Positions 1-64,000 of a stretch of 64,000 nt of DNA are shown here, one piece after another. The notes beneath the pieces were generated by a model. It was not told where the DNA came from, ran no database searches, and saw nothing but the letters and a program-made list of their open reading frames with translations. The position numbers and the translations under genes were made by a program. Source of the DNA: Phorcus lineatus (taxonomy: Eukaryota > Mollusca > Gastropoda > Trochida > Trochidae); contig OV121088.1 of the NCBI GenBank assembly GCA_921293015.1, positions 22,481,645 to 22,545,644 on the forward strand, read 5' to 3'. The stretch's first letter is position 1. The number at the start of each line of letters is the position of its first letter.

Positions 1-1819
1 GACACAATCGGACAAGGGACCCTGGGAGTTATCACGGGAATACTTCCGACCGTAAACACTAATCTCAAGCCAGGTGATTTAAAATAATAAACCGACAGAG
101 ACGCTAGAGGACCAACACAATGAGTATTAATTTTCTGCGAGAGGTCTGGTATCGACCAACCTTTGACCTGGGCGATGTTTAAGGGGTTTTGATAAGCCAA
201 AGGAGGGTCACATGACTCGAGGGGGCAGGTGACGGTGAATAAACAATAATATCTGTTCAACGGATTATCAGTGTTGGGGACAAAGAATTGGGAAATGTGG
301 CTGCCACTTTACGATAGTGCTAATTCTGGGAGGGGCAGGAATTACTAAAGTAGACAACTTTATAATCTAGAGGGTTGTGATATCTGGATATTTGAACCCT
401 CTTTTGGTTATTTTTATGCTCATTCACTCTCCTAAATACTGAATCAAAGGGTCAGTTAAAATCTACTTAAAGATTGTGTGAAATAAAAAGGTTGGTTTAT
501 ATATAGTTTTAATTTGTTTCATAGTGACCATTAAAATGATCACATAAAGCTACAATGTTCCAATCAACATTATCTGAATATCAATATTTAAATATGAATC
601 TAATTGGTCAAGGAAATAATTGAAAGATGGTTTTAAAAAAAAAAATTTTTTTTATTGATTATTGTCGTTACCATCAAGGTTTAAAGATAAAAATGTTTGT
701 AATGCTAACCTTTGAAAAAAGTAAGTTCTATTCAATATCTCAATCTTAAAACATGCTACGATTAACTTTTCAAAACACTGTCAGATAATGAAATGCTCTT
801 CTCCAAAGATAATCTGTTACTTCTTACTGTTAGAAGAAACATGTACTGCTTGAAAAAATGAAATTACATATTTCAGTACTTTATTTTGTGAAAAGAGTCA
901 TAATATCTTATGTCGATAACTTTTACTATCAATCTTTTATTCCCAAGTTGTTACTATATCTTCTTAATTTAATTAATTTAATTATTATTTAAAAATAAGA
1001 ATTGTTCTCAAAATTGAAAACCCTTTTCTGGAATGAATTATCTTTGATATCTTTTAAAATCAAATACAACTGGTTATCAAAGTAACGATGACCTTTATTC
1101 ATTATCTAAAATAGAAAAGAAAAATGATGAAAATGAAGCATGCCTGATGTTTTTAAAAATCTTTAAAAATAACATTAGATGTGTATACACATATATGTCA
1201 AAAAGCTACATGCCATAGTGCTTGTTATTGAAAATTTAAAATTTCCAAACAAAAAAATGGTTATGAATTTGTAAAAAAAATTTGGCAAATGACATTGGAT
1301 AGACTTGTCAAAAAGCCACACGCCATTATCCTTACTTTTCAATAGCAAACTGGTATATACAATAAATCTGCATCTCCCAACCAAGGTGCATGTCGACTCG
1401 TCATGTTACCTGACCAACAGGTGTGCTCTAAGCATGCATCTGCCGCCTGTCGACCAATCAAAAGCTGTCAAACTAGCATGAGTGTGCCTAGATTTTAATT
1501 GGATTACAAGCATATGACAACACAAGGTCTTATTGTAAAGGGTATGATAAAGCATTATTCATACCGCAATGGGTCTATGTAAGAAAATGTCCAAATTGAA
1601 TAATGAATTATTAAAAGTTGATTTTGGAGTGATTTAGGTTTTAGGGCCATATTAGGCCAAAGTGTATGACTTTATCAATCCAAAACTTTGTGAATAAGCA
1701 AAATATTCTTTATTGTTGTTTAGGCAATATCTGCATATTGAGGGAAAATTATTTGGTAGGTCTTGAACACCTCTTTCAAATATGCACATTTATCTTAAGT
1801 TTTTATATATCTTTATATA
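1..1819. other. Intergenic, no gene recognised
   Basis: AT-rich sequence with A/T homopolymer runs (e.g. about 634-652). No coding similarity, RNA gene or structured repeat was recognised. Confidence 0.6.
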
Positions 1820-1830
1820 TTTATAAATAG

Positions 1831-2086
1831 TGGTGAGGTGAGATGGGATTTAACGCCAATTTAAGATAATTTCACTAATATCATGGCTGCTAGTATTATT
1901 GCAGGGAGAAAGCCTGCACCACCACTGTGAAACCTGCGGGCATCACCTAGCAATAATGGGTGGTACTGCGCTGATTTTCAATGTAGCATTGCATTCAAAT
2001 CTTACTGCGTGTAGAACAGTTCTCTACTGCAGACAAGCGGGATTCAAAACCACAGACCTTTTGATCCACTGCGCTATCCTGCCCCC
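1831..2086 (-). mobile_element. tRNA-derived SINE, copy 1 (full length, with TSD)
   Basis: Read on the minus strand it starts GGGGGCAGGATAGCGCAGTGG (A-box-like) and has GGTTTTGAATCCC (B-box-like), a tRNA head. A conserved body follows, containing the complement of CTGCTAGTATTATTGCAGGG and GTGAAACCTGCG. It ends at the complement of GGTGAGGTGA. An exact 11-bp target-site duplication, TTTATAAATAG, flanks it at 1820-1830 and 2087-2097. Three further copies in this window share the body. Confidence 0.9.
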
Positions 2087-2097
2087 TTTATAAATAG

Positions 2098-3029
2098 ATG
2101 AATTACTCCTATTAGTACGTATATCAAGAAATGAAAAACTTCTTAAGTCTATATTGGTAAGGTTTTTAAACAAAGGTTTTAAAGTAACATTTATGTGGAT
2201 AAAAAAAATCAGCCAAGATAGATATATAAAGATAAAATATGATATCATAAATTAAAACAATCACAAATTTCAGAGGAAATATCTGTATCACTTGAATTAT
2301 AAAACTATCAAAGAAAAATAATATACACTGGACAAAATAAGTTAGGGATATTGCAAATTTTATGATTAATATTTCATCAGGTGATCAAAGTAAAGAAATG
2401 TTTTTATTGATAACTTACTTTTGTCCGGTATATAAAGAAATCACAACAGGTGGAAAGCAGGCAGAACAATTTCATTTTCATGCCTCCAACAGTTTAACAA
2501 GCATGGATGAAATTGAACAATAAGATAACAACCTCGCCTTGGATTTAATGATGCAAACAACATTTGTTGTCCAAAACAAATCAGTCAGCAACATAAAAAC
2601 CGTTCAGTACAAAATACATTTTTTTCTTTCACGTCAAAAAACATAATGTCATCTATGTGAGATTCACAATATGAAATCTGTTGTAGTTTCTTAAGAAGAA
2701 TGCCCAATCACGAACAATGAAAACAGACAAAGTGCTTCACCTTGTCTATGCCTATTAAGAAAAGAAAAAAATAGAAAGGCAGTCTTTGTCTAGGATTCAA
2801 TAAACACTTAAGAAATCAAGTCATGCTTTGAATGAAATATAGACGACCACTGAATGAGTTGGAGAGCACAAATGAGAGATAGAGGAGTCAGTTCAATGAA
2901 GGTGAGGCCATTTTGAATAAAGAAGAGAGCGTAAATAAAGCCATAGAGTTGACAATTGACCACATAGTGGTAGACATGAATAGAAGATGTCAGAGTCAGG
3001 ACGTCAAGAGTTTCCAGTGCATATGGAGG
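2098..3029. other. Intergenic, no gene recognised
   Basis: AT-rich, only short unrelated open frames. Nothing recognised. Confidence 0.6.
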
Positions 3030-3060
3030 ACCTGACTAGATAGATAGCGGAACTTCTCAA

Positions 3061-3104
3061 GGGGATCGAGGTGGGGCTCAAGGGGAGATAGGGGAGTTAA
3101 GGGG
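3061..3104 (+). other. G-quadruplex-forming candidate
   Basis: Five GGGG runs at 3061, 3073, 3082, 3091 and 3101 are separated by loops of 8, 5, 5 and 6 bases on the + strand. This satisfies the usual four-run pattern with four-base tracts. Confidence 0.6.
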
Positions 3105-3198
3105 AGATAGGTGGTTTTCAGGAGATAGATGGTTTCTGGGAGATAGGTGGTTCTGGGGGAAAGCTGGTTTTTAGGAGATATAGGTGGTTCTGGAGATA

Positions 3199-3350
3199 AG
3201 TGGGGTTTAACGCCCCTTTCAAAGAGCATTTCAATTATATCATGGCTGCTAGTATTATTGCAGGGAGAATGCCTGCAACATTATTGTGGCTATTCATCGT
3301 GGTGAAACCTGCGAGCATCGGTTGGAACAAGCGAAGCGGAAATGGTACTG
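3199..3350 (-). mobile_element. tRNA-derived SINE, copy 2 (body fragment)
   Basis: It shares the body of the other copies, CATGGCTGCTAGTATTATTG, the GGGAGAATGCCTGCAACA region and GGTGAAACCTGCGAGCATCG. It lacks the tRNA head. It sits inside the GGAGATAGGTGGTT minisatellite, whose units resume directly after it. TGGAGATA lies on both sides and could be the duplicated target. Confidence 0.8.
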
Positions 3351-3811
3351 TCTTGGAGATAGATGTTTTTTGAGAAGATGTGTGGTTCTGGGAGAAAAGT
3401 GTATTTTTAGGAGATAAAGGTGGTTCTTTGGAAAACATGTTTTTTTATGAGACACATGGTAAAGGGGAGAAAGAAGGTCATAAGGATGATGATATTGATG
3501 TTTACAAGAGTGTTGGTGATAATAGGCAGGTTGGATGTTTTGGGCTGTTCGACATGTGGAGATAGTTATGTAGTTTTGTAGGAATTACCACAGTTTGAGC
3601 ACACAAACCACTGTGCAATGGCACACAACAGATGTGAGAGGCAGTGTAGGAGTTGCAAAGTAGAGGAATGACACATCTTTGACATAAGAATTCTATATCT
3701 GAACTTTATATCTATAATGTGTCATTTTTTCTAACAAATAATGGAGAAAAGACATTTTTTCTTCATCTACACTAATGCACAAATAGAACAAGTGTTTGCC
3801 ACTAGCATGGC

Positions 3812-4750
3812 AATGTCCCCCGCCGTTATGAGATATTTGGCATAATGAATATTATCGCGTTAACAATGTATTACAGTGGTCAAAGTGTCATGGTCACCAT
3901 GAAAATAAGGTCAAGGTCATCAAAGTCGACTGGCGTCTGAGTCTTCCGCCATTGAAAGCTGTCAACAAATATGAACACTAGGTGCACGTAAACAATGTAT
4001 TAGAAATTGGTCAAAGTGTCGTAGTGACCTTGAAAATGACGTCAAGGTCACCAAAGTCGACTGGCATTTTAATCTTCCTCCATTGAAAGCTGTCACCAAA
4101 TATGAACACTCTAGGTGCTAAGCTTCAAGAATTTGTCGTTGTGACCTTGAAAATGATGTCAAGGTCACCAAAGTCAACTGGCGTCTGAGTCTTACTCCAT
4201 TGAAGGCTGTCACCAAATATGACCAGTCTAGGTGCTAAGCTTAACAAGTTATCGCGTTAACAAGAATCCAGACAGACGTAGTGTCGTGGTGACCTTGAAA
4301 ATGATGTCAAGTTCACCAAAGTCGACTGCCATCTTAGTCTTCCTCCATTGAAAGCTGTCACCAAATATGAACACTTTAGGTGCTAAGCTTCACGAGTTTG
4401 TCGTTGTGACCTTGAAAATGACGTCAAGGTCACTAAAGTCGACTGGCGTCTGAGTCTTCCTCCATTGAAGGCTGTCACCAAATATAAACCCTCTAGGTGC
4501 TAAGCTTCATGAGTTATCGCGTTAACAAGATTCCGGACTTACGTGGTGAAGTGGTGACCTTGAAAATAACGTCAAGGTCACCAAAGTCGACTGGCGTCTG
4601 AGTCTTCCTCCATTGAAAGCTGTCACCAAATATGAACACTCTAGGTGCTAGTCTTCATGAGTTATCTCGTTAACAAGAATCCGGACGTACGTACGTACAG
4701 ACGCCGCTGAATTCATAGTCCCCCGTTCCGCGTTGCGGCGGGGGACAATT
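3812..4750 (+). mobile_element. Core-repeat (pearl/Helentron-like) non-autonomous element A
   Basis: It begins AATGTCCCCCGCCG and ends CGGCGGGGGACAATT, near-perfect terminal inverted repeats. The end also forms a hairpin: GTCCCCCG 4718-4725 pairs with CGGGGGAC 4739-4746. The interior is about six tandem, partly truncated core units built from GACCTTGAAAATGAC, GTCAAGGTCACCAAAGTCGA, GTCTGAGTCTTCCTCCATTG, AAAGCTGTCACCAAATATGA and GAGTTATCGCGTTAACAAG. A short (GTAC)n/CAGACG stretch lies before the end hairpin. No open reading frame is carried. The order core repeats, short tandem repeat, terminal hairpin matches the described pearl type; assignment to Helentrons is inference. Confidence 0.72.
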
Positions 4751-7700
4751 AGAACACAAATATTGGACCTGAAACACTACCTTGGAGCACAGAATTTTAC
4801 ATTTTTACATTATTTCAATAATATAATATGATATAAAAATTAAACATTTGAGAAATTTTCATTCAGTAATGAATACTGAATACTTCATGTTGTCAAAAAC
4901 AGCTGTCAACAATTTCAAGCAAATATCTAAACCAGGTATATCAAAGTGTTCATAAACTATACTTTTCATAAAATATTTCCAAAAACATCTGTTTCATTAC
5001 TTTAAAATCCCACAACATAATTAAAATAATAAGATATGACAACAGCTGTTAAGCTGAAATTTAAAATCCTTTCATGTAACCTGAAAACTTTGATACTGTT
5101 TTCCCGCCAACTCTCTTCAATGCTGGTCTTATTACATCACTATCACCAACCAAAGAATACTTCATATATTTTTTCAATTGAACAATTTGAAATCTTAAAA
5201 GATACTGTTTCACAAATGTAAATCAAGTTTGCTGAAGCAGCTGCCACTGCACATCTGCCTATATAGACAAGCAAACGTTCAAGCAAGAACACAATGATAC
5301 GACTATGCTATGATCGTATAAGATGGAGAACCAGCTAGAACCAACAGGGGAGGTCAAAGGTGGACTCAGGATTTTGGAGAAAGAATTTGCATTTTTTTAT
5401 GAGTTATTGTAGTTCCTGAATTAATTCTACCTATCCTGAACGATGATTTGATTTCATTTTAGTTGGGAGATATTTCTTGCAACATAAATTGAAGATGATA
5501 GTTTCTTTGTCCAGTCTTGACATAAAAAATCTATAACATATATTAAAGAAAATATTTTTAATCAATTAGCTCTGATATACAATAATATAAAATATGACTT
5601 TTCCAATGATCAGGAGATTTAATCAAGGTTGATTTGTCTTTTCATGTATAAGTAACTAGAAGAAGAGTCATTAAAGCATCCTGGTGTCTCTAAATGATCA
5701 TTTTGAATTAAAAAAAATTCAAATTTTTTATTTTCAACACATTCAAGAGCACCTCATAGATTCAAATATAATATTCCTGCAGTGGCAATAAATTCAAGAA
5801 AATCCTGGTCAAATTAAAAAACTAGGTTAAACTTACATTCTGTTATCTCTTGATAGGGCATAATCATACATGTATAAGAGTCTTTTTACTGAAAGTTTAA
5901 TTTGCAATTCACTCAAACTAAAAGCATGAATTTCTTATATTTTCATTCATTTCACTTATACTTAAAAATTTGTAGTCTTATAGTATTACTTTGAATAAAC
6001 ATTCGTCTGTAAAAAAACAACAGATAGCTATTCATTCCTACATCATTTGATACATTGCTTGTATCTATTAATTCTACACAAATACATAAATAACAATTCA
6101 GTAAACCCAACACATCAAACCACCAACATTTGAGGAAATATGGTAGTCATAATTTCCATACAGGTGGACAGGAAAACAGGCCTCACAAGAAAACTCATAA
6201 ATGTGATTATATCATAAAGCGTAAAAGCGGTGCACTGACGCGAGATAGGCTCGGGTCGGAGGGTGTCAGATAATTGGTCTCGTGCACGGTGTTAGATCAT
6301 TCCCCCACCGTCTCCATTAGCCTCCAGTTGAGATGGGGCAAGCACAATGGCAATTTGTTTGCCCATGTTCTGATTGCCATTTCATCAATCTTTTCACATT
6401 CTGCAGGTGTTTCCTCCATTATTGACATCATGTCTACAACACGCTTATCCATGCAGAAATGCATTGACCATTTTTTTAGGTATTTATTTGACGCAAGTGG
6501 AGTATTATTGACTACACCTTCTGATATCCACTTAGACATCATAAACATATATTTCAGTAACATATTTAATAACTATATTCTAAAATAATATTGCTCATAT
6601 ATATTGAAAAGTATTATGATTTTCATCGGATGACAGAGTAATTTTTGTTAAAAGAACAAACAGCTTTGACACGTACATTAAATACTTGCACCTGGCAAAT
6701 GATGGGAATCATGGTGCCAAAATTATTAATGTACATGATTTGTCAATTACTTGTCAAGGCCAGGTTAATATATTTGATAATTTATTGAAGAGGGGTGTTT
6801 TTAATATAAAGATATCACCTACGTACATTATACCTGAATAATCATAGTATCTCATATATATATAATTCTATGAATATTAAGTTGTCCTTATAAAACTAAT
6901 GAAAACAGGTAAGTGAAAACTAGATATAGACACTCAATTAATTTATGAATCAACTTCCCCCACAAGGCCTAACATGAGCCAACTAATCTAAGTCTTGCAG
7001 CATTTCCATTAATATTCTGTGCCTGCTCTCTATGATACTGGGATAGAGCTTGATAGTTCAATGAGAAATTTTCAGAAGCTGGCAGCTTTTTGCCAGGCAG
7101 GGACTGTACTAAAACCATTAGACAGTAATCCAAACTGTCGGGCGGCTTGCAAGTAAAAAGTGATTTTGAGTTAAGCACCTATTTTGTAGTAATTACTGAC
7201 ATCACAGCAGATAGTTGCTTTGATCCAAATCTGAAGAAATTAAGCCATCAAAGTCAATTTGGTTATGCATTGTGCGGAAACATGCAAGTTTGGCTGATAC
7301 TAATGATATTCAATAAATGAAGTTCTAACATTATACTTCTGAGTTGCTATGTAGCATCGCAACCAAACCTTATTGAATCTAGAGTTGCTAGTTTCCTCAA
7401 AGGCAACTATAGCTTCTTGCTGGAGTAAAACCATAGACTATTTCAAACCCCACCCCAGCCACAATTATTTGTTGTACTTCATGACAGTGTATAAACGAAA
7501 GCTTTACAATAGTCTATATATGTCCTTGTTTAGCAGGTCTAGACTCAAAAGAACTCACAAAAAGATAATGCAAGACCAAGAAATTGATGTCAATAAAAGT
7601 GCTGCATTATTTGAAGACTTAATTACATATGTCCATACCATCAAATTTTGTATCAAAAATGGAACTACCTTCTTGTTGCTGTATATGGAACTCTTGCTGG

Positions 7701-10700
7701 GTTTTCTATCCACACTTTAGATCAAATTTATGACCAGATTTAGAGAACAAAATAGATCTCCGGGAGTAAATTGGCTATAAATAAACAATAAAACATTCAG
7801 ACTAAACATTCACAGTTCTTCTTTGTTCAAGTTTCAAAATTTACGAGACAATAATTTTTTGCTAGTAGTTAACTCAATGTTCTTTCATTTATATCTGACA
7901 CCGTAACTAAAGGATGTTACTTTCGATGAAATAAGTGACATGTTAATAATGGACACATGCTAGCATCAATATTTCATTGCAGGGAAACTCCCGCCAACAG
8001 TCATAGGGACGAGTGTTTGTTTCCTTTTCAGTTGACCTCGGGTTTAAAGTGGAGTCGGTTTTATTCAATGTTGAGTCAGTTGTACTATATGTGTCCTCAT
8101 TTCCAGATTAACATTTCTGCTCAACCAATCACATTACAACACAAACAATAATCAACCAATCAGAGATGAGAGATAATGAGACAGGTGTTGCACAGGGTTG
8201 TTATCTTAGCCTTTGATTATTACTGTAAACCCAGAAAAAAATCAACATTTGCAAATCTCTGCATTCAGGCTTCCTAAATCATTGTCTCGTTATTTGACAG
8301 AAACATTTATCTAAGTGGGATAATGATAGGTTGATCAGTGCAAAAAGAAATATATACTAAAGGAGAATAAAGGACCACATGTGATTTATATGCAGCTGTC
8401 TTATCCATATGTTTGTTTGTCTATGATATGAGATGCCTTTGAAATTTTCCAATACTTTTCCTGCAAGACAAGAACCTTTCTTATGAAGCAAATATGACAC
8501 ATTATAAACATGCCTCTAGTTAATTATATTAGTACTTATATACATGCATATGTTGAATGACATATATCATGAGAATTCTTTCGACATATAGCCTCATTGT
8601 GGTTGACTATATGAGCCTTATTAGTAAAGTGTCAGATACAAATCTCAAAATATAAAATATAAACTTCATAAACATACACTTGAATTTATTGCACCTCTCC
8701 CTTGATTATTAAAAATGTGAACAAAATTTGAAAATGGGATTCTTTTGTACTTATCTATTTATAAATGTTGGCTTAAATTTAACAGTTGAACTGAGTCTTC
8801 ATCCATCACCGTCACCATTCAACATTTAAAAGAGAGACACAAGTAACCTTGCCCGGCAGTAACATAACGCTGTTTCTTCACTCACTATTCCCACATCCTG
8901 TGCAACAAGTTTGTGAGATATTTGAGAACACCATAGATCACAACCCAGATTCCTCTATCTGAATCTTAAACTATCAAGATTTCTTTCCTAGGTCCTTATT
9001 ATCAATGTTTGTGGAGTATTAATTATTCAGACAAATAGGGGACCACTTGAGCATGCATTTTGACACGCTTTCCCCGATAACATTGAATATTGAAGCGTGA
9101 CGACTCGAATACACCAGGCGCGTGGCTTATCATATATATGACCTGTCTTTCACTCTAAACACGAGACACACCCGACAACGCTTGAAAACACTTAACACTT
9201 AATTTCCCATCAGCAGACTTTCAAAGCTTTGTGGTGTATTTTCTAGGGAAGGGTAGTAACAAAGTATATTAAGGATTTGAATCTAGTTCAATTCAGTTCA
9301 ATGAGAGCAAGTATGATACTCATTTACTGTAAAAGGTTATTATGAAATGTACTGTAAAATTAATGTTTCATGTTTGTGGGGAAAAACAAAACAAAATTAG
9401 TTTGATTTTAAGGAGCATAAACATATATTCAATCCTTAACAAAAGTAGAAAACAATGTAAACACTTTATCATCTTTGACAGCCATTAATAAATACATCTT
9501 TTCATTTAAATTTATGCTTCATTTGTTTTATTCAATCATTAAAATTCATTTTACATTTAATTCCCAGAATAAATTCTTTCTCTAGATCCCCCAGCCCAGC
9601 CATGGCCGATAGACAGTCAATCCCGAAAGCAAAAGGTTTAAAAATTTAAATCTTCCCTGATTGAATATGACCTGTCCAAAATCTGATAACATCAAAATCA
9701 TCTCATATTTTGCACCTTATTTTCACAGGTGCTTTTCTATGCACTCCTATCCCATGGTGGCTATTACTAGAATTGAATAAACAAAATATGTTCTCCTTCA
9801 ACCTCATAAAGCTTAGCCTAAAAACTAGTGCGCAAAGCTTTTTAAACCTTTCTAAGCACGCTATGGGTGGCATAGTAAATACTAAAGTAAGAGTTAAAGA
9901 ACTCAGTCAATAAGTTGCACAGTGTACTTAAGATGTTGAAATATTTCATACACATATCTTTAAGAATTAAAAGTTTGGAAAGTATTTTTTTTTTGCATTT
10001 TGTGTTGTCAAAAGGGAATTTTCTGTTTCGGAAAAGGAAATTTCGATATAGTGTTTTGATATATATAAATTTTTGATTTTGAAGAAAGTTATCAAGTCAC
10101 ATATTTAGGGGGGTTAAGATTTCTCTCCAACTCTTTCAGTCTGAAATACATTTCCTTTGATAGCAAAGCATTTCTCAATTTTTCCTCAGGGTCAAACTAT
10201 GAAAATAATCCATAAATTCTTCCAAAGATTAGTTGCGATGAATTCAACTGAAACCACAATTTACATTTCATCATGGTTAATCATATATGATAAATCTGAA
10301 CCATCAAATCCCAATTTTCAATAACATAAGGCTCAGTCCCAATTCAAATTCAAAAATCTTAAGCCGGAAAAAAATATATAATGCTTTGTATCTGTCTCAG
10401 GGAGGATTTGAATAAATTTCCTATCTTATTTGTTATGTACTTAATGTAAAATAAACTAATCCGATAGCTTAAGATTGGGCGACAGGAGCATAATGTACTC
10501 ATAACACTCCCAATATCCTGCTAGCAGGGGTCTAGATTGCGCGCGGCACGTGGCCTATCGTTAAGCTATATATTCAGGAAGATCATTGGCTGATGGCGGA
10601 GGTAAAGCAGGTGCATGCGTGAGCCACACGTGGGCAAAACTGACGATAACTGGAGCATCACAATGTCACGAAAAAACACTTATTGCCAACGTCTGGAAGG

Positions 10701-10998
10701 CTCAATGTTATTATGAGACGCCTTACGATGTGATTCGGGCCAATGCTCACATGATCCGACCCCCTCATCTTTTGAAAAAGACTTGTCATGGAGATACAGA
10801 AGTCTCGCAACAATGAGCAAGACAGGAAGAAAAAAATGCAAGGACATATGAGTCTATTCATCCCTCCTCCCGCTTTTATTATTGTATCCCTGGGGTCTCC
10901 TTCAGGTACTGTTAACTCTGCTTTCAGCCTTCTTTGAGGGATGAAACAGATCATAACTTCAGCCAGGGGATTATGGGTTACTTTGAGGGAATGACAAG
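4751..10998. other. Intergenic, no gene recognised
   Basis: Six kilobases of AT-rich sequence. A minus-strand open frame at 6297-6563 has a protein-like composition (many Met, Trp, Cys and charged residues) but matches nothing I recognise and lacks convincing splice sites. Short TA microsatellites occur near 6850. No RNA gene seen. Confidence 0.55.
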
Positions 10999-11506
10999 AC
11001 CTAGTGTTGTCTTCTCTTTGGCCCCATGGGGGTAAATGAAATTTAAGGCCTTTTTTTTCATTTCCATTTTTGTGTGACTTTTTGAGAATTTTTATGAGAT
11101 ATGTTATCTTGAATGGATCATCTGGCAATGATGAGTCATATCATTATAAATGTGTTCAAATAAGTGTAGACCAAAATTTAGTCTATGAACATTTTTTATA
11201 ATTTAAATGTTCCTTCATCCATATTTTTTTTATATACAGTCAATCTAGACATGCTGAATGTGGACCTAGACTGGATTAAAGGCTCCTTTATATACACAGT
11301 CATGAAGCAGGACTAAAATGAGTGTATTGCCTTTAGCCACATGGGGGCAAATAAAGTTATGCAGTGATTTTTTTCATGAACTGATATGATTTGTATGTAA
11401 ACATAACTTGAGTATATTCATTAGTCATTATTTGAAATGTGTTAAAATCTGTTGGCTTTAGCCACAAGGGGGCAAAGAATTTTTTCATGAATTGACATGA
11501 TTTTGT
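10999..11506 (+). repeat. Three diverged direct repeats with a CTTTAGCCACATGGGGGCAAA core
   Basis: Related segments lie at 10999-11070 (CTTTGGCCCCATGGGGGTAA), 11317-11391 (CTTTAGCCACATGGGGGCAA) and 11447-11506 (CTTTAGCCACAAGGGGGCAA). Each is followed by a T-rich run and (in the last two) TTCATGAA(C/T)TGA(T/C)ATGATT. They lie just left of element B and may be an older core-repeat array. Confidence 0.55.
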
Positions 11507-11820
11507 AAACAACCACTTGTTACTTTGTTTGAAAATACTGTGTGCATAATAGAACTCTCAACAAGAATCATTAACATAATTTTTCATATAGCCTTTGTCA
11601 CCTGGTGATGAATAAAACTTAATTTAAAGCGCTTACAATTCCATATTCTTATTTGTGTGAATGACATAATGTTTTATCTGATAGCAAATAAAATGTATTA
11701 TAAAGTGTAAAACAACAATAGGTGTTAAGATGGAAATGCCCATAAAAAACATTTCTGTTCTTAGGAGAGGGCTGGTGTAAGGATAAATTATTTTAAAAAC
11801 AACAAGCAGACAGAGTCAGC

Positions 11821-12357
11821 TATATCCCCCGCCAAAGGGAAAGGGTAGTTAAGGATACCAGTTGTGGAATATTTAACAGTGATCATGTTGTTTTTCTACA
11901 AACAACCTTTAAGAAATCCTATGTTACGTTTCCATGGAAACGGGTAAAAATAAAAATGCAAAGAAGTTGAAAACCCCAAAAGGCACATCTCTGCATGATG
12001 CCCGTTGCACATACCAAGTTTCGTCGAGCTAGGTCTCACCGTTTCGGAGTTGTGCTCTGGAAACATTATCGGGACGGACGGACGGACGAACGGAAAAAAT
12101 GCAAAGAAGTTGAAAACCCCAAAAGGCACATCTCCGCATGATGCCCGTTGCACATACCAAGTTTCGTCGAGATAGGTCTCACCATTTTGGAGTTGTGCTC
12201 CGGAAACAAAATCCTATGTTACGTTTCCATGGAAACGGGTAAAAATAAAAATGCAAAGAAGTTGAAAACCCCAAAAGGCACATCTCCGCATGATGCCCGT
12301 TGCACATACCAAGTTTCGTCGTGATAGGTCTCACCGTTTTGGAGTTGTGCTCCGGAT
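11821..12357 (+). mobile_element. Core-repeat (pearl/Helentron-like) element B, right end missing
   Basis: The left end TATATCCCCCGCC resembles the terminal motif of elements A and C. Three core units follow (about 11919-12065, 12095-12212, 12213-12357) sharing GTTTCCATGGAAACGGG, AAAAATGCAAAGAAGTTGAA, CCCCAAAAGGCACATCTC and GGAGTTGTGCTC. A (GACG)n stretch at 12072-12092 lies between units 1 and 2. No terminal hairpin is seen. Open frames on the minus strand here (11896-12412) are just the repeat read through. Confidence 0.7.
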
Positions 12358-14647
12358 AAAAATCAATTTTCCATATCATGTGAGACTTTAATGTAAAAAT
12401 AATTCTTAACACTTTTCACTAATTAATTCTTTGAATGATTGATTATTCAAATTTTTACCTTTGGAGGAATTTGATGAGGTTGTTTAAATAGAAAAAATCT
12501 TTTGTTGTATTCTAATTGAGAAGTTTTTGTAAATGTGGCTCGATCTGACACAATTTGACAGTCTTCGTCTTTCAACTTGATATTGAAATCTCTTCTTTGC
12601 TGAGGAGGAAGTAGAGAGTTAGTGAGTTATTGTGTAATGCTGCTTGAGCAGTAATTTAAGTCAAAAACGTCCGTTATTCATGTTGAGTGTACCAATAGCA
12701 ATTTGAAGAAATCTTCATTTTGTCCCCTTCTCCATATGTCAGTAATTCAGATAATTATTTTTATGGAAAAGTAATTTCAAACTCGACAGTCCATTCTTCT
12801 TTAGGTGCTTTGAAACATGATGAACAACTCCTTGCAACCCCCTTGGGTTTAGTTGAATATAGGATTCAAAGGTTAAATAACAATTTTCAGTAATGTAAAA
12901 GTTCTCCAGGCTATTAGCAACCAATGTCTGTTATATTCGTCAAAGTTTAGTTACGTCCATACATTCACCAATCAGCTTCTCTTAAGTTCCAAAAACTCTG
13001 AGTACCAAGCTAGACAGCAACAAACACCAATCTTTGAACATTTCTGGTATGACCTGGCCTGAAAAAAACCCAGGTGAACAGAGTACGTTCTACCTTTACC
13101 ACTGTTATAAAGCTTTCCACCTGCTTTTATATTATACATACCATCTACATGCTATAGAAGACACCCACTAGATCTTAAGTATTTTCCTGTCTCCAGCCAG
13201 CTAATCTCCAACACGACACAATCTTACCCTAAAAAAACTTCCCTCAACAAGCCTGCTCTCACACAGGATCAATTTGCCTTGCTTGAGAACAGGTTAATGT
13301 CCCGTAAGTTTCTAATGAATGGCCATTGTGTCCGTCTGCCTTGTTTCCAACAACTTTCATCCTTCATTTCCGTGCTCACTGTTTTGACCAACGGACGTCA
13401 GCAAGGTTAAAAACATTACTTTAATCTAGCATGGAGAGAAAAACATTAAGAGATTTCACTCTGACATACAATGAACAGTGACAATTGTCCATTTTTGCTT
13501 TATGAATGTCATAAAAAAAAAGATTGAAAACAAAATGGCAGCCGGAGACAAAAGATCAAATTGGCTGGACATGACTCTGAAATCTTTGAAAGAAACAAGA
13601 TGCCTAATCTTTCTTGCTGTTTGCCCTCAACCACCTGCTAGAAGACGTGATTGTCACTTTATTATATCCCTATCTTCCATTAGGGTTGGAAAGAAGGAGG
13701 ATTAAAATCTCCATGAGCTAAATACCTCTGAAAAAAGGGTCAATGAAAATCTTTTGAAATGTGTCAGTGAAGCCCTTCTTCTAGAATCAGTTCTCAATGA
13801 ATGATTTTGGATAACTTCTGCCACTGAAAAAAGTACATAGATATTTGGTATCGAAGGTATGAAGGTATCGATTAATGAGAAATCATCGATGAGGAAAGGA
13901 GGATCTTGTTCGAGTCGGAACAACAGATTAAAACGACTAATGTGATTCATACAACACGTGTCAGAAATCATCAGATGCATGAATAGTCCTAATAAAAGAT
14001 TTGTGGAATGAAACAAAATTAAATCTTGATCCAACTACCGTATATTATGGTGTATAAGTCAAGTTTTTTATACTAGAAATTGAGGGGTCAAGGAGGGGGG
14101 TCGACTATGTCATCTATGTTTGAGACCTAAAAATTCTGAGGTCAAGTGACGATCTGCCGGTCGGAGACGAACAGACGAGATTCAAACTGGAAGCCATGAT
14201 GTCAACTCATTGTCAAAATATTGAAATAAAATTACTTTTATAAATATTACATGTTTTACTGTTTTTTTTATTACATTTAATTCCTAAAAATAAATAAATT
14301 ACTACGATTGGGAATCCAGTTTGATAGATTTGAAATTGATCTGTTTGTAAATAATCTTATCGATCGATGCTATATTGAATTTTTTTTGAATTTTTCGGCG
14401 AAGAAAATTACTGTCGAAGTTGAACATTAGCTAAGACTCCGATCTAACGTTATTTCTATCATAACTTTTAGTTATGAAATGAATTAAATAAAAGACGTAC
14501 TGTAAAATCATTATATTTCGCCGATATGCACGTTCGATAGATATACGGTTCAATGACTGTCAACAAAACGTAACATAGACGTAACAATTACACGAGAACT
14601 GATAGGTAATTACTATTAGTATCACTGTAATATTCTGCACAGTACAT
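12358..14647. other. Intergenic, no gene recognised
   Basis: AT-rich. At about 14038-14112, CCGTATATTATGGTGTATAA with a later GGGGGGTCGACTATG resembles the ends of widespread non-autonomous DNA transposons, but only one end is visible. Otherwise nothing recognised. Confidence 0.5.
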
Positions 14648-15387
14648 ACATACCCCCACTTCAAACTATAGTCTGGCTTTCTTTGTTGGTCTAACCCTCA
14701 AAAAGTTTACTTAAGGATCATGGTTGATAAGTGTATTAAGTTTGGTGAAGATAGCATGTATAGTTTAGGAGATATGCTCCGGACAAAGGACTTGGTCACA
14801 GAGTCACTGTTTTAGTCATGTTTCCATGGAAACCGAAAAAAATAAAAATCTTTTGTTGGTCTAACCCTCAAAAGGCACATCTAGGGATCATGGCTGATAA
14901 GTGTATGAAGTTTGGTGAAGATAGCATGTATAGTTATGAAGATATACTCTGTACAAAGGACTTTGTCACTGTTTAAGTCATGTTTCCATGGAAATCGCAA
15001 AAAATAAAAATCATTTGTTGGTCTAACCCTCAAAAGGCATATCTAGGGATCATGGTTTATAAGTGTATAAAGTTTGATGAAGATAGCATGTATAGTTTAG
15101 GAGATATGCTCCGGACAAAGGACTTGGTCATAGAGTCACTGTTTTAGTCATGTTTCCATGGAAACCGCAAAAAATAAAAATCATTTGTTGGTCTAACCCT
15201 CAAAAGGCACATCTAGGGATCATGGCTGATAAGTGTATGAAGTTTGGTGAAGCTAGCATGTATAGTTTAGGAGATATGCTCCGGACAAAGATTTGTGACG
15301 GACGGACAGACAGACGGACAGACGGACGGACGGATAGAATGAACGCTATATACCCCCGCTTACGCTGTAAGGCGGGGGTATAATTAC
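14648..15387 (+). mobile_element. Core-repeat (pearl/Helentron-like) element C, complete
   Basis: The left end is ATACCCCCACTT. Four core units lie at 14681-14850, 14851-15012, 15013-15182 and a truncated 15183-15295. Each starts TTTGTTGGTCTAACCCTC and carries GATCATGGCTGATAAGTGTA, GAGATATGCTCCGGACAAAG and GTTTCCATGGAAACCG. A (GACG)n/(GACA)n stretch follows at 15297-15335. The terminal hairpin is TATACCCCCGC 15349-15359 paired with GCGGGGGTATA 15372-15382. The element shares the TTTCCATGGAAA, AAAAATAAAAAT and AAAAGGCACATCT modules with element B. Confidence 0.8.
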
Positions 15388-18300
15388 TCATTAAATGGAT
15401 ATCATCAAAAAAACATTATAAAAATTTATTGCAAATGGAGAATGATTGTTTTTATACCCGTTGAAATATCATAAATGCAAATACGAGTATATCTAAAACT
15501 TTATTATCACAAAATACTTTCCTGATTGTCCATTTACAATGGAGCAATACCTTTGACCTCAGCTGAACCCTGACATGTTGGTGTCAAAATTATCCACACA
15601 AGACGCATCAAACTCAAACTGACAGGAGAGAAGCTGACAAAGTTTGTCAAAGATTTCACCCAATGTAACAACATGATGAGAAGAAATCTTTTCAATTGGT
15701 CAGGGAGTTGAACAAATGTTAGGTTAGACCAGTTCTTATCCTCATAACAATGCCTACAAATTAAGGGTCGTCCCAACAGTGGTAATTGTAGGTCCCCTAA
15801 ACATCCAGGATCAAAAGGCACAACAGGGTCACTCTGTGGGACGCTCCACTTGACTTTTTCTATTGAAGTTTGAAAGTTTTCATTTCTTCAAATCAGCAAG
15901 ACTGTAATTAAGGCTACTGCAGGGATCATGTTTTTCTCCAAACTTATTCAACTTAGCATCAGTTGTCAAGTGGACTCCATTGAAGTCTTGCTAATGTTTA
16001 TTCTTCAAGAGCCAAAATTAGACAAAGACAGGCATAGTAATAATGTGCTAACAGCATAAAAACAGGTGTGGTTTTGTCCTGACCAGGGGTTATAATTTGT
16101 TTGTCAAGAGCCATCGACTTAAAAATGAGAGATGAAATATTTTTGTCATCAAAAAAATATCCATGGAAGTACTCTTCACAAGATGGAGGTGTCATTTCAA
16201 CAATCTTATTTTTGATTGAGGAGATCTTTAATTCCGTATGAAATTTCATTTTAGAATTGATTATTGAAACCCTTCACACCAACACTCACTCCAGATGAAG
16301 TTTATGTTGTGCATGGACATAATTTTGAACATCAATAAATGTAATCTAAGTCTGGTGAGGTCTTCACTATGACACATGATCAATTGAATTTTTCATATTC
16401 ACGAACGATTGAATTTCTTTTGATAAAGATAAAAACAAAATGTTGACAATCATTGAAAAATTTTAAACCTCAATAGACCATAACACACACATCAAGAAAG
16501 TACTTCTTCTCATTTTGTGGCTGTCAAAAATTGACAGATGTTTTCTCACAGTTACAGAAATAATTCTTTACTAAAATAATAATTGTTGATGAAAACCTAA
16601 CAATATAGTCAAGACAAGCAATAGAACATCATATTCATAAGCCAGAACAAAAAGTCAGATGCTTTCTTACAAGTAAAGAATGGTTACATTACAATTATGT
16701 TAAAACATATAAATGAGGGTTAATATTCATATCCAACAGACCCCTAATATGTCTTAACAAAAACAGATGGGAAATGACATCCATTCAAAAGCCTTAATTC
16801 AACCCTCAAAAGATATTATTTGACTATTTGCTGAAATAAATTGAAATATATTTTGTGACATGACTTGGCACATGGCACATAGGTAGTTAAACAAGATTTC
16901 CCCAGTCTAACTGACATTCTCTTATCATCTGTCATTAGCAACCCACTTATTTCAAATTACAACCCTCGAACTAGGTCAATCATTTCCTGTCTAACACCTG
17001 TCATCAATTTGTAGTTACCTGGCACAGGTAACAGGTGAAACTAACGAGCTTTACATGGGCAGTTTGACCAACAATGTGAGTGACCAGTCACAGCCTAAGG
17101 GGAGATAATTAGGCCCATTTAAAGGGGCAGAGAGCTGTATGTCGTAATGAGCATTGAATACGACCTTGTCCAACTCTCCTGATCAGAAGGAGACTAATGA
17201 TATGTTTTGGTAACTGACAAGTTTCAACGTATAATTATACAGCGATGCTGATCAAAGGACTTCAAAAGAACTATTATTCTGCATTAAATAGGATCTGTAA
17301 ACATGCTATTATTGTCTTAGGCTAACTTGAAATTCTTGATTTGTGTTCCAGAACTAACAAATGTTAGAATTCAATTTTGATTGAATGTCAAATTGTCTAT
17401 GAAACTGACAGAGTTTGTACCTGTCTATCAACCATCTGCCATAGTTTTGATTGTGAATTAGTGTTTAACCCATTTTTCCATATTAGTATATATTATTTCT
17501 TTTGGTTGAAAATTTAGAAACACCAAATAAATAAAAAACAAATAGATCAAAATCAGTTAGAGAATGATATTGTAAAATATGAATATGAAAGTTAATTCGG
17601 AAAGATCCCTATTTGAACAAGCTGAAAAATATAAACAATTCAAACAATTTAATGTCCATTTTATTAGGAAATATAAGCAAATGGTGATAAAATCAAATCC
17701 ACACTCCTCCAAATACATCATTGTTTTATGTAACCATTAAGAACGGATTTCAAAGATGAAAGACCACCTCCCACTTGTCGGGAGAACTTGAAGACTTTGC
17801 TTAACTCAACTCTCTTGACAATATAAAAAAAATCGTTTCTTGAAAACCCTGATTAACTCTGATCAAAGCATCTGTCAACATCAGAAAATGTTTCTAAACT
17901 CCAAATCTGAAATTATCTTAGAATGTTGAAAGATTTACATACCAAGGGTCCAACTCTTGTATAGTCAACATCAATGGCTGCCAATTGCTTTTTGACAACT
18001 TTTCTTTAAGAATCGCTTCAAACTTTCCAAGTGATAACCGTGATTACTGACCATTGTCCAGTGACATAACCAGTGGCTAAATGAACTTTAACACACTAGA
18101 GGCTATTTATCTCACTTTTCTGGGTCTTTACAATATTTGAAGATTCACAAACACCAAAGCCTAGTCTTTTCACCAAGATTGGGAATCATTTAGGAGTAAA
18201 TTACACTTCTACTTTTATTAGCCAAATAAAAATAATGCAAACCTTTGGATGAAACTGTTGAATAAATTTTTATAATGAATATGTTGTGTCTGTCTTCTAT

Positions 18301-20021
18301 ATATAGTTTTCTAGATATAGTTTCCAACAAGAGAAACTTTGGCGAAAACTGATCACTTTATACAGATTAGCATCATTTGGGTAAAGATTTTTATGGAGAA
18401 AATAACCCTATAAACAGGCCTAAAATTTTGGAAGACTTAATTTACAAATGTTGACCAATGGTGCCAAGGTATGTTTCTCCGTAAAATGTTGGCTTTGGTA
18501 GTAAAGCAGTTCTAGAGAAGAAGTAAAAAAGGAAAAGTGTTCATGGGCTATATAGATGACACCTGTTGCTTGTTGGACACATGCTGGATGAGGGCCCATG
18601 CTGGATGAGGGCCCATGCCATAGGCCCATCCAGTGATGTCACTGATATCCTGTTCATAATGAAATCAATGTTTTTCAAGTTTTAAGTTGTTGTAAACTAG
18701 AATCGCCTGCAGGTAAAGTTCAAATTCTATTACTATCATGCTTTTTATCACTACACATTCCACAATTAACAGCAAATAGAAGCAGAGTCGCGGAGGAACA
18801 TGCAAACTCACCTAGAAAGAATTTAGTCTGAGAGAAACAACTGTTTATCATTCACACTATAATCATCTGTTTAAATTCAACTAAATTCATTCTCCCAATA
18901 CTTGGCAATGCTTCAACAACCTTCTTTTCAAAAGTGTAAGTCTTCTGCATCACTGCATGGCTTCAAAACACCAATTATAATTTTATTGTCGAAAAACATC
19001 CCACATGCTTTTATTTCTTAACCCTATAGTTAATACGTATGTCACCCCAACAATTGGATTCAAACTCAGAATGTCAAATTCTTTGAACGAGTCAGTTCAC
19101 ACTGCTATATTGATTAAGTCTCACTTAATAAACTTTTGTGGTAACAAATCCCATTACAGAATTGAACAAATAAGTAAGTTTATCTTTCATTTTCAAATCT
19201 ACAGAAGACATAAAGGATCAAAGGCTTTGAAGTTAAAACTTAAATTTCAAAATTTTTAATACCTTTCCTGCCAATGGAAATTTAAAAGGATGTTGATAAG
19301 GAAAACTTAATTAATTTTCAAAACTTCTAGTAGACAAAATCTCTTTTTTATGAGTATGTAATACCATTTATCTAAAGGTAAAAGATAACATACCCAAAAC
19401 TTACATTGATAGGAATACATTTAGTACTCTTAAAAGAACAGAAATGCCAACGTATATATCATTTATTTTTCTTACACATTTCTTTCCTCTTTGTAAAGAT
19501 AATTTACAGGACAGATTCTAAATGAATACAAACTTTTGTCAAATGAATATCTAAAAAAACAAACCAAAAAACCTATCTGTTTAAAGCTTGTAACTAAAAT
19601 ATCGAGTTTATTTCATATAGCTTCAGATTAAGAAAACTAGAAGCATTTATGTAGGCTGCTGTGAACCTGTTTGCAAATCCTTTTTCTTAACAGTTTATAT
19701 TCATCCTAATTTATTGTTTAAAACACATTGTTTTTCTTGAAATAATTACCATTAATATTGATAAACATCCTTGGTGTCCATTTGATATTTGCCTACCAAG
19801 GCCACAATGGGAGACAAAGTCAACCAAATTGTTTTGAATTTTTTATTTCCATCCTTATTGAGCTTTTTCTGTCGCTGGTGCATTTCAATTTAATTTTTTT
19901 TCTTTTTAACCATTTGAATTCCCACAGATTGTATGGTTCATTTTCAGAGGCATATTAATGTATTTCATTGATAAGTCTTTGTTGCTGTTTTTCAGTTCTT
20001 TTTGATGATTTCTCTATTGTT
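15388..20021. other. Intergenic, no gene recognised
   Basis: AT-rich. It contains a CAGGT E-box cluster with CTAACGAGC at 16995-17050, and a short duplication of GCTGGATGAGGGCCCAT at about 18580-18618. No coding exon or RNA gene seen. Confidence 0.5.
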
Positions 20022-20035
20022 TGTATGGTTGTTAA

Positions 20036-20346
20036 GGTGAGGTGATTTTGAGTTTAAAGCCACTTTTAAGAATATTTCACATATATCGCGGCTGCTAGTA
20101 TTATTGCAGGGAGAAAGCCTGCAACACCATTGTGGTTATGCATTGCGGTGAAACCTGCGAGTATCGGCTGGAACTAGCGAATCATGGGTGGTACTACACT
20201 GAAATTTAGTGAAGCATTGCATCCAAACCTCACTGCGTGTAGAACAGTTTTCTACCGCAGACAAAGTTGCCGAGCCCCTGGCAGGATTAAAACCTGGACT
20301 TCTTGATCGTAACCTAACACGCTAACCACTGCGCTATCCAGTCCCC
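20036..20346 (-). mobile_element. tRNA-derived SINE, copy 3 (full length, with TSD)
   Basis: This is the longest copy. On the minus strand it starts GGGGACTGGATAGCGCAGTGG TTAGCG, carries the B-box-like GGTTTTAATCCTGCC, then the shared body and the terminal TCACCTCACC. Flanks TGTATGGTTGTTA (20022-20034) and TGCATGGTTGGTA (20347-20359) match at 11 of 13 positions and look like an aged target-site duplication. Confidence 0.9.
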
Positions 20347-20975
20347 TGCATGGTTGGTATGCATAACTAAACACATTACTATTAATGTTAACCCCAACTG
20401 TTAATTAAAAGTTTAAAGTTCTTTCAAGTGGAAAGGTGTCCGATGTTCTATAATCTTTAGGAGGATGATACAGGGTTTCATCCATCAAAACAAACACAGG
20501 AGGTTCATGACAAAGATCAGAGCTGCCAGATCTTCCTCACCTTCTGTCCCTATGTTAGCAAACACTAGCACCTCGCAATAAAGGTCTTGATATCGGAGAT
20601 AGGGCTAATGATATGGTGGAGGATGTGACATTGTAGGAAATATCATCAAGCTTGTACGGGCAGCAGGCTTGTATTATGAAAAAGCAAACATACCCTCAAC
20701 ACTGAGCGTGAAGCTGTTCACATTGAAATGGACAGCATAGTTACGAACATTTCACTTTTTCTTTGAGCAGCAAGGAGATAAGTCATCTAGAGCAGATTGG
20801 TATAGCAATGATTGCACTTCACGCTTTTATTTGAGAACAGGGAAAATGATAACATCCAGAACAAGGTGCTATCTCACTATTTTAAGTTCAAACTTATCTC
20901 ATATCAGTAGGTTAACTCACATGGAGATGGAACAGCGTTTCCTTTATGCTGAACATGTCATACCTAAATACAGAG

Positions 20976-21215
20976 GTGAGGTGATTCGGGGTTGAGCACT
21001 GCTTTCAAGAGTATTTCACTTACATTACAGTTGTTATTATTAGGCCAGGGAGAAAGCCAGCAACACTATTGTGGCTATGCATTGCAGTGAAACCTGCAAG
21101 CAACGGTTGGAACTAGCAAACCATTGGTGGTACTACGCTAAAATTAGCATTGCACCCAAACCTTAGATGTAGAACAGTTCTCTACTGCAGAAAAAGTTGC
21201 CAAGCCCCTGGTGGG
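20976..21215 (-). mobile_element. tRNA-derived SINE, copy 4 (5'-truncated, with TSD)
   Basis: The body matches copy 3 (CAGGGAGAAAGCC, GTGAAACCTGCAAGC, GTGGTACTACGCT, GTTGCCAAGCCCCTGGTGGG), but the element stops before the tRNA head. Flanks ACCTAAATACAGAG (20962-20975) and ACCTACATACAGAG (21216-21229) agree at 13 of 14 positions. The truncation therefore happened at insertion, as expected for LINE-driven target-primed reverse transcription. Confidence 0.88.
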
Positions 21216-22361
21216 ACCTACATACAGAGATAATACTTAACCTGCCAATTTTAGCGAGAGCTATCAAATTTCTAAATGTTTTTGAAGAGTTCACAACCAT
21301 CAGTCAAGTGTCAACAAATTTGTCCGAAGATTTTATACTCCAGTAAAGATAATCTTCAATTTGTTGCACTAATTCTCCTAACATTATGACGATGTTAACA
21401 AGTTTCTATTTTATTCTATCAAGCTATGACAGTCACTGAACAGTTGTTCATTTTAAAGTTAAAGAATTACACATAATGAATACAAATACGATTACAGTAT
21501 ACCTTTATAGTCCAAGAGGGCACTTTCACTAACAACTTACAAAGTAAAGGAAAATAACATTCCTTAAAGGCATATGAAACACAACTCATATCACAATATT
21601 CTTATCTTCAAAGACTCCTCTTTAGCAACTTGAAAAATCGTATATCATCATTACTTTCATTTTTTGTTGATAAAGCCTCAAAACGGCCGTGTCCAATCAA
21701 AGTGAAACAGACAGGGACACTCACTATGTACAAATAGGCAATCACGTTAGTAAATGAAAAGATTTCAATCTACGCTGATGTGGTATGGTCGGGGGTCCAG
21801 TGCCGCCACACACAAGATTGTCAGATAGTCAACCCATTCAGCGGTTATTCACGTGTCCATTATCCACGACTACTCATTCCAACTTCAAAGAAACCAAATG
21901 TCTTGGTTTTTTGCCCCTATGCAGCTTTTCACAAGATGTTGGAGATTGTTTTGTTCAAAAATGAAACTTGTCACAAAAGCAGGATTATATCCATATCACC
22001 TCAGATATCTTATACTTGACATGCGCTGCTGTGATTCAGTTTGCATATCTGCATGTTTTCTTCATTTATTAAAATTTCTGACACTGAACTTTTTCCGTAA
22101 CTTTCTGTGTATAAAACTTTGGACAAAAGCTCATGTAAGTATATTTCGTATCTATTTGTATACAAGAATAATCTTAACACACATAACAGAATAAAGTACA
22201 AGAACGTATAGGAGCCATGTTACACTCAGCTTGAAAGTTAGTTTTACAAGATTAATTTCAAAATGATTTTGTGCATATACTTATTTGTTGTTTGGAAGTT
22301 ATGCTTCATAAATGTCAAATAAGATTGGTTTATTATTTGCTAAAGTGTTATCTAATTTTTT

Positions 22362-22384
22362 ATATCACACTTTGAGTGTGATAT
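22362..22384. repeat. 10-bp perfect hairpin
   Basis: ATATCACACT pairs with AGTGTGATAT around a TTG loop. It is isolated in AT-rich sequence; role unknown. Confidence 0.5.
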
Positions 22385-22732
22385 CAAATCTTAGTTTAAT
22401 AAGATACTGACACACAGAAAATTCAAGCACATAAAGCTATGTATCTTTAATATTCCATAAAGTAAGGTTTCAAATTCACTTCTGAAAATAAATGTTTTAC
22501 CACACATAATTTATTCATAATATATTAAATTGAGGTTTATACAGACAAAATTTTCATTTTCAGATAAAGAGGAATAAGAAATTGCAAATATATGAAAAAG
22601 TTAGACACTAGAAATGTTTTAATAGATTCAACTCAATTTACCTCCCGGGACTGGCATAAATTTGATTATAAATGAGAAAAATATTCATATAAGTAGTAGA
22701 AAATCTTCAATGATTTTGACAGGAAAAAAATA

Positions 22733-22756
22733 ACATTCCATTCCATTCCATTCCAT
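22733..22756. repeat. Short (ATTCC)n microsatellite
   Basis: About four and a half copies of CATTC/ATTCC in tandem. No associated feature. Confidence 0.8.
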
Positions 22757-25632
22757 TACACACACATTGAAATACGATAAAATGTTTTCCTAAATATTAT
22801 ACAGAATTTGAACAAAACTGGATTTCACAGATACAGCAGACGCAAATGGCAAGAGCAGACGTCTGTCTATAGACAGACAGGCGAAGAGTGCCCGGGGCTG
22901 AAACGTAATGAAGGGTGAATCCCTCACATTGTGCACAGATCTGAAGATACAGACCTATTAGGTTGTTATTAACGCCAATTTAACTTAACAAATGTCCCCG
23001 CAATGAAAGCAAACTTGAGGAGCTAAAAGTTGACTTACCAAATATCTCAAAGACTTTGCTGAGGACTGCTGTCAACACAATGCCCATAGGGCACCTGTTT
23101 CTTTGATAAATTTGAAAGAAATGACCAAGTTTTAAATAATTACTGGTCAACTGGTCAATCGTGTTGACCACAAGAATCTCTTTTGTTCTGAAGAGTCTAG
23201 CTTGAAGCACTGCACTTTTGAGGATACTATTTAGGAGGTAATTTTGGATTGACAACTCTCTCAAAACACACCATTTCTATGTATAATCTTTGCTTCATTA
23301 AGTTTACAACACTACTTGTATTTTTGAACCCAAAGATGGACATAGAGGTTCTTTTCTTACAGACCTTTTAACCTAAAACATATTTGCTTTAGCAAATGAT
23401 CGAAACCATTATTGATTTATCTTCAAAGAAAGGTCTACCTTTCTTAGGTACATTCTCAATGGATTATAATTAGGTAGATTAACTGTTTTGTATCAAAGTT
23501 TTAGATCTTTTAATATTTGTCCATGTTAAGAAAATGGTTAAGAAGACTTACAGCCTTAAGCAAGTTTATAAAAGGTCTTCCCTTTCAGATTTTGTGATAA
23601 TGCTATATCTCAGTGATATTTCAGAAAAACATACATTGTACATTCTCATTTCAAAGTATAGAAATATACTAAATACCCAAATTTCTATTTCATATAAATT
23701 CAATCAAATGTTCTTGTCACTTTTCATTTAATTCTGTCAAATGTTCAAGCACTTAAGGGTTGTCATACATCTCCTCCAAGACTAAGAATAAATAAACCTG
23801 AAGGGTTAACTCAAAATCTGTGCAAATTTTAACTTTAAACTTTTAACCTTGGCCAGAAAACTGTTTTCCTCAGAGTATAGGAACCACAACAAAGAATTAA
23901 AGAAATTCAACAATTCCATAATCTCCTTCAAGCCCAGTCCACTGTGTGATCAGGGCAAGAGATTAAGGCCATTATCGTTTAATTGGGACATATTTACACA
24001 TGAAATCAACACATTTCCGTCCCAGATTTTCAGTTGCCACTGCTGAATTCCATATTTGCATAGGTTTATCCTTGTCCTCTGGATTTCACAACAGATATTG
24101 AAATTTCTTAAATTTAATTGGAAGCAATTATTTGGTGTTCCTCTCAAAGCCTTATGTTCCCTTTGGCAAGATGAGATCAGCCAGCCTCTCCCATTCTTTC
24201 GGTCATTTCAGCTGTGTGGCCCCTCCCTGGTTACTGGTCATCTGTCAATGTTGACCAAAGAGATAATGCCTGTGTATTGTGAAGGGCTTTTGGACTTCTT
24301 TACTTTCTTTGGTTTGCACTGATGTGTTGATGTCATTTTAGAACTGGTAAAGTCATGTCATATATAACCTTTAAAGGTTGTTTGCATGTCGCGTCATTAG
24401 AGTACATGTTTGTCAATCACATATTTTTGTACATAAATGGAGAAGATTGAGTTTAAATCTAGATATTTCTCTGACTATGCAATGACTACAGATTATAGTG
24501 GTCACAGGGGAACATAAGAACATCAATATCAAGACAGAGGGTCCTTATTTGGATAAAAGTGTATACCATAGGGGACTGTTACTGAACATTATCAGACCAA
24601 ATGATCGCTTACAAGCTCATATGGTTTTGACAATGTGACGCTTGTGTAATATCTTTACCTGAACCAATTGAGATAAACTAGACATTCTTGTTCTTGAATG
24701 ATAACTAAGGATATGTGGCAACATGTCAGTCTATAAATATTTGATGATGGAAAAAAAAATCAAATGTTTCTTCACGAATATAAGCATATTGAAGCATCAA
24801 GGTCCTGACTGTGAACTGGGCCAGCTGCTGAACCAGACAATGAGGTCACCATACTGGGGAACACAGAGGCAGTCTGGACATTGTGATGATCATATTGCTT
24901 TGACGTCTTTGTTGAACTCTGGCCATAGTATATTGACCAAGACGGATGCCTTTATGTCTAGTGGTCGGGTGTTGGGACACGTAGACTCCCCTTGGCATTG
25001 AAGCAAAGGAGGGTGAACTAAGCACTTTACTCACCTCATAGAGTATCTGCTATGTGAGTTACATATAGTTGATCAAGCAACATGAATTTCTTGTATAAGA
25101 TTTGTAACATGCAGCGTATGAATTACTACCTTTTTTTAGACTTTTTTGGCAACATTCCTGTGATCCAAAAAACAAGAAGCTCTTCTTCAACTTTGACAGG
25201 ATGAAGCAAGTGTAGACACTGAGTTATCCATCATCAGCTGGCTTGCTGGTTCCTTTTGCAACTATCCCCAACCAGCAATAAAACTTTTTTGTACACTGCT
25301 AACACAGTATTTTCATTGTTGGCTTGAGAAAAGTTTTGGAGATACGAGGAGCACAAATAGGACAAGGACATTTTTGAGGGGTAGCTTTCATATTGGAGAC
25401 TGACACATACATTACTAAATAGAGATTGTTATCCAAAGATGTGTGTCAAATCACTGTCATCAAACAAGTGTAAACTTTGTAATACCTGAGCGAGAGCAAG
25501 GTTAATACACAAAAATGCATGAGATTGGTAAAACTCATACGGCACACTGTAATAATTTCTTCATCTCTTATTCTAGTCTATTTGAAATGTTATGGAAATA
25601 TAATGAAAACAGCCTATCTATTTGCGTCGACC

Positions 25633-25658
25633 CGTCACAGTGACGTCACAACGTCACA
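25633..25658 (+). promoter_or_regulatory. CRE/CREB-like site cluster
   Basis: A full palindromic CRE, TGACGTCA (25641-25648), is flanked by two more CGTCACA copies, three in 26 bp. It lies in AT-rich sequence with no gene identified nearby. Confidence 0.35.
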
Positions 25659-28600
25659 AACAATTTTTTTTGTGTCACAGATGACAAAAATGAGAACTTG
25701 CGTTGAACAATTGTTGTCAGGCAAATTTGACATGTGCACAACTGCACATATGAAAATATGTCACTCCTTATCTTTTACCATATGAGTAATAAACACTTTT
25801 CTGCTAGGTATACAGCAATTGCATTTAAGAGAAAACAATTTATACTAAAATATTCTCGAATGAGCATATCATGAACAGCATTAATGCTTTGCCTACCACG
25901 TTTTTGAGAGAAAAGAATTTCAACCTACAATAAATATTGTCTAACCCATGACTAAACAGATCCTTCACCCACATACAAGCCAGCCAGATAAGTGCATGTG
26001 CATTTGAGAGGTAGATGGAAGGTCAATCATAAATTATGTAGAGCTCTCGGTGTCAAACTAATAGATAACAATACCGGCATTGTCCAATGATCGAGGGACT
26101 ACCTTGACCTAACATGCAATATCGCCCTCATCATCTTACATAGCTTATCGTACATGAATTATAACTTTATTATCATAATACCCATATCACCAGAGTATAA
26201 TACCTAAGGGTCATATTGCCCTGTTCCGCTGTGTAATAACTGTCATTAAGTCATAAAACAAGAGGAACGCTCTGCTCCAAAAGTCTTGTCATCATAATAA
26301 ATTTCTTACTTTTAATGGTTTGATAATTTCTTTTATGATCATATGTTGACTATGCCAAGGACATAAAAACTTTTAATCATCATTTCCTGAAAGCTTGAAA
26401 CCTGAATAAAATTGGAACTTCATATATGTAAGTGACCCTTCAACAAGCCAATAATCTGCAAGTTACTTATCACATCATCTTAGGACACTCATAGCACTTG
26501 GGTTTTTTATTTAGAATTTTAAAGCATCCACAAGGGTTATATGTTATTATGTTGAATAAGTGTCAAAACCATTCTGGTTGGCCATTTTACAGAGATGAAA
26601 ACTCTTTACAGATTGAATACATGTATTTCAGGATTTTCTACTCTTAAATTTAAGAGAAAACAAGATTTTCTAGCTAAGAACTTTCTCACCAATGTTCTGA
26701 TAATACACCATGAGCTCTCTGTTATCAGGTTTATTGCAGGGGATATCAAAGTGGTATATATAAAGCACAACAAGGTTTCCTCAACCTGATGAAAGCATAG
26801 GCGTGGTGTGGTAACAAAACTTACACAAAACAATTTAGTTGTATCTCAGGTCCTTAAAAACTGAAATCACCACATCAAGTTTTTAAATCATGGTCAATAA
26901 AAGTCATTTGATCGTTATACAAAATTAACTTTCTCCCTGATTCAACTACACATCCCTTATTTAAGTGATCTTCTTTTGTAACATAACACTGGAGGGTTTG
27001 TAAACACTGGACCTAATCTGTAATAATGAACCCCTCCGATAACAACCGTGGTGACAGATGGAGCATCGTCCATCACCTGGTCACTCTGGCTACTCAGTGA
27101 CCGGTGAGGTTGTTAGGAGACTGCTTGACCCCTTAATGTCATACCTCCTGTTCATACTATAAAACAGTTCTGTTGCATCATTTGGGAGCTACAAGGGTTA
27201 GACCAGTTGGTATGGTCAGTGAGTGGTCAGCAGTCGCTAGTTTAGTCATCATGTGATCCTCTCAAGGTGACATCTGCCCATGCTATAAAACAACTCTATT
27301 AGATCATACTGCAGTTAGTAAGAACAAAGTGAGCACAGCAGATTGTGGTTGTATCCAGGGAAGATGGTCTTTAACCGCTACTTAAATGACCATCGGCTAT
27401 TTAGGTGATCATATGGCACACTGTGTCAGTCACACTTGGCCATATATCACAATGGGTTAGTTCCGCATAATCAGTTGGTTAATATAATTATCATTAGACA
27501 ATGACCGTCTGCTTTCCCCGTTGGTGACATCCCAGTATCTGTTGAAGATGATGATGTTAACACCTATAACAAAAACTGACCTTTAGCTATTTAAGCTAAA
27601 TATATATAAAAATTTAACAAGATTCATCAAGTGCCAGCAAGGCATTACAAAATTAATCTTTAGTTTGAAGTATTTTCAAGGCTAAAATTTATAGAAACAG
27701 GCAAGCAGCAGGATGGAGGGGAGAAACTAAGAGGTAATGGAATTTGTTCTTAAATTAAATATAGATAGTGCTAATTCTATTTCTAAATAATTACTTTTAT
27801 GAGTAAATATGGCAACAATGAAACTTAATCTTGTTTGAATATTTATTCAAACTTTATCTTATGATTTGATAAATGTATCAATGTGCGCATCAAAATCTCA
27901 ATTGGCGCAACCTAAAAAATTGATAGGGCCATCAAGGCCCATAGATGATAAATGGCGCACATAAATAAAACACTGTGCGCCTTCCCCGCCTGAGTATTTG
28001 TTAATAATTTTTAAATGCAAAGCGTTAAAATATATCTAAAATCGATTTATGATCATCAGAAGTAAATGTCAATTCATATCAAATAAAGAGCGCCCGTAAC
28101 ATTACTTACACCTATTTATTCTATAACATTTTATTTCATTGGACGTTGAGAAGCTTGAGTTCACTACTGCACCAATCAGAATTGGCGATACATAATTTAT
28201 GCAAGGGAAGTAACTCTAATCACTCGCGAATCGGACGTGAACAAGCAGACGCTTTTCGCGATGTTACAAAGAAATGAGATAAGTTATCAAAGTTTATGTG
28301 TATATGAAACAGAAACTATTTGAATTCATAAATATTCATCACGTATTCATATACTTTAATTGTTTAGAAGTTACTATTTTGATTTATTCTGAATACAGAA
28401 ACGAATCGATAATCATTAACAATGCCAACTTACCAGTCGCGTATTTAGACTAATATTTCTTTTTGTTTTACCATTTCCTTCAATCATGTTACTTATTTAT
28501 GTCTGACAAAGAAAAATGATAAAATATCTTTCACTTTTTTATGTTCAAAGATGACGCACTGACATTTTGATAAAAAAAATTCAATTTATTTTTTTCACAC

Positions 28601-29283
28601 GAGGCCTAGTTGCTTATCACATTAAACCATGACTCGGTGTAAATTGGATTAAATATCTTTTATAATTTCACAGCATTTAATCAACTTATAGTGGAAAATA
28701 AATGACTGTGTGACAGTCACTATCATTTAGATTTTTCTCATTTTAAAAAACAACTTAATAACATCTTGCTATATATATTCTTATTTTTACATGGAACATG
28801 GAGATGTTTTAGCTGCAAACAAATAGCTTATTGTAAATACAAGCAAAAGAAATAATTTAATTATTTTAATGTGATTTTGGATTTAGTAAAAAATATTATA
28901 CCCCAACTTTTTTCTGAAAGGGGGCCATTGGCCGCCCTAAGTATGAAAATGCTTGACAGAACACTGCCTTTGGCATATCCAGTATTGAGTACTCTCAATG
29001 TTTGTTGTTTTCATATTCATTTATTTCTACCAACGTCCAACTATGATATTTTTCTGTTGTAAACTGGCTTCATTCATTTGTCCCCAAAATACAAATTAAT
29101 TATGCAAAATAAAGTTGATTTCATTAAATCATTTTACAGCCATGTTCGATTTCTTTGTCATTGCTTTGATTTGATCAATAGTGAACTTTCACTAAAAAAA
29201 AAATTGACTTTTCTGATGAAATTTAGAAAAATATTTGGGTTTCAGAAGCTGTTAAATGCCACCATTTCACTTCAAAAATAAAA

Positions 29284-29450
29284 AAATTTCTAGGGGGAGG
29301 CCCCCCATACCCCCACCAATGGGAGGGCGCACCCGCCCATGCCCTCCCCCCAACAACTATATGTTGTTGGGCGGATCCGCGCTTCGCGCGAATCCGGCCA
29401 TAAGACTTAGGGCCAACTAACTTGGGGGTTAATGGGCCTTTGGCCCAGTT
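29284..29450. other. GC-rich island with three consecutive hairpins
   Basis: In strongly AT-rich surroundings, C/G-rich sequence forms three structures. First, GGGAGGGC pairs with GCCCTCCC (about 29320-29348). Second, CCAACAAC 29350-29357 pairs with GTTGTTGG 29363-29370 around a TATAT loop. Third, CGGATCCGCGC pairs with GCGCGAATCCG (29372-29396) with one mismatch. GGGCCTTTGGCCC (about 29430) is a further short palindrome. It looks like the end of an unidentified transposable element. Confidence 0.5.
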
Positions 29451-32400
29451 ACAAAAATTACCAGAGGAACCCCTGAATGTATAGTGTTACATATTTTATT
29501 GGGATATAGATTTAGATTTTCTGTCACATTTTACTCACTTTACTAACTTGACCTTTGACTCAAATGAAAGTGATTATCTTTTCAGAGTCAAACTAGCCAC
29601 ATTATCAACAAACCTTATCATGGACCATTGCCATTATTTAACATAATAGCCCATTTTAACATGAAATTAAGCTTTCAATATGCAAATGCCAATCAAAATC
29701 TTAGAGGAGCCAAAATGTTTAATAAACCCTTCACAACGAGCAGGGGACCTACAGTCAAGCAAAGGATTTTGAATTCTCTTGGTAAGCAATAAACGCTTTA
29801 TTGGTCTCCTGGATCTCATACGATTACCATAGCCTCCTCATCTGTGGCAGTCTGGCTATAATAGCCCTACAATGTGACCCTAGGACCCAAATGATTAGAA
29901 CATTTTTGTCCTTTCCATTATCGTGTTCAGCAGAATTAGACATAAAGGCAGGAATAAAGGTGATCGTTGAGGAGAAAAAATTGGAGAGTATGTAAGTTGA
30001 TTGCAACATCTCAATGAGACCAAGACTGTTTTGATCATTTTGAGAATGAATACAGAAACAAAATTCCCTGTTGGTAATGTCCTTTCACAGGTATTACCAT
30101 TCTTGAAGTATGGAACTTCAAATAAGTGTTTGAATTATAACCAGACAATTATCGTAGAACTTTTTAGGGAGTAACTAAAAGAAATGAATTAATAAAATGT
30201 TATTATCATTTTTCATTTTGTTAATGTCATAAAAAAAATTTTTGAGCACCAAAAATTTAGTGGTTATAATTTTTTTTAAATGTTCATTATTTACCATAAA
30301 CTTACAGAGAATATGTAACATTGAAGCCAAAATATCAATAAAACTTTCCTTATATTCACATGGAATGAAAACATTGTTGCATTTCAAAATGAATGGTCAC
30401 ATCACAACTTTGGGCATTTTTCAGATGGACCCTTCAAAACAGTTGTAGTATTAAAGTTACAAGAGAATCTAATGATCTAAACTCCATCACTTCCTTTAGA
30501 TGGATATATCAGAATCAGAACAAGTAAATGTATTATTTTCATAGTGTCCAGTTATAGGTTGCCAATTTTGAACCATTTATTGTCGGACACACCATTCACA
30601 ATTACTGTACATGTAACCAAATGCAGACCTCACTTCGTACTTAATTTTCTGTTCATAGTCCTTGCTTGATGTCAGAAGTCCCAATAGGGGCAGAGGTTTG
30701 GGGCTACACAACAGAGCTTAAAAGATAAACGCTAGATTATTGATAAGCGTTCATTGAGGGTGGTCATCGAGGTTAAAGGTTTCATCCAAAGTGTTACTTC
30801 TCCCACCAGGGGGCACTGCAATTTGATTGAGGGAGCCATGATGGGTAATTTTCTGCTGGGTTCTTGATGGCTTTCTTGAGAATTTTAGTTACAGATAGTG
30901 ATACTTTCTGTGAGAGAGTTTACACTTCCAAAACAGTTGAGGTCTCCCGCCAAGTTGGTAATATCGGCCATAAGAGGGGTTTCAATTTTGTAACAGGTAT
31001 CAAATTTCTTTACAATGGGATCAATGGGCAAGAATGAAGATATGATCTTGTGATATCAGTTTCGGGTTAGCTTTATTGTCCACTTGACATACTCGAGGTA
31101 CAAATTATAATCGAAGACCATGTTTTCTGCTTCAATTGGAAGAGGAATATGAAACTTCATGAGTTTTGACATTTCAATAAAGATATCTGTGATATCAAAT
31201 CTTTGCAAAATGATAACATTCTGGAAAGGAAGAAAGAAGCTGTTGTTCATCTCTACATTTCAAACATAGTAATAAATTTTTTTACGGTGTTGGAATAACA
31301 AAGGGTTATTGTAATAAGGAAGGGACTCAGTATCAAAGTGTTTAATCCAAAATCTTATATCTTTTGTTTCATAAACTTCAAAATTAAGCAAATCAAATCT
31401 TGAAAATTCAATTATTAGATAAGTAAACCTAAGGCCAGAGTTATTCTGAATTATTGAGAAATCATATAGAGGATATGTATACTTAAAGTGTTTTTGCTCA
31501 CATTTAAGCTTTTTAAAACTTCATCAAGTCAGTAACGTTGACACATCATTTGAAAAGAAAAGATCTTCATGTCTTTCCTTGTAATAAATTATCATAGGTG
31601 AACAATCAGCAAGCTAGCCGGAACTATCGCAAGTAAAGTTCGAAATTAAAAAAGATTATATCCGACAAGACGGAATGGGACAGCTGTGACAGAAACATTA
31701 TCTTTTTTGTTTTTAATCCCCACCAAACATCCTGTTTTGCCTACAGCTGGCGGACAGATATAAAGACTCTGTGTGCCATGTCACTGGATCAGAGTTATCT
31801 GCCCTTGTCGGGTGTCACTGGTCACTTCGACACGCTTACGATCGCTGATGATTTACGAGAGAATGTAGTGCAGTAAACTAATAAAGCAAGTGGCGTAGCA
31901 CGCAGCATAAGTGTGCTCGTTACCTGATATTGTCTAACAACGCTTTCATTCACAACCACGCAGGTAGTTTACCTGTTGTATATATCACATTGACAAGAGC
32001 TTTACTTACTTCACCTATCTGTGAAATATAGATGGTTAATATCGAAATATAGGGACTCAAGCTTCAATCTTGTTTCCGGCCTATAGAATATGAAGAGGTT
32101 ATTGAATACAAGGGTTAAAGGCACTGTATAACAGTTTCTCTTTAGTTGTTTTTTTCTAGTTTTTTTACAGTAAATTTTACTTAATTTCAAATGTAGTTTT
32201 GTAGTTAAAATATCTCATATCACCTGATCATCCATACTCAAAGATTAAGGTGTCACATATCAAGTAAAAACTTTATGCCGCCATTTCAGTGTGATCACCA
32301 TAACATCATTTGAGTTTAAGTAACAGTTTTACAAGGGTTATCAAAACTTGGTGGGTTTATTTAAAAGCTCCTTTCATTGATTAAATATTGACTTGCAATT

Positions 32401-32499
32401 TGTAAAATTGTTTTCCTATTAGCACCATCCATTTATTTCCCTATGAGAAAATATGATACAGTGCCCTTAAACCAAGTATCTTATGATTGTCTCTATGAA
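29451..32499. other. Intergenic, no gene recognised
   Basis: AT-rich with one CTCF-like motif (separate entry) and an E-box/CTCGTTACCTG motif at 31915-31926. No exon could be supported. Confidence 0.5.
30803..30818 (+). promoter_or_regulatory. CTCF-like binding motif
   Basis: CCACCAGGGGGCACTG matches the core of the bilaterian CTCF recognition sequence closely. It is isolated and not part of a repeat I can see. Occupancy is unknown; it lies about 8 kb upstream of the Dae4-like gene. Confidence 0.4.
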
Positions 32500-33050
32500 G
32501 AGTTGAATTTCAACTCTCCACCTATATATGTCTGTATTTAGCCGAGGGACCAATCCCAAATGTTTATCTTTGTCAAACATGGTTGAAATTCCTGACGGCA
32601 TGACATATCATCCTGCATCCGTCTGTCCATCCATCCATACATCCGAAAGCCTTTCACTATTCCATCTTCTTCTCCAAAACCACTGACTCAGGAAATCTGA
32701 AATCTTGTGTACAGACTCCTGATGGGGATTCTAATTTATAGATTTGTTGACCCTTTGACCCTTCATAAGGGCCACAGGGACCAGGCCCTAAGAAAATATT
32801 TTCAACTTCCTCTTCAAGAGGCCTATAAAGCTTAAGCCTTGTGTACAGTCTCTTTAGCTCATTGGGATTAAAATTAAAAGATTTTATTCTTCTGTGGCCC
32901 CAAAATTTTGACCCTTTGACTAGTTGTAAAAAAATCATAGATAGCACAAGAGCTACAAGGGCCATGGCTCTTTTTTTAGTTTTGAAATCATCATAAAGAA
33001 CATTTTCATCACATAATAAAGGATAGTTACTCGGTATACCACAAAGAACA
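32500..33050 (-). mobile_element. Degenerate core-repeat element E (minus strand)
   Basis: On the minus strand there are two core-like units. Each has AATCCC(A/C)AT, a short gap, then (G/A)GA(G/C)TCTGTACACAAG or close variants, a GGCCTCTTGAAGAGGAAG or TGGTTTTGGAGAAGAAG block, and GGGCC-rich stretches. They are followed by GGATGGATGGACAGACGGAT (complement of about 32620-32640). The same core occurs at 58.37 kb. A 146-codon minus-strand frame (32657-33097) runs through these units and is most likely fortuitous. Confidence 0.5.
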
Positions 33051-34059
33051 AAGAGCAAAGCTATTAGTATTATTTTGAGAATTTTTGATTTGCACATTTA
33101 GATATCACCTGCAAAAACACAGTAAACTACCATTGTTCATATTACCAACAGCTTGGAGTGAAATGCCCTTGTCTAAACAATCATCTAACTCATTCAAATC
33201 AAGTCTATCACCATTTTGGCGGAACTAGAGGACCCAAAAGAGATAGGCAGTTAATTACTCTGTTACTCAAACCCTTTGATATCCCTTTAAAACGAACTAC
33301 ATGGACTCAACATGCCGCTCAGGTTTCAATCGTTAACCACAACATAAATCAACTGCCAATCACGTTGTAAATTCAAGAGATGATGCATGCTACAAATGTC
33401 ATCTAAATAAATCAGGAAAATGGTAGAAGAAAGATTAGCTGACAATCAACTGATTAGTGAAAGAATGAGGCGTACGACAAGGCAACGTTTTATGCCCATC
33501 TAATAAAAGCAAGACCTCATCCAACACAATATCTTCACTCAACTATCAGAGAGGACCAAGATTGCCCTCATTCTAAATAAACCTGTGCATTAAACCTGAA
33601 GCTGACCAACCACATGTCAAAGGTCATGGTTTATGGTTACCCTACACATAAAGCTAGACCATCACTTACATTATCCCAGGTGATAATGAATTTTTATTAC
33701 AGGTTATCATATAAAGCTTGACGAATTTTGTAAAGGCAAGCTGGGTGAGGCGATATTCTTCCTTGAATGCAATATTGCCAGGGTAGTGGTGAATACGGGA
33801 TGTAGAGAGGGCTGACATTGTGATGGATCAGTGATACCCCCAACAATATGCTCTTTATCCCACATCTCCGGGGTACTTCTAGCCAGTGTGAGACAATCTG
33901 GGACAACTGTAACCTGACGAAGGATGGAATGCTCACAACGGTCTCCTGTAGACATCCTTTAATCTCTTTAAATATATATGAAATGGTTGCATTTATGACC
34001 AAATGAATATGTAACGATAAGTCTTTTAAAAGTAATCTTCCAGACATTCCATTTGCTAA
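33051..34059. other. Intergenic, no gene recognised
   Basis: Short frames on both strands (e.g. 33697-34047 minus) match nothing known and overlap one another. No gene called. Confidence 0.5.
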
Positions 34060-34628
34060 AGATCATAGTCATCTTCATCCTCACTACCTGTATCATCATC
34101 ATCTTCATCATCACTACCCAATAATCTTCATCATCACTACCCGTATCATAATCATCTTCATCATCACTACCCGTATCATCTTCATCATCACTACCCGTAA
34201 CATCATCATCTTCATCATCATCACTACAAGGATCATCATCATCTTCATCATCACTACCTGTATCATCATCATCATCTTCTTCATCATCACTACCCGTATC
34301 ATCATCATCTTCATCATCACTACCCTTATCATCATCATCATCACTACCTGTATCATCATCTTCATCACTACCCGTATCATAATCATCTTCATCATCTCTA
34401 CCCATATCATCTTCATCATCACTACCCGTATCATAATCATCTTCATCATCGCTAACTGTATCATCATCTTCATCATCGCTACCCGTATCATCTTCATCAT
34501 CACTACTCGTATCATAATCATCTTCATCATCACTACCCGTATCATCATCATCACTACCCGTATCATCTTCATCATCACTACCCGTATCATAATCATCTTC
34601 ATCATCATGATCATCATCACTACTACTA
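34060..34628 (-). repeat. (GAT/GAA)n-type minisatellite, encodes Asp/Glu/Gly/Ser repeats in one frame
   Basis: On the minus strand, units of about 21-33 bp such as GGTAGTGATGATGAAGATGA, often ending with TATGATACG or GATACG, repeat some 18 times. One minus-strand frame from ATG at 34723 reads a short unique N-terminus (QAGLPFYNESYN region) and then many G-S-D-D-E-D-D blocks. A likely acceptor TTTTCAG lies just upstream (34736-34742). The frame shifts within the array near 34120; the other frame would close at a TAG (34056-34058) after more D/E-rich blocks. Every frame of this array is open over long distances, so openness is not evidence of coding. It may be an exon of an acidic protein or only a microsatellite. 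Confidence 0.6.
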
Positions 34629-34742
34629 GAATCACAATCATAACCATAACCCACAATTAAGTCATCATCATTATAACTCTCATTGTAAAAAGGTAAACCA
34701 GCCTGTGTAAATAACAGCATCAAGATTTCTACCTGAAAACAT

Positions 34743-36274
34743 TCTTTATGTGAAGAAAGAATGTGCTACCTTTAATTCTTGTTTAAATGAACATTGTGTA
34801 TACTCAATGACACATGACTGCAAAGAGAATGTCAAACTACCAAAGAAATGAAAGAAGACTTCAACATTTATAAAACAATTCTTAGAGATTAATTGAGTGC
34901 TGAAACAGAAATTTGATTATCAGTGAGATTCATGGTGGACAAATGGTACCATTAGTTGTGAATGGACAATAACATGTACCAGCTGACCATCATGTAGCAA
35001 CTGTTGTAAGAGTGATGAGGAAAGCATACAAGAGATAAGAACATCCTACCAGATATGATTTGGAGATAAAGAATTCAGAGACCTGCATGTTGTGGTTAAA
35101 CAATGTCTCCTATAGAACAATTACCTCCATATTGCAGGTAAAGTTCCAAAAATGAAAGGATAAAAACGACTATCGTTCTGATTCAATAGACAGAAACCAG
35201 TCCACTTGAGGTTTTATTGCTTATTAACAGACTGGTAGCACACCTTTCATCCTCGCCTCAACGATTCTTGCAATATCATCTGTTGCTAGTTCCAGATACA
35301 GCAGAAAACTTAACTTGGAAATAAAAGATTCTGTCTCCACAAAAATTTAAAATGAGGAAGAGTGTTTTTTCTATGGACCATTTTTTAATGGAAATGAAAG
35401 TTCCCTTTTTTTAAATAAAGGAGACATTTTTTTCAATTATGGATATTTTTGGTTTGGCTTTGATCTAATGGGATATTAGCAAAGGGGATTTTGTCTCAGA
35501 GCTAGTGACCTTGGTTACAAAAGGGCTGCATATATGGGTATATGTCCCGATATTTTGTAAGCACAAGTAATGCACAGCCAAATAGTCCTATACCTTTAAC
35601 GAGCTGTGAGGAGGCACCTGAACTACCTCTCACAGGTATGCCTCACCTGCTGAAAACACAATCAGGTGTGCTGCTAATTGCTTTCCTAACGACTTAATCA
35701 TAGGTAGAATAACTGTCAACACCAAATAAGTGTTTGATTGCTTGAGGGGAGGATAGTTTTGTTTACAAGTTTATGTAATTAAGTAGATATTTATGCAATG
35801 CTAATTTCTGACAGGTGACAATTTCATCCTAAACAAAAATATTTTGGAAGGATTTTTGTGACACTCTGGGGGCGGTTGACTTGTTTTATGACATTTCATG
35901 TGCATAACCGTGATATATTTTTGTCAGGACTCAGTCTTCTCTCCTTGTAACAATTACACATACAAAGTCATGAAAGTTTTAAGTGTGAAGACATTATGTA
36001 ACATAAACCACATGAAAAGAAAATTTTTAAAAAACATTGAAGATATTAAACTTTATTGCATCATAGAACGACTACATCTCACGTGGCAAAATTATACTAG
36101 CTATTAATTCTACAGCTTATGAAACCAATTTACCACCAACTTGGCAGCCCAAACTTTAATGTGCTTCGTTACTTATTCTTTTACAAATTCCTCTATATCT
36201 ATTCACCCGCTCATAAGAAAGACGGAATTAGGATTTCTATTTTCATGGCATGTTCACTCAGCATGCTTTATGTC
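34743..36274. other. Intergenic, E-box cluster only
   Basis: Apart from the E-box/TAACGAGC module at 35.6 kb nothing is recognised. Confidence 0.5.
35595..35668 (+). promoter_or_regulatory. E-box cluster with an ACCTTTAACGAGCT motif
   Basis: ACCTTTAACGAGCT is followed within 75 bp by CACCTG, ACAGGTA, CACCTG and CAGGTG, all CAGGT-type E-boxes. A near-identical arrangement lies at 39.9 kb. It is about 3.7 kb upstream of the signal-peptide exon. Confidence 0.35.
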
Positions 36275-36544
36275 TTTATCAACAGTGGTGTTGTTGTGTA
36301 CATCTATATCAACAGTGGTGTTGTTGAGTACATCTTTATCAACAGTGGTGTTGTTGAGTACATCTTTATCAACAGTGGTGTTGTTGAGTACATCTTTATC
36401 AACAGTGGTGTTGTTGAGTACATCTTTATCAACAGTGGTGTTGTTGAGTACATCTTTATCAACAGTGGTGTTGTTGAGTACATCTTTATCAACAGTGGTG
36501 TTGTTGAGTACATCTTTATCAACAGTGGTGTTGTTGAGTACATC
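36275..36544 (+). repeat. Near-perfect 9 x 30 bp minisatellite
   Basis: Nine units of exactly 30 bp start TTTATCAACAGTGG and end GAGTACATC. Units 3-9 are identical; unit 1 has GTGTAC for GAGTAC and unit 2 begins TATATC. Because the unit length is a multiple of three and lacks stops in three of the frames, open frames on both strands cross it; they are artefacts of the repeat. Confidence 0.92.
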
Positions 36545-38369
36545 TTGGAAACCTTAATATGATATGTGCGAGAAAATGGAACATATCAATGTTTTGTCTT
36601 TTTCATTGCAGTTGTGCAGAAATAGATGCTAATTTGTATGCCTTGATATAAAAACTTTTAAAGTGACATAACAGACCTATTTGATCCTTCAAATAAATTG
36701 TATATATCATCAAGATTTACTTCTAATGATTAATCAAACAAGCAATGATTGATTTAACGGAAAAATGCAAAAACAAATTGAAAAGATTTAAAATATAAAA
36801 ATAATTCTTTTTAAATGTAAATTGAGATTTTTTTTTATTTCCATAGAATGGACAGACAGACAGAAAGTTTACCTGAGATAGTTAAATGATAAAAAATGAC
36901 TTTTAAAATGATGAAAAAATCCAAATGGAGGACTATTATAGTCTAGAAATGATGGTAGGAAGGAAATCTAACTTGGTTCAGATGATAAGCAGCCTGAAAG
37001 TGAGGCAATCTGAATCAGAGTTGTTTCGTCAATGTAAGAAAAAAATATATATATATAAAACTTTTAACAGGTAGACTATCAAATTAAGTCAGTGCTGAGG
37101 GTCTTTCTTTAACACTGCTTAAAGAAACTGGAATGAAAGAAGAATTTCACTTTTATATCTTGACAATTTCGTAATCTTAACAATGATACACAGAAAAAAA
37201 TTCCGAGCCAGGTGTTAAATCAGTTAAGACCACCAGTACGGAACAATAACATCTCGTAACTTCTTGCCGCAGAGAGATAAACTACTTTGTACCTCCCAAA
37301 CTATATTACATTACCTTCTAACACGTATACTTTCACCAACACGAATAGGTAGATAAGAAATTAAGAAGGAAAAGAAAAATACTATGTACAACCTAAGTCT
37401 TTACCACAAAAGCACTTAAGATGCCGAGTGATATATCTATTAGCAAACCAATCTGAGCGTCCATTTTACAGGAATCATAACCCATTAACAAAGGTATTAA
37501 CCATGAACTGGAAACAATATCAACATTTTTAGACTCAGTGAGTAAAGGGTTAAGGATACATTTTCTGAGAATCATTTATTAAAGTGAAACACGCAGAAAA
37601 AGTACAAAGTTTTGGTTGATATGGAATTAAAATGTATAAGTTAAATTTTTTTCATATAGACTCTGGGAGTATTTTGACTTTGTTTTAGCATTTTTAAAAT
37701 ATGTTGTGTTGTTCATTTCATAAAACCTACTCCATACTTTGTTTGAAACTTTTAAAACATTATAATGAGCCTTTGCAAATCTTCCTCTTTCAAAGAGTTT
37801 TATCTCCCGAATTTATTTGAAAATATTATACAAAGTAACTTTTAAGAAGAGGTAATAACAAAAGGTTTCCTAAAAGAGCTGCACAAATGGTCAAAAGAAA
37901 GAGAGAATTTATATTGTATGAAATCAATAACGAAATTTTGTTACAATCACAACTGCATATCAGAGATTTGATTCATAGTGATTTGTACTTTTCAAAAATG
38001 TTTCAATTCATTCACAGAAATTCCTCTTAACAATAGCATTGGACTCCTTTTAATCTATTGGTAATAAAATATAGCAAACCTTCAATGCAAATATATTTAG
38101 TAACAATTTTTTAACAAACCCTCTCTATCCTTAAGTTCAAAATATGTTCACATTTAACCTCAAATCAATTACCAATCGGGGATAGTTTATCCATATAAGA
38201 AAAGCGGTTTATAAAATTCATTATTGGAATTTTGCTTTCAACAGGGGTAGATTTAAGATCGACAATGAAGCGTCTATATCATAGATCAGATTTGGAGCCT
38301 AGCCAAGGAGAACTATAGTGGAAGTATGTTGTGCATTGACACTTTTAAAAGCCAAGCGTGTGCAGGGCC
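36545..38369. other. Intergenic upstream of the Dae4-like gene
   Basis: AT-rich, with a short GACA repeat near 36850 and an AT microsatellite near 37045. G+C content rises from about 38340 towards the promoter. No gene recognised. Confidence 0.5.
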
Positions 38370-39265
38370 CGAAATATGGGGATCTGTTCAGCCTCAACCC
38401 GGGCGGCACACGCCGGCACTAGGTGCTGCGTGTTTTTATTGTTGACGAGGACGCACACACGAACCCGTACCCAACTCAGACAGTCCGACTGAGCCTTGGC
38501 TCCGCCCTCTTTTAAACCAGCTTTCTATTGGCTGACCTCCTCGAAAAGCTTTGCGACAGTCATTGCTGGCCCATTGAGAGAGTTTAACTCAGTGTGCATG
38601 TGCAGACACTGTACAAATGAAGGGAGAGCTGTGCAGCATGTGCACTCACGGCCAGACCTAGGACTTACAGTTCAAACCGTAGACAAGTGTGGTCACTCTC
38701 TTATTGTTGACTCACACTGTTTGTCCTCCTATCTCCCAACTGGTGACTTGCCTGGGTAGACAGACAGCCGTGGACAGTGATTCACGAGGGATACACACTT
38801 TGCCCTCTGGCCGAGAGACAAAAGACTGGCTGAGAAGAGTTGGGGGAGGACCTCTGGTAGCTGATTGGAGACTTGTTTCATCAACAGTTCCGCTCCACTG
38901 ACTGGATGCTGTAATCCACGTGCCTGCCTACCTTGTCAGTCAGTCACTCACATGGACTAGCTGAGAGCTACACTCACGGTTACAACTCTGTGCTGGATTC
39001 ACACCTAAGATACAACTCTGTGCTGGACTCACACCCCTCAGTTACACCTCAAATCACAGACCTCAGTCAGACTCCTATTGGACTCTTACTCTCCGCAGAG
39101 TTATACTGAACTCAAATCACAGACAAGTTGCAGCTCTGTGGTCAGTCCACAGGTGTGAAGGACAGCTCTGTGCCCAATTCACACCCCTGAGTTACAGCTC
39201 TGTGCTGGACTCACACCACTGTCAGACACAAGTTTCCCGATGTCTTGGTAACTGCAGTCTACAAG
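38370..39265 (+). promoter_or_regulatory. Promoter and 5' leader of the Dae4-like gene
   Basis: This stretch is clearly richer in G+C than its surroundings and ends at the signal-peptide ATG. It contains a GC-box-like GGCTCCGCCC (38498-38507), a TTTTAAA element just after it, and an inverted CCAAT box (ATTGG, 38527-38531). The downstream part holds degenerate repeats (see separate entry). No strict TATAAA is visible, so the transcription start is not fixed. Open frames at 38496-38759 and 38689-38901 resemble no family I recognise and would be upstream frames in the leader. Confidence 0.5.
38968..39232 (+). repeat. Degenerate tandem repeat in the 5' leader
   Basis: The motif CTCTGTGCTGGACTCACACC, with variants, recurs at about 38985, 39015, 39135, 39165 and 39195. 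It is interleaved with copies of CAAATCACAGAC and CCCCTCAGTTACA. Spacing is irregular (about 30 bp or multiples). It lies immediately upstream of the start codon, so it is likely transcribed as 5' UTR or lies in the core promoter. Confidence 0.65.
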
Positions 39266-39331
39266 ATGTTTGGATACATACTACCACTCCAGCTTCTCCT
39301 ACTTGGAGGGGTGCTTTCAAGCACTGAACCG
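39266..39331 (+). CDS. Coding exon 1: start codon and signal peptide
   Basis: The ATG at 39266 has A at -3 (ACAAGATGT). It encodes 22 residues beginning MFGYILPLQLLLLGGVLSS, a typical signal peptide: short N-region, Leu-rich core, small residues near the likely cleavage site around Ser18-Thr20. The exon ends in phase 0 at a donor CCG|GTAAGG. The frame stays open past the donor until 39442, but that downstream peptide resembles nothing and the donor fits the consensus well. Confidence 0.82.
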
Positions 39332-42300
39332 GTAAGGAATTTCAAATTTTATTTCAGGCCATTCATTCAGTGGGTCTGCTCAGCCGATGCAACAGAGGAA
39401 TTTAAGTTGACAAAGCCTATACTTAAGTACATCAGGATGTAGGTTATAATGTATAGCACATAGATCTTATCTAAACTTGACAACCTCTATGCACAATAGC
39501 CCAACACATTAAATTGTTTATTCACTGCTTGAAAACATATTTCATCTTAGATGATTTAAAAAAATGTTTTGATAACTTTTAAAATAAGTGTGGGATAAAT
39601 AAAATTTATTCTTGAATAAGAATCATGAATAAGACCTAAAACAAGCATTGAGATTTCTTTAAAAACATTTTTGTATAAGGTTTGAAACTAAAACTCTTAT
39701 CAAAATGGATCTTAACTTCATCTTATTAGAATATTTACCAGAAAGGTTCAATTTATAGTCTTTTGTGTACAAATTTAAGAAATCACTTTGATTTCACAAT
39801 GTATTCTCTCTAAAAGTTTTAAATTTCATGTTTTTCTCCTCTTCTCACATTTTATCACCAAGATGAATGAAAAGGCAACTCGACCTATTTCAAGTTTGTC
39901 TACCTGTACCTACCTTTAACGAGCTATCTGCGACAGGTGAACTCACCTGGGGTTATCAATAACGATAATAGGTGGCAGATAAGTAGGGGACAGTGAATCT
40001 ACTTACATACATATAGCCTAAGGTCAGTCAGTGTCCAGGGGCTGGACACTTGGACGTGCAAATTCTAAATTACGTGTCTGAATCCACACAACAGAGCACT
40101 GAATGGAGATCAAAGATCATGCTAGGTAGGAAATAATCAATGATGAATTAGGAATAATTCTCATCTTGTTGAAAAGTAAATCTTCTTCTTATTCCTAAAT
40201 TGTAAGTCATGGATAAGTAAATGACAATAACTCTCAACACAAAGCTATTTCTTTTATAAATTGAAATTTGAAATAATTTGACTATCAATTGAAATAAAAT
40301 CTTTAAAAATTCAAAGAAAATGGAAAAACAATTAAAACAACTTTTGCTCATGAATCAGAATTATTTCTTCAAATCGAACAATGAAATTGTAATTTCAATC
40401 AAATCGTTCTCAAACTCGTTAAAGTTCCTCCCCTAAAGCAGTGGTTCAAAAAATATTGACAATCAATCAAACTCAAAGTATTGAAGCACCTGCATCAATA
40501 ATTAACAAGTCTTTGTTGAAACAGAAAATTAATTAAAGATTATGCAGAACAATAATTAAAATTCAGTAATTTCATGACTGGTAACAATTAGAATTCCAGC
40601 CTAGATTCCCAGACAAAGAGATCAATACACTCAAGCTGCCGCCTCAAGAACTGTTCTCACGACTTCCCTTAGTACACAGAGTACACTTACTAGTCCACCT
40701 TAAATTTCCACACTTTACAGCAATCAATTTACATTAGAGGATAAAAGCTTCACCTCAGTGACTTTCATGTTTGTCTTTTAAATAGCAGGTCTGTTAAGAG
40801 GAAACCTTTTTTTGGTTAGTCCATCATTGAAATTTCATATTCATGGTTACATCTTTGTCATGTCAGAGTACACCATTGACTATGAGTACACCATTCTATT
40901 TTAATCTTTTATTCTTTATTTAACTCTACATGTTTTTCTATGTGAGAAAACTTTGTATTATTTTTCATTAACACTCGAGTAAAATATCTACCTGTGTTGA
41001 CAAATTACTTACTCTTAGCTTGGTATCCATTAGCACACTTTTGATTTTCAAAGTACACATCAGCTTTTAAATACACCTTAAGCTTTGAAACCTTTAGTTG
41101 ACCGCTTTGCTACTAGTCATATTAATAACTCATATATCCTTGATCCTTGCACTTGAGAAGTTATTATGATAATTTATGCAAATGTGATATTGACTCACTC
41201 AACAAAGAACTTGGTTGCCAAAGTGATTTGAGGTTTTGAGATAATACAACAATGGATTTAGAGAACACTTTATCAAGACGTCAAATTTGCTGTGTTATGT
41301 TAATCTTTTACTCGTTTCTTGTCAACTGTTGAGTTTATTCATGAAATGACATGAATCACATCTCAATTTTTTTTTTATCAATTTTCAATAAATCTTCAAT
41401 ATTCTTGAAGAGTGCCTTTTTGCTTTCCTATTTAAAGTAGTTATGATTTTAAACTAAAAAAACTTTCTTGTCATCAAAGATAATATATTACAATAAGATT
41501 TAACATGTTAAATCAATTCAAGCCTAAAATTGCTTTACCAGTCTCTGTCATTATAAGTCACCATTCAATTATGAAAAAATTAATACTGATCATACTTTCC
41601 AACACTCTCAACAAAAAGCAGACCTTTTGTTAAGTTTTAAAAAAGACATCAATTCAGGCCATAAGCACAAAGGGTTAAGACACCCTTGGATTTTGACATA
41701 AAGGAACATAAGAAAACTTGGGAATTACAGAATTATAAATCAGAAATTGTTTGTACATGATAAATGGTTATGTGACAAAAAGATTCCCTCCTTGCTTTAT
41801 GTTCAAAGCATAGACTTATTTGTCAAGATCGAGAGGACAAACTTAGACAAAGGTGCCAGTTAGAGATGACCAGAATCGTGTGATTATTCCACCAATCACT
41901 GTCCACCTCCAAATGCCAGCTTCAGAAAGAGGCTGGGGTAACTGATATCCATTGGCTACCTGACACACTTATCTTGCTTAAAGCTGCTTGCTCTGAAAAT
42001 ACGGACAGTATCAAATAAGTCATGTCATCTTACGGGAAGTAATGTGGTAGTTTAAAAAACCCGAACTGAATCCCCTCACACCTGAGGCAGAGCCCACAAA
42101 GAGGCTGAAAACCCATTGGGCAAGACCAGAAGGATTTCCAAAGCCTTTCCAATTACAAGCAGACGTCCCTTTTACTGTATTTACCTAACTACCAAAGTAG
42201 TTCATGAGGGCGATATGCGCTGTTTGGAAAGCCGTTTTCTGTATAACACTCTCCAGATAGCCAACATATTTGGTCCATTCTTATCGGGGTATATTCAGCT

Positions 42301-45300
42301 TAAGCAGAGAGTGAAAGGACCCTTTCCTGCTTGTTCAAATAAGAACAGTGTGCTTGTCGGAGAGGTGGCCACCTTTGGTTTATATAATATACAAGCCGGT
42401 TTGTGTCTATACGATCGTATTGGAGCTGGCTCGTGCTCACGGTGTAACCAAGCGTGGCACAAGTCTGTCTGTCGACCCTCCCGCTTTCACTCTGTGCATT
42501 CATTGTGCAATCTTCACAAAGCTGTATGGCAGCTAATAGTTTACCCAAAGTAACCCCTTTTGTGGGTATCCGTGCAGTACCCAAACCTTTGGTTGCGAAG
42601 GAAACTGGCCTATAAATCAAGAGAACGTATTTGTTCAATGTTGTGTGCCTTGTCCCTATTGGGCCTGTTTATTCACTGGTCCTCGAACCCTTTTTCATCT
42701 AGAAGGGTTTTGGCCCCTGTTGTACCCGGGTAACATCACCCCATATTTAAACTATTTAGGTCAAACTTACTTTAAGATAATGCAACAATAAAATCCTTAT
42801 CAATGTAATCTCCTTGTACATAAATACCTAAGAGAGAACAGTTTATTTGACAGATAGATTTAGTAATATATTAACTTTATTTTATATCTATTGACTTTAA
42901 TTTCAACCAACTTGGAATTCAAAAGTTTGTATTACATTGGAGGTTAATGATCATAATCTCTTTTTAAAATATAACCAATAACTTAGTATCAAGTGAATAT
43001 TTCAAATATGGAATTTATCAATTATCGAACAATAAGTCAATTAAGATTACATGACAAAACACACAAGCACTATGACAAATATTCCAGTATTTCACAAAGA
43101 CCTCATGCCTGGACAAACAATCAGGAGCAATTTCATCAAATTAAATACAAGGATATACAATGACTCATAAATAGGGACACAGGCAAGTAATTACAGATCA
43201 CAGAGTGTAAATTGCAATTCCTTTCTCCCGCTAAGCTCTGTTGTTATTTGAGTCATATTAGAGCATTGTTTGCTAATTGCTCAGTAATGTTTATTGTGGG
43301 CTAGTTTACACCTAGGATCGTCCTGGGATTACTTCTTAAATGTAGGTAGGGAAACACTACTTCAGCCGGAAATTACTTTTCCCCATTTTAGATAACTTGT
43401 CTTTCCGGAGAGACAGACTATATCAACTGGCACACCCACAAAAGATTTACTGACCGTGATCAAAGAGAAACTATTACTTGTTCAGTTCAAGCCTTTCATT
43501 TGTAATTTACCTGGTATACCTGAGAACAAAGGCTCGTTAGTAAAGGTGTGTTGCCAAATATCACCTGAGAAGGGACGATATTTGATAGGGTTTTGAGAAA
43601 GAAATTTATGCATCAACATGAATGAAGTTATCAAAACAAAACAAAAATGTTCAACTTATTAAATTGCATGGTTTGCTAAAAAATACTTTTCAAGATTTTT
43701 CTCCCAAAATATTCAGATTTACCATCTCAACCGGAAATTTAAAAGTTAAGATTGAAATTTGAAATAGAGGTTCTTATAATTTTGAATAGTCTCCCACCTG
43801 TGCCAATTGGATTCCAATTTACTTAGCATGTAAGGGGGGAAACTGAAATGGGCCACCCATGTTATACCTAGAATTTTCAAAGGGCATCTGACAAAATGTT
43901 CCAAAAGAAATCGGCCCAAATTTAATCAAATCCTCCTTTCACCCTTCAGTGCATCTAACAATATGCAGCTATTTGTTGGCCAGCTTGCATCATTTCACAC
44001 ACTAACTCTCAAAGCTATGGCTTGTCATAAACATTATGCAATAAGGCTATTTTCGGTTTCTAAGGGAACAATTTTGTCATGGCAATTCCCCATAAAACTT
44101 TATGGCACATCCGGCTTGGACAATGGAATACACAGGACCTGCGTGAACCTCTTGAGTCCATGCAGTGATGTCCTCTGTCCTGTGGCTGGTCATTCTCCTT
44201 AGTCCTCAGGGGATGACAGACAATGTACATTGATGAGTAGAGAAGAGACATACCCTATACATCACACTTTCCAACCGTATAGATTCATTTTCTCCCTTAC
44301 TCAAATGAGTAAAAGCTCCTTTTTTTTCATCATTTAGGTTGAAGTTTGTGGAGTGCCTTTTTGCACAGGAAACACTAATGAACAAATTCATAATCAGGGA
44401 TGGGGCTTTATATCCGTAACAAAATGTTCCTCAAATTTCTTGTTCATTTTGATCTTTAGCACATTTATGCATTACTGGAATCAGAATTGGAATAATTAGA
44501 CAAGAGAAATATTTTATGTCATACTGGTTTGGGTACATAGGTCTAACATTCTCTTTAGTCACAACTAGGTAACTTTAGCAGATGGAATTCACAACAGCCT
44601 CCTAAGTTTGATTGATAAGTATTTCGATCCTGACTTTACTCATAATTTCATTCATACAGCCATTTCAGAAGAGATAATCTCTTCTTCTTTTCCCCCCAAT
44701 TTGGATGTAACTTTGCCCTTTCCTGCCCCGTTTGACCGTGACCCGCCCACCTCTATTGAAGACATGACCCCGTGGGAGCATCCCTGTCAACACAATCTGA
44801 CCCCTGGCCTCTTAGGACCGTCAATAGGGCCACAGTCACCTCATTTTCTCCCCTGAACATCTTTAGAATGACATCTGACCCAGTGCCATTCAACTCCTCT
44901 ACATACAAAACAATCTCTATTCAGCTCGGGACTCGAGGTCTGTTCAGGATTTCTCGAAGTTCAAAACAAGGCCCAATGAGGCATACAGCACAATGGCCAC
45001 GATCCTTCTAATCATGAGATGTAACAAAGCGAGGGACAGTTACTCCTGAGATCTTTATCTCACAGCCGCCCATCTGCCGGACACTTCCTCCCCGATCTTT
45101 TAATCCAATCGTGAGAGTAAACCGAGTTCCTATCAGTGATCAGAATCCTCTGTAATCTCTGCCTATTAATTTTACATCAGTCGTGAGACCTCTCTAGTCC
45201 TCACATTCACATCCATATCCCATAATGCATCCCTTCCTCATAAGGATTTTGTCATTGCAAGAGACAGAATTTTAAAGTAATCCTATACATTAGTCATTCC

Positions 45301-48300
45301 TTTCAAGAATTGTTTCTAGTTCTTTACTTTTCATCTTAATCACATGTAAATTTTTATTGAAAATTTGAACAAGCGATTGATAAAATAAACAAATTGACAA
45401 ATAATCCCAAACACTTGTCATTCGTTCATTGTCATTGCAATCCCAGATAATCAAAGAATTAGTATGTTTATCCTCGAAACATTTCTTCACATTCCTCCAA
45501 TAGGACTAACATGTCACGCCCAAAAGCACTTTTGAAACAATGCTTTACAAAATGGCTGTCGGAAAATGTCCATCTGTGAAAACGAACACGTTCTAATCAG
45601 GCTTTTAATAAGATTGTCAAATATTTACACTTGTTGGCGAAGCAAGAATTAGTCCATGTCAAGTCTGAAACAGCTTCGCAGCAAACAGTCATGTCAGGTC
45701 GCAACAATGTCAGACGCATCACAGCAAACATCGAACACAACGGCATGCCGTAGTTAAATAAACAAATTTGTAGCAGTGAGACATTCATTTTTATTGACTC
45801 AAACATCTTTTCTCAAATCTATCTATAAACACTGTAACTTTGAGAGATCTATTCTGTTAAAGTAAGTATTAAATCTTACAGATTTTTATATGAATAATAT
45901 CATTCTTAACATTTATTTCAATCAATATTTTTGCATTTATATATGTCAAATGTCATTTAATATCTAAATAGATTTAACCCTAGTGTTGCTGAATAACATT
46001 CTGACCAACTTATCCCGTGGATGAATTTTAATCTGTCCGCTCGCTGTCGTTATTCCTTGATAGTTATGTTATGGTGACAATTAACCTAAAAGACTAATGC
46101 ACCCATCAAAAGTGACAAATAATATTATCCATAAAGAGTGGACAACCCCAAAAATGTCAAGCGTCCACAAGGAATAAAGAACAAAAATACAGCTTTTGAC
46201 AATGACCAATAATATTTAGTTTACCGAGTCTGCAAATCTGTTATCAACCAAGGTGACCGTTCAATTTTCCAAACAATGGAAAAACAAACATTGCAGGGAA
46301 ATCTGGGGCGCTACCACTGTCTTGATTAGAGGTTTCACACAACCTCACCCTCCCCACCATAACCCAGATAATCTGATCCATGATGTTGGGGTCACCTCAA
46401 CGAAAATATGGGTCAATCTTTGTTTTTTATCATCTCTATAGAGCATATTTTCCTATCAAAACATTTATGATTCAGGGTCCCGTTGCACAGAACACCAAGT
46501 TAAATCACTAAGGTAGCCTTAGTGCATTGTTAATTGATTGGACTAAGGTTAATCTTAGTGTTGATTGTGACCCCCAGGCAAATATAACACAAATTCTGAC
46601 ATTATATTTATCGTCATAAGATTGTTTTCTTCTATCGGAATTTTTTTTTTCCATAAATAAAGGTCAATGTTTTGTCACTGAATAACAAAGAAATTTATTC
46701 AACTAGAACAATTCTAAATCACAATATTATATAAATGGTTTTTTTATTTTCGTTATTTGTTATATGTCAAATTCAAAAGATCATGCATTTCACTGCAAAA
46801 TATGCAAAATTGAATTCTACTACAATTTTTTTTATTCATAAAAAAGTATTCAGATTTCTGATCAATAAAAGAGTTTTGATTGGTAGGTGTATAGATAACC
46901 TTGGGCAGGATAATAAACCTATCGTAAAGATGATAGATTTGTAGTCCATTCATTATCTACTTAGTGAGTCATAAAATCCTGTCTTAATCAATCAATGCCA
47001 ATACATAAAAACATATAGCAACTCATCTCATGATGTCGACATCATTGCTTTTCATTTTATAGTCACCCTAAGCAAAAACTTTGTTTATTATTATTTCATG
47101 AGGAAATTTTACAATTATGCAAGCAATTACTAAAATGATTAAACAAATTTTTAATGATGAAAGCAGAACAAATATTAAAAGTTATCACTCGTTTTGATTT
47201 TAAAAGGAACACTAAAAATTGGAGCTTTGATACTTTGACTAATTTACTAATGATTTGGGCTTAATCTAAATTCCTAATATTGAATTCAAATGACTTCAAA
47301 ATGCTTCAATGTCTAAGATGCACCAGTAAGGACTGTATGAAAAATGTGAGCATAATTGTGACTAGTCAGCAAACAATCTTTTGAGCAATAAAATGTGTCA
47401 CAGTCAAACGCACAAAATCTATTCAACGAGTCAGACTTATATAAGTAACATTTTTTGCATTCTTTATGCAAGTCACAAAATAAGCAGAAATTTGCATACA
47501 AACATAGGTCAACAATACATTGGCGCTACAAACGATCGCTTAACTACATCCGTCTATACACAATCACCCATCATGCATTGTTCTCTGCAATCAACAACGT
47601 CAGTGTCATGACCTGTTGTTATTTACATAAAGACAGCCGCTCTTTGTTGTGTACACTTCAAATACAACTTACACAGCTAGATGCATCATCCGCTTAAAAA
47701 CACAACTGGCAAACTTTAAAATCTCTGCATTTGACATCAAAGTGGCGCTAGGCCTTTACAAATAATGAATGTTTTCTGACGTGTTTTATAAACATCTCCA
47801 ATGCATTCTTTGTTTACCGTATTGTCTGTGCCTAACTTCAAATTCTGATACAAGTTTTTTAATTAAAACTTGAATTGTATACCAATAAAAATTCAAAGAC
47901 ATTCCTGTATACATTAGTGTTAAAATTGATATTAAAATAGGCACATATGTGTAAAATATTGTCACTGATACAATCAAAATGAGAGTGATTTGCTTGTTGC
48001 GACTCCCATTGTGGTGTGACTATCTACGGTATGACATAATACCTTCACATTGACCTGCAAAACTCATGCAAATCATTTTATGCTACAAATTATCCTGAGA
48101 CGTTTGAAAAAGCTTTGACCCACATTTCAACAGACATTTCACTTGAATTTAATTTAAGTGCACAAGAAATGTTGCATCATATAAATGCTCAAAAGAAAGA
48201 AAACAAATTTTTACGGAGAGTTAGGATTGTTTAAAAATACAGTCCCCATAACAAGGCATTTTGAATACCATTTAAAAACCATTTCGATTATAAAACAACA

Positions 48301-51300
48301 AGCAACAAAAACATGATTACAAATGGCAAACCAAACTTGCCGTGGTTAAATTATTCTAAATTTGTATTGAAATATTGTCAAGACAATTTATTACGATTAA
48401 TTTGGATTATAAACAACAAGTGAAGCAAAAAGTGGCACCTGAGTGTTTCATACACGTATTGATTCATGAAATAAAGTAAACAAATCGAGCAAAGAAACGT
48501 CACGTGGTTTGGAAACAGCTGGCCCTGACTTTACTACCTTCATTTACGAAGAGCATCTATGCAGACACCACAAAAGAAGGAGCGAAACATAAAAGATTGC
48601 AGTCGAATATGGGGCAATAAATCTTTTGGCCCGTCTAAATGTTATACCAAGTTTATTATCTGCTATTATGTGGCGTGTCACTAAGTACAATTTGCTTTGA
48701 AGACAAATATACAGAGCTGGATTTGATAGATAACCTCATCTATGACCTTCTATTGCAACCTTGCATACCAGTCTTGTCACACTTATTCAACAAAAGTAAC
48801 AAACAAAATAAACTTGATCATCAAAATCCTTTAGTACTTAATACAACATTTGACTAATCTTTGTAAAAAAAAAACAACCAATCATTTTATCGATAGTGAA
48901 TAATGGCATTACATATTTTCAACAAAAAATAAGGACCACGCCAATTTTCAGTATTTCGATATTCTATGGATTAAACAATGCCCTGGCCCCTATATGATGC
49001 TTAAATATTGAATAGTGGGATGGTCCTTAACTTTTGTTGTTGAGTATATATTTATTTTGCTTTAAGGTATAATTTTGAAGCTGTTTGTTACTGGTTTATA
49101 CCTTGTGGTTCATGACATGGTGTAAACAATATTATTCCCTAACTAAAGATATTCATGTATCAATCTTTCTCTTCCCTAATTCTCTATTTTTTTGGGGGTC
49201 ACTCTTTCATGGTGATTTTCTAATTACCTGATCTATTTCAAGATTAAATTAATAAATAATTCAACAAATCTATAACCCAGACAGGTATTCAATAAATTGA
49301 TTCTAATCATATTACATTCATTACAAACTTTCACATCTTATCAAAAGGTCAAAATGAAACAGGTCAGGGTTTCCCAGCTAGATATCCTGTTAAAACAATT
49401 CTCTTGTCACCAAATATCAATCTTGTCAGCTATATGCATCAAATCAAATAAAAGCCAATCCTAACTTAAAGCTCAAGTTAATCCTAGTTACATGGAAATC
49501 TAATTACGATTCCATAAACGCCCTCACAGTGGGGTGTCAAATAGATGTGTTTCCAATAGAAAATAAAATCAACAAGGATTAAAGATCACAATGAACCAAT
49601 CAAGAAATAATAAAAGCATATATCATAAACATTTCTTAACCATGACCTGTCACATCATTCCTTTTTGTTGAAACAAAAAACACACAAAACATGTCTGCAA
49701 TTGTGTAAGGAATTTCATCCCTGTAAGCCTCAACATAGAATGTTTTCACATATCAAAATGATCCCCGTGAATTTGATTGATACAGAGGCTTTCTTTCTTT
49801 CGAGTCAAAGGTCAATGAATAGATTGAAAAGAGACTACATGACATTTGCTGGGAACAAGAGGCATAAAAGAGGGCCAATAGCCAACGGCTAGTCTGGGAA
49901 AGTTTTATTGACAGGGGTCAGACTGTCTAGCGATAACTTTTTCTCGTTAATAAAACCTCTTCTTGTTTTTTTACAACTAACGGCCTGAAGTGCATCAGAT
50001 ATAAGCCCCAGAGGACAGCATCTGTCACCTTGGGTCCACAATGGATGCATTTCAATCAAAACATTACATTCATTATCCTCCTCACAGGTGAAATGAATGA
50101 AAATTGAGATGGTTGATCAGCTGAGAGAATCAACAAGCGACATCAAAAGTTATGTGTACATGACAAACAAACTTTAAGAAAAGCATTTGAGCAAACAAAA
50201 CATGTCTTGATTGCCTTCCTTTATGAGTATATTTACAACGAAAACATTTTCATCAAATATCTCTCTGCTTGAACCCTGCTGAGAATTAGACAGGTTCTAC
50301 TGAACTTGAATCATTAAGACCTTATTTCTCATCAAACAAACATTCTGTATGAACAAAGTGATTGTGTTCAAAATATAATATCCGATTTTGCATTTCGTGT
50401 CCTCATACACATAAACATCAGGTGGAAATAAACCATACATCAAAAAAAAAATAAAAATGCACATTTTTGATGAGTTCATGAAATAAAATTCTCAAAAGCT
50501 GCATGGAACTATAAAACTTAAAACAAGACACGCATAATTTTGGTTTACATTTTGCACAAAAGTTAACCAAAGACTGAAGCACCATATTTCAACTTTCAAA
50601 GGGTGAAAGTGTAATGTGAACTGGCAAGTGACAGGGAAGCTAGCTTGAGGCAATATGATGTCACAAGCAACTTATGTCCGCCTTACAAAACTTGATGTTG
50701 AGGTCATTTGTCTCTGTAACGGATGGGCCACACAACCTGACTCTTGTGTGAGAAACTAAATATATTCATATATTCTGACCGATCGAATCTTTAAAGTCTC
50801 TGTGATCACAGACTGACGCTTGAAATTGACTTGAAATGTTTGTTGTCTTGTTTTTGATGATATATTCTTCTTATCCCAATTTTACGACCATTATGTTTTA
50901 TTCATGAAATAACTTCATGAGGAAGAAAGGCTCTCAATTCTACTAGTTTTGAGTCCATAAATATGTCTCTGTGAAAGACAGATCATAAATAAACTCACTA
51001 AATTTCTTCAAAATTAATTCTCAGTGGAAAACTTGAAAATAGAAGTCTCTCTAAAATTCTAACAATTAGAAAATGTTATATTTAATCATCTGAAATTCAC
51101 ATTACAAGTTGAATGACTTTCTTATCTAATGGCAGGAAGTCTTCATCAAGTGATGATATTTAAGTTGACAAATAATCTCTATAAATGAGTAGAGGCAATA
51201 AATGACACAAAGCACAGACTACTAAAAGTGAAATTGTCATCACTTAGTTAACCCCTATGCTGCCAAAACCACTAACTTGGTCCGACAAGTAGATTATGAA

Positions 51301-54300
51301 CATCTCTTAAACACTGTCCCCTCCTATTGAGTTGTATGCCTAATTTCTCTGACTGATTTGAAATCTGTCGCACCTGTCAATAACAAACACAAGTGGTCAT
51401 CTCAATGACCAAGCTTTATGGACTGCGTCCACTTAAAGATCCATGATATATTGGATCAGTCCCTAAGTAGTACACTTACAGGTAAAGTAGTGCACCTGAA
51501 ATTGCTATAGTGGACGTAAGTGTAAAGCAATACTACGGATGTCAAAAATAGACAATCAATTTCCTCCTTTATGATTTGAACCAATGGAAAAGATTGTTTG
51601 CTCCCTTTGGTCAAGACTTTTATATCAATGTACACATCTATTATTTATGGGCTTCGAGATGAAATACAACCTTTCTGGATAATGTATGCTTGGGTCAAGA
51701 TGCATTGTTCCTGCAAAAATGACAAATGGATCGCTGTGATTGAATCAACAATTCCTCAGATTTTTCTGGAGAAGAGTTGAGAATGAGGTTGAGATTTGTT
51801 TTCTTTATAACAATTGAAAAGAAATGGTTCCTGAGAAGAAAAAGAGAGTGAAAACATATCTTTTTGTGTTATTGAATAGATTTAGACATAAATAAAACAC
51901 GCTTTTCCCTAGATTAATGAAAAGAAGTTTGGAGGCATTCTTTTACAAATGCACAAGAGGACCTTTGACTATACATTGCTAGAGAAATAAGCCTCTGTAC
52001 TAATTCTGTACACATTGCTTTAAAATAATCATCATCAGATCATGAAAAGAAATTTAGCCACTTAGGTAGAGATTTATTGTCCCAATGTGCCATACCCACT
52101 AGACCTTGTCTCACACTTTTGCTGTGGTTTGTTTGAATGCTTAACCTGTCTCTCCAGCTACTTATACTGATAAGTGTTTCACTGACCATTGTCCTCAGGA
52201 GGTCAACAGTGCAGCCGGTCATGACAAACAACAACTAGCCATATATAAATGTCCAGTTCAGATTCATATATTCATGTCCAGAGATGACCGTTTAATGATC
52301 AGAAGACCATGGTGTTGATTTCAACAGACCTGCAGGCGGAATGCATGTCACGCTTTTTATCATGCTGATCCTTCTTGTATCAGCATGGGAACCATCCCTA
52401 AATGATTTATATACAAGGCTTTCATAGTGCAACTGTGCTTAGAATAATAAAGAGATACTGGAGATAGAGAGGTTTTGGGTTTCAATATAAAAGCATTTCG
52501 AAGGTCAATGAACTAATGTATATGTATAACTTTGGACACTGATTTGTCGAGAGTTTAGAATCCTATACAAGATTTATAAGATATGGAGAACTCAGTTTTC
52601 AACTTAAAATACGTTTTGTCATTCATCAATATCATTATCTGCACGTGAAACAAAGGTGTTTTAGAGGTTTTTAACGTTGAAATAATTCATACATTATCAA
52701 GCACTTGACATAATTCAAAATGACAGGCAGTCATGAAAAAACTTCTATAAACTATTCTCCAAAAACATTAATCTCATTCCTTATCGAATACTGTTTGTTC
52801 ATGCAGCAATTGAAGAAAGTTATCATTGGACACAAAAAGTTATATCAATTATTAGGTATTATTTCTTCCAATCAACATTGTTCAATTATAATCATACAAA
52901 TTTACTCTAGTTGATGTTTACTATTTGTTCTTCAATCAATGTCACTTATCCACAATTACGCTCAATTACACGGGTTACACAACAATGTATGGTATGCAGG
53001 TCTATCCACCAGTAATGGTAAACCTGTGTCCAACATCAGCTCTACACTCTGCTCACAAACTCTCGTCTAAAATGTGAATCATGTTGAATTTCTTGCTAAA
53101 GAAGTTTGTATTTGAAGTTCTCATGTTTTCCTTAGCGTTGAAGGATCGCGACTTCTTCACCAGTGACACAGAGATATGTCATGTGACCTTTCCTGAAATT
53201 CCCATGCTCTTAGTTAGTACGCTCCTATATAACATGGACTCGGACTGATAGCACAGATTAACCCTACAGACTTCATCCATTATCTAAAAGTCATCTTGAT
53301 TTCTTATACAATACTAATTCATGATCACTAGTTATTGCTATTAATCTCCAACGGTATAAATCTAGTGTAATGAATTAGTTTTGTTTGTTATCTCATTTCG
53401 TGAGTAGGTTATTGTTTAATATCGCTTATTTAACAGCGACTAATTCAATAAGAGCAATAATTCATATTATTGATGATAAAGTAATGTTACATTTGTTCAC
53501 CATTTAAATGATATTTATTTTTAATACATTTCAACTTTTATGAAAAGCATTTCTCTGATATCACCTTATTTTCTTTGAAAATGTGATATTTTGTGCTTAT
53601 ATGGTCATAAAATGTAGCATTTTTTTACTGTTTCAAAGTAGTATAAGTTATTCATATTATTAATTTCTCAGGGTTACTTTTTCTTACGATGCATTACCCA
53701 ATATTGCTATGCAGGGGTTAACATTCTGCAAAATAAACTTCTTAATCTCATAGGATTTACGTATCTAGATAACTCGCATACCGATATCACGATAAAGCAA
53801 GAATGTCTTGTGACTCACAATGGACAAACAGAACTACTATTAACATAACATATATAAACTATATTATAATTCATTTCTCGATAATATCATAACACAATAC
53901 AATTTGGAAAACTACAAAATCACAAGTTTTTATGATTAAATCCATGCATGCTAATCTTTCGTTTTGATATCAAATGCTTTAATCTTAAATTATCAGCCCG
54001 AGTTGTATTTGACGAAAATATTAACAAAACAAATATCTTGATCCTAAATCAAACTATGTGCAAGCCAAAGGCACCAACTATTTAACATGTAGTACAGGGA
54101 CATTATCGTATCAAAATTCTTAACAAGATATCATCTAACAAGATGCATGGTTCACCTATAGACATTGAGCCGGTAGGCATACACGATCGGAATCAATTAC
54201 AACTCAAACTAGGCTAAACTGTATCAAATTAAATAATTCAATATTCATAATGACATAAATAAACAAAAGCATAGGTCTAACGCATGAAGGTGCATGAAGT

Positions 54301-55606
54301 TATGGTATCATGAAAAGCTTCCTTCAATAATAATATACTGCAAGTCCACTCTTGCAAAAACACTGTGTGACTAAGAGATTTAATTAAGATCAAAGGGATA
54401 TTAATGGATTAAAAATACCCTGAATTTCATTAGCACCACTCTTGTTTGAATCTTCTGAAGCATACATATACATATATCTGGCAACTCTTTTGGCTTGCAG
54501 CAATGAGAGTGTTAACAATAGATATTTGTCAAACTATAAACTTATTTTTTTGGGGTTCTATTGCAGTTAATCAGTCTGTAGACTGATTTCATATTTGTTT
54601 TTCAATTGGAATTTTTTTAATAAATGTACTTGAAATTTACTTTATATTATTAATTCCAGATTCCATTACCATCCTTCCAAAAGTTGAAGTCAAACTATCC
54701 GGGCTACTGGAATTTCGGAGGACGATTCCACAATCACCAACTTCTAAAGATGATTGGTACCCATAGCAATCTGTTGCTTCACGATACAAGCGCCTTACGA
54801 CTTTCCTATGCTTTCAATAAGATCGGAGGACCTCATTCCCTTGGCAAGAATTTGATTCGCTTATCTAAATATGGAACTGATAGTGTACCCGGAAAGGATG
54901 CCTACCAGTACATTTATCACCCAATTGCATATGGACCTTTCATGGCCGACAAATATGGGTACCCAACTGTGTCAAAGTTACATCAAATGGACCCAATTGA
55001 TACGAAGAAGAATTTTTGGGGAAAACAAGGTATCCTCCGTGTGATTACTTACACAAAAAAGTTGAACCGACCAAAAGGTCACGTTGCATTGTGGAATTGT
55101 GATCATTTCCACCAATCAAAAGACTGGATTGCAGGGCATACACTTATCACAGTGGAATTCTGGGAATCGCCAGGTAAAGACTTTTTTCATTTCTTTTTTT
55201 TCATTTGACTTCAATTCAAGGTCTAATAATATTTTGAAATCTGCCTGATAATTCTAAAGAGTTTTCAGTTTTTTATAATATATAAAAATATGTTACAAAA
55301 TATATCATTTAGGACAAAAAATAAGTGTAAAAACTTATTTTACCTGCCAAGAAACTAAAACCAGAAAAGCAGCCAAATATTGAATGACAGTCCTCATGAA
55401 ATAATAATTAATAAAATGTTATTTATTTCCCAGATTCAGACTGTACTAAGAAAGAGAAGCATCTACCATCTCCAGAGAGTTTGACACAAATACCATCACC
55501 ACCGGCAAACTTCAAAACACTGATACGACATAAATCATGGAGGAAGAAATTTCTCCTGAAGTTTTTCGAGGAGAAAATGGAGGATGGGGAACCCTACCAT
55601 TGGTGA
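39266..55606 (+). CDS. Secreted Tae4-like (domesticated amidase effector, Dae4-type) protein, three coding exons
   Basis: Joined exons 39266-39331, 54660-55173 and 55434-55606 give an uninterrupted 250-residue frame. Residues 1-22 are a signal peptide with a Leu-rich core, so the product should be secreted. Residues about 34-193 resemble the type VI secretion amidase effector 4 family, bacterial enzymes that cleave the D-Glu/meso-diaminopimelate bond of peptidoglycan. I recognise the motif around residues 64-71 (D-T-S-A-L-R-L-S, then YAFN), the GKQGILRV strand (143-150) and GHVALWN (162-168) with the catalytic-type His163; Asp170 or Asp177 could be the third residue. The family nucleophile is Cys, but position 66 is Ser (AGC, 54789-54791), so hydrolysis may be lost or altered. 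A 57-residue tail is Pro/Ser-rich then cationic. Animal homologues of tae genes are known to act in innate immunity against bacteria; that role here is inference. Splice phases 0 and 1 agree on both sides. Function is assigned by motif reading only. Confidence 0.82.
39898..39956 (+). promoter_or_regulatory. E-box cluster with an ACCTTTAACGAGCT motif, intron 1
   Basis: TACCTGTACCTACCTTTAAC is followed by GAGCT, then ACAGGTGAACTCACCTG, which places two CAGGTG boxes in inverted orientation. It shares the 14-base motif with the 35.6-kb cluster. The position about 570 bp into intron 1 suits an intronic enhancer; this is inference. Confidence 0.35.
46506..46570. repeat. CACTAAGG/CCTTAGTG palindromic repeat fragment
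   Basis: CACTAAGG (46506-46513) and CCTTAGTG (46517-46524) form a perfect hairpin. A second pair-like segment, GACTAAGGTTAATCTTAGTG, follows about 25 bp later. The preceding GGGTCCCGTTGCACAGAAC is reminiscent of a dispersed animal repeat, probably a MITE remnant. Located in intron 1. Confidence 0.45.
48912..49050. mobile_element. Foldback (MITE-like) element in intron 1
   Basis: The left arm from about 48912 (TTTTCAACAAAAAATAAGGA, CCACGCC) and the right arm to 49050 (GGTCCTTAACTTTTGTTG, TTGAG) are inverted copies with small differences. The match continues inward through TCAGTATTT against AAATATTGAA. Nearly the whole 140 bp would fold into one long imperfect hairpin. There is no coding capacity. 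Target-site duplication was not identified. Confidence 0.55.
54660..55173 (+). CDS. Coding exon 2: the complete Tae4-like amidase domain
   Basis: It follows a pyrimidine-containing acceptor (TTAATTCCAG|ATTCC) and ends at CAG|GTAAAG. It encodes residues 23-193 and the first base of codon 194. The frame is phase 0 at its start, matching exon 1, and phase 1 at its end, matching exon 3. Almost the whole recognised domain sits in this one exon. The exon is richer in G+C and more codon-like than the flanking AT-rich intron sequence. A TTG at 54684 can be mistaken for a start codon; it is an internal Leu. Confidence 0.88.
55174..55433 (+). other. Intron 2 of the Dae4-like gene (260 bp)
   Basis: GTAAAG at the 5' end, CCCAG at the 3' end, strongly AT-rich with a T-rich run at the donor side. 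It splits codon 194 after its first base. Confidence 0.8.
55434..55606 (+). CDS. Coding exon 3: C-terminal tail and stop
   Basis: Acceptor TTTATTTCCCAG|ATTCAG. The split codon G|AT gives Asp194; the frame then runs 56 more codons to TGA at 55604-55606. The tail begins with an acidic/basic mix holding Cys197, continues with a Pro/Ser-rich linker (about 204-217), and ends with a cationic and hydrophobic segment (about 225-241, including RKKFLLKFF) and an acidic, aromatic last stretch ending in Trp. I know no bacterial Tae4 counterpart to this tail, so it is probably a eukaryotic addition. Confidence 0.8.
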
Positions 55607-56510
55607 AACTCTTCCAGTATCTTGTGCTGCCATAAACTCTACCTGAATTAACTTCAGACAATTTCTGGTCAAACACCCTAACTGTTGCCATATATACTTT
55701 TCCTGTGACTTTTTGTAAACCACAAGCATTTATATCCCGACCCGAAGACTGAACGTGAATTGAATATCATCAATTGTGTGTTTTTTGCATGTAACTACCA
55801 CAGACAAAATCTGGGTCTTTTGTTGATGAAGAACAAAAAAATAAACGAACTGAAGAATTTTTCGAGTGCCTTATTCATGCAAATGAATATATGCAAATGA
55901 TTTCCATTTGTGGGAAGACGTACAAACACGGATATCATGGAATGTGAAATAAGATGACAGCATTCTCTGGATTTGTACTGTACAAACAAGACTAATCAAG
56001 ATATACTTGTGAACTATGTGCTGATTTTTTTTCGTTCGACGATTTGTAATGTTTTTCGATTTGACAAGTTTGTATTGTTTTTGTTGATTTAAGCTTTAAT
56101 TACTTGATTGAAAGCTGCATGATGTGGCTGAATGCCAAAAGTGTGTTTCAGTATTAATTTATAATGATTTGCATGTTTGTGTCATAACAAAGTCAAAAGC
56201 ATGAAATGTTTCGATGTGTGTCGTGAGCAAGCTTGTGTGACTGTTTTTATAATTGTTACAATTAATGCCAAAATCAGTTTAATTTCTAATGATGATGATG
56301 ATGATGAACATAATTAATTTACTAGTGAACATTTACAATATATTTACAAACGATAACTGTTTGTTAAACAAAGGCTAATTATAGTATGAATGAATTATGC
56401 ATATGACATGTTTGTGATTGGTGCTAAGTATGAGATGTTTCAGTATCACAAATTCATCACAAATTCAATTTGTAACCAATTAAATTCATCATCTGAAAAT
56501 ACAAAATAAA
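55607..56510 (+). other. 3' UTR of the Dae4-like gene with two poly(A) signals
   Basis: After the TGA there are canonical AATAAA hexamers at 55840-55845 and 56505-56510, giving possible UTRs of about 0.25 and 0.9 kb. A short (GAT)n run lies near 56290. No transcript evidence is available to choose between the sites. Confidence 0.5.
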
Positions 56511-58359
56511 TACATATATATCATGTACATATGCAAAGAAAATCCTTTAAAAAAGAATCAAATCAAAAATGAATTTCAATAACGTCTTAAAATGAAAACT
56601 CACACAGTTGAAATCTTCCTTTTTAATAATAGTAATTCGTGAAATTCCTTTCAAGTTTGGAAAGTGATACATTATACAATCCCAAGGCCAGTGTATATAG
56701 ACATAACGAATATATATCTCGATCTCAAAGTTTAATAGAAGTCTCAAGTGAGGTATTTGACATCAAAGAAAGTTGCAAGAGTAAATCTACTTAAAGATAT
56801 ACCAAAAGTTTGAAATGTTGAAGTGTGTTCATACAATGGAAAAGAGTAGTTAAACAAATTGACATGTTTATCACACTCTCAGAATCCAAAACGATACAAT
56901 AAGTTTGTAAAAATGTTAAACTAGAGGCGAGGTTACAGACGTCATAGGATAAACACTGAAGATAATCTAAATCTAACAAGAGCGGAATACACTTTCAGGT
57001 AGCATTCTAACATACCTTACTAGCGAATATTGACATAACACAGATATGATGAATAGAATTCTTAAAAATTAAATAATCAACAAAACTTTTGAACTAAGTT
57101 ATGTTTTTTCTAAATAAAACTTTTCCCTAATTGGTAGGTGATATTGCTAAAGGCAAATGTTGACATAACACAGATATGATGAAAAGAATTTTTATAAATT
57201 GAATAATCAACAAAACTTTTGAACGAGGTTATGTTTTTTCTAAATCAAACTCTTTTCTTAATTTGCTTAAGGCGATGTTGACACATTAAAGCTACATAAT
57301 AGAATCAAAACGATTTTTAAAAAATTAAACCCTTTAGGCATATAGTGGTTAATAAAGTTAATCTAAGGTGCCAAAGGTAGTTAATGGTCTAATTAAATGA
57401 GATTGAATAATGTTTTATTCAAATCGTTTGGCATTATTTTTAGATAGCTATAGAGTAATGTTAAGTTCATACATAACAAAAAACAAGTTAGGATGTATGG
57501 CATTTTTTCAAAGATCTGTCTTTGTATTGAACCTTTTAATAACCTTAAACCTTAAAACTTGAAAATAACTGATACCTTTCTTTTACATATTCATGTTTGA
57601 TCATCTGGCTGCTGAGGTCAAGCTATGTTGCCAAGGAATTTTTATCTTAGGAAGATTCAAAGTTATCAAACAGAATCAAATTCTGATTACATCTTATTGT
57701 CAAGATCCGAGCGGATATAAAACATAATTAGTCTTCCAATTTTGTAATTTTCTATGAAGACAATACTGCGAGGCAGTGCTGTAACCACTAGCATAGAAAC
57801 CTACGTAGAAGTCATCAGTGTTGTGTAAGTACTAAAATGGCATAATGATAGTCATGTAAATAGCTCCCCTTGTACAGCCCAACGGAGAAATGATGATTAC
57901 AAACTTGATTTAAAAAATAAATCATAAAAGGATCATATTGTGTCTGTTATTTGTGATGATAATACTCTGTTATTGATAACTTTATTGAATGTGAAACTTA
58001 CACACTGTTAATCAAATGGGGATGAAATACTTTACCCAAGTTACTAATATGAAATTAATTCTTGCAGAAGACAAAGAAATTGTCCTTGTTCTCTAATGCT
58101 GAAGGGAAGTGTCACTGAGCTGATTTGAGTAGCTGCTTTCAATCATCTTTCCTTTTCTTGCAAATACAACACTCTACCTGGCAGAAACTCTGCATCAACG
58201 AAACAATGACATATTGTGGTGATACCTGCAAGCTTTTGCTTGAAGTATTGAATCATGGTTGTTGTGCATCAAAATTAAAGTGTAATGAACTTTTGAAAAG
58301 ATTAGTTTTTTATCACTGACCCCCTACAGTTCTTATCATTATTAGGGACAGTTTGAAAA
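56511..58359. other. Intergenic downstream of the Dae4-like gene
   Basis: AT-rich; the tandem duplication at 57.03-57.29 kb is the only structure found. Confidence 0.5.
57028..57285 (+). repeat. 130-bp tandem duplication
   Basis: TTGACATAACACAGATATGA at 57030 recurs at 57160. Both are followed by AATAATCAACAAAACTTTTG and GTTATGTTTTTTCTAAAT at the same spacing. A third, partial start (GATGTTGACACA) follows at about 57273. It lies about 1.5 kb downstream of the Dae4-like stop codon. Confidence 0.8.
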
Positions 58360-58640
58360 AATCAATTTATAATCCCCATTGGGTTAGGAGTCTGTACACA
58401 ACGTTTCAGCTTTCTAGGACTTTTCCTTTAAAAGAAGAAGAGGAAGAAGAGTTTCTAGGGCATCACCCCTGTAGCCCTTATCAAAGACCACAGAATCACA
58501 AAACCTATGATATATAATCTTAATAGGTCAATTAACTTGTTGACAAGATTTCAACTTTCTACAGTCAGCGGTTCTTGAGCAAAAGTTGAAAAAGCAAAAG
58601 GTTTACAGATGGATGGTCAGAGCTGATGGATGTCCTGATG
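58360..58640 (+). mobile_element. Degenerate core-repeat element F
   Basis: It contains AATCCCCATTGGGTTAGGAG, CTGTACACAACGTTTCAGC and an AAGAAGAAGAGGAAGAAGAG block, matching element E. A second, weaker unit (TTCAACTTTCTACAGTCAGC) and a GATGGATGG stretch follow. No clear ends were found. Confidence 0.45.
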
Positions 58641-60879
58641 AGCTAAGAAAACAACTAAATACTGACACTTAAGCACTGCTTTACTATGGCTCATTAACTT
58701 GAACATGTTTTCCTTCATAAACATATTACCACAACAAATTATCATCAAAGGTCTTTTATATGTTTCTGTACATATGAATCTATTCAAAATCAACAAGCAT
58801 TACCACTAGATCTGCATTGATGCCAGCAACATATTTGAAATTCTCTAAACGCACCAAGTTCACATTGTGTGGCATGTTTAGATTATGAAGTGTCATACAA
58901 GTTAAGCTACAGGGTTACAGCGACTCAGGTACAACATAAAAAACTGGATGGAAATGATGTTCTCGTTTGTGTATATTTCATTAATGCATAGTTCAAACAT
59001 GTAACGAAGCAAAATGCCTGAATGGTGCAGAAAGCAAGTCAACATATATCATAATAATGCTGATTGTGAAAACTCTCTGCATTGAACCTTGATTAGGTAA
59101 AACTATCTAACCAGGTGGAGCATTTCTATAATTAACAAATTGTTATTGCCCAAAGGAACAGTTTCAAGGTAAGGGTCTTGAACAGATTCAAACCCGGACC
59201 ATGAACAGAATCTGAATATGCTAATAGACAAGGACCCCTTGAACAGAATCTAATAGTTGTTCCAAGATTCTACCTGCCTACTTTACTGATGATTAGGTCT
59301 TGATGAGTCTAAATATGAAACAGCCAGCAATCATGTATCCTTGATTGTTTGTTTATTGTTCAAAATGGAGAAAAGCTTTAAGAAAAGTCTGTTTGCATCT
59401 TGAAACCACAACCAATTAGAAATTTTACCATTGCTACATGGCCTATTTAAAATCCTGAAAATGACTAAAAGTCCTAAGAGCTGCCCATTGTGAAAGGTGT
59501 CTTTCTCAATTCCAGCAAGGTTATTGATTGAGGGTCGAAAAGATGAAATATTTGATTTCACATTTTCCTATCAGAGCTGTAGTCAGCATGTTAGGCAGAT
59601 AGCCAAGATTGGGCAATCCTTGACCTCGATGGGACCTCATCCATTGAGATGATCACAGGCCTCAATGAGAGAACCATCAACTACTTTAGCATTCATCAGT
59701 CGTTTCATCCACTGTCTCTCCTCCATTGTCAAGTTGCTGCATTGAGTGCTTATTAATTTTGTTTATATATTCCAAAGTCATAATCATGCAAACCTAATGT
59801 GCTAGAAAAGTTATTTTAAATGAATCATTTGGTCTAATTCATTACCTTTTTTTTCATCAAATATACATAATTTGACAGAATCATGACAATTAAAACACTG
59901 TAAGCGGCAAATTTACAGAAATGAATATAGCTCAGAGGTATAAGATTTGCAATTACCTAAGGTTCTATTTTATTTGTTTAAGATTGCAGATAACCAAATA
60001 CTTATGAACTAGAAGAAGTAAGCAAGTTCTTTGATGAGGAATTAGACTACAAAATCCTTGTAAATATTCATGATCTGTACTGTAAACAAATTTCCATTTA
60101 AACTCACAACTGTTGTAAAGGAGGGAAATCTCATACATACAGTCTTCTTCAATGAAGAATAAAACGACCTTAAAGATAGAAGAAAAGCCTCACTAAAATT
60201 CCAACAAAGTTGTTTATTTCCCTATATCCAAGTCCTGGACGAAAAAGGTAAAATTGAAACCAGCGGAAATTTATTGAGGGGAAAGACAACCATAAACATG
60301 GTTTATTTCATAAAGGGGCGCGAAGTACTTTCTCAGGAGATGTCCCATTCAAACTCTCCCGCAGTCAAGGAGTACATATGGATGTCGTGTAGCAGGGTAA
60401 CCATTAACTAACGCAGCTAATAACCGTCATTACTCAACCCATGCATCGGTAGGCATGTATTGTCAGTGGTATCACACACACAATACACGACTCCCTGTCT
60501 TACATCCGGATGGAGAGCTAAGTGGGATAATAAAGTTCTGACAACGGCTGAAATATGATTTAAAAATATAGTGAAATTCATATTTGAATTTGGATATAGA
60601 TGTATGATATCAAACAACTTATGTCTGTTATTTAAGTAAAGAGAGAGAGCAACTAGAGAGTTTGTACAACATTTTGATAAATAAAGACAGAGACAACTAA
60701 AAAATGATTTTAAAACATTAAAAATCATCTTCTTATGCGAATGTAGATTTATGATAACAAAAGAAACAAGGAAAAAGTGAGCACAGCCCGTCTGCTTTCG
60801 TCCCCCTCTAGTCTGTATTAACATGATTCTGGATAACCTGATTTACTAAAAGTTACTGTAATAGTTAAAGATTAAATTT
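58641..60879. other. Intergenic, no gene recognised
   Basis: A few short repeats of TTGAACAGAATCT (59178-59255). The 60417-60824 minus frame is not recognisable as a protein family. Confidence 0.5.
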
Positions 60880-61236
60880 GTCCCCATTGAAGCATCAGAC
60901 CTGTTAATTGCTCCAAGTCCAATTTCAGAAACAAGGGCCATAACTCTTGTCAAAAATAAAATTTTGGAAATGGCTTCCGAACTCGATCAAGAGTATCATC
61001 AGGTGTATCCATAACCAAAAGTTAACACCTCTAGGTGTAATAATTTCTGAGAAAATCTGTCCCCATTGTACACCATATAACTAAGTCCAAAAAATGACAT
61101 TTCCATGAAAATGAAAAAAAAATGAGTTAACCGGACGGACGGAAGGCAGAAAGGACGGACGGACAGACGGAATGACTGCTATATACCCCCGCTTACTTTG
61201 TAACCCCCGCTACGAAAACCCCCCGCTAATTATGTT
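60880..61236 (+). mobile_element. Core-repeat (pearl/Helentron-like) element D, degenerate
   Basis: Two short core-like segments each begin near TTTGTCCCCATTG / CTGTCCCCATTG (about 60880 and 61058). After them come (GACG)n stretches (61132-61170) and the terminal motif CTATATACCCCCGCTTAC. The end hairpin is decayed: three CCCCCGCTA-like copies stand where the G-rich arm should be. Confidence 0.6.
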
Positions 61237-64000
61237 TATAAATTATATAATAAGCACTGAAATAAACTGTCTATTAAGCCAGAGTGACAATATCTTGTAT
61301 TTCCACGCAAGCAGTACTATAGTCACAACTTTCTACTATATGTAAGCAAATGAGAGTTACTTTCCTACTTGAAGTAATTTAAAAACATACTATGGTTATA
61401 ATTAATCATAAATAGAATACTTAGTCACTTGTAAAAATATCAACTTCAAATGTCCAACCCAGTACATGACAAACATGATTAAGTATCTTCTATATAATGT
61501 GTTAAGGAAAAGGGTAATTAACAGTGATATTCTGCTGATGGTAACAAACCATTGAACCATGAGTCTGAAACTTACAGTAGATCATAGATATGTGGTGATG
61601 AATAAATGGAGTGTGTAATCAATAAAAATATGTAATGTATCTGCCTTCTGAAAACAAACATGTAAATATATAGAAGCTAGAATTGCAATTTAAAGAAATA
61701 TATGGTTCTTATGGGTAAAAATAGAGATAATACCATGTAGACCACAAACAGCAGATTATGAGTATTTTATGAATGCTTCATAAAGTATAAAAGGTGAAAA
61801 AGAAAGAAAAATGAATTTTTGTAAATATAGGGAATCTCAAACAAGTGTCTTCTGATATCAACACGAGTTGATAAAAGTTACAAACTCTTTATTTTTATCA
61901 ACCAGTGTTGATATATTTTATATCAAAAGGCATGAAAGAGATTATATTTGTCATCCAAAATCATTTTTCATTTTGATTATGTGAAGAATGAAAATTTCTA
62001 AACGCTGCACTACTCTAAGACTCTCAGTGATGTGATAGCACTGTGACATTGTCATGCTTATGACATCATGGCATTGTGATACCATTACTTGATGATGTAG
62101 AACAATTGTGATGTCATGAACTTGACCTTAACAGAGCATTATTCAAAATCTTTTGTCAAAACTATATCTCCTAGGAGATATCTCTTGATCCTCCACAAGC
62201 GATAGCTCCTGTAGAACACAGTTTTGGATGATAAACACTAATGCCACCAAATATAAGCATAACAAATTCTTTACAAAGTAACCACCATAACACTGTAAGC
62301 CTAAATAAACAGGTTAGGAAAAAGAGACCTACCTCTCTGTGTCTGATGTACTGCTGGTGTTCTGGTTTAGGGAAGACAATGTTCCTACTGACAAACACAA
62401 GATTTCTCCCTCACTGTCCGTTCTGAAAAATGTGTCCCTTTTTTTAATAAACATGGGGGAAAATTGTGATAATAATTTGCTGGATTTCAATCTTCTATCA
62501 GAATCCTTTCAGGATGATAAAGCCTTTATTAAGCCAAATTCTGAAGTTTCAAGATCAATTCACTTAAAAATTAAAAAGTTGAAACCTTTGTGGCTAGCAG
62601 ATGAGATTTTATGACACTTCATTCAGTTTGTTACTAATGTCAACACAAGAGGGAACTGGGGTGTAGTCCATTTTTGTTTTGGACTTTTGTTAATAACAAT
62701 ATCTAATAACTTTAACTAGTTACAAAAAGAAAAAATGTGAAGAGTAGGGTATAACATTGCCAGGCAGGGTTATGAAAAAAAAACCCAACTAAAACTAAGA
62801 AAAGTTCAACAACTTTAATGCCAGCAGATAGAGATTTTATGACACTTCATTCAATCTGTAACAACTGTCAACAGCAGCAGGGGTGAAATCTATTGTTCAT
62901 TCAACAACTTTTACAAGTATACTTGAAAGATTAATTTGAATAAAGTTATTAAATAAGTGACATGTTTGCAGCAAGGTGTACTAAAGCAGCGCCCCCTTCT
63001 TAAAACATTTCAATTGTGAATCTCCTTACACACATTACAAACAAACTACAGTAGTGTTCAATGACACATGCACAAATTCTTAGTTAGAAACAAACTAGAG
63101 TCTGGAGCTCATCAGGCATTCCATTATTTATAATCTCTCAGGATGAAGACAAAAACATGAAATATCTAGGTGTTCAATTATTGCCTAGGCCATCATTTAC
63201 AATCTATACTTGACACTGGCCTAGGTGGACATATCTACATGAAATTTCATTAAGTTATGCACATGTTAACCAAATCAAAAACCTCTCACAAATTTAAAGC
63301 ACAGGAGTTCCAAAAAGCATCGATAGCACCAAGAAAAATTATTCCTTAGAACCAACATATAGGTCTGATGAGCTAAAAGTCTTGGACCCAGCCTTCAATG
63401 GAACCCCCTGTTTGAGATTGAGCCGGTACTAATCTACCCAGGGCGTGCTATAAGGAGGAGATCAATATCAACAGCAGTCTTATAAAGGGGTAGTCAAACA
63501 GGCAGTATGGCTGGTAGCTATGTTATACACTTAGTAAAATGTACAGATAATCTACCAGAGCCAGCTTGGTCATGTGGTTACTTCGTGTATTCCGGCCTTT
63601 TGGTTAGACATCTTACTCAGCCCAACGGCTTCTTAGCTATTGGGTTAGGCCACAAACGCTGTCTGGCTCTAATTTTCTATGCTTATGATGGAAAACAATT
63701 GTTAAACAAAACTAATCTTCGAAATGTAATTAAGCTTATCGTGAGTTCAAATCCGAGAATAAAAATATTTTTCAATTTCATATATATTTTTCTGCTCTAT
63801 AATTGTTATCTTTTTATACATTTTGCCTATAAAAAACCTGAAAAACAAATTGTAATATAAAACATAATTGTGTCAAAAATAACAACAGAGTTAAATTTCT
63901 CTCAATTTTTTTCAGGCTTTGTTTTTTAAAAGGTTAATATGAATCGAAATGGATTCTGCAGCTCATCAGTCATTGCATTATTTATTACAAGTGAAGTGCA
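61237..64000. other. Intergenic, no gene recognised
   Basis: AT-rich with an inverted repeat at 61.86 kb and a cryptically simple TGTGAT/ATGTCAT-rich stretch at 62.03-62.12 kb. The open frame at 63507-63860 matches no family; a GAGTTCAAATCC at about 63743 resembles a tRNA B box, but I could not fold a tRNA around it. Confidence 0.5.
61855..61914. repeat. 23-bp inverted repeat
   Basis: The arm at 61855-61877 (ATATCAACACGAGTTGATAA) pairs with the arm at 61892-61914 (ATCAACCAGTGTTGATAT) at 20 of 23 positions, around a 14-base loop. It could be a small foldback element or a hairpin RNA source; no transcript evidence. Confidence 0.55.

What the first reader, a model, noticed from the sequence alone, without database searches (positions are those of the whole stretch)
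39266..55606. A bacterial type VI secretion amidase-effector (Tae4) domain inside an intron-containing, signal-peptide-bearing animal gene
Seen: two GT-AG introns with matching phases join a signal-peptide exon to an exon whose translation carries Tae4-type motifs (D-T-S-A-L-R-L-S, GKQGILRV, GHVALWN). Known: tae genes were transferred to several eukaryotes (dae genes) and tick Dae2 degrades bacterial cell wall. Inference: this is a Dae4-type antibacterial or microbiota-controlling gene of a mollusc-like animal.
Basis: partly seen in the sequence, partly recalled or inferred. Interest (0 to 1): 0.9.

Follow-up and report, generated by a model that had tools for sequence, protein, structure and literature searches.

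The report
Snail's borrowed bacterial toxin, nucleophile missing
A mollusc gene for a probably secreted protein is built on a cell-wall-cutting toxin domain of bacteria, but the amino acid that does the cutting is replaced in it and in every relative that could be checked, which suggests that the weapon became something else, perhaps a sensor.

Summary
A three-exon gene (39266-39331, 54660-55173, 55434-55606, +) encodes 250 aa with a signal-peptide-like start and a Tae4 domain (Pfam PF14113, E 9.9e-9, 35.8 bits, cut-off 27). A 250-aa Haliotis asinina protein matches it throughout. It lies on a chromosome-size contig of a 958-Mb genome; one copy was found.

Of 119 animal rows with a residue there: Ser 105, Thr 12, Ala 2, Cys 0. 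Bacterial set: Cys in 123 of 125. The bacterial His+2 Asp is also gone; His is invariant. Named relatives are gastropods, bivalves, cephalopods, a chiton and one annelid.

Best reading: a toxin-derived secreted pseudo-amidase, strongly conserved, with a basic Arg/His tail, probably binding peptidoglycan or a related ligand without cutting it. Loss of the canonical nucleophile is well supported by sequence; ligand, secretion and role are inferred. Main rivals: an endogenous-ligand binder, or a hydroxyl-nucleophile enzyme. No structure could be predicted.

The parts
39266..39331 (+). Exon 1: start codon and signal-peptide-like N-terminus (MFGYILPLQLLLLGGVLSSTEP), ends in phase 0
   Evidence: GT donor after 39331; best 21-residue match in the window to the N-terminus of Haliotis asinina P0001, 0 of 2000 shuffles as good
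39332..54659 (+). Intron 1, 15.3 kb, GT-AG
54660..55173 (+). Exon 2: Tae4-like domain
   Evidence: Pfam PF14113 E 9.9e-9; 89% identical to H. asinina over the domain
54789..54791 (+). Codon of Ser66, the position of the bacterial catalytic Cys
   Evidence: Aligned to Cys by profile alignment, hhalign and MAFFT; Ser, Thr or Ala and never Cys in 119 animal rows
55080..55082 (+). Codon of His163, the retained catalytic His (GHVALW)
   Evidence: His in 117 of 117 animal rows with a residue
55086..55088 (+). Codon of Ala165 at His+2, where most bacterial Tae4 of the set have the triad Asp
   Evidence: Asp in 121 of 125 bacterial rows; Ala 98, Val 16, Gly 2, Leu 1 of 117 animal rows
55098..55100 (+). 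Codon of Cys169, invariant in animals, possible disulfide partner of Cys197
   Evidence: Cys in 117 of 117 animal rows; the disulfide is inferred
55174..55433 (+). Intron 2, 260 bases, GT-AG, phase 1
   Evidence: four of five apparently exon-only frames of unnamed relatives (P0068, P0087, P0099, P0100; not P0088) run to the same SPG donor
55434..55606 (+). Exon 3: Cys197 (SPDSDC), basic C-terminal tail, stop codon
   Evidence: Genome match to P0001 residues 191-250, 49% identity, E 3.3e-10; Cys in 77 of 89 animal rows with a residue there
55526..55567 (+). Basic tail motif RHKSWRKKFLLKFF
   Evidence: Arg-His-rich motif in 61 of 67 animal tails, shuffle mean 17.4, maximum 26 of 67
55840..55845 (+). 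AATAAA, polyadenylation-signal-like
   Evidence: sequence; no transcript

Best explanation
The gene descends from a bacterial type VI amidase effector (Tae4) acquired by an ancestor of molluscs and at least one annelid; that direction of transfer is inferred. It gained a signal peptide, introns and a basic Arg/His-rich tail, and lost the catalytic Cys, probably before molluscs diversified (inferred from the tree). Shown by sequence: the domain, its broad spread in molluscs, the replacement of the nucleophile by Ser/Thr (Ala in the annelid and one unnamed protein), the retained His and the changed neighbours. Inferred: the product is secreted, folds like Tae4, and binds a peptide ligand, most likely the peptidoglycan stem peptide, in the old substrate groove without hydrolysing it, while the cationic tail adds avidity to bacterial surfaces. 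It would then act as a soluble sensor, opsonin or scavenger of cell-wall fragments, as non-catalytic PGRPs do in insects and vertebrates (recalled).
For: Tae4 hit. Cys absent from 119 of 119 animal rows with a residue there; Cys present in 123 of 125 bacterial rows, the other two being a Cys-free Agrobacterium Tae4 (P0149 'TaeMX', which I take to be engineered) and a chimeric fragment (P0160). Profile-profile alignment places Ser on Cys (97.1% probability, E 5.2e-11). Cys-to-Ala kills activity in bacterial Tae4 enzymes. Position -2: Asp in 118 of 119 animal rows, Asn in 122 of 125 bacterial rows. His+2: Asp in 121 of 125 bacterial rows, none in 117 animal rows. Listed relatives are 55-89% identical to exon 2, so the domain is under strong constraint and not decaying. 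The tree recovers the caenogastropod, heterobranch, patellogastropod and cephalopod rows as supported groups, as expected of vertical descent. Tail: 63 of 67 net positive, Arg-His motif in 61 of 67.
Against: The catalytic His is invariant, and every row but the annelid and P0124 keeps a hydroxyl residue (Ser or Thr) at the nucleophile site, which a pure binding protein would not obviously need. No structure, binding or expression data. Slow evolution and low copy number are unusual for an immune receptor and fit an endogenous ligand as well. Bivalve rows do not form one clade in the tree. The domain before the tail is itself net positive (median +5), so charge alone does not set the tail apart, and shuffles ignore relatedness. 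15 of 135 hits and 87 of 207 were not listed, so a Cys-bearing animal relative could have been missed.
Confidence: 0.5

Rival explanations
1. An enzyme with a swapped nucleophile: Ser/Thr in place of Cys, perhaps helped by the new Asp two residues before it, with the old His. It would hydrolyse or condense a substrate by hydroxyl chemistry.
For: His invariant (117 of 117); 117 of 119 rows carry a hydroxyl at the site (Ser 105, Thr 12); Asp at -2 in 118 of 119 against Asn in 122 of 125 bacterial rows. Sponge silicatein, a Cys-to-Ser papain-fold enzyme, is a precedent (recalled).
Against: The two relatives outside the mollusc clade have Ala there, so hydroxyl is not universal; His+2 Asp is lost; Ser rarely works in a Cys-protease site (general knowledge).
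Confidence: 0.2
2. A non-immune secreted protein that binds an endogenous ligand, for instance in matrix, gut or development; the toxin fold serves only as a scaffold.
For: Slow evolution, one copy found in this genome and largely orderly inheritance suit a housekeeping partner; the cationic tail could bind acidic glycans.
Against: The old active-site His and the motif residues Arg and Ser are conserved in every row that has them, which points to use of the ancestral groove. Presence in octopus and slugs as well as shelled molluscs argues against a shell role.
Confidence: 0.25
3. A Dae4 working as an ordinary cell-wall amidase, as first proposed.
For: Tae4 domain, secretion-signal-like start, precedent of tick Dae2 (PMC11347951, passages).
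Against: Nucleophile absent from all 119 animal rows with a residue there; Cys-to-Ala inactivates bacterial Tae4.
Confidence: 0.04
4. Contamination or pseudogene.
For: None found.
Against: Chromosome-size contig; introns and open frame; relatives in many molluscs.
Confidence: 0.01

Closest known systems
Bacterial Tae4 (PF14113), e.g. EcTae4 4hfk, StTae4 4j30, AtTae4
   Same: Domain above Pfam cut-off, N-terminal F-x2-L-x2-NY stretch, R and S of the xRxS motif, GH motif, FW near the end
   Different: Cys, His+2 Asp and Asn(-2) replaced; the CxxxC pair not kept; signal-peptide-like start, introns and a basic tail added
Eukaryotic dae genes, tick Dae2 (PMC11347951, passages; Chou et al. 2015 recalled, not held)
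   Same: Bacterial amidase-effector gene in an animal, with a secretion signal
   Different: Tick Dae2 is reported antibacterial; this family is of Tae4 type and lacks the nucleophile
Giardia muris Tae4 (PMC7641422, passages)
   Same: Tae4 in a eukaryote, reported as laterally acquired
   Different: Reported as a recent acquisition in one protist; this one is spread through Mollusca. Its catalytic residues were not examined here
Non-catalytic peptidoglycan recognition proteins (recalled)
   Same: An amidase fold that lost a catalytic Cys and became a receptor, as proposed here
   Different: Unrelated fold and zinc chemistry; analogy only

Membership tests
Tae4 (PF14113) | Domain match above the curated cut-off | tested here: met
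   35.8 bits against 27; 32 of 32 members hit at E <= 0.01
Tae4 (PF14113) | Catalytic Cys in N-T-C-A-x-R-x-S | tested here: not met
   Ser, Thr or Ala in 119 of 119 animal rows with a residue (8 rows gapped); Cys in 123 of 125 bacterial rows
Tae4 (PF14113) | Catalytic His in the GH motif | tested here: met
   117 of 117 rows with a residue
Tae4 (PF14113) | Third acidic residue, at His+2 or in the CxDxC loop | tested here: inconclusive
   His+2 is Ala, Val, Gly or Leu in 117 animal rows; a conserved Asp at His+14 (113 of 117) might substitute, no model to tell
Tae4 (PF14113) | C-x3-C pair of bacterial Tae4 | tested here: not met
   Animals have a Cys after LWD/N and another in exon 3, no C-x3-C pair there
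Tae4 (PF14113) | Cleaves gamma-D-Glu-mDAP bonds | not testable with these tools
   Needs purified protein
Tae4 (PF14113) | Cognate immunity protein Tai4 beside it | not tested
   No search for Tai4 in the animal genome was made
Domesticated amidase effectors (Dae) | Eukaryotic nuclear gene with introns and a secretion signal | tested here: met
   the signal judged by hydropathy only
Domesticated amidase effectors (Dae) | Nested among bacterial sequences in a tree | tested here: inconclusive
   37 animal rows one clade, 100/98, on a long branch against 28 bacterial rows set as outgroup
Domesticated amidase effectors (Dae) | Antibacterial hydrolase activity | not testable with these tools
   The missing nucleophile argues against it

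The most novel reading that the evidence does not exclude
A bacterial cell-wall toxin acquired before molluscs and annelids split was rebuilt into an enzyme of a new kind: Cys swapped for a Ser/Thr nucleophile with a new Asp beside it, the old His kept, fixed across Mollusca and exported with a cationic tail.
Probability: 0.15. Interest if true: 0.85.

Novelty: new variant of a known kind. Interest (0 to 1): 0.64.

Why it matters
Toxin genes moved from bacteria to animals are usually read as borrowed weapons. Here molluscs of several classes keep such a gene, well conserved, without the residue that made it a weapon. That would be a case of a transferred effector turning into a pseudoenzyme under strong selection, testable with one purified protein, and a warning against naming such genes antibacterial from a domain hit alone. 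My library searches showed no paper on the mollusc family (listings, capped, and one search was too broad to tell much); subscription papers are mostly not held.

Tried and rejected
A single-sequence search of the Protein Data Bank gave nothing; a profile reached four bacterial Tae4 sequences only weakly (E 0.12-0.15), with six unrelated coatomer rows behind them. NCBIfam gave no hit for any of five proteins, the bacterial control included, so it is uninformative. A scan of the prokaryote collection with two animal motifs found no relative: 25 stretches matched a pattern, none was confirmed; those motifs are animal-specific, so this says nothing about bacterial Tae4 at large. Ten other long frames of the window had no Pfam hit. 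A paper sharing the number 162089 with a Lottia protein looks unrelated (listing). A bacterial promoter and terminator scan near exon 3 means nothing for an animal gene. My first regex pass over bacterial loci missed most of them and was replaced. The idea of a shell-matrix role was not pursued, since octopus and slugs have the gene.
Full report
Observation. The spliced frame is 250 codons long with its stop at 55604-55606. Exon 2 hits Pfam Tae4 (PF14113, E 9.9e-9). The nearest relative listed is a Haliotis asinina protein, also 250 aa: 89% identical over the domain and 79% over 234 columns of the whole. Exon 1, 15.3 kb upstream, gives the best match in the window to that protein's first 21 residues; with 12 residues it ranks third. 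In the 958-Mb genome one copy was found, on contig C13 (six-frame searches whose counts are lower bounds).

Family. One protein search listed 114 relatives, and those named by organism are all molluscs; many are unnamed. A profile search gave 135 hits, of which 120 were listed, and added, besides further molluscs, an annelid, Owenia fusiformis (P0125), and an unnamed protein (P0124). Named members include limpets, abalone, land and sea snails, slugs, mussels, oysters, clams, octopus, argonaut and a chiton. Of 69 rows that reach the exon-3 Cys, the window included, 62 have a hydrophobic stretch near the start (mean hydropathy of 12 residues at least 1.7); the seven others include the annelid (hydropathy only, no signal-peptide program). 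Four of five apparently exon-only frames of unnamed relatives run to the same SPG splice donor, which suggests an old intron.

The active site. In bacterial Tae4 the motif is N-T-C-A-x-R-x-S, with the Cys as nucleophile. StTae4 uses Cys44, His126 and Asp137, and alanine at any of the three removes toxicity (PMC3695027, passages). SmTae4 and AtTae4 place the Asp two residues after the His (PMC6277958, passages). I aligned the animal family to bacteria in several ways: a profile against the Enterobacter loci, L008 and L011, hhalign of 43 animal against 17 bacterial rows (97.1%, E 5.2e-11), and MAFFT. All put the animal Ser on the bacterial Cys. All 125 proteins listed plus the window went into the count (127 rows because P0108 gave two). 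Of 119 rows with a residue there, 105 have Ser, 12 Thr, 2 Ala and none Cys; 8 rows are fragments with a gap. The rows are not independent: several may be copies from one species. Three of the 12 Thr rows were in the tree and form a clade of clam paralogues; the other nine are unnamed, and one of them, P0067, has an octopus-like tail, so Thr may have arisen more than once. The two Ala rows are the annelid and P0124.

Bacterial control. The set was 125 rows: 116 of the 120 listed (four dropped for belonging to Brucella or Burkholderia) plus nine from fetched loci. Six of those nine were picked out of their loci by motif strings that contain the Cys, after one search had shown the frames, so they are no independent test. 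Cys is present in 123 rows. The exceptions are a Cys-free Agrobacterium Tae4 named TaeMX (P0149), in which other cysteines are replaced too and which I take to be engineered, and a chimeric fragment without the motif (P0160). The set is not a random sample: one search started from one Rhizobium-like Tae4 (L011), and candidates must share words with it. In a draw of 299 genomes of the phylum, the Enterobacter centre included, 7 had Tae4; all eight of their domains carry the Cys. At His+2 the bacterial rows have Asp in 121 of 125, the animals Ala, Val, Gly or Leu in 117 of 117. At -2 bacteria have Asn in 122 of 125, animals Asp in 118 of 119. His is in 117 of 117 animal rows, and so is a Cys six residues later; the exon-3 Cys is in 77 of 89.

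Descent. A tree of 37 animal rows and 28 bacterial rows (27 or more of them from the set of 125) puts all animals on one side of a branch (100/98), with P0124 and the annelid outside the molluscs (100/99). Within molluscs it recovers the caenogastropod, heterobranch, patellogastropod and cephalopod rows as supported groups and joins the window's gene to Haliotis. Bivalve rows do not form one clade: they fall in several places, with at least two apparent duplications (clams; Pinctada), and several deep mollusc forks are weak. The trait's own column was left in, P0149 was among the bacterial rows, bacteria were set as outgroup, and the program warns of long branches that meet. Transfer from bacteria to an animal ancestor is therefore the simplest reading, not a demonstrated one.

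Tail. After the exon-3 Cys the tail is net basic in 63 of 67 members (median +7; the part before it has median +5), and carries an Arg-His motif (RH, up to three residues, then R, K or H) in 61 of 67, against a shuffle mean of 17.4 and maximum of 26. Two rows, P0108 and P0114, were dropped before this count. A stricter form, a hydrophobic residue before RH, is in 52 of 67 (shuffle maximum 15) and is missing from H. asinina. Related sequences are not independent, so the shuffles overstate the significance. The motif takes forms such as LRHRHWEKKF in snails, HLRHAKHRG in oysters and mussels, and LRHKTHNKHKG in octopus.

Mechanism. Loss of the nucleophile together with strong conservation of what surrounds it is the pattern of a pseudoenzyme in use. 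The simplest function is ligand binding in the old groove, with peptidoglycan stem peptide the first candidate, on a secreted protein whose tail can hold acidic surfaces. The retained His and the Ser/Thr rule inside the mollusc clade leave room for hydroxyl chemistry. Neither can be settled without protein.

Novelty. Tae genes in eukaryotes are known: tick Dae2 (PMC11347951, passages), Giardia muris Tae4 (PMC7641422, passages), and a general mention in PMC5303276 (one passage). The founding paper (Chou et al. 2015) is recalled and not held, and may list a limpet sequence. I saw nothing on the missing Cys in the listings.

Noticed in passing
P0049/P0093, P0053/P0081, P0073/P0120: Clams (Mercenaria, Mactra, Dreissena) carry two copies with near-consecutive gene names and equal longest-contig lengths, so probably neighbours; in Mercenaria and Mactra the second copy has Thr at the nucleophile site.
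   Followed up: partly
34062-34619: Long ATC/CATCAT-type tandem array giving a probably spurious Asp-rich open frame on the minus strand and an Ile-rich one on the plus strand.
   Followed up: no
36273-36546: Tandem array of a 30-base unit, 9.1 copies, 98% matches, open in two plus-strand frames.
   Followed up: no
4015-4692: Nested tandem repeats of 117, 148 and 265 bases holding GTGACCTTGAAAATGACGTCAAGGTCACC, partly palindromic.
   Followed up: no
14682-15290: Tandem array of a 170-base unit, 3.6 copies, satellite-like.
   Followed up: no
L012:934-1869: A bacterial Tae4 domain at the C-terminus of a longer protein that looks Rhs-like (recalled motif), with the Cys present.
   Followed up: no
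P0122 (Pinctada imbricata): A 380-aa member with a longer N-terminal extension that includes a hydrophobic stretch; may be membrane-anchored or a gene-model artefact.
   Followed up: no
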